NCBI GenBank assembly: GCA_920105625.2
Contig: OV050030.1
Span: 106,113,698-106,177,697, forward strand
Direction of reading: 5' to 3'
Source: Clusia tigrina
Lineage: Eukaryota > Arthropoda > Insecta > Diptera > Clusiidae
Length of the DNA: 64,000 bases
Shown: in pieces, positions 1-64,000 of the stretch
How positions within the stretch are numbered: position 1 is the stretch's first letter
Layout of the letters: the number at the start of each line of letters is the position of its first letter
Notes under the pieces: generated by a model
Database searches by the model: none
What the model was told of the DNA's origin: nothing
The model's input: the letters and a program-made list of their open reading frames with translations, nothing else
Position numbers and translations under genes: made by a program

Positions 1-173
1 CAATATACCTCTATTCTTAATATCCAATATTATACTGCGATCTTTTATACCTAAAATCTTATGTTATACTGCGACTTCTACTACCTGCTGATCCGGTTGA
101 CGGCTGTCGTTGACGGTATGGTTGTTGTGCTGCGCCGCTGGTGTGCTTGATTCGAGTCTTCGAAGAGCTGCTA

Positions 174-1739
174 CTATTTGCATAATTTTTTTGTAATGAG
201 TGTCATCATTCGCATTTTTACTAGGATGAGCCCGGCTATACCGGCTAACCCTAGCTTCATCCAGGTGTGCGCAATCTCGTAGGAGTTGGCGAGGTGTGAT
301 ACTCTTTCAACATCCTCGCCCTCCTTTACCAAGTCGCTGGTGTCTCTGCTATTCGTTGTTAAGGTTCTTCGTAGGTCCTGGATGTGCATGATTGTGACTG
401 CGTTCGGTGTTGTGAGAGTATGGCCAGAGTCACATCGTTTGTGATTTTCCAGTAGCTCCTTCAGTCTTGTCTTTAAACGGTTTTCTCTCATAAAACCGGT
501 GTCTACCAATTCCAAACGTGTGGTCCCGTCTGAGCACACCGCCGTAAAAGTCACCAGGTAGGCAAAATGATTGAGCCATTTGTTTATAGTTCTGGTAGCT
601 ATTAGAATTCCTCTCGTTGCTAGAATGGCTATGTGCTCGCACTGGTCCCGTTCATGCTTCAAGACTTCTATTTCTCAATATTCGCTTGCTCGGGATATTA
701 CTTTCACAGGATGGTAGCATAAGCGTTTTGTTGTGTCCACCTCCCGGCATTTTCCCTCGTCCTCTATTGACAGACCGATATAGTGCTCTTGCGCCTGGAT
801 TGCGGCTATATAGTCGTATCTCGTCTTAGACAATATGCACCAATCTAGGTTTTGTCGTCTGGGTATAGGGTACACCTTGTGCACCGTAAATAACTCCAAT
901 AATGGCACCAGAATCTTTATTACCAATCTTAAACCTTTCTCCGCCTCTTCTGTTCGAACCTCGGCCAGTTCATAGAATCGCTCCGGTGCCTCGCTATACC
1001 ATGCAATTCCTTTAATCGACGTTGGTTCTGCTGGGAGTAACTCGTCTGACGTCAGGAACAACGGGTGTAGCTTGGCATGTAATAGGTCATCAAGCACCAC
1101 TAACTCCGTTTGTTGTTAATCCTGAATCCTCAGTAATTCTTCAGAAATAACTTTCCCCAACATGAAAGACTGCGCCAAGTTTATTTCTGCTTCCTCCTGT
1201 CTCTAACCAATGCCTTCCAACGCCGAGTGCAACTGCTCCAGCTCTTGGAAAGTTCTATTCACCGCTTCGTGTAGACCCTGATATCCTTTTCTCATCACAG
1301 CCACTTCTTTTCCCAGCAATGACAATGTCTTTGACTGCTTATTTTCAAGATCCTGTAGGTGACTATAAATTCGGTCTAAATCCCGGTGGTCCATGAATCC
1401 TATCGCCCACTTAAGAATTTCCCCGCCAGCGTCTATTAGTCACCGGCGTATCCTCCCTTTTAGGAACAATGATTTTTCTTTTTCCAGAAATCTCCTCACT
1501 ATTGCCTCTATTTCCCGTGTCGAAGCATCGCATCTACGCTTTAGTTCAGTACCGCTAGCCGCTGCATGCCTCTCACATAATTTCCTGGTTGTCTCTTGCA
1601 TGCCTTTAAGCTGTTTCAGAATGATCCCCAATTCTGTTCGTGGCAACTCAGTTACAATCACCCAATAGTCTTTGGCGAAGCATACATCTCCTGTTTTCTC
1701 CAGTAATATGTCCGTGTCCGGAAATTTCTCCAACCGCAC
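174..1739 (-). pseudogene. env: env remnant, baculovirus-F-like fusion glycoprotein
   Basis: Four minus-strand ORF pieces (1739-1440, 1394-1203, 1100-675, 662-174) line up as one envelope protein broken by stops and frame changes. The first piece ends in a basic RIRR run, a furin-like cleavage site. A Gly-rich hydrophobic stretch of fusion-peptide character follows, then a heptad-rich segment (1394-1203). The third piece carries the short motif HKVYPIP, reminiscent of the F/Env ectodomain of roo and errantiviruses. The last piece ends with a hydrophobic membrane anchor (AGIAGLILV) and a short basic tail. The family mediates virus-cell fusion; this copy cannot, because it has several stops. 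The N-terminal signal region was not identified. Confidence 0.7.
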
Positions 1740-3752
1740 AGCAACATCACTAACACGATCTATAACCGTACAAAAAAGTAAATTGTTACACTAAACATAC
1801 GATACTTCTGAATAAATATAAAACAATATTTTCATAACATGCTTATTCTATAATTGAATGCTATATCATTCAATTTACGTCCACTCGTCTTTTTCCCTTA
1901 CATTATTGGATTCGCTACTGCATCCAAGAGGAAAAGAGAACCGGACTATCTGTTATCATTGCCATATAGGGCATCAGTTTTACTTCGTTTAATTTTTTCG
2001 TGTTTTTCTTCATCATGTGAGTTCTCACTCATTTCAATTTCGAGCAATTCATTTGCCCCTCCGACAATAACAAGATTATATAAGATAAACCCGTTTATGT
2101 CAAAACTTTGTCCATTGCATGACTATATTTTTCATCGCATTCACTTCTTTCATTGGCTTTAATTTTAACTATAACCTGGTATGCATATATCCATTAACGA
2201 TTGTATTTCCCACCCTGTAATTAGCTCGTATATGGCTACATACATACATTCGAGGCGCTTTAAATTACTTAGAATTAATTGCTAACGTTATTTTCCCAAT
2301 TAACCTATACATTTTTTTTTATATCTCAACATATACATTTCTTCAATTTTCCATTAGCTAATTTCCTAATCAATAAACAGTAAAAACTTATGTATATTTA
2401 CATATAGCCTGCTGCAGAGTCTGTAAATTCCTAATTCCTAGTCGTATGTCTCTATATACTAACTTATATGTCCACACCAAAAATACTTACTTATTTAAAT
2501 ATACACCCGCATATTTATTCTACACCTACTACCCCCTTAATTGACATAGGGTCGTAGGGTGCTCGCGTTATTTAAAAACTATAAGCCGCACCCGCTTACT
2601 ACAGAATGACCTGATTATTGTATCGCTGGTCGAATTGAGAACATGTTTCAGCACTTTAGCTCAGCTAATTTGGTTTTATTTTTTCCCCGTTTCGTCTCTT
2701 ATTGCTTAAATTTGCCTTGTCAGACACCCCACATAACTAAATACTTCTGCTCTTGTCAGCACAATCCCGATAGTAATCGCAAAACATCTGACAATATGCT
2801 GAACGTTACTCTAATCCTAGGACGCTGCACGCTCAACCACACCCAGGTGTTACGTACCCTGACGGAGGAGGCGTCACCCCTGCTACACGCTGCAGCCAGG
2901 ATTCTGGAGTAGCACGAAATTCGAAATATTATGGACAGGTCATGGGATTCTGAACACCAAATGACGAGAGATCTACTGATTTGCCTAGAGGAAGTTTTCA
3001 CATAGTGGGATTATCCCAAAGAAATGACACTCGCCTAGCGGTTGCTGTTAACAATGAGGCTAAAACCCGAGGACCCCGAAATTGAGCAGGGGCTAGGGCG
3101 CCTGTCGGTGCTGCTCCACCGGATCCATAAATTCACCGTGCCGGGGTTCCCAAGAGCGAACCCAAAACTTATTATAAAATATTTTAAGAATGAATACAAA
3201 TTTTTTAGAAAACCCAAATTCTCTGTTCTTATTTATTACCGTTTCCCGGCACACGTAAGTATAGCCTCTTTTAATGTCCACGATGTTCTTCACCCAAAAT
3301 TTCTTTTTTCTTTTCACTCTACTAGTATGAATGACCTTATCCATCACCCATACCAATTTTTAAAGTTTCCCTCTTTGCCAATATCTTTTCACATTTACTT
3401 TCATTTTTTTATAGGCTTTTCTTCCTTATATGCTTTACTTCTTTATTGTCAACACTTATTTTAATTTCTTTATTTTTTACAATTACAAAAAAAAATGTTC
3501 TTTTCCTTTTTTTTCATTCCAGCAAGTACAATAAACAAAAAAAAAAAAAGCAGCACATATAATTAAAACTGTGCTTCATTCGCTAAAATGCCTAATGAGC
3601 ATATTTTACTTACCTAGGTTTTACTCGCCCGAGTTTAATTGGCACATTAATGTTGGCCTTGACTTTGAAAATCGCAGCTGTGTGTGTTATTTGAAATACA
3701 CACGTACGTGTTTACGTTGTTATTCTTGTGTTTACACTGGTAACACATGTCT
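1740..3752. other. AT-rich interval between integrase and env of E1
   Basis: About 2 kb with no ORF I can assign. It is strongly AT-rich apart from a more balanced patch near 2760-3180, which contains only short unconvincing ORFs on both strands. A poly-A run sits near 3536-3549. In errantiviruses env normally starts close to the end of pol, so this interval may be a later insertion or an expanded leader. I found no terminal repeats to prove an insertion. Confidence 0.4.
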
Positions 3753-4775
3753 TTAGTTGTGTGGTCTAATGTGGAACAATTTCAATAAATTGTTATGTAG
3801 CTTTTTATTCTTGCCCTTAATTGTTACGACTGTTGTAACTGGGCTGAGGATCTCTGCTACTACATACGGACTTATCCAAACAGATGAGGATTTGTTTCTT
3901 CTAGCCTGATTCTTCATTAGTACCTGGTCACCCACATGAAAGACAACTGGGTTTAGTACCTTGTTATAGGCTTCCCTGGCCACTCGTTTTGCACAATCTT
4001 GGTTTTCTCTAACCAATTCGTGCGCTCGCTGCAACTGATATTTTTCCACTTTATTGTACACATTGTACACATGGCGCACATTTGCGCCTCAAATTTGCTG
4101 GCATGTTGAAATCAAACCCGTAGAGCGTTCTAAACGGAGTTTGCTTCGTTGATACATGAACAGTATAGTTGTGTACATGCATTGCAGTGGTCAACCATTG
4201 ATCCCAATTCGAGCCGTCTTCCGTGGCAAAACTGCGCAAGTAATCGGCCAGAGGTCGATAACTACGTTCCAATGAGCCATTCGCCTGTGGATGATATGGT
4301 GTTATATGCAACTTCTTGATTCCCAGCATTTTACAAGTTTCTGAGAATAATTTCGATACAAAATTGGAGCCATTGTCGGTTATCAAAACCTTAGGTATGT
4401 TGTACCGTGCTATAATTTCATCAAAGAATGCCTTGGCCACCGTACTTGCTTCAGCATCGGGTATACGCACGCCATATACTTTGAGAAATCGTCTTGGAAT
4501 GTCAAGATGTATTTATTTCCCGAAACTGTTTCAGGTAAAATAGCTACAATATCCATATGAACTTTATCAAATGGCTATTTTGGTGTGCCAGTTAACACCA
4601 TTGGCATCTTTGTCAGCCTTGAACTTTTGTTGGCCTGACATTTTGGACAACTCTTTATATACTTTTTTATGTCTCTGAGCAGACCTTTCCATCCGTATAC
4701 TCGTCTAATTCTGTCATGAGTTTTCCAGAATCCCTTGTGTCCACCTAGAGGTGAATCAGGGAAGCCCTTTAACAC
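3753..4775 (-). pseudogene. pol: Integrase of E1 (zinc-binding, core, C-terminal parts)
   Basis: Three minus-strand pieces make up an integrase. 4775-4575 holds the HHCC zinc-binding domain (HKGFWKTHDRIRR, then CPKCQ). 4470-4051 holds the catalytic core, with the second Asp in ITDNGSNF and the Glu in NGSLERSYR. 4079-3753 is the C-terminal domain (VFHVGDQVLM). The first catalytic Asp should fall near 4560, where the frame breaks, and I did not find it in the open pieces. Integrase inserts the cDNA into host chromatin. The break makes this copy non-functional as read. Confidence 0.8.
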
Positions 4776-4796
4776 AGCCTGGATATATTTTTTATC

Positions 4797-5250
4797 CTAC
4801 AGCCATTCCGCTCTACTGGCTGTTTGTTCATTGGCATCGACACCCGCATCGCTAATATCTGTTGCCGCATCAATTTTATTTTCTTGCATTCTCTCGGCCT
4901 TAAACTTATCTGACCGTGCTTTGGCCCTCGTTTGCACTACCGATACCTTCTGTGCCTTCGGTACTCTGCTGAGCGCATCCGCATTGAAATTCTTGTCCCC
5001 AAGTTTGTATATGATTTCAAAATCATACTCAGACAATTTGTGTCTGAACCTGGCTAGCTTAGACGTTTGGTCTTTCAAATTGGTTATGCCTCTCAAAGGC
5101 TGGTGATCAGTATATATCTTAAATGGGCGTCCTAGCAGATATGCCCTAAAATTCTTCGTGGCCCATACTATGGCTAGGAATTCCTTCTCTATTGTGGAGT
5201 ATCGCTATTGTGCCGTATCGCCAAGCGCTCTGCTTGCGAATGCTATTGGT
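4797..5250 (-). pseudogene. pol: RNase H and connection region of E1 pol
   Basis: The RT frame runs into a frame change near 5240. The RNase H signature resumes in another frame, ending in the piece 5096-4797 with ITNLKDQTSKLARFRHKLSE and, further on, DKNFNADALSR, a hallmark of gypsy RNase H. A stop ends the piece before the integrase zinc-binding domain. Confidence 0.75.
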
Positions 5251-7455
5251 CGTATTACCGACTTCCCCTTGTGACAATACTGCCCCTAATGCTTCATTGC
5301 TAGCATCAGTGGTCAACAAAAAAGTTTGCTCAAAGTCGGGGTACGCCAAAATCGGTGGCGAGCTAATTATTTCTTTTAGCCTCTCGAATGCTTGCTGACA
5401 TCTCTCTGTCCATTCGCACTTTGCCTCTTTTCGTAGCAACTTGCTGATTGGCAACGCAATTCCGGCTAGTCCTTCCACGAACTTTCTATAATAGTTCACT
5501 AGTCCTACGAATGCTTGCACTTCCTTTCTGTTTCTCGGAATCGCTAGATTTTTAACGCTTTCCACCTTCTGCGGGTCAGGCAGTGCTCCTGCCTCTGAGC
5601 AACGATGACCTAAATAAACCACCTCTCTTCGCAAAAATTGACACTTCTCCGTGTTCAATTTCAAATTGTGTTCTCGTAATTTATGGAGCACCTTGCACAA
5701 GCGTTGCGAATGCTGCTGCAAGTTCTTCCCATAAATTACAATATCATCCAGATACACAAAACAATCTAACCCTTGTAAGCCTGTTAGCACAAGGTTCATT
5801 AGCCGTTGGAAGGTAGCCGGTGCTCCTGTTAATCCAAACGGCATTCTATTAAACTCATAATACCCTAAACCGGTGCTGAATGCGGATTTCTGCTTATCTT
5901 GGGTATCCACCAGAACTTGGTGGTAGCCACTCGCTAAATCAAGTGTAGAAAAATATCTACTGTGCCCCAGTTGATCCAGAATCTCTTCTATCCTTGGTAT
6001 CGGGAACACCTGCTTGATAGTGACGTCGTTCAATTTCCTAAAATCAACGACCATTCTCCACTTCTTCTGACCCTGAGCACCTCGCTTCTTTGGTACCACA
6101 ATTATTGGTGAGTTCCAAGGCGAGATACTCGGTGAAATTATGTTATCTTTCAATATCCCTTCCACTTGCCTGTTTACCTCATCTTTGTGAGCCTGTGGCA
6201 ATCTGTACTGTTTCTGGTTAATTGGTGCTTGATCCACCCTAGTAGGTATTTCATGCTCTACCTCTGGTGTATACGTTAACTGGTCTCCTTTCAGCAAAAA
6301 TATGTCATGGAATGACGCACAAATGGCTTCTATTGATGCCTTCTCTTCTGAATTTACGCTTGGGTCTAACTTCAGTGATTCTAGCACTCTCTCCATTCTT
6401 TTTCTTATATCAACTTGTTTAATCTGATTTACCGATCTATAATTCGGTTCCTTAAAATTATCATAACTAGTGAACTTAGGCCTAAAATCCTCATCCATCA
6501 GGTAGTCCTTTTCCGATGGGTTGAGTACGCAAGCGTACACCTTACCCTTGTCAACGTGCGTTATGGTCTCCCCCATATATACGCCCTCCGCTAGCTGCTG
6601 CTTGTGTAAAACAACAGTCCTAAGTTTCGTATTTACATGCATAGTAACTACTCTGGTTGACCTTGCATTTACTACTTCCCTACTATTCTTACCCTTACTC
6701 ACGGTTCCTTCCTGCCATGACTTTAATGGAAAAGTAAGGATTCTATGCTTATTGTTATCATAGAATGATATCTGCTTGTCGAGCGCATCCAGTATGGTGC
6801 GTCCCCAAAGATTATCGCGGCCAATTATCTCATCGGCCGGGATACCTTTCCTATCCACTTCCACTGCGTGCACTCTAAAACTCATACCCTTAACTCCACT
6901 GTGCCCTATTCTGAGCGACCCCAATGTCCTAATGCACCCTCCAAACGCTCCGTTAAGCGTTCTTAAGTCCATTTGATTAATGTCTAGCCCCTTCCGTAAA
7001 ACACTAGATTTTACGAGGCTAGTGTCCGCCCCTGAATCTACTAATAGCACTAGCTTTCCACTAGCTGATTCCTTGCAGGGTATCTCGATGAAGGCATCAC
7101 CTATCCTGCTCATAGCGAAGCAACCTCCTTTTGTTCCCAATATGGACGTGTATCCACTCCCTAACTCTTCGTGATACTGGAGAGCCTCTTGTTCCTCCTT
7201 CTCCTGGACTATAGTTCCTACATTACTAGTCCCACGTACTTCCGGATTATTATTACTTCCTTTCTTTTGGCTTTCCAGCCTATTGGCCTCGACTGGGCCG
7301 CTGGAAGTTTCCCTGTCTCTTTTGTTGGGATTGTCTTTCCCTGCATTCCATTGCCCGATGACCCATTCGTCCACATGAGAAGCATCTAAACCCCTGTTGG
7401 GTGTTGCGTATCCTTGGTTCACTTCTGGAATTCCAATTTGGTTGCTGCTGACCAC
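5146..7455 (-). CDS. pol: Protease-reverse transcriptase of E1 (pol, frameshifted at its end)
   Basis: A 769-codon open frame with no convincing ATG; the frame simply opens after a stop, as expected for a pol read through from gag. The aspartic protease active site is LLVDSGADTSLV, with the second strand signature DEIIGRDNLWG. RT motifs follow in order: WRMVVDFRKLND, YFSTLDLASGYHQV, FNRMPFGLTGAPATFQRLM, the catalytic FVYLDDIV, then YLGH and FLLTTDASNEALGAVLSQG at the start of RNase H. The last 40 or so codons are out of frame with the family. Sequence style fits errantiviruses. Confidence 0.9.
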   Translation of the reverse strand: MVSSNQIGIPEVNQGYATPNRGLDASHVDEWVIGQWNAGKDNPNKRDRETSSGPVEANRLESQKKGSNNNPEVRGTSNVGTIVQEKEEQEALQYHEELGSGYTSILGTKGGCFAMSRIGDAFIEIPCKESASGKLVLLVDSGADTSLVKSSVLRKGLDINQMDLRTLNGAFGGCIRTLGSLRIGHSGVKGMSFRVHAVEVDRKGIPADEIIGRDNLWGRTILDALDKQISFYDNNKHRILTFPLKSWQEGTVSKGKNSREVVNARSTRVVTMHVNTKLRTVVLHKQQLAEGVYMGETITHVDKGKVYACVLNPSEKDYLMDEDFRPKFTSYDNFKEPNYRSVNQIKQVDIRKRMERVLESLKLDPSVNSEEKASIEAICASFHDIFLLKGDQLTYTPEVEHEIPTRVDQAPINQKQYRLPQAHKDEVNRQVEGILKDNIISPSISPWNSPIIVVPKKRGAQGQKKWRMVVDFRKLNDVTIKQVFPIPRIEEILDQLGHSRYFSTLDLASGYHQVLVDTQDKQKSAFSTGLGYYEFNRMPFGLTGAPATFQRLMNLVLTGLQGLDCFVYLDDIVIYGKNLQQHSQRLCKVLHKLREHNLKLNTEKCQFLRREVVYLGHRCSEAGALPDPQKVESVKNLAIPRNRKEVQAFVGLVNYYRKFVEGLAGIALPISKLLRKEAKCEWTERCQQAFERLKEIISSPPILAYPDFEQTFLLTTDASNEALGAVLSQGEVGNTTNSIRKQSAWRYGTIAILHNREGIPSHSMGHEEF

Positions 7456-8858
7456 TCCCAGTTTTGAAAGGATTTCTTCCTTGGTTAATTCCTTCTGTTG
7501 AATTAACTCGGGGACTACTGAAGTTACCCCTGCTGTCCCTCAAGGGTGGAACCGGGCGCCTCGTAGCTGGCTGCCTACTATTCTGATTCCCTACCGTGCG
7601 TCCTTGGCACTGTCTACTTGCCTCATGACCATATGTTTGGCACTCCATACAGTAGGGCGTGTTTTTGCGTGTAATGCACTCATCCCTTGTATGACCTTGC
7701 TTACGGCAGAACGAACATGTGGGTGCCCTCTGTACAAACCCCCTGTACGGATTTCTCGGATTCGCGGCTCTGTTGTCGGAGACACCGGGATTATATGCTC
7801 CTCTGTATATGTTTGGGACGTAATTACTTCCATCTCTGTTCACGACAGCGGCGGTGAACATGTCCTGTCTATTTTCCAACATGTGTACCTCGCCTAACCC
7901 AGCCGTACTCCGTTCCGCGAGAACTTGTGCTCTAATCGCTTCTTCTGCTAATTCCTCCAGAAATCCTGTTCTGCTATTCAGCATATGAACCTGTAGAACC
8001 GAGTTGCGGAGCCCCACCACGAAAGTTGTCAACACCGACTCGTCAACTTCGTGTAATAACGCTGTATCTCCAATGCCATTGTACTTATTCCTGATTATTT
8101 CCTGGGCCATCATCTGAAGTGACTCTAAACGCCTGGCAAAGGCACGTATGTCTTCACTTGCCAGCTGCTTCCCGATTCTTATTTCTTGGGTTATGTCCTC
8201 CAAAGTTCTCTCCTTCAGATAAGTTCTCCTTATAAGGCCGTAGCTCGTCCACACTGGCGAATTGCTTTGGCAACACAAGGTTGTACGCGTCTCCAAATAA
8301 CCTTTGCTTAACACAGTCGAAGAAATCCTGCAACTCATCAGGGCTTTTGCTTCGCTTTGCAAGCTCACAACCTTGAATGAATCTGTTAACTTCTGAGCGT
8401 AAATTCTCTGAAGCTGCACCAGTAAACACAGGTACTAGCTTGGCTACTGTCTTTGAAATCTCCTCTATACCCATTTTGCGTATTTTTGTTTTATTTATGA
8501 CCGGTAAGACTTGAGAGCTATCTTTATGGGTTTTCACTTCTCCCGGATCTGAGAGGTAATTGAAAAATGACGGACTCAAACTCATTAGTCTTCGATCGTT
8601 TGTTCGTACAGGCGAAATACTGTCCACAGTATTGGGACTTTCCTGTACCGTTACTGCTTCTGGCTCTTTTGGCGGATATCCCTGATTTTCGTTATTTATC
8701 GGGCTTCCCGGAGAAAAAGGCTCGACACCGATTTCAGATGCGCCAAACAAAAATTCCGCTTGTCTTTCTTCATTAAGTACTGATTTTGGCTTTACCACGC
8801 GGCTTATACATTCTGGTGTTAAATATTCCGGCCAACGTACTTCCGGAGGCAATGTCAA
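7280..8858 (-). pseudogene. gag: Gag capsid/nucleocapsid region of E1
   Basis: Two overlapping minus-strand frames (8858-8154 and 8419-7280) form one Gag with a frame change near 8230. The capsid-like part contains VPVFTGAASENLRSEVNRFI. The nucleocapsid part has Cys-His knuckles: CSFCRKQGHTRDEC followed by CMECQTYGHEASRQC, and a second cluster FRCFSCGRMGHRAMEC. The knuckles bind RNA and package the genome. Neither frame opens with an ATG, so start codons are not claimed. Confidence 0.8.
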
Positions 8859-9631
8859 TACTGTCTGCGTAAATCCAGCGATGCTGATTTTGATCTCTCA
8901 ATATTCAGTGAGGTCCTATTGGTCGCCCGTCCTCTTTTCAATTCCGCACACTCCTTTTCCAACAGCGATGCTGCTTCCTCTGTCTCCGTCAATCTCCGAG
9001 AAAGTTCCTTTACCCTATTCTCGAGATACTCTTTTTGTGCTCTCAAATCTTCTCTTTTCTCATGAAATTTGAACAAACTTTTCTTCTGTCCTTTTTTGGA
9101 TTCTTGATCCGCTACTTCTAATGGTGACACAGCTCCCCCGGCGTTCGCCTGCCTCCACAATTCCTGAGCTTCTTCCCTGCTCGTACTCGCTTCGAACTGG
9201 TCAACTATTTTCCCAGTAAACAGTTTCACCTCTGACTGTATTGATTTCAATCTGTTCCTTATTTCCTCGTCTGGCGAAACCAAAGTCACAATCTCTTGTC
9301 CTTGTCTCTCTAATTCAGAACTAAATGTATCTGCCCATTCGTTGATCACACTATTTATGTAATCTGCATCATTTTCCGCAAAATATTTTCCCTTACCGTA
9401 CTCAACTGCGTGAGGCAACAACAGTCCATGATTATTGTTGAACTCTCTCCCCAGATTTTGCAACTGTGTTATTCGCTTGCGGTAATACACGTTGTCCTTA
9501 CGTAACCTGCCGTCTTTCTTAAAGTTACGGACCAGCTTTTCAATCGTTTCGCCAATTTGCTCCTGCCTCAGCAGTAATCCTTGCGCTTCCTTCGTCAAAT
9601 CCCAAATGCCAGAACAGATGGCGTATCCCAA
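8855..9631 (-). pseudogene. Coiled-coil ORF upstream of E1 gag
   Basis: A 258-codon frame with no ATG at all: it opens right after a TAA and the residues contain no internal Met. It is rich in charged heptads, especially in its last 90 residues (ENRVKELSRRLTETEEA). It overlaps the next gag frame by four bases in a different phase. It is probably the N-terminal (matrix-like) part of Gag, or a separate leader ORF that lost its start. I do not recognise a named domain. Confidence 0.5.
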
Positions 9632-10187
9632 TTACAAATAAAAATCCAATAATTGTTAAAACTTTTTACAATATTTTATTCTATCTTACTTAATGATTCA
9701 AAACAGAGTTATTAAAAAAAAACATTCCACCGTAAATTCTATCTTTATATACATATTCTGCTATACTTGTTTTCCATCACAAAGTTCCGCTGTCTACCGG
9801 CGTCCATTAAGTCCTTCCATCAATGCAAATTGGTCCTTGACTTCCTCACAGATACTCCTTGTTTTCCTCACATGTATCCCCATATCCAATCACCAACTTT
9901 AATACTCCCAAAAATCCTCCCAATTCGCAAAAACCGAAATTGGATTTACAGGCAAAAAATTGTCTTGATTCATTCCCGGAAATTTGAATCCATATATAAT
10001 AAAAAAAAACCCGTAACGTATGCGCCACGTAATAATAGCATTTAAATGTTTTCTTCAACATTGCTACGCAAATTGTAGTTTTCGAACTACACAAACTTTG
10101 ATGCAACAACACGTGTTTTCACCTAATACCTTAAACTCAATATGCCAAATATTTAAATCAAATGTTCTATGTTTGTTTTCAAACAAC
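9632..10187. other. AT-rich interval, no gene seen
   Basis: Lies upstream of E1 gag on the minus strand, where the leader and 5' LTR would be expected. I found no primer-binding site and no repeat of this stretch at the left end of the window. A-rich runs occur near 9714-9722 and 10001-10010. Confidence 0.4.
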
Positions 10188-11160
10188 AAAAATTTAGAAC
10201 ATCTGAATTTAAACAATATAAAAATAATTGAAATGTCGCCAATATAGATGACATGGCTTAATAAACAATATAAATGTCTCTCACGACAAACAAACTCAGA
10301 TCCCCTACAAAAAAAATCCTCACAGCTAGGATGAACATACATAGACCGTCCGATCATACTGACGTTTTATGGTTGCCATTCAAAGCTGCGGGCAACAGCG
10401 CAAACGCGCCTGTATGTTGCAGCTTCATTGACCAGCGCTACGGCGCCTTCAGGGTCGCAGAACTATCTACTTAAACTACGCTAATATACACTCTACTCAC
10501 CATTATTTTTTCCGATGACATCTTGGTCCTTTGATCTTGTTGCAGGATGCTTCCCTGCTACAGGGTTCCTTGCCCTGGGATTCCTCCTGAAGGTCCTTTA
10601 GACCGGCTGCGCCACAGAATGCTAATCACACAGAATGTGTGGCATCTGTTAGGAGTCGATGATGTGAGACACTACGCGCAGGCAGCATGATTCTAACTCA
10701 CAACAACATAAATTTAGAACATCTGAATTTAAACAATATAAAAATAATTTAAATGTCTCCAATATAGATGACATGGCTTAATAAACAATATAAATGTCCC
10801 TCACGACAAACAAACTCAAATTCCCTACAAAAAAAATCCACACAGCTAGGATGAACATACATAGATCGCCCGATCATACTGACGGTTTATGGTTGCCATT
10901 GAAAGCTGCGTGCAACAGCGCAAACGCGCCTGTATGTTGCAACTTCTTTGACCAGCGCTACGGCGCCTTCAGGGTCGCAGAAGTATCTACTTAGATTACG
11001 CTAATATACACTCTACTCACCAAAATTTTTTTCGATGACATCTTTTTTTTTAGTGTCCTTAGATGAGGTCCTTCGAATTCGTTGCAGGATGCCTCACTGC
11101 TTCAGGGTTCCTTGCCCTGGGATTCCTCCAATAGGTCCTTTAGACCGGCTGCGCTAAAAT
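10188..11160. repeat. Tandem repeat, two copies with a 520-bp period
   Basis: About 430-450 bp beginning AACAAAAATTTAGAACATCT at 10188 is repeated from 10708 with scattered substitutions and small indels; both copies end near GACCGGCTGCGC (about 10620 and 11160). The 87 bp between them is the segment that also occurs at 15605-15691, so the unit is about 520 bp. Each copy carries a 66-codon ATG frame (10274, 10794), but differences between copies are mostly amino-acid changing, so it is unlikely to be a gene. Confidence 0.85.
10618..10704. repeat. 87-bp repeat, copy 1
   Basis: Begins GCTAATCACACAGAATGTGT and ends TGATTCTAACTCACAAC. It is the same, apart from one base seen, as 15605-15691 on the other side of the copia element. 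It contains a small inverted repeat (CACACAGAATGTGTG). Confidence 0.85.
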
Positions 11161-11550
11161 GTTGGGGTGTTGTCCTTGTTTGACGGGGGACGTCCTTCTT
11201 CTGTGCGCGTGTATCTGAAAACCCTAAATCACTCTTTGGAAAAATCACTACATTACCCTTTTAGTTTTTAAATCACAAGCCTTTATTTCTTAGAATACTA
11301 ACTCTTATATACTATTTACAATTCACAATTACAATACAAAAATTGACCTTTCTGGTGTTCCAGTTTCGCACCTGTTAATTGGTGTCAGTTGGTCAAGCCA
11401 ACTGACCTTCGCCATTCTGAAATGTTGATGGTGCATTCTAACTTTCAATGGCCTTCGGTGGCTCGACTGCAAAACTGTAGTACCCTAAAAGTTTACATAA
11501 TAAATATTACATAGGAATATTAATTCTAAATACTCGCACCCTAGATATAT
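11161..11550. other. Interval between tandem repeat and copia, no gene seen
   Basis: Unique-looking sequence with a Thr/Ser-free mix of short ORFs only. It ends in CTAGATATAT directly before the copia LTR. Confidence 0.35.
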
Positions 11551-11712
11551 TGTTGAGATTGAATGAGTAATACCCACGTCTGACATTTGTCCTGCACTTT
11601 ACATCACTGTAAATTTAGTACTCTACTAAATTTATGCAGCTCTGCAGCTTTGTAAATGTCAATCATCGTTGTATATTTCTAAGTGAGTCGAATAAATGAA
11701 TCTTAAACAACA
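11551..11712 (+). repeat. 5' LTR of copia element
   Basis: TG...CA bounded, 162 bp, near-identical to 15412-15573. Contains AATAAA near its end (GAATAAATGAATC), a candidate polyadenylation signal. Confidence 0.93.
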
Positions 11713-11724
11713 GGTTATGGGCTT
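11713..11724 (+). promoter_or_regulatory. Primer-binding site, initiator-Met half-tRNA type
   Basis: GGTTATGGGC directly follows the LTR end AACAACA. Drosophila copia has the same junction (ACAACA then GGTTATGGGCCCAG). Only the first ten bases match, so the site may be partly mutated. Confidence 0.8.
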
Positions 11725-11759
11725 ACGTCACGCGTATAGTTAGACAATTTCAAAAAAAA

Positions 11760-12486
11760 ATGGCAAATCTTCCGATAGGATTTTCGTTGGAGCGTTTAAG
11801 AGGGCGCGAGAATTTCGATGTGTGGAAGAGGCAGGCCAAATCTTGTCTTGTCATCAAAGGTTGCTGGAAGGTTGTTGTTGATGGTCTTACTGAAGGTCAG
11901 GAAGCTGCAAATGAGCGTGCTTTGGCTGAGATCACTTTTTTGGTGGATCCTGGTAATTATGGGCACATTGCAGCTGCGAAAACAGCAAAGGAAGCATGGG
12001 ACGCTTTGATGAGCGCGTATGAAGACACTGGTCTTACAAGAAAAGTGGAATTGCTAAAACATTTAGTAAATATAAAATTGAAAAATTATGGCTCTGTTCA
12101 AGAATATGTGAACGAATTGGTGATTGTAGCGCTAAAAGTAAAAAATGCCGGTCTAAACATAGACGATGAATTGACAGCTTCATTAATGCTAGCTGGATTG
12201 TCAGAAATATTTTAAACCACTAATTATAGCTGTGGAATATTCTAAAGCAAAACTAACAGTGGATATGGTTAAAAATCTGTTACTCCAAGACGCTAAATTC
12301 GACAATCAGAACGCTGAAAAAGAAGCGGCATTTTATGTTAAAAACGCTGAAAACAAAAAGAAGAAAAAACAAATCAAGTGTTACAACTGCAAAGCTTTTG
12401 GTCATATTTCTCGAAATTGCCAGGCAAACGACAACGGCAGAAACAACGGTAGACCATATAAAAGTAATAACAAAAATACTTCATAG
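11760..12486 (+). pseudogene. gag: copia Gag
   Basis: ATG at 11760 after an A-rich leader. The first frame (to 12215) has the copia capsid signature, including ENFDVWKRQAKSCLV and a later AKEAWDALMSAYED. A frame change near 12210 moves Gag into 12232-12486, which contains the zinc knuckle CYNCKAFGHISRNC (CX2CX4HX4C) after a Lys-rich run. The knuckle packages RNA. One frameshift separates the two halves, and a stop at 12484 separates Gag from protease. Confidence 0.85.
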
Positions 12487-12566
12487 ACGCTTATTGCAGT
12501 AAGCAAAAGTCTGCAAGTTTCTACACATACAAGCGCACAAGGCAATGATAGAGAAGAAAACAACAT

Positions 12567-13388
12567 GTCTATGCATTGGTACGTCGACAGCGGCGCAAGC
12601 AACCATATGGTAAATAACTGTGAGCATATGTACAATAAACACAACGTCGAAAACAAAACAGTTGTTGTTGCAAATAAAAATGAAATTAATGTAGACTGCG
12701 TGGCGATGTCGACTTAAGAATTTTTAATGGCAATGTAAATACCAAAACAGTAACTGTAAAAAATTGTGAGTATGTACCAAATTTATGCGCAAATCTTCTT
12801 TCGGTAAGGCAAATGACGAAAGACGGGAAAAAAGTTATTTTTGAAGGAGAAACCTGCAGAATTCTTGATGAAAAAAATAATTTGGTTACATCTGCTATGG
12901 TTTATAACGATCTTTACCGCATAAATAGTGAAGTGCATATTAAAAAAGAAAATGTTTTTATTGCCAAAAAAGATTTTGATTTGTGGCACAGAAGAATGGG
13001 TCATATTTGTGACAAAAATTTAAATGCAGTGAAAAATGCTGCTTTGGGCATTAATTTTAATGAAACAAATAAAGAACCCTGTGTTGTATGTGTAAAAGGC
13101 AAACAAACAAGAAAGCCTATAAGAGAAGATGGTACTAGAGCTACAAAATTGTTAGAGTTGCTGCATTCAGATGTTGTTGGTCCGCTGAATGTAAATTCAT
13201 TTTCTGGTGCTCGTTTCTTAGTGACGTTTGTAGATGATTTTTCAAGAAAAATATTCATATACCCCCTTAAGAAAAAATCCGATGTTTACGACACTTTTGT
13301 TGAATTTAAAGAAATGGTGGAAAACCAGAGATTTTGGCTGTCCTGCTCTTGTGCATGTACCCAAAGAGAAACGCCGGAAGTTGGATAA
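12567..13388 (+). pseudogene. pol: copia protease and N-terminal integrase
   Basis: The protease active site WYVDSGASNHM is read from about 12576 with the Asp codon at 12586. The pre-integrase zinc region is at 12970-13110 (LWHRRMGHICDKN, then CVVCVKGKQTRKP). The start of the integrase core is LHSDVVGPL ... FLVTFVDDFSRK, giving the first two core acidic residues. The frame then jumps at about 13325 into sequence of the integrase C-terminus (FGCPALVHVPKEKRRKLD), so the middle of the catalytic core, including the Glu region, is deleted. It cannot encode an active integrase. Confidence 0.85.
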
Positions 13389-14454
13389 CAAATCTATTGA
13401 ATGTATCATGATGGGATACAGTTCAGAAAGTAAAGCATACCGATTGTTCAATCCTAAAGACAATGGAATCATCATAAGCCGAGATGTGGTGCTCTTAGAA
13501 GGAAGCAAGGTAAATTTAAATGCTAAAAATGATTTTTATTATCCAGAATTGCTCCAAGACTGCGGTGTCAATTCAGGGGAGAGTACTGGTCATTCAGAAT
13601 TGCCACCTGAAGCTGGATCTACGCTAGAAAATTCTGAGCCAGGAGAGAGTGAGTCAGATGCCAGCCAATATGATGATTCTGTGGAGTGGCCTTCACCACT
13701 TAATTCACCAGCCGCCGATGACAATGAATCCGAATATACTACGAATGTACACGCAGCTCGAAACGTCCCCGTAAGTGAAGATATCCGTCGTTCCGATCGC
13801 ATTGCAAGCAAAATTCAGCGAGCGCATAACTTTTGCGCAATGGAGTATGTCTCAACTGAACCAAATAGCGTGCAAGATGCAATGTCCTCTTCCGATTCGA
13901 CCGAGTGGAAAGCTGCTATGAGGGATAAATTTGACTCGCTTATTGCGAATAAAACTCGGGTGCTAACTAATCTACCGCATGATGCCAGGGCTATTAAATC
14001 GAAATGGGTGTTCAAAATTAAGAGAGATGAACAAGGTGACCCCATTCGTTGGAAAGCTCGATTGGTTGCGATAGGTTTTTCGCAACGTGAAGGAATAGAT
14101 TACTCTGAAACATTTGCTCCAGTTGTCAGGTATGATTCCTTACGATACTTATTAGCCCTTGCTGTGAAAAACAACATGCTGGTTCAGCAAATGGATGCAA
14201 GAAGTGCATATCTTAATGGCATTTTAAAAGAGACTGTATATATGCAGCAACCCGAGTTATTTGATTATGGTTCCGGAAAAGTTTGTAAATTGAAAAAATC
14301 CATCTACGGTTTGAAGCAATCTGGCAGAGTATGGAACGAGACAATTAACTCTGAGTTAGTCGAAATGGGACTTATAAGAGGCGAGGTCGATCAATGCATT
14401 TACCATAAAGTGGATGATGATGGTCAAGTATTGTACGTAGCAATATATATGTAG
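13325..14454 (+). pseudogene. pol: copia integrase C-terminus and reverse transcriptase
   Basis: After the deletion junction the frame reads the integrase tail (IMMGYSSESKAYRLF), an acidic spacer, then RT: KSKWVFKIKRDEQGDPIRWK, ARLVAIGFSQREGIDYSETF, QQMDARSAYLNGIL and KLKKSIYGLKQSGRVWN. The frame ends at 14452-14454 inside the catalytic box: the codons for YVDD are present but lie across a one-base frame change, and the next frame continues with DDILIFSNN. Confidence 0.88.
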
Positions 14455-14462
14455 ATGATATC

Positions 14463-15260
14463 TTGATTTTCTCCAACAACTTGAAGTCCATAATTTCTTT
14501 GAAGGCAAAGCTGGCCAAGAAATTTAATATGAAGGATATGGGAGAGGCGTCATCAGTACTGGGAATGAAAATTACTCGAGGTAAAGATCATCTGAAAATT
14601 GACCAATCGCAGTACATATCAGATGTTTTAGTGAGATTTGGAATGAGTGATTGCAAACCGACATCAACTCCTCTCGACTACAATCAAAAGTTATCAGCTG
14701 ATATGTCACCTAACGATTATGAAGGCAAAAAGAAAATGTCAAAAATTCCATATATGCAGGCGATAGGATGTTTGTTATTTGCCGCACAAATTACTCGACC
14801 TGACATATGTTTTGCTGTAAATTTGCTAAGCCGTTTTAGCACGAATCCTGGTAAAGCTCACTGGGAAGCCGTAAAGAGGATAATGAGGTACCTGAAAGGC
14901 ACGATCGATAAAGGCATTTTATACAAGAAGCAAAAAGATGATGAAATTACTGGGTATTGCGATGCCGATTGGGCTGGAAACGTAGACGATCGCAAATCTA
15001 CAACTGGTTATCTTTTCATTTTTCAATCTGCTGCTATATCATGGTCTACAAAAAGGCAAAGGACAGTGGCATTGTCTTCGACGGAAGCCGAATTCATGTC
15101 ACTTACCGCTGCAATCCAAGAGTCTGTTTGGTTGAAACGTTTGGAAGCTGAAATCAACCCTAAAAGAAACAAAAGTATGACTCTATTTTGTGACGTTTTC
15201 ACTAAGGCTGTTACTCCTCAAAAGCTTGAGTATTTTAGAAACAAATTTGGCCTTTTTTAA
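14463..15260 (+). pseudogene. pol: copia RT C-terminus and truncated RNase H
   Basis: Continues RT after the YVDD frameshift: FNMKDMGEASSVLGMKITRG and a later YMQAIGCLLFAAQITRPDIC, both typical of copia. RNase H begins ITGYCDADWAGNVDDRKSTT and LSSTEAEFMSLTAA. It then runs from LFCD straight to VFTKAVTPQKL, so about 70-100 residues of RNase H are missing. The stop at 15258 is followed by the purine tract and 3' LTR. Confidence 0.88.
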
Positions 15261-15411
15261 TCTCTTTTTACATAACATGAAAATTTTAATTGCCTATTTG
15301 AATTTGAATTGAAATGTAAATGTTTCCATTGTTCTTATTTTTTTTTATACGTGAAGAGTGCATGAGAACTTCAATATATTCTTCGTCAGGATATTTATCA
15401 TTCAGGGAGAG

Positions 15412-15573
15412 TGTTGAGATTGAATGAGTAATACCCACGTCTGACATTTGTCCTGCACTTTACATCACTGTAAATTTAGTACTCTACTAAATTTATGCAG
15501 CTCTGCTGCTTTGTAAATGTCAATCATCATTGTATATTTCTAAGTGAGTCGAATAAATGAATCTTAAACAACA
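15412..15573 (+). repeat. 3' LTR of copia element
   Basis: 162 bp, same ends as the 5' LTR. Differences seen: CTGCAGC/CTGCTGC and ATCATCGTT/ATCATCATT. Two or three changes in 162 bp suggests a fairly recent insertion even though the body is broken. Confidence 0.93.
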
Positions 15574-15604
15574 AATATGTGCTTTCTTAAGTAACTTTAA
15601 CACA

Positions 15605-15691
15605 TGCTAATCACACAGAATGTGTGGCATCTGTTAGGAGTCGATGATGTGAGACACTACGCGCAGGCAGCTTGATTCTAACTCACAACAC
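15605..15691. repeat. 87-bp repeat, copy 2
   Basis: Same segment as 10618-10704, here about 30 bp beyond the copia 3' LTR. It shows that copia sits inside a locus with this repeat on both sides. Confidence 0.85.
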
Positions 15692-15887
15692 TAAACACAT
15701 TTTTGCAACTAATGCAATCATATATGAAACATATGTTTTTATTGATTAGAATCATTTTTACTTGAACTGTTAACGGGTTCAAACGCAATAAATATGACTG
15801 TAATGTATAAAAACACAGCTAGTTGTAATCAATCTGCTAAAGGAAGAGGTTAGAAAAAAACCTGATCAATTCTTTGACAATTGGACT

Positions 15888-16160
15888 ACACTTACCAGGA
15901 TATTAATTTTGTGGGCCACGGTTAAAATTTAAAAAAAACGTTTAGATAGAGCATTATTAGATAGAGAATTATTGGATGCAGCGTGTAAAGAGCATGATAT
16001 TTTATACTCTCCGTCAAAATATATAAACAACCACATACAACAGATCAAATATTAGCTGAAAAGGCGTGGCAAAGAGTTAAATCAGCAAACAGCTATCTAT
16101 CAGAACGTACAAACGCTCGGTTAGTTACAAATGCGATGAAAACTAAAGTGAAATATTTGT
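15888..16160 (+). pseudogene. Phospholipase A2-like domain relic (Polinton/adintovirus type)
   Basis: One frame reads HLPGY, a stop, then FCGPRLK, matching the calcium-loop motif (LPGYNxCGPG) of the virion PLA2-like domain of parvoviruses and Polinton/adintovirus elements. After a frame change the active-site helix follows: LDAACKEHDILYS, with the catalytic His-Asp pair. Further on AEKAWQRVKSANS and RLVTNAMKTK match the usual tail of this protein. The family domain helps particles cross membranes. This copy has at least one stop and one frameshift, so it is a relic. Assignment is by motif only. Confidence 0.65.
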
Positions 16161-16409
16161 AACTAAGTACGCATAAAACCAACGCGTAAAGGGCTAACCA
16201 AAATAGACGAGACGAGACGTAACGAGTAAGTTCAAGCATATGTGAATCAACGTTAATAGCCAAAATGGCCATACGTATTTGATCGAAACTGAAAGAAACA
16301 TTTCGACGTGACGATCGGTTCCGTAAGAACCGAACTGCAAACGTCTGCTACTCATCACAACCTCTTCTGTGTTGACACGATTGTTTTTTTTTAAGAAATT
16401 AAAATTAAA

Positions 16410-16808
16410 ATGACGGAATTTTGCTACAATTTAATCGCCGCGGTGGGGTATGAGCTCGGAATTTATGTAAAAAGCCAACCATCGAAGCGTTTGATAGCGT
16501 CACATTTTGGGTTAAATGTCAAAATCGACATAACGAGTGCAGACGTTCGTCCAATGGCTATCGTTACGTCTCGTCTATTTTGGTCCTACCTTAAGCGGGC
16601 AAAGAAGATATGTGGGAGAACTGCACTTGGTGGCTTAGCCTCTGGAGGGAGCGCCCTTGCAAAAGCTATAAATGAGACTAAAGCTGCTAGAGAGCAGTTA
16701 GCGGTAACTAATCGTCATAACAAAACTATGGAGTCAATTGCTATGGGAAAAGGACTTTATCTTAAACCATATCGGAAGGGTTACGGTTTATTTTATGATT
16801 CACATTAA
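16410..16808 (+). CDS. Small Polinton-associated ORF (GKGLYLKPY type)
   Basis: ATG at 16410 after an A/T-rich leader; 132 codons, intact. It has an Ala/Gly-rich middle (GGLASGGSALAKAI), a basic stretch, and ends GKGLYLKPYRKGYGLFYDS. From memory this ending is common in insect ORFs that sit between a PLA2-like domain and an adenain-like protease in Polinton/adintovirus-type elements. The neighbours here are exactly those two. A virion (minor capsid or core) role is possible but unproven. The first 50 residues are not recognised and may belong to another reading. Confidence 0.55.
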   Translation: MTEFCYNLIAAVGYELGIYVKSQPSKRLIASHFGLNVKIDITSADVRPMAIVTSRLFWSYLKRAKKICGRTALGGLASGGSALAKAINETKAAREQLAVTNRHNKTMESIAMGKGLYLKPYRKGYGLFYDSH

Positions 16809-17130
16809 AAAAACTAATAGAACAACTACCCAAGAGAGCTCTTACAAACCTTGATTTGAAGAATTATGCCAACAATTTACCATACTTTATGCGTGATGCT
16901 CTTCCAAAGAAGCCTAATCAAAGATAATGTGGTATTGTTGACTTGGATACTTCTAATGCTGGTAGGACACACTGGGTAGCATATCATAAAAATAATCTAT
17001 GTTATTTTGACAGCTATGGAAATTTACAACCGCCGAAGGAAAATATATCAATATAAATATGATCAAGAACAAAAATATAATTCATATAATTGAGGACATT
17101 TATGTCTAAAATTTCTTTATAGTTTGAACA
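16809..17130 (+). pseudogene. Adenain-like cysteine protease relic
   Basis: Reads LTNLDLKNYANNLPYFMRDA, then a stop, CGIVDLD, then GRTHWVAYHKNN with the catalytic His, and YFDSYGNLQPP. Downstream, YNSYN-stop-GHLCLKFLYSL is the family's catalytic block (usually NCGHLCLKFL); its active-site Cys codon is here TGA. Adenain-like proteases mature the virions of adenoviruses, Polintons and adintoviruses. This copy is dead at the catalytic Cys. The three relics in a row on one strand support a single inserted viral-type element. Confidence 0.65.
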
Positions 17131-17783
17131 ACATATAAATAAGTAAGAAAACAATAAAAGAAATTATGTTTTAAAAAATTTATTTTCCAATATTTTATTT
17201 TATATAAATTTTAGAAAATAATTTTATTAATTTAATAGCTTTTTTATATTTTTGGATGATGAAGAAACACATACAAGTATCTGGTCCCATATTCGTTTCA
17301 CTATTATTCCAAGGTCAACTGATGCAATGTTCACCATATATTAATTCCACTTTATGTTCTCTATCAACTCTCTCAAGCAACAGTTGAATGCTGTAAACTT
17401 CTCTTGCATGTTCTTCCAGTAAACAATGTTTGAAATTGTCTATAAAATTTTTGATTTCTTTACTATTAAATTTTTTTTTTTGTTTTCTCTCTCTCAATGA
17501 CTGTGTTGATGATGTTAGTTTTACAGTTTTGTTTCAACTAATCTTAGGAGATACTCATTCCATAAGTTTGCCTATATTTTTCAACATTTATTAATTGAAC
17601 GTCTGAGTGTACATTTGAATCCATAATTTTTACAATTTCTATTTCACCATTGCTTAATATTCTCTCGGAAAACAATTTATATTAAGAAAACGTTCTTCAT
17701 AATTTCTGTTGTATGTACATACATCGAATTCTTAACTCTAAATCAATTCCAATTTAAAATGTCTGGAAAATAATTTTTCACTT
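17131..17783. other. AT-rich interval, no gene recognised
   Basis: Contains one 60-codon minus-strand frame (17497-17315) with a Lys-rich start that I do not recognise. Otherwise only AT-rich sequence. Confidence 0.35.
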
Positions 17784-18260
17784 TCAATTATTCCTGCTAT
17801 ATCCAACTCTTTTTTTAATTAAATATTGCCTAAAAACTTCAATTGCTTCTGCCACAATAGAATATGCCGGTTCTGCTGCCGCTGCTGTAGTTGTTGTTGT
17901 TGTGGTAATTACTGAATTTTTTAGATGTTCTTCATCATTTATATAATTCAATGAGTTACTTAGCGTAAGCAATTGAAGTGATAAATCAATTTTTACAGTA
18001 TCATTGTTTGGTAGTCTAAAAGAAAAGTCTAAATTTCCTTTATTTCCACCTAAATCAGACAAATTTATTGGAATTGGATTTCCACTAATTAATCCAATGT
18101 TGTAGATTATTACAAATATATGTTTATACATATTTAATAATGTCATCACTTTTGATGGTTGTGAGTGTGTCTTAACAAAGTAGAGAAGCGACTGATTGAG
18201 TTTAATATAATAACAAATGATTTTATATACTTCCAAATATATTTGATTTATGAATTGCAT
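17784..18260 (-). CDS. Unrecognised 158-codon ORF
   Basis: Starts with ATG at 18260. The N-terminal half is hydrophobic and could hold one membrane segment (HIFVIIYNIGLISG). A low-complexity TTTTTTTAAAA run comes from GTT/GCT-type repeats. I recognise no family. It lies downstream of the Polinton-like relics on the opposite strand and could be part of that element or chance; AT-rich composition weakens the case for a real gene. Confidence 0.25.
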   Translation of the reverse strand: MQFINQIYLEVYKIICYYIKLNQSLLYFVKTHSQPSKVMTLLNMYKHIFVIIYNIGLISGNPIPINLSDLGGNKGNLDFSFRLPNNDTVKIDLSLQLLTLSNSLNYINDEEHLKNSVITTTTTTTAAAAEPAYSIVAEAIEVFRQYLIKKRVGYSRNN

Positions 18261-18897
18261 AATATGGTGAAACTACATTATTTCAATAACACATCCACAT
18301 ACTTATCAACTAACAAAAATTTACATTAGAACATACAGGCAGCCTCAACTCTTATCACATAAAAATATTTTAATTATAACATAACGCGCCCCAAATACAC
18401 AAAATATATTTACATACATATATACGTACATAAATCCATACATACCTATTACAAAACTTGTATAATCTTGCTTGCTTTGCTGTCGGCTTATAACGCCACA
18501 CACGCACAAAAATTTCTTTAAGAATATGCTGGCGATCAGCTTCAACTGTCACATTAAAATATTTCAATAATAACATAGCACACACGAGCCCTAATACACA
18601 CGATATATTTACATGTCTATAATGTATGTGAACAGATTTCATTTGAAAATGTATATGTTACCAGCTCATTACGTGCCGAATATACACACACACAAACACA
18701 CACACAACTAAGCTGTGGATGCCTGCTGCCTTCTAACTATTTCTTCAACTATTATCATGAAAAGCTCAGCCCCGCCCCTGACCCCCCTCTTGACTATACC
18801 CAAGCCTATCAATTTCATTCTAGTTTCTAGTCCAGGCAATCCAATTCACCACCACAACAACAATAACAAAATTTGGCACTCATTGGCAGCATAATAT
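18261..18897. other. Interval with short CA-rich microsatellite
   Basis: No gene seen. A (CA)n-like run lies at about 18686-18708. The bases before the next LTR are ATAATAT, providing the 4-bp target duplication ATAT. Confidence 0.5.
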
Positions 18898-19091
18898 TGT
18901 AACGACTCGTTTTCGCCGGGGTAAGCTCGCCGGATTGCCAGGAGTCGTTTACAGAAAATCTCTAAAGTATTCAAAGCTTGTTTACGTTGATTTAATTATT
19001 TTATTTATTTATTAATTTTAAAAAAAGGCTTAACTACTTGATACAATTATTTTACTAATCTTAAATACGGACACAGTTGAACTATATGTCC

Positions 19092-19880
19092 CCCTAGCTT
19101 CTGTTGCGTTTGTCAGTGTGGGTTTCTAGCAGAGAATCGATTATAAACCATAATCTCCTCTAGATTCCCCTAGCTTCTGTTTGCGTTTGTCAGTGTGGGT
19201 TTCTAGCAGAGAATCGATTATAAACCATAATCTCCTCTAGATTCCCCTAGCTTCTGTTGCGTTTGTCAGTGTGGGTTTCTAGCAGAGAATCGATTATAAA
19301 CCATAATCTCCTCTAGATTCCCCTAGCTTCTGTTTGCGTTTGTCAGTGTGGGTTTCTAGCAGAGAATCGATTATAAACCATAATCTCCTCTAGATTCCCC
19401 TAGCTTCTGTGCGTTTGTCAGTGTGGGTTTCTAGCAGAGAATCGATTATAAACCATAATCTCCTCTAGATTCCCCTAGCTTCTGTTGCGTTTGTCAGTGT
19501 GGGTTTCTAGCAGAGAATCGATTATAAACCATAATCTCCTCTAGATTCCCCTAGCTTCTGTTTGCGTTTGTCAGTGTGGGTTTCTAGCAGAGAATCGATT
19601 ATAAACCATAATCTCCTCTAGATTCCCCTAGCTTCTGTTTGCGTTTGTCAGTGTGGGTTTCTAGCAGAGAATCGATTATAAACCATAATCTCCTCTAGAT
19701 TCCCCTAGCTTCTGTTTGCGTTTGTCAGTGTGGGTTTCTAGCAGAGAATCGATTATAAACCATAATCTCCTCTAGATTCCCCTAGCTTCTGTTGCGTTTG
19801 TCAGTGTGGGTTTCTAGCAGAGAATCGATTATAAACCATAATCTCCTCTAGATTCCCCTAGCTTCTGTTGCGTCTGTCAG
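19092..19880. repeat. 76-bp minisatellite in 3' LTR of A (10 units plus a partial)
   Basis: Unit starts CTAGCTTCTGTTGCGTTTGT and ends CTCTAGATTCCC. Units differ in the T count of CTG(T)nGCG: 2 T = a (76 bp), 3 T = b (77 bp), 1 T = c (75 bp). The order here is a b a b c a b b b a, then a partial unit that diverges after TTGCGTCTGTCAGTGCG. Each unit contains ATCGAT within an inverted arrangement (AATCGATT). Confidence 0.95.
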
Positions 19881-20547
19881 TGCGTATAACTTTGTTTAGT
19901 ACGATGCGTCTGGTCTGTCTGATGCCGAATGAAAAAAAAGAGCGTCTTGTCTGCCTGATGCCGAATGAAAGAAAGAGCGTCTTGTCTGCCTGATGCCGAA
20001 TAAAATAAAGAGGCTGGGTTGCCAGTTGCTCCTGCTTTTATGCTCCAGGTTTAGCGTAGATCATCCAATAGTTGTTGTTGTGCGGGAACTGTAGTTTGTT
20101 GTGGCATGTTGCTACGGTTTCCCGCATTGTTCTTCTCGTTTGAATGTGACCTTGGGCCACCTTCAGCACATTGTTGTTGCTTTCTCGCTGTTGTTCTTGT
20201 AAGTTTTTGCCCTTGGCCACCTTCAATATTGTGTTGTTGTTGTGATGATTTACCTTGTTGTTGTTCCTTGTGTTGTTTGTTGTTGTTGCTATTTGTCCTT
20301 CGGCCACCTTCAGCACTTTGTTGATATTTTATATCGATGGCATAAAATATTTAAAAATATTAAATATTGGATATTTAATTTTGCTTCTCCTCTTTATGCT
20401 TTGTCCGGTCTGTTGGTGTGCTTAGCGATCGGTCTGTCGTGTTCCACTTTGTGCTTGGCCTTCGTTTTTGGGTGTTGTTAGTGGGTTATTTTCCGAACTA
20501 ATGCAGTCGGCAACTTCTGTCGCGATCTCTTGTAAAATTCTAGCATT

Positions 20548-20640
20548 GCGTTAGGCACTGTTGTTGTAAATTCATATCAGTGCGTTGGGCACTGTTGTTG
20601 TGAATTCATATCAGTGCGTTGGGCACTGTTGTTGTAATAC
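20548..20640. repeat. Three short tandem repeats inside LTR of A
   Basis: GCGTT(A/G)GGCACTGTTGTTGT followed by (A/G)AATTCATATCAGT occurs three times in a row with a period of about 35-36 bp. The same triplet is in the other LTR at about 27146-27238. Confidence 0.85.
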
Positions 20641-21072
20641 AATTATATTATTTTAGCTGTGGTCAGCCGGTTGCACAATTGTTTGTGTGATATTCTCCTG
20701 TGTTATCTTGCGTTGTTGACTTCGTTGCATGTTTTTCGTCGCTTATCACAGGGTTCCACTGTCTGACTTAATTGTGGCTGTGTCTTCTGTCCTCCCAATG
20801 CAGAGTATAACACTTGTTGTTGGTAGCATTACTATGGTGGGAGGTGTCTTAGACTCACTTGTATGATGGCTGCTGCACTAAATATGATGGCGGTTGTGTG
20901 TGTGGTTTTAGCAATGAAAGTGGGAGGTGCCAAATTCTTAGGACTATTAACGTATATATTTTAGGGTTGGTTGTTTAAGCACTCGGCCCCTATTTTAAAT
21001 ATACACGTTTGGGGCGTTATGGCAAAACTAAATATGTAGGGGCAAATTTACGCCTAAAATTTGCTCCTCACA

Positions 21073-21087
21073 TGTCCTCCCTACTTT
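21073..21087 (-). promoter_or_regulatory. Polypurine tract of element A
   Basis: On the minus strand AAAGTAGGGAGGACA directly precedes the LTR start TGTGAGGAGC. Element B has AAAGTCGGGAGGACG at the same place. It primes plus-strand cDNA. Confidence 0.85.
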
Positions 21088-21200
21088 GCGGCCGATGGAA
21101 AATGGTCACCTTACCCTGCCAGAGGGTGATGATTTTGCATGATCCTCGCTGGAATCGGATTCCTTTCCGTTGTGTACACTGTTCTCGTCAGATGCGTTTG

Positions 21201-24200
21201 TTAGTTAGCGTATGCTGTGATGCCACCAGGCGCGCAGAATGATTTAAGCTCGCTAACATGCGCTGTCTTTGTCTCCTTGGTTCCTTCACGTTTCATCTTG
21301 ACAATGACTGGGGAGGTGAAGGTGTCTATCCGGTATGGCCCATCGTAGCGTGGGGCCAACTTGGCGGCGAAGTGATCAATGGCTTTGGACAAATGGTGCT
21401 GTTTTGCTAACACCAATTGTCCAACTTCTGGTTTCCAGGGCCTTCGTCGTAGGTTATAATGACGCCGTTGATCTTGAGCCGCTCGCTCCAGATTCCTTGT
21501 CACTAATGTGTATGCTTCCTTTAGTAGTTCGGCTCTTTCGTTGGGTGTTTGTTTCCTTTGTCCTGTTCCTGGGGTGGTTTCATCGTACAACGCTCCTGGG
21601 CGTCGTGGCTCCCGTCCTTGTATTAGGAACGCGGGGCTATAGCCAGTTGTCTCGGATACGCTGGTATTGATCGCCAGGGATAATTCCGGCAGTAGGTCAT
21701 CCCACTTTTGTTGCTGTTTACCGGCGTATTGGGCGATCATGGTCTTGACTGTGCGGTTGGCGCGTTCGGCAGCATTTTCCTGTGGTGTGTACGGTGCGGT
21801 AAACTGGTGCTTGATACCGTAGTCTTCTACAAAGCGCTGAAAGGACTTACTTGTAAACTGTGATCCGTTGTCCGTCACTAAGATCTTAGGAACTCCGAAA
21901 CGGGCTAAGATGCGCTCCCGAAAGGCCCGTTGTAGAGTCTCGGTGGTGGCCTTCCGAAGAGGCGCCATCTCTGTCCATTTTGAGAACTTATCATGGAAAA
22001 CTAGTACCATTGTGTTTCCATGCTTTGAGCGGGGTAGAGGTCCAACAAAATCCGCGCACAATATGGCCCACGGCTCCAGGGGTATTTGCGTCAGCATTTC
22101 TCCAGCAGGTTGCTGTTGGCTGGGCTTGTACTTCTGGCATAGTGTGCACTGACGAACGTAGCGGCTGGTGTCCCGGAACAGTCCTGGCCAGTAGTACCTA
22201 TTTGCAACTCGGGCTATCGTTTTCCGGATGCCTAGGTGTCCTGCGGTTGGCGCGTCGTGGTTTTCTTGCAAAATTCGTACCCTCAGAGGCCTAGGTACGC
22301 ACAGCTTCCATTGTGTACAGTCCTCATCACCCGTGCGATTTGGTATATGGCGATACAGCTGCCCGTTTTCCAGTGTGTAGTCGGAGAATTTAGCCGGGTT
22401 GGCAAGTATTTCTCCTTTTCGCTTGAGCCACCACTTGCAATTTTGCTCTGCTTGGTCCTGCACAGTGACAGTGCATGCAGCCTCGACCGGTTGTCTTGAT
22501 AGTGCGTCTGCCAGTACATTTAGTTTTCCTTTGCGGTATTGTACCTCGAATGAATGCTGCTGAAGTTCTAGCGCCCACCGTGCTATGCGTCCTGAAGGGC
22601 TCTCGATGGAATTTAGCCACTTCAGCGATAGGTGGTCGGTGATCACGGTAAAGTGGTAGCCCTCCAGATATGGCCGCATTTTCCGGATGCCCCATATTAT
22701 GGCTAGACACTCCTTCTCAGTTGGGGAGTAGTTTAGCTCAGCTCCATTCAGGTGTCTACTAGCGTACGCTATTACTCGCTCCGCCCCCTCGATCTCCTGC
22801 GTAAGCACTGCTCCCAACCCATAGTCACTGGCGTCGGTCTGGAGCGTGAACTTCTGACTAAAGTCTGGGCAGGCGAGGATCGGAGCTTCCGTCAATCGTT
22901 GTTTCAGTAATTCAAAAGCCTCCTGTTGTTCGGTACCCCATCGGAAATGTTTTCCTTTCTTTAGCAGCATCGTTAAAGGGTGTACTGCTTTTGCAAAGTC
23001 GGGTACAAAACGGCGGTACCAAGATGCTATGCCCAAGCAGCGACGTAGCTGTCGTATGTTCTCTGGTGGTTGCAGCTCCCGTATGGCAGCGATTTTATCT
23101 GGGTCAGTATGTATTCCTTTGTCGCTGACCACGTGTCCCAGATATTTTAGCTCCTTCCGAAAGAATGCACACTTCTCCAGATTTAGTTTCAAATTTGCCT
23201 CCCTCAACCGTCGGAACACCTCTTGCAGGTTTCTCATGTGTTCTTCTAGGTCTCTCCCTGTGACAATAATGTCATCGAGGTAGGCAAACGCGTGTGGCTC
23301 CATGTCGTGGCCAATAACTTGGTCCAGTGCTCTTTGAAACGTTGCTGGTGCGGAGTGTAGCCCGAAAGGCATAACACGCCACTGGAAGAGGCCTCTGCCG
23401 GGTACCGTGAATGCGGTATACTGCTTGCTGTGCTCCTCCATTGGTATCTGCCAATACCCGTTCTTCAGATCGAGACTACTGATGTATTTAGCCTCACGCA
23501 GTCGGTCTAAGATGTGTTGGATTCGCGGCAGTGGGTATGCGTCGGGTATGGACCTGGCGTTGAGTTGCCGATAATCGATGCACAGACGCCATTTCCCATC
23601 CCGTTTCCTTACTAGCACAATCGGTGCGCTGTGGGGGCTATGCGAGGGTTCGATACAGCCTTTAGCTATTAATTCGTCCACTTCCGCGCCAATGATTTCT
23701 TGCTGCGCTGGATTTCTCGGGTAGTATCGTTGTTTGATGGGTCGGTCATCGCGCATCACTATTTTGTGGCTTGTGATATTGGTCACGTTTGGCCCGTCTG
23801 TGAATTTAGCCAACTCTGTGGCCAGAAACAGTTTTATCTTTGATTCGTCCGTAGCGGCTTCATGTCGTATGGTTGTGCACGATGCGATAACTTGTGATTG
23901 CACACCATCCGTCTTGGGGCCTAGCTGGATTTCCTGGCCTCCACATGTCATGGATAGGCCTTGCTGTGTCATGAAGTCCAGGCCGAGCAGTAAGTCGTCG
24001 GTGGAGTCGGGCATGCTAAGTAGCTCCAGCTGACATACCTTTCCACCAAGCTTGACACACGTCACAAACGCTTGAGTAATATCCCTTGTTCGACCATCCG
24101 CCATCCGTGCTCTAGTGTATGTAGAGTTTACTCTACCGGTGGTAGCACCTAAATGGGAAATGAGTCGCTCGCTGATGAAACTCCTTGTGGCGCCTGTGTC

Positions 24201-24344
24201 TAGTGTGGCCGTGATGTTTTCTGTGCCAATGGTGACGGCGGCACAGATACGCTGTCCATCGTAGCGTAGTGCACTTACTGCGTTTGAGGCTTGTTGTCCG
24301 TGGGCTGCTCCATGCCTCGTTGCTGGCGGCAGCCCCGCTCGTTT
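21201..24344 (-). CDS. pol: Pol of element A (protease-RT-RNase H-integrase)
   Basis: Open from the -1 slip site in gag to the stop at 21201, about 1047 codons; the longest ATG frame starts at 24104, but the protease lies upstream of it, so translation by frameshift from gag is the better model. Protease active site TLDTGATRSFIS has its Asp codon at 24200-24198. RT has WRLCIDYRQLNARS, YISSLDLKNGYWQIPM, FQWRVMPFGLHSAPATFQRA and the catalytic FAYLDDIIVTG. RNase H has FTLQTDASDYGLGAVLTQE and LSLKWLNSIESPSGRIARW. Integrase has HDAPTAGHLGIRKTIAR with CTLCQ, then DDE in CADFVGPLP, LVTDNGSQFTS and ENAAERANRT. No break seen. Confidence 0.95.
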   Translation of the reverse strand, partial: KRAGLPPATRHGAAHGQQASNAVSALRYDGQRICAAVTIGTENITATLDTGATRSFISERLISHLGATTGRVNSTYTRARMADGRTRDITQAFVTCVKLGGKVCQLELLSMPDSTDDLLLGLDFMTQQGLSMTCGGQEIQLGPKTDGVQSQVIASCTTIRHEAATDESKIKLFLATELAKFTDGPNVTNITSHKIVMRDDRPIKQRYYPRNPAQQEIIGAEVDELIAKGCIEPSHSPHSAPIVLVRKRDGKWRLCIDYRQLNARSIPDAYPLPRIQHILDRLREAKYISSLDLKNGYWQIPMEEHSKQYTAFTVPGRGLFQWRVMPFGLHSAPATFQRALDQVIGHDMEPHAFAYLDDIIVTGRDLEEHMRNLQEVFRRLREANLKLNLEKCAFFRKELKYLGHVVSDKGIHTDPDKIAAIRELQPPENIRQLRRCLGIASWYRRFVPDFAKAVHPLTMLLKKGKHFRWGTEQQEAFELLKQRLTEAPILACPDFSQKFTLQTDASDYGLGAVLTQEIEGAERVIAYASRHLNGAELNYSPTEKECLAIIWGIRKMRPYLEGYHFTVITDHLSLKWLNSIESPSGRIARWALELQQHSFEVQYRKGKLNVLADALSRQPVEAACTVTVQDQAEQNCKWWLKRKGEILANPAKFSDYTLENGQLYRHIPNRTGDEDCTQWKLCVPRPLRVRILQENHDAPTAGHLGIRKTIARVANRYYWPGLFRDTSRYVRQCTLCQKYKPSQQQPAGEMLTQIPLEPWAILCADFVGPLPRSKHGNTMVLVFHDKFSKWTEMAPLRKATTETLQRAFRERILARFGVPKILVTDNGSQFTSKSFQRFVEDYGIKHQFTAPYTPQENAAERANRTVKTMIAQYAGKQQQKWDDLLPELSLAINTSVSETTGYSPAFLIQGREPRRPGALYDETTPGTGQRKQTPNERAELLKEAYTLVTRNLERAAQDQRRHYNLRRRPWKPEVGQLVLAKQHHLSKAIDHFAAKLAPRYDGPYRIDTFTSPVIVKMKREGTKETKTAHVSELKSFCAPGGITAYAN

Positions 24345-25477
24345 CCCCCTACCGTCCTACAACATTCAACTGTTCTAGTTCCTCTCCTACCGCACTCCCA
24401 ACAGAAAAGTACTTGGGCATTGCGGCAGTGTCGCGCTATATGATCAGACTGACCACATCTTCTGCATGCTGTTCGTGGATTTATAGGTACCACCTTGTTG
24501 GTACATTTGGCCGGTGCTACTTGTCGGTTTCTGGTTTCGCATGGGGACATGCGGTCGACCCGTGGTTGTATCTCGTGGCGTGTTGGTGATGGTCGTGGTG
24601 GCGGTGGTCGTGGTGGTGCTGCTCGGGAAGCCTCGTTGTCACCACGTATGCCCTCGAGGTCTTCCGCCATTTCCACCAATTCTTCCAGCGTATCGAAATC
24701 CTTTCGACGGACATACCACTGGTATTCCTCTAGGCTGTTGCGAAAGATTCGCTCTAACTTCTGGGCCTCCGTGTATCCTGCGTGACGCATCAGGTTTTGA
24801 AGTTCTACCACGAACTGTTTGAAGTGTTCACGTGGGTTTTGCCGTCGTTGGCGAATTTCATCCTCCAGCTTTTCGAAGTACCTGGTGGGTAGGAAAAACT
24901 TCAAGAAGTCCTTTTTGAATAAAACCCAATCAACCCATGCTCGGTTGTTGTTTCTATACCAGAGCAGAGCACGCTCCTTTAGGAGTTCTGGCATAGTTCG
25001 AGGCAGCATGTGCTTGTTTAGTCCATAGACTTCCGATAATTCTTCCACTCGCTCTATGAAAGCTATCGGGTCATGCCCTCCATCATATTTCAAGGACCAT
25101 TTCCCAACGTGGTCGATGACTGCCGAGTAGATGGCTATCCCGCTTCGCGAGACTTCAGGGACTACTGTCTGGAACGCGGTATCAGATATTCCCGCTGCTT
25201 TCTTCGTGGCTGTCGATGCTCCGGGGCTTATAGGTCGCTCTGCGCTGGGGCTAGCTCTCAAGTGTGACCTGGGTCCTGGCGACAAACTCCTCGTGAGTCG
25301 GGCCTGTATCTCTGCCAGCCGAACCTCCTGGTCTAGAGTCATCTCTGTGCCGGTGATAAACTCCGCAAGCCTCTTTCGTAGCTCTTCCACTGTGCCCGTG
25401 GCCTCTAGGCCAAACTCGACACAACAGACTACCAGTTGGTCTTTTCGCACGGTGTACACCCAACTCGTCTTTCCCAT
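24275..25477 (-). CDS. gag: Gag of element A, with SAP-like N-terminus
   Basis: ATG at 25477, 75 bases inside the primer site; 400 codons. Residues about 8-40 (RKDQLVVCCVEFGLEATGTV, then LRKRLAEF) have the Leu/Gly spacing of a SAP helix-extension-helix motif, known for DNA/chromatin and SUMO-ligase proteins. The capsid-like middle includes HDPIAFIERVEELSEVYGLN and LLWYRNNNRAW. Two Cys-rich knuckles follow: CRRCGQSDHIARHC (CX2CX4HX4C) and CWECGRRG. The end overlaps pol in the -1 frame. The protein forms the particle and binds genomic RNA. Confidence 0.9.
   Translation of the reverse strand: MGKTSWVYTVRKDQLVVCCVEFGLEATGTVEELRKRLAEFITGTEMTLDQEVRLAEIQARLTRSLSPGPRSHLRASPSAERPISPGASTATKKAAGISDTAFQTVVPEVSRSGIAIYSAVIDHVGKWSLKYDGGHDPIAFIERVEELSEVYGLNKHMLPRTMPELLKERALLWYRNNNRAWVDWVLFKKDFLKFFLPTRYFEKLEDEIRQRRQNPREHFKQFVVELQNLMRHAGYTEAQKLERIFRNSLEEYQWYVRRKDFDTLEELVEMAEDLEGIRGDNEASRAAPPRPPPPRPSPTRHEIQPRVDRMSPCETRNRQVAPAKCTNKVVPINPRTACRRCGQSDHIARHCRNAQVLFCWECGRRGTRTVECCRTVGGNERGCRQQRGMEQPTDNKPQTQ
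24341..24347 (-). promoter_or_regulatory. -1 ribosomal frameshift heptamer GGGAAAC (gag-pol, element A)
   Basis: Minus-strand GGGAAAC lies in the gag frame as G GGA AAC, the X XXY YYZ form of retroviral slip sites; the pol frame is exactly -1 to gag and open from here. Element B has the same heptamer in the same phase at 48490-48496. A downstream pseudoknot was not evaluated. Confidence 0.75.
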
Positions 25478-25552
25478 CCTGTGTCAGACTCTGGTGATGG
25501 GACGTGGGTTGGATAATATAGCTTTGTTGTATTTACTATCTTTATTCTGAGA

Positions 25553-25570
25553 GTCCCTGCTCGGGCGCCA
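25553..25570 (-). promoter_or_regulatory. Primer-binding site, tRNA-Lys type (element A)
   Basis: Minus-strand TGGCGCCCGAGCAGGGAC starts one base after the 5' LTR. It differs from the classical tRNA-Lys3 primer site by one base. Confidence 0.9.
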
Positions 25571-25571
25571 C

Positions 25572-27670
25572 TGTAACGACTCGTTTTCGCCGGGGTAAGC
25601 TCGCCGGATTGCCAGGAGTCGTTTACAGAAAATCTCTAAAGTATTCAAAGCTTGTTTACGTTGATTTAATTATTTTATTTATTTATTAATTTTAAAAAAA
25701 GGCTTAACTACTTGATACAATTATTTTACTAATCTTAAATACGGACACAGTTGAACTATATGTCCCCCTAGCTTCTGTTGCGTTTGTCAGTGTGGGTTTC
25801 TAGCAGAGAATCGATTATAAACCATAATCTCCTCTAGATTCCCCTAGCTTCTGTTTGCGTTTGTCAGTGTGGGTTTCTAGCAGAGAATCGATTATAAACC
25901 ATAATCTCCTCTAGATTCCCCTAGCTTCTGTTGCGTTTGTCAGTGTGGGTTTCTAGCAGAGAATCGATTATAAACCATAATCTCCTCTAGATTCCCCTAG
26001 CTTCTGTTTGCGTTTGTCAGTGTGGGTTTCTAGCAGAGAATCGATTATAAACCATAATCTCCTCTAGATTCCCCTAGCTTCTGTTTGCGTTTGTCAGTGT
26101 GGGTTTCTAGCAGAGAATCGATTATAAACCATAATCTCCTCTAGATTCCCCTAGCTTCTGTTGCGTTTGTCAGTGTGGGTTTCTAGCAGAGAATCGATTA
26201 TAAACCATAATCTCCTCTAGATTCCCCTAGCTTCTGTTTGCGTTTGTCAGTGTGGGTTTCTAGCAGAGAATCGATTATAAACCATAATCTCCTCTAGATT
26301 CCCCTAGCTTCTGTTTGCGTTTGTCAGTGTGGGTTTCTAGCAGAGAATCGATTATAAACCATAATCTCCTCTAGATTCCCCTAGCTTCTGTGCGTTTGTC
26401 AGTGTGGGTTTCTAGCAGAGAATCGATTATAAACCATAATCTCCTCTAGATTCCCCTAGCTTCTGTTGCGTCTGTCAGTGCGTATAACTTTGTTTAGTAC
26501 GATGCGTCTGGTCTGTCTGATGCCGAATGAAAAAAAAGAGCGTCTTGTCTGCCTGATGCCGAATGAAAGAAAGAGCGTCTTGTCTGCCTGATGCCGAATA
26601 AAATAAAGAGGCTGGGTTGCCAGTTGCTCCTGCTTTTATGCTCCAGGTTTAGCGTAGATCATCCAATAGTTGTTGTTGTGCGGGAACTGTAGTTTGTTGT
26701 GGCATGTTGCTACGGTTTCCCGCATTGTTCTTCTCGTTTGAATGTGACCTTGGGCCACCTTCAGCACATTGTTGTTGCTTTCTCGCTGTTGTTCTTGTAA
26801 GTTTTTGCCCTTGGCCACCTTCAATATTGTGTTGTTGTTGTGATGATTTACCTTGTTGTTGTTCCTTGTGTTGTTTGTTGTTGTTGCTATTTGTCCTTCG
26901 GCCACCTTCAGCACTTTGTTGATATTTTATATCGATGGCATAAAATATTTAAAAATATTAAATATTGGATATTTAATTTTGCTTCTCCTCTTTATGCTTT
27001 GTCCGGTCTGTTGGTGTGCTTAGCGATCGGTCTGTCGTGTTCCACTTTGTGCTTGGCCTTCGTTTTTGGGTGTTGTTAGTGGGTTATTTTCCGAACTAAT
27101 GCAGTCGGCAACTTCTGTCGCGATCTCTTGTAAAATTCTAGCATTGCGTTAGGCACTGTTGTTGTAAATTCATATCAGTGCGTTGGGCACTGTTGTTGTG
27201 AATTCATATCAGTGCGTTGGGCACTGTTGTTGTAATACAATTATATTATTTTAGCTGTGGTCAGCCGGTTGCACAATTGTTTGTGTGATATTCTCCTGTG
27301 TTATCTTGCGTTGTTGACTTCGTTGCATGTTTTTCGTCGCTTATCACAGGGTTCCACTGTCTGACTTAATTGTGGCTGTGTCTTCTGTCCTCCCAATGCA
27401 GAGTATAACACTTGTTGTTGGTAGCATTACTATGGTGGGAGGTGTCTTAGACTCACTTGTATGATGGCTGCTGCACTAAATATGATGGCGGTTGTGTGTG
27501 TGGTTTTAGCAATGAAAGTGGGAGGTGCCAAATTCTTAGGACTATTAACGTATATATTTTAGGGTTGGTTGTTTAAGCACTTGGCCCCTATTTTAAATAT
27601 ACACGTTTGGGGCGTTATGGCAAAACTAAATATGTAGGGGCAAATTTACGCCTAAAATTTGCTCCTCACA
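25572..27670 (-). repeat. 5' LTR of element A (2099 bp)
   Basis: Near-identical to 18898-21072. Carries nine full minisatellite units plus a partial one. It is followed at 27671 by ATAT, the right target duplication. Confidence 0.95.
25767..26478. repeat. 76-bp minisatellite in 5' LTR of A (9 units plus a partial)
   Basis: Same unit as at 19092-19880. Variant order by T count is a b a b b a b b c, then the partial unit. The loss of one 'a' unit accounts exactly for the 76-bp length difference between the two LTRs. Confidence 0.95.
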
Positions 27671-28698
<1,028 letters not shown>

Positions 28699-28730
28699 CA
28701 CGGCACTCAATTTCAGCACTCAATGGAGCT

Positions 28731-28830
28731 TCGCACACGACCACTCTTCACCGACGCCATTGCACAACTCCTCAGTGGCATGTTCGCATTGTTGGTCATG
28801 CTAATCAAGACGGTCAGGCTTACATTGCTT
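28731..28830. repeat. LTR remnant of C, left copy
   Basis: GGAGCTTCGCACACGACCAC onwards, about 95% like 33138-33238. Both end near TTGCTTAC. Confidence 0.7.
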
Positions 28831-28939
28831 ACAGTTCGGCCGTTTCTGACAGCCATGGACGCCCTCGTCCACATGACGTTCCAAATGTGAGGGAATTCGC
28901 TCGACCTCTTCCTTATATTCATTATATGAGGGATTTCCC

Positions 28940-29850
28940 TCAACCTCCTTCCCATTTCCGTTCCGTGAGGGATTTCGCTCGACGCATTTCGTGCACGTCA
29001 CTTTCGCTAAATTCAGTGTTGTCGTCTTGAAGGGTTAATATTATTTTATTTTGTAATATATCGCGCGGTACTAATCCCAGCAATAATTCCTGCGGCGTTC
29101 GCTTAGAAGTTTTATTTTGCATTGAATTTATTGTCCATTGGATTTCTCGCAGCTTCTCATCCCAGCGCTTATCATTGGTTGTCGTCGGTAACAGCATTGA
29201 CAGGATAGTCCTATTTGTTCTCTCGGTATGTCCATTTGCCCTTGGCGTTCGCACTGCATTCTTGATATGTTTAATAGCATTGTCGTTGCAATACTTGGCA
29301 AATTCTTTGGACGTGAACGCAGTACCTCGATCGGTAACGATTCGATTGGGCATTCCTAAATAGCTGCTAATCTCATCCAATACATTTAACACAAATTTAT
29401 TTTTTGTGATTTTAACTGCCCGTATGACTGTAAACTTTGGGAACGCATCCTCTAACACAAGTATGTGTTCGTTTCTTTGACTACTTTTTGGAAATGGTCC
29501 CAAATGGTCCAAGTGGATTGTTTGGAATAGTATTGGGTCAATGTCCTCAAAATGGTACTCACCCTCCTTCCGGCCACCACAGGTCTTGTTATACGCGCAT
29601 TCGACGCAAGATTTTATATACGATTTCGTGAAGTTCCGCATTCTGGAAAACTATAAATAACTTTGTATGCGTTGAATGGTTTTATCGACACTAAGATGTC
29701 CTGCTTTGTCATGGCAATTATGTAGTACCCTCCATCGTAATGCTTTTGGCACCACCCATTGTCGCCCACCCTCAGTTTTCCGGAAGAGTCTTCCATTTTC
29801 CAAAGTGTATTCATTGTTCGTCTTGTTATTTCTAATTTGCAATTCGTCAA
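28940..29850 (-). pseudogene. pol: Integrase of element C
   Basis: Zinc-binding residues are split over 29850-29614 and the start of 29641-28940 (HDKAGHLSVDKTIQRI in one frame, CVEC in the next). The catalytic core has Asp in HLDHLGPFP, Asp in IVTDRGTAFTS and Glu in GHTERTNRT. The tail continues past the ORF end into three copies of a 13-residue repeat (ERNPS/EGNPS/ERIPS) encoded by 39-bp DNA repeats at about 28887-28990. Integrates cDNA; broken at its N-terminus here. Confidence 0.8.
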
Positions 29851-30475
29851 CTATTCGTTTGTTGTCCATATCTTGCAGTTGCATGCTAAATAGCCAGTCA
29901 TTCTCGTCTATACCAGTTTTCATAACGCGCAGTGATGCTTCGTCGACTTCGCATGACCCTTCAACTGGTGCTCGACTCAGTACATCGACGTGTTCCATGC
30001 GATTTCCGGTTCGATGTTCGATCTCTATGTCATATTCCTGAACTCTTAACCACCACCGAGCTATCCGGGGTATGAGTTCCCTTTTCGCCATTGCAGTTTT
30101 GATCGCACTACAATCGGTAACTACTTTGACCTTCTTTCCGTATATGTAATATTTTAGTCCTTCCAGTGTTTCTACTACTGCCAAGGTCTCCAGCTCGTAA
30201 CTCTGAAATTTCTTTTCATTTTCGCTCGTCGATTTACTAAAATAGACTACTGGTTTCCAATCATCGTTTTCTTTTTGTAGTAACACACCGGCAATACCTA
30301 CGGAGCTTGCGTCAGTATGGATCTCATGTTCAGTGCCCATTCGATATGACGTCATCACCAGCTTAGATGAGAGCGCCACCTTTAGATCTTCAAAAGCTTT
30401 CTCTTGCTTATTCCCCCAACAAAACTTTTTATCTTTACAGAGTAACCGCCTTAGCGTCCGTATAGCCAGGAACAA
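29651..30475 (-). pseudogene. pol: RNase H of element C
   Basis: Reads FCWGNKQEKAFEDLKVAL, EIHTDASSVGIAGVLLQKE and KVVTDCSAIKTAMAKRELIP, with IARWWLRVQEYDIEIEHRTG and HVDVLSRAPV, which are the RNase H signatures of gypsy elements. The zinc-binding part of integrase starts at its end. The upstream junction with RT has a frame change near 30450. Confidence 0.85.
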
Positions 30476-31436
30476 ACTTTCTAAAATATCCGCTTAAGCC
30501 CAAAAATTTTCGTACGTCTGTCATACTCGCAGGGGTCGCAAAATAAGTAATGGCTGCCGTCTTCACAGAGCCTGGACTGATACCTTCAGGTATTAAAGCG
30601 TGTCCCAGAAATTCAATAGTTTGCTTTGCAAACTCCCATTTTTTTAAATTTAATGTTAGATTTAATTCACGTATTACGTTAAATACTCTTTGCAATTTTT
30701 AAAACATTTCGTCAATCGTTGAACTTCCTACTAATATATCGTCCATATAGTTCAGCATGTCACCTTTCTGTGTTCGTTCCTTTACTTTAGCCATTAATCG
30801 CTGGAAGACGACGGGGGCATTTTTGAGGCCAAACGGCATTCTTTTGAACTGGTACAGTCCTTCCGTAATCACAAATGAGGGATATTTTCGACACTCGCGG
30901 TCGATGGGAAATTGGTAATACCCACTATTCATATCGAGGACCGTAAAATATTTGAACCGCTTCGCTTCTTGAAGTTGCTCCTCTATATGGGGCATCGGAT
31001 AAATCTCCTTGCGCGTATGCTGATTCAGTAGTCGATAATCGACGCACATTCTAGAGTCGCCATTTTTTTTCTTCACGAGTACAATTGGACTCGCATATTC
31101 GGATTCAGATTTCTCAATTTTGTCGTTATTAAGCATTTCGTCAATCATATTTTGCACAATAACCTTTTTCGGTTCCGGTATGCGGTACGGATTTTTTGCT
31201 ATCAGATCTTTACATGTTAATTCAATTTTCATTTTAATTATATCTGTCTTACCTATATCTTTCATATCGTTTGAGAATATGTCCGGATAATTATTTAGCA
31301 AATTCATCAACTGTTTTTTTTCTGTTTTCTCTAGTACATCACTTTGAATGTCGATTTCGTTTATTTCCAATTCATTTGTTTTTAGCTCATTCACCTTACT
31401 ATTTTTCACACCCGTATTTGAAAAATGTTTGATCAC
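30435..31436 (-). pseudogene. pol: Reverse transcriptase of element C
   Basis: Reads SPIVLVKKKNGDSRMCVDYR, YFTVLDMNSGYYQFPI, FKRMPFGLKNAPVVFQRLM and the catalytic LNYMDDILVGS. A stop at 30699 splits it; the rest (EFLGHALIPEGISPG, LGLSGYFRKFVPGY) follows at once. It copies RNA to DNA; the in-frame stop inactivates it. Confidence 0.88.
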
Positions 31437-31740
31437 TTTTTATTGTTACACATATATATTTTTGTTTGAATATTTCTTGTCCCAACAGTATTTCCGATGT
31501 CAACAATTTATCATCGATAACGTAGAGCGTAATATTACACTGCACTTCATCAACTTTTATGTCCGCTTGCAAACATTCGTTGGCATATTTTACGCCACCT
31601 CCTATACCGTGTATTTTCACCGAACAGCGTGTACGTTCGTATGACAATTTATTGGCAAAAGATTTGCTGATCATATTACACTCGCTACCCGTATCAATAA
31701 AAGCGATTACCGCATATCCGTCGATATAAACAGTTTTATT
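31399..31740 (-). pseudogene. pol: Protease region of element C
   Basis: The active site reads AVIAFIDTGSECNMISKSF across 31740-31640. The flap and C-terminal strand include LLTSEILLGQEIFKQK. The residues immediately upstream are in a different frame from the zinc knuckle. Confidence 0.75.
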
Positions 31741-32819
31741 ATAAAATCACATTCCATTCTACGCGCGACAGCATTTTTCTTGCCACAAATGGTTGGCTCT
31801 CCTTTGGAGTGTACTTTTTGACAATCCGCGCATCGTTGTCTAAGCTGCGGCTTAGGACACTTGATCGATATGTGACCTTCCTCCGAACAATTAAAGCAAA
31901 TCACTTTTCGCTTGTTTTAATTTTTTTGTTTATTCATGTCAACATATCTTCGTTCAAATGTCGGTTTATTTTCGTCGAATTTATTAGTCGTCATGCCACG
32001 TTGGTTTTGTAAATAGTCGTTAATAGTATCACGCAAATCTCGCATAGTTTCGAATCCTAGTGGCGCTTATGCCGTTTGAAGATCGCGGTGCTTCAATCCA
32101 TCCCGAGTGTATTTTATTCTAGCCAACTCACTCAAATTATAACGCTGACCAATTGCATTCATTCGGAAACAATAATCTACAATTTGATCATCCTTGTTAC
32201 GCACTGTATTTGTAATTTTATAATGCACATCTGCCTCATTATACTTCGCACCGAATTCGTCAATTAAATTTTGCGCAAAAGTATTCCAATCAGAATGAAA
32301 GCTTTGCGACGCATCGAGCCACATTTTCGCCGCACCACTCATACGGCTGAAAACTGCCAGCATTAAACACTTTTCGTTCCATTGATATGCACTTCGAGCA
32401 TTGCTTACGCGCTTAACAAATTTTTCGGCGGATAATGATAAGTCATTTGTCGGATCGAAATTAGGTATTGTTACTGTTGATACCGCACGTTTGTAAAGCC
32501 TAAGTTTTGACAGCCGAGAACACGCACCCTCACTGCCTAGATCTGCGTTCGGTGGTTCTTGTGGTGCCTGCTGTTGCGGCACTTGCGGTTGTGAATCGCA
32601 CAACTGATTTGCATGCAACATGGATGTAATAGCTTGCATCATCTGACGCAATTCATTGATTTGATCCTGCACTGACTCGTTAGCCACCAGCACTTCATCT
32701 CCACCAACTGCTTCAAATAAACGTTGGATCAACTCCGCTTTCGTCCCTGTCGTCAATTTTCCTCTTTCGCGAAGTAGCTCTTTTAGCTGTTCTACCTTCA
32801 ACGCATCTATTTTTGTCAT
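31707..32819 (-). pseudogene. gag: Gag of element C with SAP domain and zinc knuckle
   Basis: The first plausible ATG is at 32819 (MTKIDALK); the frame is open further upstream without a better start. Residues 5-40 (ALKVEQLKELLRERGKLTTG, then KAELIQRL) are a textbook SAP motif. A capsid-like region follows (MSGAAKMWLDASQSFHSDWN). The frame stops at 32067; a separate piece 31904-31707 has the knuckle MICFNCSEEGHISIKCPKP plus CADCQ. SAP domains bind AT-rich DNA and recur in nuclear and SUMO-related proteins; in a Gag the role is unknown. Confidence 0.8.
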
Positions 32820-33137
32820 TTCGATTCTATTATTTATTATTTCGTTTTCGTTTTTTTCACGTTTCGGATTTTCTCTTTTTGAACCGCGCAACGTTTGCTT
32901 GGTTCCGCTTCGTTTTCGTTCTTACTTCGGTTTTTTTTCGCGATGGGTTTATACTTATACTAAAAATGCGCAGTTGCACTCCTTTCCGTGTCACATATGA
33001 GCATTAGGCATCGTTTTACATGATCTTTCAATCCCACTTCTGAATTAAAATATACGACACTCAATTTCGTCAAACTTTAATTGTAAGCTTAAAACTAATT
33101 ATAAAAAGAGAGAAATAATAATTATAGGAAAAATATA

Positions 33138-33240
33138 TATGGAGCTTCGCACACGACCACTCTTCGCCGACGCCATTGCACAACTCCTCAGTGGCATGTT
33201 CGCATTGTTGGTCATGCTAATCAAGACGATCAGGGTTGCA
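33138..33240. repeat. LTR remnant of C, right copy
   Basis: Matches 28731-28830; preceded by TACGACACTCAATTT near 33052, also seen near the left copy, and followed by (TA)n. Confidence 0.7.
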
Positions 33241-33246
33241 TTTGCT

Positions 33247-33249
<3 letters not shown>

Positions 33250-33331
<82 letters not shown>
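33250..33331. repeat. (TA)n microsatellite
   Basis: About 80 bp of TA between the LTR remnant of C and the next repeat. Confidence 0.95.
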
Positions 33332-33333
<2 letters not shown>

Positions 33334-33336
33334 TTA

Positions 33337-33845
33337 GTCAGTGATTTAGTATGTTTGCCTAACAGTATGTTTCCCTACGAAAATGATGGGCTCATTTGAT
33401 TCTTTGATTGCGAGAGCTCGCGCACTTGTGTATCGGCGCCTTAAGGCAGCCAAATGTTTTAGCGAAGCGACTTGAGTCAGCTCCTTCGAGTTCAAACAAT
33501 TTTGGGTTGTGTTTTAGAACTGAACTTTATTCTTACAACTACGCTCTTATATACTTATTTCTACCATTCATTTTTGCTATAATTGGTGTTTCATTTCCAT
33601 TCCATATTTCCAATATCCCATGTGTCATCAAAATCACATGTGCAAGCAATAAATTATGAATGTGCAATTCTTGCCAACGGCAGACCTTTGAGGTTCGAAT
33701 TGCACATGACCTATTTTAAGTGCATTGCTTTGGGATAGAGGAAAGGTTTGAGCATGTGAAGTAAGTGTGTGTGCGATCATGCTGCGCGTGCACTACACAT
33801 TTCTCTGGTGCATTTAGTTCTTTAACAATCGCAGGCATACGTATG
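33337..33845 (-). repeat. Solo-LTR-like repeat, copy 1
   Basis: About 508 bp, from AGTCAGTGATTTAGTATG to GCAGGCATACGTAT, present again at 45404-45912 with about 20 differences. On the minus strand it has AGTATATAAGAGCG (TATA box) followed by AATAAAG, as in an LTR promoter/polyA region. TG...CA ends can be drawn (TGATTTAG ... GCAGGCA) but flanking bases also match, so the exact ends are uncertain. Confidence 0.6.

Positions 33846-35552
<1,707 letters not shown>

Positions 35553-35619
<67 letters not shown>
35553..35619. repeat. (TA)n microsatellite right of mariner
   Basis: About 65 bp TA tract; with 34064-34240 it suggests insertion into one longer (TA)n tract. Followed to 35743 by T-rich TTTCTTAT-type repeats. 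Confidence 0.95.
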
Positions 35620-35621
<2 letters not shown>

Positions 35622-35743
35622 CTTATTTATGTTTTTCTTATATGTATTTCTTTGTGTGTTTAGTTTTTCTTATACATATTTCTTATTTAAATTTCTTATT
35701 TGTATTTTTCTTATATGTATTTCGTAATGTGTTTAGTTTATGC

Positions 35744-36711
35744 TTATTTAAATTTCTTAAGATTATTATTATGTAATAAGATATCTTTTCCAGTATTATC
35801 TATTAGAGAATTTACACCTAGTCTATTAATAATTTTAAACAGGCCTATGTATGGGCTGTATAACTTTTTCCTACACATATTTCTCAGCATTACTAAGTCT
35901 CCTATATTAAAAATTGAACTATTCGTTCCTATGTCGTAGCTTATTTTTCTTTTCTCCTTTGTTTTTTGGAGTATAATTCTTGCAGTGTCGTTTGCATTTT
36001 TTAGTCTGTTTTTTAATTCATTTAGGTATTCTTCAGTGTTGATCGGAATAACTGTTTTGATGCCTTGTTTATCTGTTAGAATGTTTGGCAATTTTCCAAA
36101 TATGAGTTAGAAAGTTGAGTAGCCTGTGTCGACGTGTGGTGTGGTATTATATGAGAAAAGGTAAACCCTTTTCCCATTCCTGTTCTTCTGTCGAGGTGCG
36201 TATGTATTCATTTAGAACTCTATGATTTCTTTCTACGCTACCTAGTGTTTGGTGATGGTAAGGGGTGGATGTTTTATGTTGAACATCTAATGTTTTGCTC
36301 ATATGGTCAAATACCTGGTTCACGAATTCTCTATCCATGTCTGTCTTTATTGTGTGAAAATCTCCATACTTTAGTATGAATTTTTCTAGTAAAGTATTGG
36401 CAACTTCTAAAGATTCTTTTGTATACATTGGATATGCTTCAATATATTTAGTTAGTTGGTACTGAAGTGTTAAAATGTATTTATATCCGTTTGAAATACG
36501 GAGTGGTCGTACTTTGTCCATTTCTACTATTTGGAAACTTGTCGATGGGGTGTCTGTAATGACCATCTTTTCTCTTATGTGTTTTCTTGTTTTGTTTTTT
36601 GCACATATCTCGCAGGTATTTCACCATTTTTGTCATATTTTTCCATATGTATTTTGTTTTAACTTTAATAACGTTCTTCTCACTCCAGGATGTCCGGATG
36701 TTTATGTGCAA
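35744..36711 (-). pseudogene. pol: Integrase of element D
   Basis: 36711-36481 holds degenerate zinc-binding sequence (MVKYLRDMCKKQNK). 36566-36147 is the core: ILTLQYQLTKYIEAYP, TIKTDMDREFVNQVF (second Asp) and PYHHQTLGSVERNHRVLNEY (Glu). 36091-35744 is the C-terminal domain (NIGDLVMLRN, YIGLFKIINRLG). The first Asp is replaced or lost (EMDKVRPL). Frame breaks separate the three parts. Confidence 0.8.
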
Positions 36712-36778
36712 TGGTTATCATGTATGAGTTTCATTTGCTCATTTATATCATGTATATTACGTGGGGGTACAAATAAAA

Positions 36779-37469
36779 TTATAGCAGGAGATGCCGTCCT
36801 TTAGCTAAATTCTCAATAAATATATTCTTATATAAGGCCTTTAAATTATCTTCATTAATAATATCGAACAAAGTATCCTCTTTTGAAAAAGCGATCTTGT
36901 CGATTCCATGAGTGATCAAAAATTGAGTAAACTTCCTCATGACCGTACCGAGGACTAAGTCAGAATTATCGCTTAACTCTATCAGTATATTTTTATAGTC
37001 GACTGTAATTTTTGGCAAACTTTTATTATTTCTACGCGTATTTCGCTCGAGCTCATCCCCTTTTAAAATTTTGCACTTTAATTGTTTTAAATTTCTAATA
37101 TCCGATAAAGATGTACTGTTCCATATATAGAGGCGCGCTTTCCTCTTGTCTGGTTGTTCAGTGATCTGTTTGTTTTTTCTTCATGCTTCTTGTGATAGCC
37201 ATGACTGTGGGTATCATTGCCTTTAATGTGTCAGAATTTATTTCTATTCTTGACAAAGCATCTGCGTTTGTATTAATTTTACCCTATTTGTATATAATTT
37301 CAAAGTCATATTCCATCAAGTCTAGTCGGATACGAGTCATTCTAGATGAGGGGTTGTTGTGTGTAAACAGTGATACTAGTGGTCTATGATCTCTTACTAC
37401 TGTGAATTTAAGATTTCTGATGTACCCAAAGTGTAAACATTTTCTTTTGAAATTCCTGTTAATGGACAA
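36779..37469 (-). pseudogene. pol: RNase H fragment and connection of element D
   Basis: 37469-37284 has FTVVRDHRPLVSLF, SSRMTRIRLDLMEYDFEIIY, the end of gypsy RNase H. 37018-36779 (MPKITVDYKNILIELSDNSD) is a connection-type segment before the zinc-binding domain. Upstream RT motifs are absent. Confidence 0.7.
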
Positions 37470-37672
37470 GAATATTGGCTGAAAATATCTTCGTCGAATA
37501 TACTACCAATTTTTAGCAGTGAAATTTCTGCTCCAGTAAAATTTATGTATGTGCTCTTGTATTTTATTTTGACAAAACGTCCTATGTATATGTCGGTTTG
37601 TGTTTATAGTGAATGCTGTTTTGGGTAATTCGTTTCTGTTTATCCCCGCACCACTCATATTATTCTGTATAT

Positions 37673-38880
37673 TTAGCAGGCGGGGAGGCCGTCGTTTCCC
37701 TGCTGATTTATGCAATCAGCTGTGTCTTGTGCAGTGGTTTCTACATACATTATTCTATTTCGACCGGAGTTTCTTCTGTTACTGTCGTTGTTTCTGTATG
37801 TATGCTGGTCATTACGTTGGCTGTTGTAGTTGTTGTTTCTGTATGGTTGTTGATTAGCACGTTGACTGTTGTAGTGGTTTGTGTTGTTGTTATTTCTCCA
37901 ATTACGTCTGTAAGCAGTGTTATTCGAATTTTGTTGTCTGTTGTTATTGTAGTAATTTCTGACGTTGCCATTAGGGTAATGACTTCGTTGGTTATTGACA
38001 CTAAAATTATTGCTGCGGTATCTGTTTTGTTGAGGCATATTGTTGTATTGTTTTTGTTCGCGATAATTGTTACTTCTATATGACAAATCGTTCGGTTTTT
38101 CAAATTCGTCAGCTATTTGTACCGCTTCTTTAAATTGTTTGCTGCGGCTTGCTGTAATTGTTTGGACTGTTGAAAGCTATTGTATCGTTATTATTTATGA
38201 TTGCTTTCTTGACTTCTGCAGAGGTGTCTGTAGTTTGTAACTTGTTTAGAGTACAAATTAGTTCCTCAATCTGTTCTGCATAACGAGAAATTGTGTTACT
38301 ACCCTGTCTTAGTTTCGAAAGATCGTCTAATATACAGTTTGTAGTTTTTGTTGGTTTTAGCAAATTTTTTAGTTCTGAAATTAGTGTTGTGGTATTGTCT
38401 GCTCCAGCTAGTTCTAATTTGTTTTTAATTTTGTCTGGGAGTTTAGTATTAAATACTAGTGTGAAAAATATGTTCTCACTAGTTGTTGGTACAGTGGTCT
38501 TCATAATTTCCACTAAGCTTATGAACTTGGACAAGTCTTCAGGCTTGCCTGAGAATTCAGGTATTGCCTTCATTAAAAGACGTCATAGCGAGCTCTGATA
38601 ACTGTTCCGCGGTTATTTCTAATTTTGCTAACTTTTCCTCTTTCATAAACTTTTGACTGCTAATGATTTTCTTAATATAGTCGCTCAATATACTAAACCT
38701 GGATACATATGTGTTTCTTTCTAAGCTGGGCGCTTGATTAAGCTCTAGCTCAAAATAAGCAGTCTGAGTATTGAGTGTTGCCTGTAAGACTGATATATAA
38801 CTCTCAGTATATATTCTGTTCGGGGTTTTCTTTAAAATGCCTACAATTTGCTCAATTTTTTCTAATGAAGCTAGGCTCAT
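37673..38880 (-). pseudogene. gag: Gag of element D
   Basis: ATG at 38880. The first piece (to 38557) is helical (MSLASLEKIEQIVGILKKTP). A frame change leads into 38573-38130 (AIPEFSGKPEDLSKFISLVE), the usual errantivirus capsid start. The tail 38083-37673 is Asn/Arg/Tyr-rich (NNNRQQNSNN) and would bind RNA in place of a zinc knuckle. Three base pairs upstream, in the same frame, the small membrane ORF ends. Confidence 0.75.
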
Positions 38881-38883
38881 AAC

Positions 38884-39129
38884 TTATTTTTTAGACACTA
38901 TTTCAGTCAGGTCAAAAATAGATTTTGCTGCCTTTATTGTCTGTTTCCTATTATATTCTCTGTACATTTGCAGTAACGTTATTCCTAACTGTAGTCCTAC
39001 TATAATAGTTATAATTAGGAGTTTCATATCAAGTCCCTCTAACATGTCAGACTGCTGACTCTGCGTGTTTAAGATTGTAACCTGTGGATCTTCACTATGG
39101 TTCTCTATTTTGGATTTTGTACCTCCCAT
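38884..39129 (-). CDS. 81-residue myristoyl/TM-type ORF upstream of gag D
   Basis: ATG at 39129 gives MGGTKSK, whose Gly2 with Ser6 fits an N-myristoylation signal. A single hydrophobic helix follows (KLLIITIIVGLQLGITLLQM) and then a basic tail. The stop TAA is followed by GTT and the gag ATG in the same frame, so the ORF and Gag are separated by one stop codon. It may be a separate small membrane protein or an N-terminal membrane-targeting extension of Gag cut off by a mutation. I know of similar MG-plus-TM small ORFs in insect retroelements but cannot name the family. Confidence 0.5.
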   Translation of the reverse strand: MGGTKSKIENHSEDPQVTILNTQSQQSDMLEGLDMKLLIITIIVGLQLGITLLQMYREYNRKQTIKAAKSIFDLTEIVSKK

Positions 39130-39295
39130 GTTTGGAGTTAACAATTACAAATATTTGATTTGTATTATATATATATTTGAATAAAGTATTAAAAAAACTA
39201 CACGATTTACTTATATTAGTTGTAACATATATTAGTTATTTAAATGTTTTATTTTATATAGAGTTACTGATATTACATTATATAATTTTAACATG
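39130..39295. other. AT-rich gap between D and BEL
   Basis: Very AT-rich, no gene. It ends in ATTATATAATTTTAACATG, which resembles the sequence right of the BEL element (GTAATATGATTTTAACATA). Confidence 0.4.
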
Positions 39296-39550
39296 TGTGC
39301 AGGTTTGCATAGTATAAAGGTTTAATCAAATAAACTATTATATTTTTGCGAAGTTTTGTTTTATAGAATGAAGATTTATTTAATTTTACTTAGTTGTAAC
39401 AAATTAATATAAGCAGGTTATGAATAGAAAACTAATACTTGTGGAGAGAACAACGACTAGCAGACAACTAACTTCGGCTCTTACTTGTTTGCCGTCGCTA
39501 CGCTGTCATTTCGCTCTCTTTCTCTCTTTCTTCTTTATCCAGTTCGAACA
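39296..39550 (-). repeat. 3' LTR of BEL element
   Basis: 255 bp; matches 44212-44459 with about 15 differences, more diverged than the LTRs of A or copia. Confidence 0.88.
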
Positions 39551-39648
39551 TGCCGCCCCCCATGCTGGGACCAGCATAGATTTCTATTCGCTTCGGCATG
39601 GTGTAACGTTGGCCTAGAAGGGAGTGTGTGTAAAGTGTTATTTGGTTG

Positions 39649-40959
39649 CTAAATTTCAGTATAAGTAGGTATCGGTAGTGGACACAACTTAGATATCGAG
39701 CGCTTGTAAGTCCCGGTTTGAGTGCGTACGGTGACTACGCGTACCAGGTTGTCTGATCCAGGATGGAGTTCGACAACGCGAGCCATGACCCATTCATTTG
39801 GCGGTAGACGATCGTCTTTGACTATAACCAATTCATTCAGCTGTAGATTTGGACGCTGTTGACACCATTTTGGTCGTGTTTGAAGCAGAGCTAACCAATC
39901 CAAAGTCCATTTCTGCCAAAAGTGTTGCAGCATCCGTTGAGTTTGAAGATAGTGGTGGCTAAGTAAAACGTTCGATGCTGCTGAATCAACAGGCGGTGAA
40001 AGAAGTGGGCTCCCGATCAGGAAATATCCGGGGGTACGCACCATCAAATCATCCGGGTGCGAGGTCAATGGACACAATGGCCGCGAGTTGAGGCATGATT
40101 CAATGCGTACAAGTAGAATTGAGAGTATCTCGAATGTAAGGCGCGTACCATTCAGAACTCGCTTTAAGTGGTACTTGACAGCCTTCACATTGGCCTCCCA
40201 CAGACCCCCAAAATTAGGGGAGTGAGGGGGGTTGAAATGCCATTGGATGCCGTGGCTAGCGATATGCGGTACGCCATCTTCCTTGATGTCTTCCACGAGC
40301 TTACGTTTGCTTGCATGCAAAACTTTATCGTCACTTTTGAAGTTGGTTCCGCAGTCGCTGTAAATATCCTTGCACAGCCCTCGCCGGCCGATGAATCTTT
40401 GTAGCGCTAGCAAAAAAGCTTCGGAAGACATTCCAGTAACTGCCTCCAAGTGAACCGCTTTCGTTGCTAAACAAATGAAAATTGCGATATAGCTCTTGTA
40501 CGTAGTGTTGCCTCGGTATCGTGACGATTTGATTTCGATAGCACCAGTATAATCGATACTGGTGGCCAGAAATGGGCGTTGTGGTGGATTGACGCGATGA
40601 AATGGTAAGCCACCCATTAGCAGAGAATATGAGAAATGAAACTTACTTAAGGTGGTTAGAAACTGTTGCCAATGATGATTTATATCTACTGGAAGTTGCT
40701 CATCCCAGCCCAGGGCCGTGCTTACTGGATGCACCCGTTGAACTTTGTACATCCAAACTGACTTAAGCAGAATTTTCGCAGTTAAGATGATAGGTGCAAT
40801 AAGCCCTTGTGGATCAAACAGCCGAGCAATTGTTGATAGCAAAGCACGTTTCGTTGCAGAAAAGTCAATTTCGAAGTTCAGCTTGAAGATGAAAATGTCC
40901 TGATTGGGCTGCCAGTACATCCCTAGTGTTTTGACCGTTTCGGTGCTGTTGAAATTCAA
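39649..40959 (-). pseudogene. pol: BEL RT C-terminus fused by deletion to integrase
   Basis: A 436-codon frame. It starts with the RT end typical of Pao (TVKTLGMYWQPNQDIFIFKL, LLSTIARLFDPQGLIAPIIL). After KFHFSYSLLMGGLPFHRVNP it is already at the integrase core: FLATSIDYTGAIEIKSSRYR (Asp), DIYSDCGTNFKSDDK (Asp) and PHSPNFGGLWEANVKAVK (Glu), then the C-terminal NELVIVKDDRLPPNEW. RNase H and the zinc-binding domain are therefore deleted in frame. Catalytic DDE is present, but the enzyme lacks its N-terminal part. Confidence 0.9.
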
Positions 40960-41407
40960 GCAGTTGGTGCCATGACATATGCTTCTGATTTATGCCATTC
41001 AGCAAAGAAATTGAGTTGCTGCTCCATTTGCGTAGGTTCATTCCAGCAGAGAGCAGAGCTGCAGTAACTTGCTCGCGAATAGCTGTGGCATTTCCGATGG
41101 GGTCACTGCCAGATAGCACGTCGTCGACGAAAATTTCGTGTTTGAGTACATTTCTTGCTAGTGGGTATGACTCCTTTTCGTCTTCGGCGATTTGATGGAG
41201 CACACGTATTGCAGTGTATGGGGCTGAGGCCATTCCAAATGTGACCGTACTAAGACAGTAGTCTTGAATATCTCCTTCACCGTTTCGCCATAATAGGCGC
41301 TGATATTGCGAATCTTCGGGGTGCATATCGATACATCTATACATTTTTTGTATATCAGCCGTGAATGCATACTTATGTTTTCGCCAATTCAAGATTACTG
41401 TCGACAA
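40865..41407 (-). pseudogene. pol: BEL reverse transcriptase, central part
   Basis: Reads YAFTADIQKMYRCIDMHPED, QYQRLLWRNGEG, LSTVTFGMASAPYTAIRVLH and the catalytic EIFVDDVLSGS. This is the Pao-family RT core. The N-terminal fingers (about 41410-41480) are shortened and out of frame. Confidence 0.88.
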
Positions 41408-41467
41408 TTATCATTCAGAGATCTACCGTTCGTCGTTTTGCACGAAGCGTCGGAAACGACGCGTAAC

Positions 41468-42613
41468 TTAGTGGTCTTTGATCAACGCATGAAGTGGCAG
41501 AACGCACGATGTCACTGTAGGTATATTCGATGACGTAAGGACGCAGTGATCGATCTCTGTTGTAGTAGCTGGTGTTATTTGATTTAATGCAAAGTTTTCT
41601 TTAATGCAGTCCCGATATAATTTGCATAATTCCTCATCGCGCTGAAGCTTCCGCTCTAGACAATAGAAACGATTTAATGAAATTTGTTTAGATTTGCCTA
41701 GTGTTTGAGTTTGATCAAATGCATCCTTTAATGGAAGTCTAACCAAATACTTGAAATTAGATTGATGCAAATGCGTTTGTTGAAAATGGTTTTCACACCA
41801 GTTTTCTTCCTGGGATAGAGCTCGGTCCGCAGGTATTTGTTCATGGTCGTAGAACTTTTGAACTAAAGATTCAAGTAGAAGGGTAGAGTGGTGACAACGA
41901 ATGTTCGTTGAGCGCTTGGAAACTGGCGCAGTATTGCCGGTCAAGATCCACCCCACCTTTGTGTGCTGTGCAATAGGCTCGTCAAACCTTCCGAAGCGAG
42001 TTTCTGGTAACATGATGCGAGCCATCATATCGGCTCCGATGAGCAAATCTATACGACGAGATTCGAAAAAGGTGGGATCTGCGAGTTGCAGACCCTGTAT
42101 GCGCGACCAATGCTGCGGTACAATTTTCTCACTAGGCAGGCTGATGGTGAGCACATTAAGAACGTATGCTACGTCGACTGGAGTCTTAAAGGAAGGATTA
42201 ATACACGAGCGAATGCTGAAACTGACAGTGAAGTTACAGGTTGTAGGAGTACCGCTTAGCCCGGAGATCTCTGCTAAAGTGCGATTTCGAGCTAAGCCTA
42301 TAGTTTGAGCAGCATGTTCCGATATTAACGTTGCTTCGGAACCGTTGTCAATGAGAGCGCGCACAACTGCTGTTTGGCCTGTGACGTCATTCACTACAGA
42401 GACCATTGCAGTTGCTAATAGAACTTTTCGAGCCGGTTTTTCTGTAGTTGTTGCTGCAACGAAAGTATAATTCGCTGCCTTTGCGACTATTGTTGTTTGC
42501 GGCGAATTCGAAGTAAAAGCGCTCTCACGGTGAAAAGGTTGAGCTGCATGATTCAGCTGTGACTGCGCCTTTGAAGCTCCCTCAGCTTGTGGAGCAGATG
42601 TAGAAAAGTGCAA
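41468..42613 (-). pseudogene. pol: BEL protease (DUF1758-like) region
   Basis: The protease active site reads VVRALIDNGSEATLISEHAA; the usual DSG/DTG is DNG here, as in several BEL copies. It ends with DLLIGADMMARIMLPETRFG and TKVGWILTGN, both family hallmarks. The frame opens without ATG, continuing from the zinc-rich Gag end (CLNCLSHSYSC, CLQCGQRHPTQLH at about 42760-42613). It stops at 41468 at the entrance to RT. Confidence 0.88.
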
Positions 42614-42763
42614 TTGGGTGGGATGCCTTTGTCCACATTGGAGACAATTTTTGTTGCTGGGACAGTGCGAACATGAGTACGAGTGACTCAGGCAATTTAA
42701 ACATAATTTAGCACGATCAACAATAGCTTTGCGTTCGAAGCAATCTTTAGCTAGAAACGTCGA

Positions 42764-43887
42764 TCAACAGCGTAAAATATGGGCATCACCACATAAGTAA
42801 CAGGAGACTGCCCTTTTCGGCTGTGCAGTGACATGGAAGTTTCTGCTGGCAGATTGATTCGCTTTCCAGGTGTTACGTCTCTCCGGCAAATGAGCTGAAG
42901 TGGTGTGCTTCGAAGATGATGGCGTATCGATGTGAAGCTGCCTGTTTTCAATCACGTTGATGGTGACTAAGCGATCGTTCAAAAATGATTCAATTCCACT
43001 GAAACTAGGTATGGCGGTATTACTGCCTAAGTGATGCTCCCACGCCTGATGCGTTTCCTTTGGGAGCTGAATTGAAACGTAGTAGGCAATCCAATGGTCG
43101 CACTCAGAAACTGGAATTTGTAGCCGCTGGAACTCATTGACGCACACTCTGGCTACGTTTAAAAGAGAATTGATGCCATCAGTACGCTCTTTCGTGAGCG
43201 CAGATATGCTGAACAGCTTGTTCATGTGGTGCATGAAAAGTAGTCGAGGGTTGTTGTACCGCTTTACTATTAACTCCCAGGCTGTTGGATAGTTGGTCTC
43301 TGTAAGCTCCATTTGCTGTACATCGATGTCTTTGTCATCAGGTAGCGCTTTCTTCAGAAAGTAGAATTTGTGCTTCGCACGCAAACTAGTGTTGTTGTGG
43401 ATTAAGCGAATATAGGCATCGTGGAAAGCTAGCCCGTCTGTGTATTTGCCCGTAAAAAGGATGGCAGCGGTAATTTGGGTAGCTCAAGCGATGACGCATG
43501 AGTTTGCCTTACAGATGGGTCTTGCGTCGATTTGGGCTGTTGGTCTTCCAATGCATCCAACAGCGTGGCTCTTATGTCAAAGTAGAGTTCTTAAAAATTA
43601 GAGGATATCGCATCTTTGAAATATGGCGAATCGCGAGTGAGAGAGGAGCAAATAAGTTGTTTGTGTACCTCGAAAAAATCCTTATGCAGCATTTCAACCT
43701 TATCCAGTCTGACTTGACAGTAGGCTTTAGCTTTTCTCGTACTGGAGTCCTTTTTTAAGTTTTTCAACATTTGCTTAAGACTGTCATGGTGGTCTGTTTG
43801 CAGTGCAATGAGGCCTTCGTAATTTGCCAATGGCGAATTTGACGCGTTGTCTTTGGGAGACGGTTGACTTGTTTTAGAAGGATTCAA
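42764..43887 (-). pseudogene. gag: BEL Gag
   Basis: Two pieces: 43887-43591 (helical, charged) and 43384-42764 with the Pao Gag signature YPTAWELIVKRYNNPRLLFM and ITALTK-like ISALTKERTDGINSLLNV. It ends CYLCGDAHILRC, the first BEL zinc motif, and a stop separates it from the next Cys cluster. The two pieces are in different frames. Neither opens with a clear ATG except MRAKHK-like alternatives, so starts are not claimed. Confidence 0.8.
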
Positions 43888-44211
43888 GGATTCTCTACTG
43901 CTCTAAACCGATACCCTACTTACCCTTTACCTTATGCTGTCTTCTCGGATGGTGTGGATACAGGATCGTTGTCGTCTTCAACCAGAATTGGAATTGCACA
44001 AGAAAAATGTTGAATTGTGGAGCACGTTGCGTGATTTTGGGGTTATGTGTTATGACGTCATCATTTAACACACTGTCCGTTTATGCATAGCGATGGTGGC
44101 GTGTTTGCTGTCAGCAAAGGTGCCCGCTGTATGAAAGCTAAATCACGTCTATTAAATTGTTAAATTGTTGTTGGTCGTCGTTTAGGTTCCCCCCATGGGC
44201 CACCAAAATTA

Positions 44212-44459
44212 TGTACAGGTTTGCATAGTATTGGATAATCGAATGAATTATTAAATTTTTGCGAAGGTTTGTTTTATAGAATGAAGATTTATTTAATTTT
44301 ACTTAGTTGTAACAAATTAATATAGCCAGGTTATGAATAGAAAACTTATACTTGTGGAGAGAACAACGACTAGCAGACAACTAACTTCGGCTCTTGCTTG
44401 TTTGCCGTCGCTACGCTGTCATTTCGCTCTCTTTCTTCTTTGATCCAGTTCGAAGAACA
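44212..44459 (-). repeat. 5' LTR of BEL element
   Basis: 248 bp. On the minus strand it is followed by TAATTTTGGTGGCCCATGGG, where TGGTGGCCCATGG is the candidate primer-binding site. Confidence 0.85.
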
Positions 44460-44576
44460 TGTAATATGATTTTAACATATTTTAATTTTTAAAATGATTT
44501 ATCTATAGTTAATATATTAATTTCTATTTATATATAATATTTAAATGATTTATATACGAGTATATATGGTTGTAGA

Positions 44577-44762
44577 TCAGAACGGGCAGTATTTCTTTAT
44601 CATGGTTCTTTTTTCCAAAGTTCTTACTGCACCATCATCCCAGTCTGCAGCTGTAGGTGTTCCGTTAATGCCTATAGATTTCCATAACCATGTCAAGAAC
44701 TTAATTTTTCCGGCATCAGTTAACGGCTTGTGAGGCTTTAATATCGCTTGCTCGGTTTCCAT
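44577..44762 (-). CDS. Unrecognised 61-codon ORF
   Basis: ATG at 44762; reads METEQAILKPHKPLTDAGKI and ends with a basic KKYCPF. It follows the next ORF by about 100 bp on the same strand. No family recognised; it may be a downstream exon or frame of the same protein. Confidence 0.3.
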   Translation of the reverse strand: METEQAILKPHKPLTDAGKIKFLTWLWKSIGINGTPTAADWDDGAVRTLEKRTMIKKYCPF

Positions 44763-44862
44763 CTATACGAATTCTATTTATTATTCTTTTGTAGCGTTTT
44801 TTTTCTTCAACTGTCTGTTGCAGATTGTAACCGTGATACAGTTTCTTCAGCTGTGTCCTGTT

Positions 44863-45246
44863 TTAGACCTTTTTTCCACCTCTCTTCCCTCTCTTGCGTT
44901 GCTTATTTTCTTGGTTTTGACACAAGCTTCGTCTTATCTCAGAGTTTTGTACTTGTCTGTCCCTGTATTCATCGATGGTAATCGGCTTAGGACCTTTGGA
45001 TGAGCCTGATGGGATGTAACGGATATTGTTAGTTTTTGACCCTGGTTGTGGTTGTGGCACGTATTCCTCTTCTAAAATGGCTGCTTGTTTATAAAAAGTA
45101 TTTAGGAGCCGTGGTGCTGGTACTGCGTTTCCCAGTGGGTACAGCGTTTCCTGGACGGCTGCGTCCTTTGATTTTACTATTTCCAGATGTTTAGCCGCTC
45201 TGTTGTATGTTTTGTCGAATAAAGCGTGGAATTCTGCGTCATTCAT
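44863..45246 (-). CDS. Unrecognised 127-codon ORF with basic C-terminus
   Basis: ATG at 45246. The sequence is helical and charged, with KPITIDEYRDRQ and a strongly basic end (KQRKRGKRGGKKV). I recall KP(I/V)T(I/L)EEYR-type motifs followed by basic tails in transposon-associated insect ORFs, but I cannot name the family. It is next to a BEL element and a minisatellite, so it is probably part of an unidentified repeat. Confidence 0.4.
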   Translation of the reverse strand: MNDAEFHALFDKTYNRAAKHLEIVKSKDAAVQETLYPLGNAVPAPRLLNTFYKQAAILEEEYVPQPQPGSKTNNIRYIPSGSSKGPKPITIDEYRDRQVQNSEIRRSLCQNQENKQRKRGKRGGKKV

Positions 45247-45257
45247 CCCTGTAAAAT

Positions 45258-45395
45258 TAGCTATCTGGTCAGCGGTATGGCAGGAAAATCAGGATCGGTT
45301 TGGAAAAAAGAGGAATCTGTCTGGTCAGCAAGATCAGGATAGGTGTGGCAGGATCAGCTATCTGGTCAGAAAGATCAGGCGCGGTGTGGCAGGAT
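45258..45395. repeat. Imperfect minisatellite (CTGGTCAG...AGATCAGG)
   Basis: About three units of roughly 45-50 bp built from CTATCTGGTCAG, AAGATCAGG and GGTGTGGCAGGATC. Confidence 0.6.
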
Positions 45396-45403
45396 CGCCA
45401 GTC

Positions 45404-45912
45404 AGTGATTTAGTATGTTTGCCTAACAGTATGTTTCCCTACGAAGATGATGGGCTCATTTGATTCTTTGAATGCGCGAGAGCTTGCTCACTTGTGTATC
45501 GGCGCCTTAAGGCAGCCAAATGTTTTAGCGAAGCGACTTGAGTCAGCTCCTTCGAGTTCAAACAATTTTGGGTTGTGTTTTAGAACTGAACTTTATTCTT
45601 ACAACTACGCTCTTATATACTTATTTCTACCATTCAATTTTGCTATAATTAGTGTTTCATTTCCATTCCATATTTCCAATATCCCATGTGTCATCAAAAT
45701 CACATGTGCAAGCAAAAAATTATGAATGTGGAATCCTTGCCTACTGCAGACCTTTGAGGTTCGAATTGCACATGAAATATTTTAAGTGCATTGCTTTGGG
45801 ATAGAGGAAAGGTTTGAGCATGTGGACTGAGTGTGTGTGCGATCAAGCTGCGCGTGCACTACACATTTCTCTGGTGCATTTAGTTCTTTAACAATCGCAG
45901 GCATACGTATAT
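45404..45912 (-). repeat. Solo-LTR-like repeat, copy 2
   Basis: Second copy of 33337-33845, with a TATA-bearing minus strand. It ends in GCAGGCATACGTAT, followed by ATATATATAT and then the 5' LTR of element B. Confidence 0.6.
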
Positions 45913-46711
45913 ATATATATTGTAAAGACGGAAAATACCAGAAGTATTTTCCGCATACACAACAAAAACTATATGCTACCACCAGAGACCGTGTTAAGTC
46001 CAAAAACAAATAACGATGTCCACCATATTTTATTTGTTTTAACCACAAACAATATTCAAGCATGCAACCATCCCCGATATCATGCAGCTTAAAAAGGTAA
46101 CCACCTCCCACGCTAAATGCAACAACAAAGACAGCGGATAAGTATAACAAAACATTTACGCACAGATGATCGGACCAATAAACGTACAGGTGGTGAGGAG
46201 CGCAGAAACCGAAAGAGTTAGACTGAAGACGACGACGGCTTAATAGTACAAAGAACATCAAGAGGGACTAGTACGGCTATAAAGGAGAAAAGAAACAGCA
46301 AGCAAACATTTCTACAACAGTGCAGCGACCAAAGGCGGAACACAGAGAGACCCGAAAGAGCATCACACACACGCACCGATCGCAAACACAGAACCGTAAG
46401 CAGGCGGAGTGTGAAAGAATATATTAACAACAACAACACTACAGCGACCGAAGGCGGAACACGGATGACAACGAGAGCGCACCGATCGTAAACACAGAGC
46501 CGTAAGCAAGCGGAGTGTGAACGATATATTAATTACAACAACAGCAAAGCGACAACTAACAGCAGCGATCAGGCCACACTACTGCAAGCAACAACTACGA
46601 TGGACAACTAGGGGAACTACAACAAGGTGGACAACCAGCGAAAGTTGAAGGTGGCCTAAGGACAACTGGGCCACAACTACAACGAGCACTGATCCCCTGG
46701 AGAGCTTTCGC

Positions 46712-46770
46712 TATATAAGCGGAGTGAACCAAACACCAAGCCTCTTTGATCCAGCATCGCTCCGTAAGTA
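46712..46770 (+). promoter_or_regulatory. LTR core promoter and leader of element B
   Basis: TATATAA at 46712-46718. CAAGCCTCTTTGATCCAGC starts 25 bases later, at the expected transcription start. CGTAAGTA at 46763-46770 fits the 5' splice donor consensus. The same layout recurs at 51729-51786 before ORF3 and in the 3' LTR near 53894. Confidence 0.7.
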
Positions 46771-46841
46771 GACAACGCACCAAGCTCCTAGAGACGCACC
46801 AAGCATCGAAACTAGGTACGTTGACTATTGACAATAAATCA

Positions 46842-47021
46842 ACGCAGACAGAGCCAGTGGAGTTTATGGTTTTGACCGACTCTCCCTGGGACACACACGC
46901 AACGCAGACAGAGCCAGTGGAGTTTATGGTTTTGACCGACTCTCCCTGGGACACACACGCAAAGCAGACAGTGCCAGTGGAGTTTATGGTTTTGACCGAC
47001 TCTCCCTGCGACACTAGTACA
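46842..47021. repeat. 60-bp tandem repeat in 5' LTR of B, three units
   Basis: Unit AACGCAGACAGAGCCAGTGG ... CCCTGGGACACACACGC. The 3' LTR has five units at 54022-54321. Because 60 is divisible by three, an open frame runs across it, but it lacks an ATG in the LTR copy. Confidence 0.93.
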
Positions 47022-47213
47022 AACCACGGACACTACCACGAGCACACAGAGTAGGGTAGTAATTAAATATAATTATATATATGTATAGGAAATAAGTAGT
47101 AATTTTGAAAATAAATAAAAACACTTATAAAAACTAACGCTATTGAAATAAATTTCTGTAAGTGACCCTGGGACCCGCTGAGTTTTTACCCCAGCGAAAA
47201 CGAGTCGTTACAG

Positions 47214-47231
47214 TGGCCCCCGAGCAGGGAC
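47214..47231 (+). promoter_or_regulatory. Primer-binding site, tRNA-Lys type (element B)
   Basis: TGGCCCCCGAGCAGGGAC, one base after the LTR. One base differs from element A (GCGCCC/GCCCCC). Confidence 0.85.
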
Positions 47232-47386
47232 TTTCAAAAGAAATTCAACGCATCGGATTTAAAAAAAAAAACAGAGTGATAAACAACTACGTCGATCTAC
47301 GCAGTCACTCAGAGGAGTGCCGAATCAGCACCAGGTTATACACACAAACACCCATTGTTTTCATCATCATCTAAGACGAACACAGG

Positions 47387-48562
47387 ATGGTGAAAACAAG
47401 TTGGTTGTACACGCTGCGCAAAGAGGAGCTGGTGATTTTCGCTGTGGAACTCGGCATAGAAGCTGCAGGAACCGTGGAAGATCTCCGTAAGCAACTATCA
47501 GAGTTCTTCACGGAGACTGAATTGACTGAAGAACAACGAAACCGCTTAGAAAAGCTAAAATCCAGGTACGTCAGGAGTACGTCACCCAAGCTGGCTACGC
47601 CCATAGGTACCCGCAATACGCTGAGCGTGGACAGACCAGGCCATATATTCACAGGTGAAATACCAGCGGCATGGGAGGCAGAGTTTCGGAGGACATCACT
47701 GCATCGCGCTGTGTCACCAACGGCCATTGACCAGCCACACCAGGCACAGTACGCCGGAGTCATCGATCATGTGAGGAAATGGTCTATTAAATACGATGGT
47801 GGCCGTGACCCGCTGGCATTCCTTGAACGAGTGGAGGAGCTCTCGGAAGTATATGGGCTCAACAAGGATATGCTCCCACGTACCATGCCGGAACTGTTAA
47901 AAGATCGTGCGCTTCTATGGTATCGCAATAACAATCGTTCCTGGACAGCATGGAATTTATTCCGGAAGGATTTTCTTAAATTCTTCTTGCCTGCCAGATA
48001 CCTGGAGAATTTGGAGGATGAGATCCGACAGAGGCGGCAAAAACCACGTGAGAAATTCAAAGAGTATGTGTTGGAGATGCAAAATCTGATGCGGCAAGCA
48101 GGGTACACGGAATCACAGAAGCTAGAGCGCATTTTCCGGAATAGCTTGGAAGAGTACCAATGGTACGTGCGCCGGAAGGATTTTGGAACGCTGGAAGAAC
48201 TAGTGGAGATGGCCGAAGACTTGGAAGGCTTCCGTGGCGACCGGGACCCACACCGAATACCCTCTGTACAATCACGAGTCGAGCGTACACCACCACGTGA
48301 GGCCCGCAATCGACAGGTAGCGCCGATTAGTAACACTGGAGCGGAGGCACGCATCGATGTGCGCACAGCTCGCAGACGCTGCAGACAGACGGGGCATTTG
48401 GCGCGACCCTGCAGAAATGCTCAGGTTCTATTCTGTTGGGAGTGCGGCCAGAGGAACATAAGAACAGTGGAGTGCTGCAGAGCGCAAGGGGGAAACGAGC
48501 GGGGCTGCCGTCAAGAGCGAGGCGGGGCGCAGCCCATCAGCAACAGCCCTCAACAACACTAA
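47387..48562 (+). CDS. gag: Gag of element B, with SAP-like N-terminus
   Basis: ATG at 47387; 391 codons, intact. N-terminus RKEELVIFAVELGIEAAGTV then LRKQLSEF has SAP-like spacing. Capsid part shared with A: DPLAFLERVEELSEVYGLN and LLWYRNNNRSW. The zinc knuckle reads RRRCRQTGHLARPC, with the first Cys (present in A as CRRC) replaced by Arg, so this knuckle is probably weakened; CWECGQ follows. The end overlaps pol in the -1 frame. Particle assembly and RNA binding are the family roles. Confidence 0.9.
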   Translation: MVKTSWLYTLRKEELVIFAVELGIEAAGTVEDLRKQLSEFFTETELTEEQRNRLEKLKSRYVRSTSPKLATPIGTRNTLSVDRPGHIFTGEIPAAWEAEFRRTSLHRAVSPTAIDQPHQAQYAGVIDHVRKWSIKYDGGRDPLAFLERVEELSEVYGLNKDMLPRTMPELLKDRALLWYRNNNRSWTAWNLFRKDFLKFFLPARYLENLEDEIRQRRQKPREKFKEYVLEMQNLMRQAGYTESQKLERIFRNSLEEYQWYVRRKDFGTLEELVEMAEDLEGFRGDRDPHRIPSVQSRVERTPPREARNRQVAPISNTGAEARIDVRTARRRCRQTGHLARPCRNAQVLFCWECGQRNIRTVECCRAQGGNERGCRQERGGAQPISNSPQQH

Positions 48563-51500
48563 ACGCTTTACGTTGCGATGGGCAGCGTATCTGTGCTGCA
48601 GTCACCATCGACACCGACGAAGTGACGGCCACTGTCGATACCGGAGCCACTCGGAGTTTCATCAGCGAAAGCCTTAGCCGTCAGTTACGTGCAACCACCG
48701 GTAGGGTAATTCCTACACACATACGTGCACGTATGGCTGATCACGGAGGTACTGCGAGTGAACATAAAATTAGGGGGCCGAAGCTGCGAACTAGAGCTAC
48801 TCACCATGCCCGACTCAACAGACGACCTCCTTCTGGGACTCGATTTCATGTCGACTATGGGAACAAAAATCGAATGCGGGGACCAAGAAATCGTACTAGG
48901 ACCTCAGATTCGGGGCGTGCAAAACAGCGACATTACATGGTGCACGTCCATTCAAGAAGAGACCATTACGGAAAGGGGACTATCGAAGGATTTCTGAAGA
49001 CCGAGCTGGCTAAGTTTGAGGACAAGCCTGGAGTAGCCAACATCACGAGTCACAAAATTGTGATGCGTGACGACAGGCCAATAAAGCAACGATATTACCC
49101 CAGGAATCCCGCACAGCAGGAAGTAATCAACGCCGAAGTGGAAGATTTGCTGAAAAAGGGATGTATAGAGCCTTCACATAGCCCACATAGCGCCCCAATT
49201 GTCCTCGTGCGAAAAAAAGATGGGAGGTGGAGACTGTGCATAGACTACAGGCAACTGAATGCCAGATCCATACCGGATGCATATCCGTTGCCCAGGATAC
49301 AGCATATATTGGACCGCTTACGGGAGGCGAAATACATTAGCACCCTAGACTTAAAGAACGGGTACTGGCAAATTCAAATGGATGCCCACAGCAAAGAGTA
49401 CACCGCATTCACGGTGCCAGGCCGTGGACTCTTTCAGTGGAAAGTAATGCCATTCGGGCTACATTCAGCACCTGCGACCTTTCAACGAGCTTTAGACCAG
49501 GTAATAGGCCCTGAGATGGAGCCGCACGCGTTCGCATACCTGGATGATATCATCGTCACAGGGCGAACACTAGAGGAACACCAACAGAACATAACCGAAG
49601 TATTCCGACGCCTACGAAAGGCCAACCTTAAATTGAATAAAGACAAATGCGCGTTCTTCCAGAGGAAATTAAAGTATTTGGGTCACGTGGTCAGTGACCA
49701 AGGAATCCACACTGATCCAGATAAAATCGCGGCCATCAGAGAACTCGAGCAACCCCAAAACATACGAGAGGTGCGACGCTGCCTGGGTGTAGCGTCATGG
49801 TACCGTCGTTTTGTTCCAGACTTCGCCAAGACAGTACACCCGTTAACACTATTGCTAAAAAAGGCAAGCACTTCAAGTGGGCTGGAGAGCAACAGCACGC
49901 GTTCGAACAATTGAAGCAGAAATTGACAGAGGCACCAGTCCTGGCGTGCCCGGATTTTACTAAGAAGTTTGTGCTCCAAACCGACGCAAGCGACTACGGA
50001 CTAGGCGCGGTATTCACTCAAGATGTCGACGGGATGGAACGCGTGATAGCCTACGCCAGCCGCCACTTAAATAACGCAGAGCGGAACTATTCACCCACAG
50101 AGAAGGAGTGCTTAGCGATCGTGTGGGGTATTAGAAAGATGCGACCCTACCTCGAGGGATACCAATTTACGGTCATCACGGATCACCTATCACTAAAATG
50201 GTTAAACTCCATCGAAAGCCCTGCAGGTCGTATCGCAAGATGGGCCCTTGAACTGCAACAGTACACATTCGACGTGCAATACCGGAAGGGAAAATTGAAC
50301 GTGTTAGCCGACGCCTTGTCTAGACAGCCAACAGAAGCCGCCTGCACCATTACCATTGAGGACCGAACAGAACCAGACTGCCCCTGGTGGCAGAAACGAA
50401 GAGCAGAGGTCATCGCTAGGCCGGAGAAATATGCTGACTACCAATTGGAAGGTGGACAGTTATACAGGCACATCCCGAGTTATCGCGGCGACGAAGATTG
50501 CGTCCCGTGGAAACTGTGTGTGCCAAGAGCGTTCAGGAACCGGGTACTACAGGAAAATCACGATGCACCCACGGCAGGACACTTAGGTATCAGGAAAACA
50601 ATAGCACGGATAGCCAACCGATATTACTGGCCGGGGCTATTCCGCGATACAAGTCGATACGTGCGTCAATGCTCCTCCTGCCAACGATTTAAAAGCAGCC
50701 ACCAACAACCAGCTGGGAAAATGTTGAGCCACATCCCCACTGAACCTTGGTCTGTCTTGTGCGCCGACTTTGTCGGGCCCTTACCCCGGTCGACACATGG
50801 CAACACCATGCTAGTCGTGTTCTTCGATAAATTCTCCAAATGGACCGAGATGGCCCCCCTCCGAAAAGCCACCACCGAGACATTGCAACGGGCTTTCCGG
50901 GAACACATCCTGTCTCGCTTTGGAGTACCTAAAATCCTAGTGACGGACAATGGGTCTCAATTTAGTAGTCGAGCGTTTCGCCGGTTCACAGAAGGGTTTG
51001 GCATCAAACATCAGTTCACGGCGCCCTACACTCCGCAGGAAAATGCGGTGGAATGCACCAATCGCACCATCAAGACTATGGTGGCCCAATTTGCGAGTCA
51101 ACGGCAGCAGAAGTGGGACGACTTGCTTCCCGAATTGACTCTTGCCATTAATACTAGTGTATCGGAGACAACGGGATACAGTCCGGCTTATCTGATACAA
51201 GGGCGTGAACCGCGACTACCAAAGGCGCTGTACGATGAGACAACGTTGGGTACAGGGCTAACCCCACAGATTGCTAACGAACGGGTAGATCAACTACAAG
51301 AAGCTTATCGCATCGTGAGGCAAAACTTGGAACGAGGAACACAGGATCAAAGAAGACATTATAATCTGCGACGCCGAGAGTGGAAACCGGAAGTTGGACA
51401 ATGGGTGTTAGTCAAGCAACACCACTTGTCCAAAGCAACAGAGCACTTCGCCGCCAAGCTAGCACCGCGATATGAGGGACCCTACCAGATAGTAAACTTC

Positions 51501-51626
51501 ATTTCACCGGTAATCATGGAGCTGCAGCGAAAGGGAGACAAACGCAGGAAGACCGCTCATCTCAGCGAAATTAAAACATACTGTGCGCCTGGTAACCACG
51601 AGGAAGACAACAATGACCCACACTAA
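48436..51626 (+). pseudogene. pol: Pol of element B (protease-RT-RNase H-integrase, frameshifted)
   Basis: The first frame (48436-49914) has the protease site TVDTGATRSFIS (Asp codon 48637), then reads out of frame from about 48730 to 48985; the correct protease end (LTMPDSTDDLLLGLDFMS) is in the frame 48725-48997. RT follows in frame: WRLCIDYRQLNARS, YISTLDLKNGYWQIQM, FAYLDDIIVTG. A one-base loss in an A run near 49860 shifts to 49797-51626, with RNase H (FVLQTDASDYGLGAVFTQD) and integrase (HDAPTAGHLGIRKTIAR, CADFVGPLP, LVTDNGSQFSS, ENAVECTNRT). DDE and YLDD are present, but three frame breaks disable it as read; sequencing error in homopolymers is possible. Confidence 0.93.
48490..48496 (+). 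promoter_or_regulatory. -1 frameshift heptamer GGGAAAC (gag-pol, element B)
   Basis: G GGA AAC in the gag frame (GGA codon begins at 48491). Pol is open in the -1 frame from 48436. Same heptamer and phase in element A. Confidence 0.75.
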
Positions 51627-51840
51627 TACAAAGGAGAAACGGTGAGAGGACCAGGAGAGCGGAAAACTAAGAGCTGAGAGAACCAGATTGCCGCTCTCGT
51701 GGAATACCGTTACCTCACCAAAACGGGTATAAAAGGGCCTCCACGCCACCATACAAGCCTCTTTAATCTTCAGCGCACGTAAGTAAAACAACGTTCTCGA
51801 AACTAACAAACCAAAGGAAAAAAAAACAAAAAAACCCACG
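51627..51840 (+). promoter_or_regulatory. Internal promoter and A-rich leader for ORF3
   Basis: TATAAAAG at 51729-51736. CAAGCCTCTTTAATCTTCAGC starts 26 bases downstream and CGTAAGTA lies at 51779-51786. The block from CAAGCC to ACAACG matches the LTR leader (46737-46777) at roughly 33 of 40 positions and sits at the same distance from TATA. The leader then becomes A-rich up to the ORF3 ATG (AACCCACGATGG). The TATA box and leader are seen; promoter activity is inferred. Confidence 0.7.
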
Positions 51841-53001
51841 ATGGCTCAAATAACGATAATCCAGGCCGCACGCGTCCAAGTAGAAGAAGACAACACCCCG
51901 TCCGGCGACGAAGTCATCACGATTTACCCGACAACCACCGGAGGCATCGCTATCAGGAGTTCGGATATCGCTCGCCTACGGCCGAACTGCCTACTTAACG
52001 ATGTGCTAATCGATTTCTATTTGAGATGGCTCCTAGAGAACCTGGTACCCAGCAGAAAGCGGGGTAGAGTGCACATTTGTAGTACTCATTTTTTCACCCG
52101 ACTCACCAGACAACGGGGAACTGCGACCGACATGCACATGGGCGTAAAACGATGGACAAAGGGGAAGAACCTTTTCGACACCGATGTAATAATGGTGCCC
52201 ATAAACAAGGCAAATCATTGGTATTTGGCCGTTGTCTGTTTCCCCGGAACTCTGGTGACAGGGACAAAAGGTGCCACAATATTAATATTCGACTCCCTGG
52301 ACCGAGGTTCACACGAAGAGGAGGCCGAAATACTGAGAAGATACCTGAACGAGGAATACCGCAGTAAATTAATGGAAGACCCACCAATACCCATAAATGC
52401 CACCAGGGTACCCTCCCATCGACTCAAAACGCCGCAACAGATAAACAATACCGACTGTGGCATTTATCTACTCCAAAACGCAGAGAAGTTCCTAACACAA
52501 TCCATACCAGGAAACACATGGGACACGGCTGACTTGTCTACCTGGTTCAGCCCTGAGGACGCCACCCACAAACGAGCAGAAATATATCACCTAGTTAAAC
52601 AATTAGTTGGGGCCGAAAAACGAAAAAAAACTGCGGAAATGCTCTCAAAACAAGCGAAGGAATCACCGCCACTGGACCCGCATGGGACACCAAACTACCA
52701 ACAGGAAGAATCAGAAACCTCGGACAGCGATACGGAGACCACCTGGAAAAGACAGAAGTACAACAAAGATTCACCTCGAATACTACCCGCATTAAAGGAA
52801 CCCCACAAGGAAGACGTCCATTTCTACAGTGTACAGGAACTAGAGGGACCCAAGGCGAATGGGCTGCCCACGGCACTGGTAAGAAAAACGATAAAGATAC
52901 TAAAAGAAACCCAAGCTAGAAAAAAACGCCTACGGTTCGAACAACCACCGTACCGGGTCATAGTGCACCACGGAGAAGCAACATTCCTCCTTCGTCCATA
53001 A
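51841..53001 (+). CDS. ORF3: Ulp1/SENP-family SUMO protease (C48), SENP6/7-like
   Basis: ATG at 51841; 386 codons, intact, intronless. The catalytic domain is about residues 35-260. LNDVLIDFYLRWLLENL at 52-68 is the Ulp1 substrate-binding entry. HICSTHFFTRLTRQ, VKRWTKGKNLFDTDVIMVPI and ANHWYLAVVCFPG resemble SENP6/7 more than SENP1. Catalytic residues: His126 (NHWYLAV), Asp151 (IFDSL), Gln200 (oxyanion) and Cys206 (PQQINNTDCGIYLLQ), six residues after Gln as in SENPs. The tail is acidic (EESETSDSDTE) then basic. Family enzymes remove SUMO or trim SUMO chains in the nucleus. It lies between pol and the 3' LTR, where env would be, after its own TATA box. Deubiquitinase or Nedd8 activity cannot be excluded by sequence. 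Confidence 0.93.
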   Translation: MAQITIIQAARVQVEEDNTPSGDEVITIYPTTTGGIAIRSSDIARLRPNCLLNDVLIDFYLRWLLENLVPSRKRGRVHICSTHFFTRLTRQRGTATDMHMGVKRWTKGKNLFDTDVIMVPINKANHWYLAVVCFPGTLVTGTKGATILIFDSLDRGSHEEEAEILRRYLNEEYRSKLMEDPPIPINATRVPSHRLKTPQQINNTDCGIYLLQNAEKFLTQSIPGNTWDTADLSTWFSPEDATHKRAEIYHLVKQLVGAEKRKKTAEMLSKQAKESPPLDPHGTPNYQQEESETSDSDTETTWKRQKYNKDSPRILPALKEPHKEDVHFYSVQELEGPKANGLPTALVRKTIKILKETQARKKRLRFEQPPYRVIVHHGEATFLLRP

Positions 53002-53014
53002 AGTCGGGAGGACG
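53000..53014 (+). promoter_or_regulatory. Polypurine tract of element B
   Basis: AAAGTCGGGAGGACG overlaps the ORF3 stop region and abuts the 3' LTR start TGTAAAGACGG. It matches A's tract at 13 of 15 bases. Confidence 0.85.
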
Positions 53015-54021
53015 TGTAAAGACGGAAAATACCAGAAGTATTTTCCGCATACACAACAAAAACTATATGCTACCACCAGAGACCGTGTTAAGTCCAAAAA
53101 CAAATAACGATGTCCACCATATTTTATTTGTTTTAACCACAAACAATATTCAAGCATGCAACCATCCCCGATATCATGCAGCTTAAAAAGGTAACTACCT
53201 CCCACGCTAAATTCAACAACAAATACAACGGATAAGTATAACAAAACATTTACGCACAGATGATCGGACCAATAAACGTACAGGTGGTGAGGAGCGCAGA
53301 AACCGAAAGAGTTAGACTGAAGACGACGACGGCTTAATAGTACAAAGAACGTCAAGAGGGACTAGTACGGCTATAAAGGAGAAAAGAAACAGCAAGCAAA
53401 CATTTCTACAACAGTGCAGCGACCAAAGGCGGAACACAGAGAAACCCGAAAGAGCATCACACACACGCTAACCGATCGCACACACGAAACCAGTATTTTA
53501 ACAACAACAACACTACAACGACCGAAGGCGGAGCACGGATGACAACGAGAGCGCACCGATCGCAAACACAGAGCCGTAAGCAGGCGGAGTGTGAAAGAAT
53601 ATATTAACAACAACAACACTACAGCGACCGAAGGTGGAACACGGATGACAACGAGAGCGCACCGATCGTAAACACAGAGCCGAAAGCAAGCGGAGTGTGA
53701 ACGATATATTAATTACAACAACAGCAAAGCGACAACTAACAGCAGCGATCAGGCCACACTACTGCAAGCAACAACTACGATGGACAACTAGGGGAACTAC
53801 AACAAGGTGGACAACCAGCGGAAGTTGAAGGTGGCCTAAGGACAACTGGGCCACAACAACAACGAGCACTGATCCCCTGGCAAGCTTTCGCTATATAAGC
53901 GGAGTGAACCAAACACCAAGCCTCTTTGATCCAGCATCGCTCCGTAAGTAGACAACGCACCAAGCTCCTAGAGACGCACCAAGCATCGAAACTAGGTACG
54001 TTGACTATTGACAATAAATCA

Positions 54022-54321
54022 ACACAGACAGAGCCAGTGGAGTTTATGGTTTTGACCGAGTCTCCCTGGGACACACACGCAACGCAGACAGAGCCAGTGG
54101 AGTTTATGGTTTTGACCGACTCTCCCTGGGACACACACGCAACGCAGACAGTGCCAGTGTAGTTTATGGTTTTGACCGACTCTCCCTGGGACAAACATGC
54201 AACGCAGACAGAGCCAGTGGAGTTTATGGTTTTGACCGACTCTCCCTGGGACACACACGCAACGCAGACAGAGCCAGTGGAGTTTATGGTTTTGACCGAC
54301 TCTCCCTGGGACACTAGTACA
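54022..54321. repeat. 60-bp tandem repeat in 3' LTR of B, five units
   Basis: Same unit as 46842-47021; the third unit has a stop-creating GTGTAG. Confidence 0.93.
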
Positions 54322-54381
54322 AACCACGGACACTACCACGAGCACACAGAGTAGGGTAGTAATTAAATATAATTATATATA

Positions 54382-54762
54382 CGAGGAATGATCAAAAAAT
54401 ATCCGTTATTGTGTGATCAAAAAATAAAGTATTTATTTATTCATCAACAACTATCTTGTCCCCTTCAAAGTAATTTCCCTCAGATATAATACACTTATGC
54501 CAGCATTTTATTTCATTTTTTAAACAAAACTGAATACAGTTTCTTTGATCCATTTTTTCGAATAGTACAAAATCGAAGAGCACACCAAAACACGACTAAC
54601 CTTTTTATCTGTCAAAAACAAACTGACAATCCAAAATGGTTGGTATTGCCAACATATATAACAGACATGTGTACCAACATAACAAAAAAAAAAAATGCGA
54701 CCATCTAACATACGTAACTCACGAAAAGATGAAAATAACGGTTATTTTTTGATCACACCTCG
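54382..54762 (-). mobile_element. Internally deleted mariner (MITE) in the 3' LTR of B
   Basis: 381 bp with inverted ends CGAGG(A/T)(A/G)TGATCAAAAAATA of about 28 bp and a clean TA duplication (54380-54381, 54763-54764); the 5' LTR shows the empty site. On the minus strand the segment near 54500-54440 encodes CWHKCIISEGNYFEGDKIVV and a stop, the classical C-terminal end of mariner transposases. Only that end of the gene remains. Confidence 0.9.
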
Positions 54763-54892
54763 TATGTATAGGAAATAAGTAGTAATTTTGAAAATAAATA
54801 AAAACACTTATAAAAACTAACGCTATTGAAATAAATTTCTGTAAGTGACCCTGGGACCCGCTGAGTTTTTACCCCAGCGAAAACGAGTCGTT

Positions 54893-56521
<1,629 letters not shown>

Positions 56522-56814
56522 ATTTTTTTTTTTTTTTTTTTTTTTTTTATCTCCATTTATTTAACTACAATCTGTCCAGCTGGACATTCAGTACTACTTA
56601 TATTATATTTGGTTATAAACATGTGTATGAATTTTCAGTAACATTCAATACATTAGGTACATTAATTTAACAAAGTTAGATTCTATATATATTAATTTCA
56701 TTCATTCCTTATTATTATTATTTTTTAATTTTTTTTTTTTTTTTAATTTTTTTTTTTTTTTTTTTATTTTTTATTTTTTTTTTATTTTTTTTTTTTTTTA
56801 TTTCTAATTTGATC

Positions 56815-59508
56815 TTAGGTGGTAAATCTGAATGGTAAGTCCGATGGTACATATTTTTTTAGTCTTCGCGCGCTGGTATCGCTGGTTATCAATTCTACCG
56901 CTAGGTTGTTAGGATGGACTCTAAGACGTTTGCGATATGAGTGGCTATATTTCATGATTTCATCATTTACTTTTGGGATGTTTAGATCCCGATGAATGAT
57001 GTCGTTGCTGACATACCAAGGTGCATTAGCACACAGTCGTATGACTTTTGATTGGAATCGTTGTAGGATGTCCAGGTTTGACTTGGATGCTGATCCCCAA
57101 ATTTGAATACCATAAGTCCATATGGGCTTCAGTATTACCTTGTATATCAGGACTTTATTTCCAAGTGTTAGGGCTGACCTTCGTCCAAGTAGCCAGAACA
57201 AAGACCTAAGCGTTATTCCAAGTTGTTTCCGTTTGGAGAAGATGTGATAGCGCCACGTAAGCCGCCGATCCAGGTGCACCCCAAGGTATTTTGCATGGTC
57301 TGCTTGTGGCAATTGGGAGTTACTTAGTGTCACTGGAGGGCAAGAACCTGCACGTAGGGTAAAAGTCATTTGCACTGATTTTATTGCATTTGCTTTTATT
57401 CGCCACTTGTCTAGCCATAAGTCAATTTGGTTCAGGTTCTCCTGCAAATGCTTCGAGGCTAACACGGGGTTTTTGTTGCAGGCCATTACAACAGTATCAT
57501 CTGCAAAAGTTGCGGTATATGTGGTAACAGTCAGCGGCAGGTCAGCCGTGAATAGTGTGTAGAGCACAGGTCCCAAAACGCTCCCTTGTGGAACACCAGC
57601 TTTGATTGGATGGAGGGAAGTTACGTCGCTGTTAACTTTGACCATGAAGAATCTGCTTTCTAAGTAGGACTTTAATATGGCAAAGTAGTGATAGGGTAAA
57701 TGCATTTTCAATTTGTACAGTAACCCTTGGTGCCACACCTTGTCGAATGCTTGGGTGATATCCAGGAATGCAGCTGAACAGTATTCTCTATTTTCTAGTG
57801 CATTCTGTGCAAATGCATATACTCGATTTATTTGTTCTATCGTAGCATGATGCTTTCGGAATCCAAATTGATGGGAAGGTATAAGTTGTTTTGACTCGAT
57901 GATTGGGAGGAGTCGCTTCAAAAGAAGTTTCTCAAACATTTTGGAAAGTATCGGAAGCAAGCTAATTGGTCTATATGAAGTGACCACTTCTGCCGGTTTC
58001 CCAGGTTTGGGAACAAGGATAATTTGAGCCACTTTCCATTGGCTTGGGAAGTGGTCACATCGGATAATCGCATTGAATAGTTGTGCAATGAATTTATAGC
58101 CGCAATCTGGTAGCTCCTTTAGGATTCTGCTCGTAATAAGGTCATATCCCGGCGATTTTTTGTCTTTTAGCGTATTCTTGATAATCCCTCTAATTTCTTT
58201 TAGTTTAAAATGCTGGATCGGAATATCCATTTGGTATGGGGCATCAAGTAATTCAGCTATTTTTATGTCTTCTTGTGGATATTTGCTTGGAAACGGCGCA
58301 AATACTTCTAATAAATGAAGAGCAAATGACTGTGCTTTTTCCTTGTCAGATCTGGCCCATCCGCCATCTTTCGTTTTAATAGGTGGCACATGTGATGTTG
58401 GTTGATTTAGTTTTTTTGTAGCTTTCCATAGAGAATAACCTGAAGCCTGGGAAGGTGACAAGCTGCTGAGATAGCTTTGTATTTCTGAATTTTTTGTTGA
58501 CCGTAGGGCGTTTTTGAGTTGCTTTGTAGCGCAATTGAACCGGTTTTTGTCATAGGGGCTTCTGGTCATTTGCCAAATTCGACGCAGTCTCCGCTTCTCT
58601 TTTAGTTGCTCCTTTACAACCTGGCTTATATCACGATGATTACTTATACAGCTGGGCTCCAATGTGGAAGTCCATGCAGCATGCTGAATGGCTGAGTTCA
58701 AAAGTTCTACTGCATCGTCTATATTTGTTTTGTTTTTTAAAGGAATATTGGTGACTAGAGTCTCGATAATGCTTTGTCTAAACAGCTCCCACTTTGTGCT
58801 TTTGTTGTGCAGACAGATTGTTCTTGCTCTGATCTGAGCCTCACAGCTAATTGTTAGAACTATCGGTGAGTGATCTGATGACAGGTCCAGGCACGATTCC
58901 ATGGAAGTGTTTGTTTTTGGTACACCTTTGGATACAAAAAAGTCGATAACGTCTGGAAGCTTGTTTCTGTCCGTTGGCCAGTAGGTTGGCTCACCCGTTG
59001 ATAGGTGGGACAGGCTGTTTTGTTGCATAGCTTTATATAGGTTACGGCCTCTAGGAGTTGTTATTCTAGACCCCCATTGTGGATGCTTAGCATTATAATC
59101 ACCCCCAGCGATGAATCTTGATCCTAGGGAGTTATAAAATTCTTGGAACTGTTCGCAGCTAACTGGATGGTTGGGAGGGCAATATACCGCTGCAATTGTT
59201 ATGGGGCCTTTATAATCATCAATTGTTATAACCGTTGATTGCAGGTATTTCTTTTTATAACATTCGTGCTCCACGTGTGCAATACTGTTGCGAATAATTA
59301 CAGCAGTTCCCCCACGCGCAGTGCCAGCTGGGTGGATTGTGGAGTATAGGTCATATTGCGGAATTTTTGCGTAACTTTTTTCAGTGAAATGGGTTTCAGA
59401 TATCAACATAATGTCAATATTTTTGTCTGCTAAGAAAGCTGATATTTCATGTATATGACGACTGAGCCCATTGGCATTCCAGACTGCGATTTTTAATAAT
59501 TTATTCAT
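56815..59508 (-). CDS. LINE ORF2: endonuclease-reverse transcriptase (Jockey clade)
   Basis: ATG at 59508; 897 codons, intact, a normal length for Jockey. The N-terminal APE-type endonuclease has IAVWNANGLSRH, ISETHF, FIAGGDYNAKHPQWGS and LDLSSDHSPIVL, i.e. the Asn, Glu, Asp/Asn and Asp-His catalytic set. The RT has SYRPISLLPILSKMFEKLLL, FGFRKHHATIEQI, AFLDITQAFDKVWH, GVPQGSVLGPVLYTLF and the catalytic TATFADDTVVMA, then YLGVHLDRRLTW. The enzyme nicks target DNA and primes reverse transcription there. No catalytic residue is missing, so activity is possible. Confidence 0.95.
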   Translation of the reverse strand: MNKLLKIAVWNANGLSRHIHEISAFLADKNIDIMLISETHFTEKSYAKIPQYDLYSTIHPAGTARGGTAVIIRNSIAHVEHECYKKKYLQSTVITIDDYKGPITIAAVYCPPNHPVSCEQFQEFYNSLGSRFIAGGDYNAKHPQWGSRITTPRGRNLYKAMQQNSLSHLSTGEPTYWPTDRNKLPDVIDFFVSKGVPKTNTSMESCLDLSSDHSPIVLTISCEAQIRARTICLHNKSTKWELFRQSIIETLVTNIPLKNKTNIDDAVELLNSAIQHAAWTSTLEPSCISNHRDISQVVKEQLKEKRRLRRIWQMTRSPYDKNRFNCATKQLKNALRSTKNSEIQSYLSSLSPSQASGYSLWKATKKLNQPTSHVPPIKTKDGGWARSDKEKAQSFALHLLEVFAPFPSKYPQEDIKIAELLDAPYQMDIPIQHFKLKEIRGIIKNTLKDKKSPGYDLITSRILKELPDCGYKFIAQLFNAIIRCDHFPSQWKVAQIILVPKPGKPAEVVTSYRPISLLPILSKMFEKLLLKRLLPIIESKQLIPSHQFGFRKHHATIEQINRVYAFAQNALENREYCSAAFLDITQAFDKVWHQGLLYKLKMHLPYHYFAILKSYLESRFFMVKVNSDVTSLHPIKAGVPQGSVLGPVLYTLFTADLPLTVTTYTATFADDTVVMACNKNPVLASKHLQENLNQIDLWLDKWRIKANAIKSVQMTFTLRAGSCPPVTLSNSQLPQADHAKYLGVHLDRRLTWRYHIFSKRKQLGITLRSLFWLLGRRSALTLGNKVLIYKVILKPIWTYGIQIWGSASKSNLDILQRFQSKVIRLCANAPWYVSNDIIHRDLNIPKVNDEIMKYSHSYRKRLRVHPNNLAVELITSDTSARRLKKYVPSDLPFRFTT

Positions 59509-60833
59509 TTCGACATATTTGCTACGACTGTGGTTAGTAGATTAAGTAGAGTACTCACTTGACCCATCAATGCTTTAAGCATGGTTTTTAGCTCGGTCAT
59601 ATCCTCATTCAGTTGAGCATTTGGATTGTTGAGCGGAGTGGTTAGGTTCGTATTGGTTTCTACCGGAGTATTGTTACGTACAACATTTGCATACGACGTT
59701 GTTGTTCGTGGAGCGGATCTTTGAGGCGCTTCCTGGTTAATGTTCCTCGCTTCTCTGTTCCTGAGTGCTGGGAACGACTTTTGTTGCAGCTCCTTATAGA
59801 CAGTGCAACCTTTATAATTAGCGGGATGATTGCCTTCGCAGAGCACACATCGAACGTCTTGTGCGACGAGTTTGCGGGAACATTCGGAAGTAAGGTGGTT
59901 ACCTGTACATTTAACGCATCGTGGGCTACGGTTACAGTATCGCTTGGTGTGTCCGTAACGTTGGCATCGGACACATTGAGGAATCTCACGTTTCTTCCTA
60001 GGTGGCTCAATTTTTATTCGTGTGTTTAAAAGTGTATTACATTCGTATATGCCTTTGTTATTGCTGCATTGCTTCAGACTGATGTAAAACATAGGAAGCG
60101 GTTTTTTTGTAGTTCTTTGCCTAATATTACAAACATTAACAACTGTATAACCTAACTCCTCAATTGCTTCTCTTATTTCGTCGATTGGGGTTGAACAGTG
60201 CATACCCCTTAGTACTACGTTAAAGTCTCTTTCCTGCTTCAATTTAAAAGTATGAAACTCAGTGTTCTTTTCGGTTAGAGCCTTTGTAATGGCTGAGTAT
60301 TTTTCAGACGACTTTGGTTGTATTTTGACAACGTCTCCATTTATAACTCTGAGTTCATATTCTTTCTTAGCAATTACTTCAAGTAATTCTTTTAGGGGAA
60401 TTATATTACTCACGCCTGAAACAAAAATAGGTGGAGGTTTTGGTTCTCTCCGGACGTCAGTTGATGCATCTTGACGTGCCTCTTCTTGGTCTAGTGCAGC
60501 GAATCTATTCGAGCTCTTTAAAGAAGGTGTTCCGAGCCAGTAGTTATCCAATTTGGATTGTTTTGGAGTGGGACGCGATGTTGCGCCTGGGCTAGATCTA
60601 TTCCTCTTCGAGTTTGCTTTCTGCCATATTCCAGATGCCTCCACTCCCAATTGTGGGAGTTTAAGGCTCGTTGAAGCCACCATACCAGTGATGTTTTCGC
60701 CTCGATAACCTTCGCTTCTATTTTTTCCTGGTTCTACGGTACTGCACTGATCACAATCAGTATTTTTGGCGCGGGTTTCCGCTTGTGGGTTAACATTTTT
60801 GGAGCCCCCTTTGGGGGAGCGGATAACACTCAT
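59505..60833 (-). CDS. LINE ORF1: Gag-like RNA-binding protein
   Basis: ATG at 60833; 442 codons. The Ser/Lys/Asn-rich N-terminus is followed by the PRE_C2HC-type region (DFNVVLRGMHCSTPIDEIRE, PMFYISLKQC) and three zinc knuckles: CVRCQRYGHTKRYC, CVKCTGNHLTSEC, CVLCEGNHPANYKGC. A C-terminal helical stretch follows. Its TGA overlaps the ORF2 ATG as ATGA, typical of termination-reinitiation. It coats the LINE RNA and brings it to the nucleus in this clade. Confidence 0.93.
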   Translation of the reverse strand: MSVIRSPKGGSKNVNPQAETRAKNTDCDQCSTVEPGKNRSEGYRGENITGMVASTSLKLPQLGVEASGIWQKANSKRNRSSPGATSRPTPKQSKLDNYWLGTPSLKSSNRFAALDQEEARQDASTDVRREPKPPPIFVSGVSNIIPLKELLEVIAKKEYELRVINGDVVKIQPKSSEKYSAITKALTEKNTEFHTFKLKQERDFNVVLRGMHCSTPIDEIREAIEELGYTVVNVCNIRQRTTKKPLPMFYISLKQCSNNKGIYECNTLLNTRIKIEPPRKKREIPQCVRCQRYGHTKRYCNRSPRCVKCTGNHLTSECSRKLVAQDVRCVLCEGNHPANYKGCTVYKELQQKSFPALRNREARNINQEAPQRSAPRTTTSYANVVRNNTPVETNTNLTTPLNNPNAQLNEDMTELKTMLKALMGQVSTLLNLLTTVVANMSK

Positions 60834-61071
60834 ACTACTAAGTGTAGGGGGGGCTTAAGCAAAAAAGACTTAGTGCATACACAAACCAACTATACTGAGA
60901 TTTACAAAGTAATAGATTGAACTGTTTATATCAATGAGACAGCTGCTGTGAAGCATATGCTGTTATTTTTTTATTTTTATTTTATTTATTTGCAGGTCTC
61001 TCTTTTGAGTTAATTAAGGTAATATGTATATAAATAAAAACCTTTACCCGTTAATAAAATTTCACTTTTAG

Positions 61072-61152
61072 CGCCTGAGGAAGACCGTGATTGGTTACCA
61101 CCAGGAATACCGACCCCTGGACCAGCAGTCAACGGGGCGGAGATCACTACAG
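61072..61152 (+). CDS. Probable penultimate coding exon of a host gene
   Basis: Preceded by a T-rich acceptor (TTTCACTTTTAG) and followed by GTACGC. Read in phase it gives PEEDRDWLPPGIPTPGPAV then NGAEITT, Pro-rich and without low complexity. It joins in frame over a 51-bp intron to the next exon. I do not recognise the protein. Upstream exons are not in sight; the Jockey element and much of the transposon mass may lie in its introns. Confidence 0.5.
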
Positions 61153-61203
61153 GTACGCACAAGTTTTAAAGTTTTATTAAATAGTAATTTTTACACTTTT
61201 TAG

Positions 61204-61262
61204 AAAACTTCACGGAGCAACCCGACACGCGTCCGAATCACTCAACGAACGTTCACTCATGA
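61204..61262 (+). CDS. Probable last coding exon of the same host gene
   Basis: The acceptor TACACTTTTTAG is followed by a frame reading ENFTEQPDTRPNHSTNVHS and TGA at 61260-61262. The intron 61153-61203 is 51 bp, short but normal for flies. A candidate polyadenylation signal AATAAA is near 61372. The two exons make a coherent acidic then polar C-terminus. Confidence 0.5.
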
Positions 61263-61613
61263 CTTATCTACTATATGCTAGTTTTAGTATAAAAGTAAGA
61301 ATGTTTATCATGGTAAGATTATTTTGCATTTAACTTTCAATCGTGAAACAAGCAAAAATAGATCAGAATAAAAATTAATTTATTAAAAATGCCAAATTGG
61401 TTTCTGAGAATGTTCAAAAAACCATTTAATGGCAAAAGAAGCAGTTAAAACATGCTGTTGAAAATATGCTAGGTTTTTTTTGTCAATTTAACAAACCTGC
61501 TTAGCGTTGAATTTGACATTTTTCCTTGTAACAAGTTTTCTTTCTTTGGAATTAAAGCAAGAAGAGGAGCGGGTGGCAAGGAGTGTCCTTTTGAAAAGAA
61601 AAGTTCTATATTT
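61263..61613. other. Interval, likely 3' UTR and flank of the host exons
   Basis: AT-rich with AATAAAAATT near 61372. No other gene seen. Confidence 0.35.
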
Positions 61614-63434
61614 ATACCCTTTACCTTTAAAAAAGGTAAATAGGGTATACTAATTTTGTACTTTTGAGAGGGGTTGCAATTTCAAGAAGGAGGCGTGGTA
61701 GGTATGGACGTATTTGGCTGCTCGCGTGCTCAACGGTGCGTTGCCAATAAAAAACAGTAATATTTGTTATATCGTATATATAATATATGATAAAATACGT
61801 TCCTTCAAATTTATTTGTTATATCTTATGTATAATATATGATAAAATACGTTTCTGTAAATTTCTAGGAATTCTGTTAAGTTCAGTAATTAATATAACTT
61901 TTAATTGCACAAAACGCTCTATAACACGTCACCACAGCTTCAGCACAGAAAAAGAAAGAGAGTTGAATGAAAGGCAGGAAACACGAAGTGTGTTGTTCTG
62001 CAGCCAACACAGGCTAGTTCCGGTTGCCCATAGATGGCGCGCGGAACTAGTGCCTGCTTGCGTTGGCGTACCCGACAACTGGGTGGGGGTAGTGGTGCCG
62101 CCACACATATATATACAGATAGGATCAGAATCACTTTCTAAGCAATTTTTATTTTGTCCGTCCGTCTGTCCGTCTGCCCATCTGTCCGTCTGTGGCCACT
62201 TATTTTCTACACCACTCGAGCTATCTTAATGAAATTTTGCGAAAGTGTAGCCGGTACAAAGATACCAGAACCAGATTGCTATATGGGCCGATTTGGACAA
62301 AGACCACGATGTGGGTCCTACTAAACACTGTGCAAAAAGTGGACGGTATATATTAACTGCCACGCCCACTATTAACAAATATTCATAACTTAAGATCTGG
62401 TAGAGATTTGTGGACGAAATTTTATATGAAGAAACATGTGGACATTATAAAGCTATCTGCAACAAATGGGGCTCATGAGAGAAAAGACACGCCCACTTTT
62501 GATATAAAGAACTTTCGGGTCTAAAATTCAAATTAGCCTACCTATGCTTTAAATTAGCCTGTTGATGCCAGCGGAACAAAAATTTGAAGAAATATCCATA
62601 ATGGTGTGTGTGCAGAATATGGAGATCATAATAGAACTGCCACGCCCACAATTAGCCAAAAATCATTACTGTGTTCCTATTAAAGATTTATCAACGAAAT
62701 TTCACTGGAATGTTGCGGTTACTAACATTAAACACCACACAAAAAATGGGCGTGTTGTTTCTAGGGCCACGCCCACTATTGCCATATTATTATAACTTAC
62801 GACCTATACAATATTTTTGGACGAAATTTTATACTAGTACGTATATGAACCCTACAAAGCCATTCACAAGATTCGGGGTCGTTCAGAGGAAATATACGCC
62901 TCCCTCCCATATAATGAACTTTGGGGATCCCCCTTAAAGACAATTACCCTATCTATGCTTCTAGGGATGATATATGAAAACAAATTAGTAGATGTATACA
63001 CTAGGACTGTGCTAGCATGCATTCCAAATATAGGCAGATTATTACTATTGCCACGCCCACAATTAGCCAAAAATCATTACTGTGTTCCTATTAAAGATTT
63101 ATCAACGAAAATTCACAGGAATGTTGCGGGTACTAAAATTAAACACCATACAAACAATGGACGAGTTATTTCTCCAGCCACGCCCACTATTGACAGATTA
63201 TTATAACTTAAGACCTATAAAATATTTTTGGACGAAATTTTATACTAGTACGTATATAAACCCTACAAAGCTATACACAAGAAATGGGGTCGCTATAATC
63301 AATTCAAGGTACCGAACCGCAAATTAACGTAGATATGCTCCTAATGATGATTTATGAAGAAAACATCCCTATTGTTGCACTCGCACGCACAACAAAAGGT
63401 AAAGGGTATTTCGAAGTCGGTCTAATCCGACTTC
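61614..63434. repeat. Non-coding repeat element with hairpin ends and CCACGCCCAC array
   Basis: The left end is a hairpin (TATACCCTTTACCTTT / AAGGTAAATAGGGTATA, 61614-61650). The right end has AAAGGTAAAGGGTAT (63395-63409), inverted to the left, followed by a second hairpin GAAGTCGGTCTAATCCGACTTC-like at 63413-63434. Inside is a GTCC/GTCT microsatellite (62155-62196). A 410-bp unit occurs twice (from about 62638 and 63048) after a diverged partial unit near 62361. (C)CACGCCCAC occurs six times. No protein is encoded. It looks like a non-autonomous DNA element, class unknown. Confidence 0.65.
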
Positions 63435-64000
63435 AGACTTCTGTACTCGTTTTTTATAAATTATATTTTTTGGCAACGCAAACGGTACACTTTCAAAGCA
63501 TATCAATGCATAAGACACATTCCTAATGTAATAGCCATTGATCCTAATGTGTAGCCATTGGTGAATCAATGTTTGTGTTTGAATATAAATTGGGTTTAGT
63601 TATAAGCTAATGTTTATTAAATATGAGTGTAATGGTTTTATTTGTTTATGGAATTGCCGTAAATTCAAAGTTTCACATTAACAATCAATATGAAGCTTTA
63701 TGATGCATCGCGCTGTTGGTAAGAGAAAACAAAAACAACATGAAATTTACACATCTACCCCAGTACTACCACCTTAACTGCGCTAGTATAACTTATTAAA
63801 TTTAATGTTTAAATAAAAACACGAAGATTTTTAATATTTTTTTTTTATATATATTGTTTCAAAACTAAATTAAAATGTTTGATATATCCATAGTGGAAGT
63901 GTGGAAATATTATAATCATTGATTATTAGCCAAAGTAGACATATCCATGAGCATAATTGAATGCCCTCCTTCTAAAGTTATGGGAAACAATGATTCCACC
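63435..64000. other. AT-rich end of window, no gene seen
   Basis: Only short AT-rich ORFs; a tandem CATTGATCCTAATGTGTAGCCATTG-like echo near 63530-63560 and a T-run near 63839. Confidence 0.4.

Follow-up and report, generated by a model that had tools for sequence, protein, structure and literature searches.

Why does a retrotransposon carry what appears to be a SUMO protease? The question is raised by an open reading frame, here called ORF3, in a Ty3/gypsy element within a 64-kb stretch of DNA from the dipteran Clusia tigrina; this whole stretch (positions 1–64000) is referred to as the window. Transposons in the fly germline are held down by piRNA-guided heterochromatin involving SUMO conjugation, and we know of no counter-weapon made by a transposon against the SUMO step of piRNA silencing. 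The likeliest reading, put forward here tentatively and with a probability of about 0.42, is that ORF3 is a gypsy accessory gene, preceded by an LTR-like promoter block, whose product, a SUMO protease predicted to be of SENP6/7 type, would strip SUMO from host silencing proteins.

Position of ORF3 in element A

The window is dense in transposons. Apart from the two gypsy elements treated below, A and B, the following are found:

5146–7455, minus strand: another gypsy-type RT
13234–14454, plus strand: copia RT
30699–31436, minus strand: further copia-type RT
34021–34944, plus strand: ORF in which a DUF4817 helix-turn-helix domain follows a long TA-repeat reading
39649–40959, minus strand: BEL/Pao piece
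56815–59508, minus strand: jockey-like ORF with endonuclease and RT

The element carrying ORF3 has the following parts:

45921–54895, plus strand: element A, a Ty3/gypsy LTR retrotransposon with LTRs, primer binding site, gag, the order RT-RNase H-integrase, and polypurine tract (PPT)
45921–47212, plus strand: 5′ LTR, 1292 bp, TGTAAAG...GTTACA
47214–47231, plus strand: primer binding site, TGGCCCCCGAGCAGGGAC, read from the sequence (near-identical TGGCGCCCGAGCAGGGAC in element B)
47387–48562, plus strand: gag, open (Pfam PF03732)
48436–51626, plus strand: pol with protease, RT, RNase H and integrase, its coding sequence divided among several frames
51841–53001, plus strand: ORF3, 386 codons, ATG to TAA
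53000–53014, plus strand: PPT, AAAGTCGGGAGGACG, overlapping the ORF3 stop TAA (52999–53001) and bordering the 3′ LTR
53015–54895, plus strand: 3′ LTR

Both LTRs have TG...CA ends and differ at 19 of 1292 aligned positions (1.5%), in addition to length changes. ATAT is found at both flanks of the element, inside a TA repeat, so that the duplication itself proves little. The primer binding site is presumably tRNA-Lys-like. While gag and ORF3 are open, pol is broken and its aspartic-protease-like stretch scores below the Pfam cut-offs; element A is thus not an intact copy in the sense of having gag and pol both open. A search with the gag protein gave 56 matches, and its species-named relatives come from Musca, Bactrocera, Glossina, Rhagoletis and Teleopsis, with weaker ones from ants; a search with the gag alignment found no relative among viral contigs or genome contigs.

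Some further features of the element were seen. The LTRs contain 60-bp tandem repeats (46840–47014 and 54020–54314) whose copy number is unequal between the two, and a nested 381-bp TIR element (54382–54762, plus strand), with 26 of 30 TIR positions matching and a TA duplication, sits in the 3′ LTR; its ends resemble what we take to be mariner-type inverted repeats. At its N-terminus, the gag (47387–48562) shows a weak match (PF18953, E 0.00058, below cut-off) to a SAP-like domain, of a type associated with binding to DNA or chromatin.

As the first-pass annotation had claimed, ORF3 lies between pol and the 3′ LTR of a gypsy element, as seen from the domain order and the overlap with the PPT. 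Because the stop codon of ORF3 overlaps the PPT, ORF3 is built into the element, and its base composition is near that of the element gag and pol. Measured by codon usage, ORF3 stands at 0.141–0.192 from the gag and pol genes of elements A and B, but the jockey ORF is as near to them (0.137–0.169), so that no link of ORF3 to the element follows from this measure. The slot, likened in that annotation to the one where errantiviruses keep env, is rightly described as a position; enzymes are reported at this place in rotifer LTR elements (PMC5408684). The only Pfam family matched by ORF3 is Peptidase_C48, not an env glycoprotein. By its position after pol and before the 3′ LTR, ORF3 is thus a reading frame for an enzyme that belongs to the mobile unit. 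An argument for selection from the intact frame alone was dropped, since this copy of element A is too young to tell.

Protease domain of ORF3 and its relatives

The 386-codon frame is intact from ATG to TAA, as first described, and among 2000 base shufflings of ORF3 the longest open run reached 215 codons at most and 94 on average. Pfam Peptidase_C48 matches residues 52–222 (E 5.4e-29; bit score 102, cut-off 20.7), so the original assignment to C48 survives the profile search. Likewise borne out is the claim that all catalytic residues of C48 are there: His126, Asp151, Gln200 and Cys206 come in order, align to the SENP positions and are invariant in alignments of four and of three rows, while in a 46-row alignment the other 45 rows have the His in 45, the Asp in 40, the Gln in 45 and the Cys in 45. 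The predicted fold is that of the CE clan. The Peptidase_C48 domain is followed by a long helix and then by a charged tail with a predicted beta hairpin at its end. No match was found for ORF3 in NCBIfam, nor any Pfam family for the tail searched alone. A candidate SIM motif was dropped, because the predicted fold places VITI (residue 25) in a strand. ORF3 is a member of peptidase family C48 (Ulp1/SENP), for which SUMO isopeptidase activity is predicted.

By score, the best match of ORF3 is SENP7, both in sequence and in predicted fold, and the nearest solved structure in the PDB is also SENP7; SENP7 and Ulp2 rank above the NEDD8 and ubiquitin enzymes by sequence as well as by fold, in a fold alignment that is rich in SENP6/7 and so favours this rank. 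Identity over aligned residues is 37.9% to SENP1, 37.7% to SENP7 and 36.8% to SENP2, the SENP7 alignment being just longer and higher scoring, with identity no higher than that to SENP1/SENP2. Of 78 conserved SENP6/7 columns, 26 are changed in ORF3, and residue 51 is Leu where the other 45 rows have 41 Phe, 3 Tyr and 1 Leu. The insertion of SENP7 between His and Asp is missing, with a few residues in ORF3 versus tens in SENP7; therefore, ORF3 is filed only as SENP6/7-like. ORF3 sits on a long branch (support 78/81) in a tree of 31 rows, none of them known to be a fly SENP, and this tree was not used for placement. Thus, the earlier label “SENP6/7-like” stands as far as the best match by score goes, but not as a firm branch placement, and the His-Asp insertion is absent. 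ORF3 shares the fold, the catalytic residues and the WYLAV-CFPG motif with human SENP7/SENP6 and yeast Ulp2, and differs from SENP7 in its shortness, in the lack of the His-Asp insertion and in its own tail with the predicted hairpin. TTT of ORF3 stands where SENP7 has prolines, in what we take to be Loop 1.

Among 5.8 billion proteins, a search that needs shared 5-residue words returned three matches to ORF3 and no relative from a fly element, though fly relatives of gag were found. A profile built from ORF3 and two SENP7-like proteins gave 306 protein matches, in which the species-named rows are vertebrates among the matches listed (120 of 306). In a viral structure library, the best matches are Feldmannia virus cysteine proteases (E 5.6e-10), weaker than SENP7 in the PDB, and no relative of ORF3 or of pol was found among viral contigs.

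A promoter-like block in front of ORF3

How would ORF3 be expressed? Since 63 ATGs stand between the start of the full-length RNA and ORF3, the frame is unlikely to be reached by scanning on that RNA. The relevant stretches are as follows:

51627–51840, plus strand: ORF3 leader, 214 bp, with no ATG
51728–51764, plus strand: predicted private LTR-type promoter of ORF3, TATAAAAG at 51728 and AGCCTCTTT at 51756–51764
46712–46747, plus strand: LTR core-promoter-like block of element A, TATATAAG followed by AGCCTCTTT at 46739 (pattern scan)

In the leader, TATAAAAG (a TATA box) is followed 28 nt downstream by AGCCTCTTT, and in the LTRs of A and B, TATATAAG or CATAAAAG is followed by AGCCTCTTT 27 nt on. 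A scan of both strands of the 64 kb turns up five such pairs, one in each of the four LTRs of A and B and one in the ORF3 leader, which makes it likely that ORF3 has an LTR-type promoter of its own; AGCCTCTTT without a TATA-like box is found at two more places in the window. The pattern was composed after inspecting the sequences, and a shuffle control is the fairer test. The leader aligns to the core of LTR A with a score of 20, which none of 3000 shuffles reaches, and the common stretch runs from TATA through GTAAGT and ACAACG. Against LTR B the score is 10 with only the core bases in common, and a derivation of the leader promoter from LTR B was dropped as 659 of 3000 shuffles reach this score. 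Between the promoter-like block and ORF3 there is no ATG. In the simplest account, the core promoter of the LTR would be present here in a private copy, from which ORF3 would be expressed as a short mRNA ending in the 3′ LTR.

In foamy viruses, an internal promoter drives the accessory genes. Element A would resemble them in having another promoter that serves genes located after pol, while it belongs to another element family and its block resembles the element's own LTR.

As to expression only, and whatever the target of the enzyme, an ORF3 message spliced from the 5′ LTR is an unlikely alternative in which the common block would be a splice acceptor plus donor and not a promoter. In LTR A as in the leader, GTAAGT stands after the block, the leader CCTCTTTAATCTTCAG makes a fair acceptor by eye, and rotifer ORF3s are reported to come from spliced messages (PMC5408684). 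Against this, the TATA-like box is kept at 27–28 nt in all five block sites, those of element B included, and element B has no GTAAGT in the matching stretch.

A sister element without ORF3

The window contains a second, related element:

18898–27670, minus strand: element B, a related Ty3/gypsy element with no ORF3
25572–27670 and 18898–21072, minus strand: LTRs of element B, 99.5% alike over 1910 columns
24275–25477, minus strand: gag, open, 61.8% amino acid identity to the gag of element A
21201–24104, minus strand: pol, open, 72% nucleotide identity to element A over most of pol
21089–21199, minus strand: vestige of the ORF3 C-terminus, in register to the PPT, with a frame stop at the fourth codon

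Element B looks like a recent insertion, and by LTR identity it is younger than A. Its LTRs contain tandem repeats of about 76 bp, and ATAT is present on both flanks as in A. The synonymous sites of gag and pol are saturated between A and B, so their common ancestor is old, with nonsynonymous distances of 0.10–0.27; ratios of dN/dS were dropped for the same saturation.

From the pol stop of element B to its 3′ LTR there are only 128 bp, which hold no ORF3. The PPT of element B, AAAGTAGGGAGGACA, is at the position equivalent to AAAGTCGGGAGGACG of element A, and the stretch leading to it resembles the C-terminus of ORF3. When anchored at the PPT, this vestige has a protein score of 40, whereas 4000 dinucleotide shuffles attain 24 at most and 18140 window segments 29 at most; its anchored DNA score is reached in 11 of 2000 shuffles. 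The match is weaker if the anchor is given up: 6 of 2000 shuffles then reach the protein score with the PPT included and 1 of 3000 with the PPT removed, 1 of 2182 window segments (an unrelated stretch of pol B) equals it, and 796 of 3000 shuffles reach the DNA score. Differences between the vestige and ORF3 at codon positions 1, 2 and 3 number 12, 7 and 17 of 25, in an alignment that was itself fitted to the protein.

The in-register vestige suggests that ORF3 is likely older than the split of A and B and was lost from the line of B. Alternatively, the stretch before the PPT may predate ORF3, with ORF3 reading into it. Apart from this vestige, the window holds one full ORF3 and no second copy. 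Since element B is younger yet has no ORF3, ORF3 is dispensable for spreading, and its loss in B means that it is not needed in cis. Overall, ORF3 looks useful but dispensable.

What ORF3 may do

The proposed mechanism starts from what is observed: between pol and the PPT stands a C48 domain that is intact and keeps its catalytic residues, with the tail behind it. A separate mRNA would start from the leader TATA and AGCCTCTTT, have the ORF3 ATG as its first AUG and end in the 3′ LTR, and its protein is predicted to take off SUMO or SUMO chains. Because piRNA-guided transcriptional silencing needs SUMO conjugation, judged from fly biology, a de-SUMOylase made by the element would weaken this silencing, and the element would stay transcribed. 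The product would probably act in trans, so that copies lacking ORF3, such as element B, could profit; this would explain how B lost ORF3 and still spread. Loss in B is predicted by a trans-acting de-silencer and equally by a useless passenger. For Drosophila, involvement in piRNA-mediated silencing is reported of SUMO and of the ligase Su(var)2-10, whose germline knockdown (of either) activates many TE families, and R1 and R2 are also released on SUMO loss by a piRNA-independent route (PMC7676866); recruitment of Sov by SUMOylation of Panoramix is described as well (PMC10830130). A stronger form, in which ORF3 under its copy of the LTR promoter is a trans-acting de-silencer that erases SUMO marks as a public good, with sisters of the element B type as cheaters, is doubtful.

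Several points speak against an anti-silencing role. There is a single full ORF3 copy, in an element whose pol is broken, and the younger element B spread without it. The 26 changed columns out of 78, Leu51 and the missing His-Asp insertion weaken the SENP6/7 likeness, as do the SENP1/SENP2 identities, which are no lower than that of SENP7, and the SENP6/7-rich fold alignment. ORF3 has a long tree branch without firm support and codon usage that is not element-specific, no relative from a fly element was found in the protein search based on shared 5-residue words, and the vestige is weaker without its PPT anchor.

ORF3 could also be an active SUMO protease that works on the element's own particle, taking SUMO off Gag or integrase or shielding them from SUMO-directed ubiquitin ligases, with more particles or better nuclear entry as a result. 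Evidence for the enzyme is the same as for anti-silencing, a gene after pol with a private promoter would be on hand in a particle-making cell, and the Ginger1 transposase carries Ulp1 or OTU domains for which a role in transposition is proposed (PMC2836005). This is quite unlikely, and element B, with a gag 62% identical, spread without ORF3.

Rated just as low is the possibility that ORF3 is a passenger, a captured protease gene carried without benefit and being lost. ORF3 is lost in B, one copy is seen, the protein search did not recover it from other flies, and the pol of element A is broken; at 1.5% LTR divergence, a 1.2-kb ORF may also stay open by luck. On the other hand, ORF3 retains its catalytic residues although it is only about 35% identical to the nearest relatives found, and it has a promoter-like block of its own. 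In B, moreover, the protein reading reveals the C-terminus much more clearly than the DNA does, even though synonymous sites of gag and pol are saturated.

Very unlikely is a CE-clan protease with a changed target, such as ubiquitin, NEDD8 or the element polyprotein instead of SUMO: enzymes for NEDD8 and ubiquitin score below SENP7 and Ulp2 by both sequence and fold, and pol already has an aspartic-protease-like stretch, although below the Pfam cut-offs. A host gene or foreign insert joined by misassembly or nested insertion, which the first-pass annotation had listed as a risk, can hardly be the explanation in spite of the single copy in the window and the uninformative codon usage, because the junction at the PPT and the in-register vestige in B make it very unlikely, and the leader with its LTR block and the element-like base composition also stand against it.

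Relation to known elements and significance

Among the papers listed by searches of freely available literature, no LTR retrotransposon with a C48 protease was found; within this scope, the earlier remark of knowing no such combination in an animal LTR element holds. The closest parallels are rotifer LTR elements, Vesta and Juno, whose ORF3 enzymes are a GDSL esterase and a DEDDy exonuclease (PMC5408684). As in element A, these are captured enzymes whose catalytic residues are intact and whose genes occupy the place after pol and before the 3′ LTR, with gains and losses from family to family, while the enzymes are different and are described as expressed from spliced messages, as opposed to the private LTR-type promoter predicted here (PMC5408684); in the main text of that report, “ulp1” and “sumo” have no occurrence. 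Orchid Ty3/gypsy elements carry an ORF for an AlkB m6A demethylase that is active in vitro (PMC9289625), again an additional ORF in a gypsy element and a host-type enzyme acting on a regulatory mark, though in a plant element and with an RNA demethylase. Among DNA transposons, C48 domains are encoded by Ginger1, Mutator and Crypton elements (PMC2836005, PMC3212892), but these have neither LTRs nor reverse transcriptase, and Ginger1 has the domain as a fusion with its transposase. A SUMO-like domain is reported in Burro, a giant gypsy-like element of planarians (PMC6431247).

If the proposed role is true, an anti-SUMO weapon of a transposon would be a direct example of an arms race within an animal genome. 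The locus offers a testable case: its catalytic cysteine is identified, a private promoter is predicted, and a sister without ORF3 lies in the same 64 kb. Even with another target, a SUMO protease would join the enzymes captured by LTR retrotransposons.
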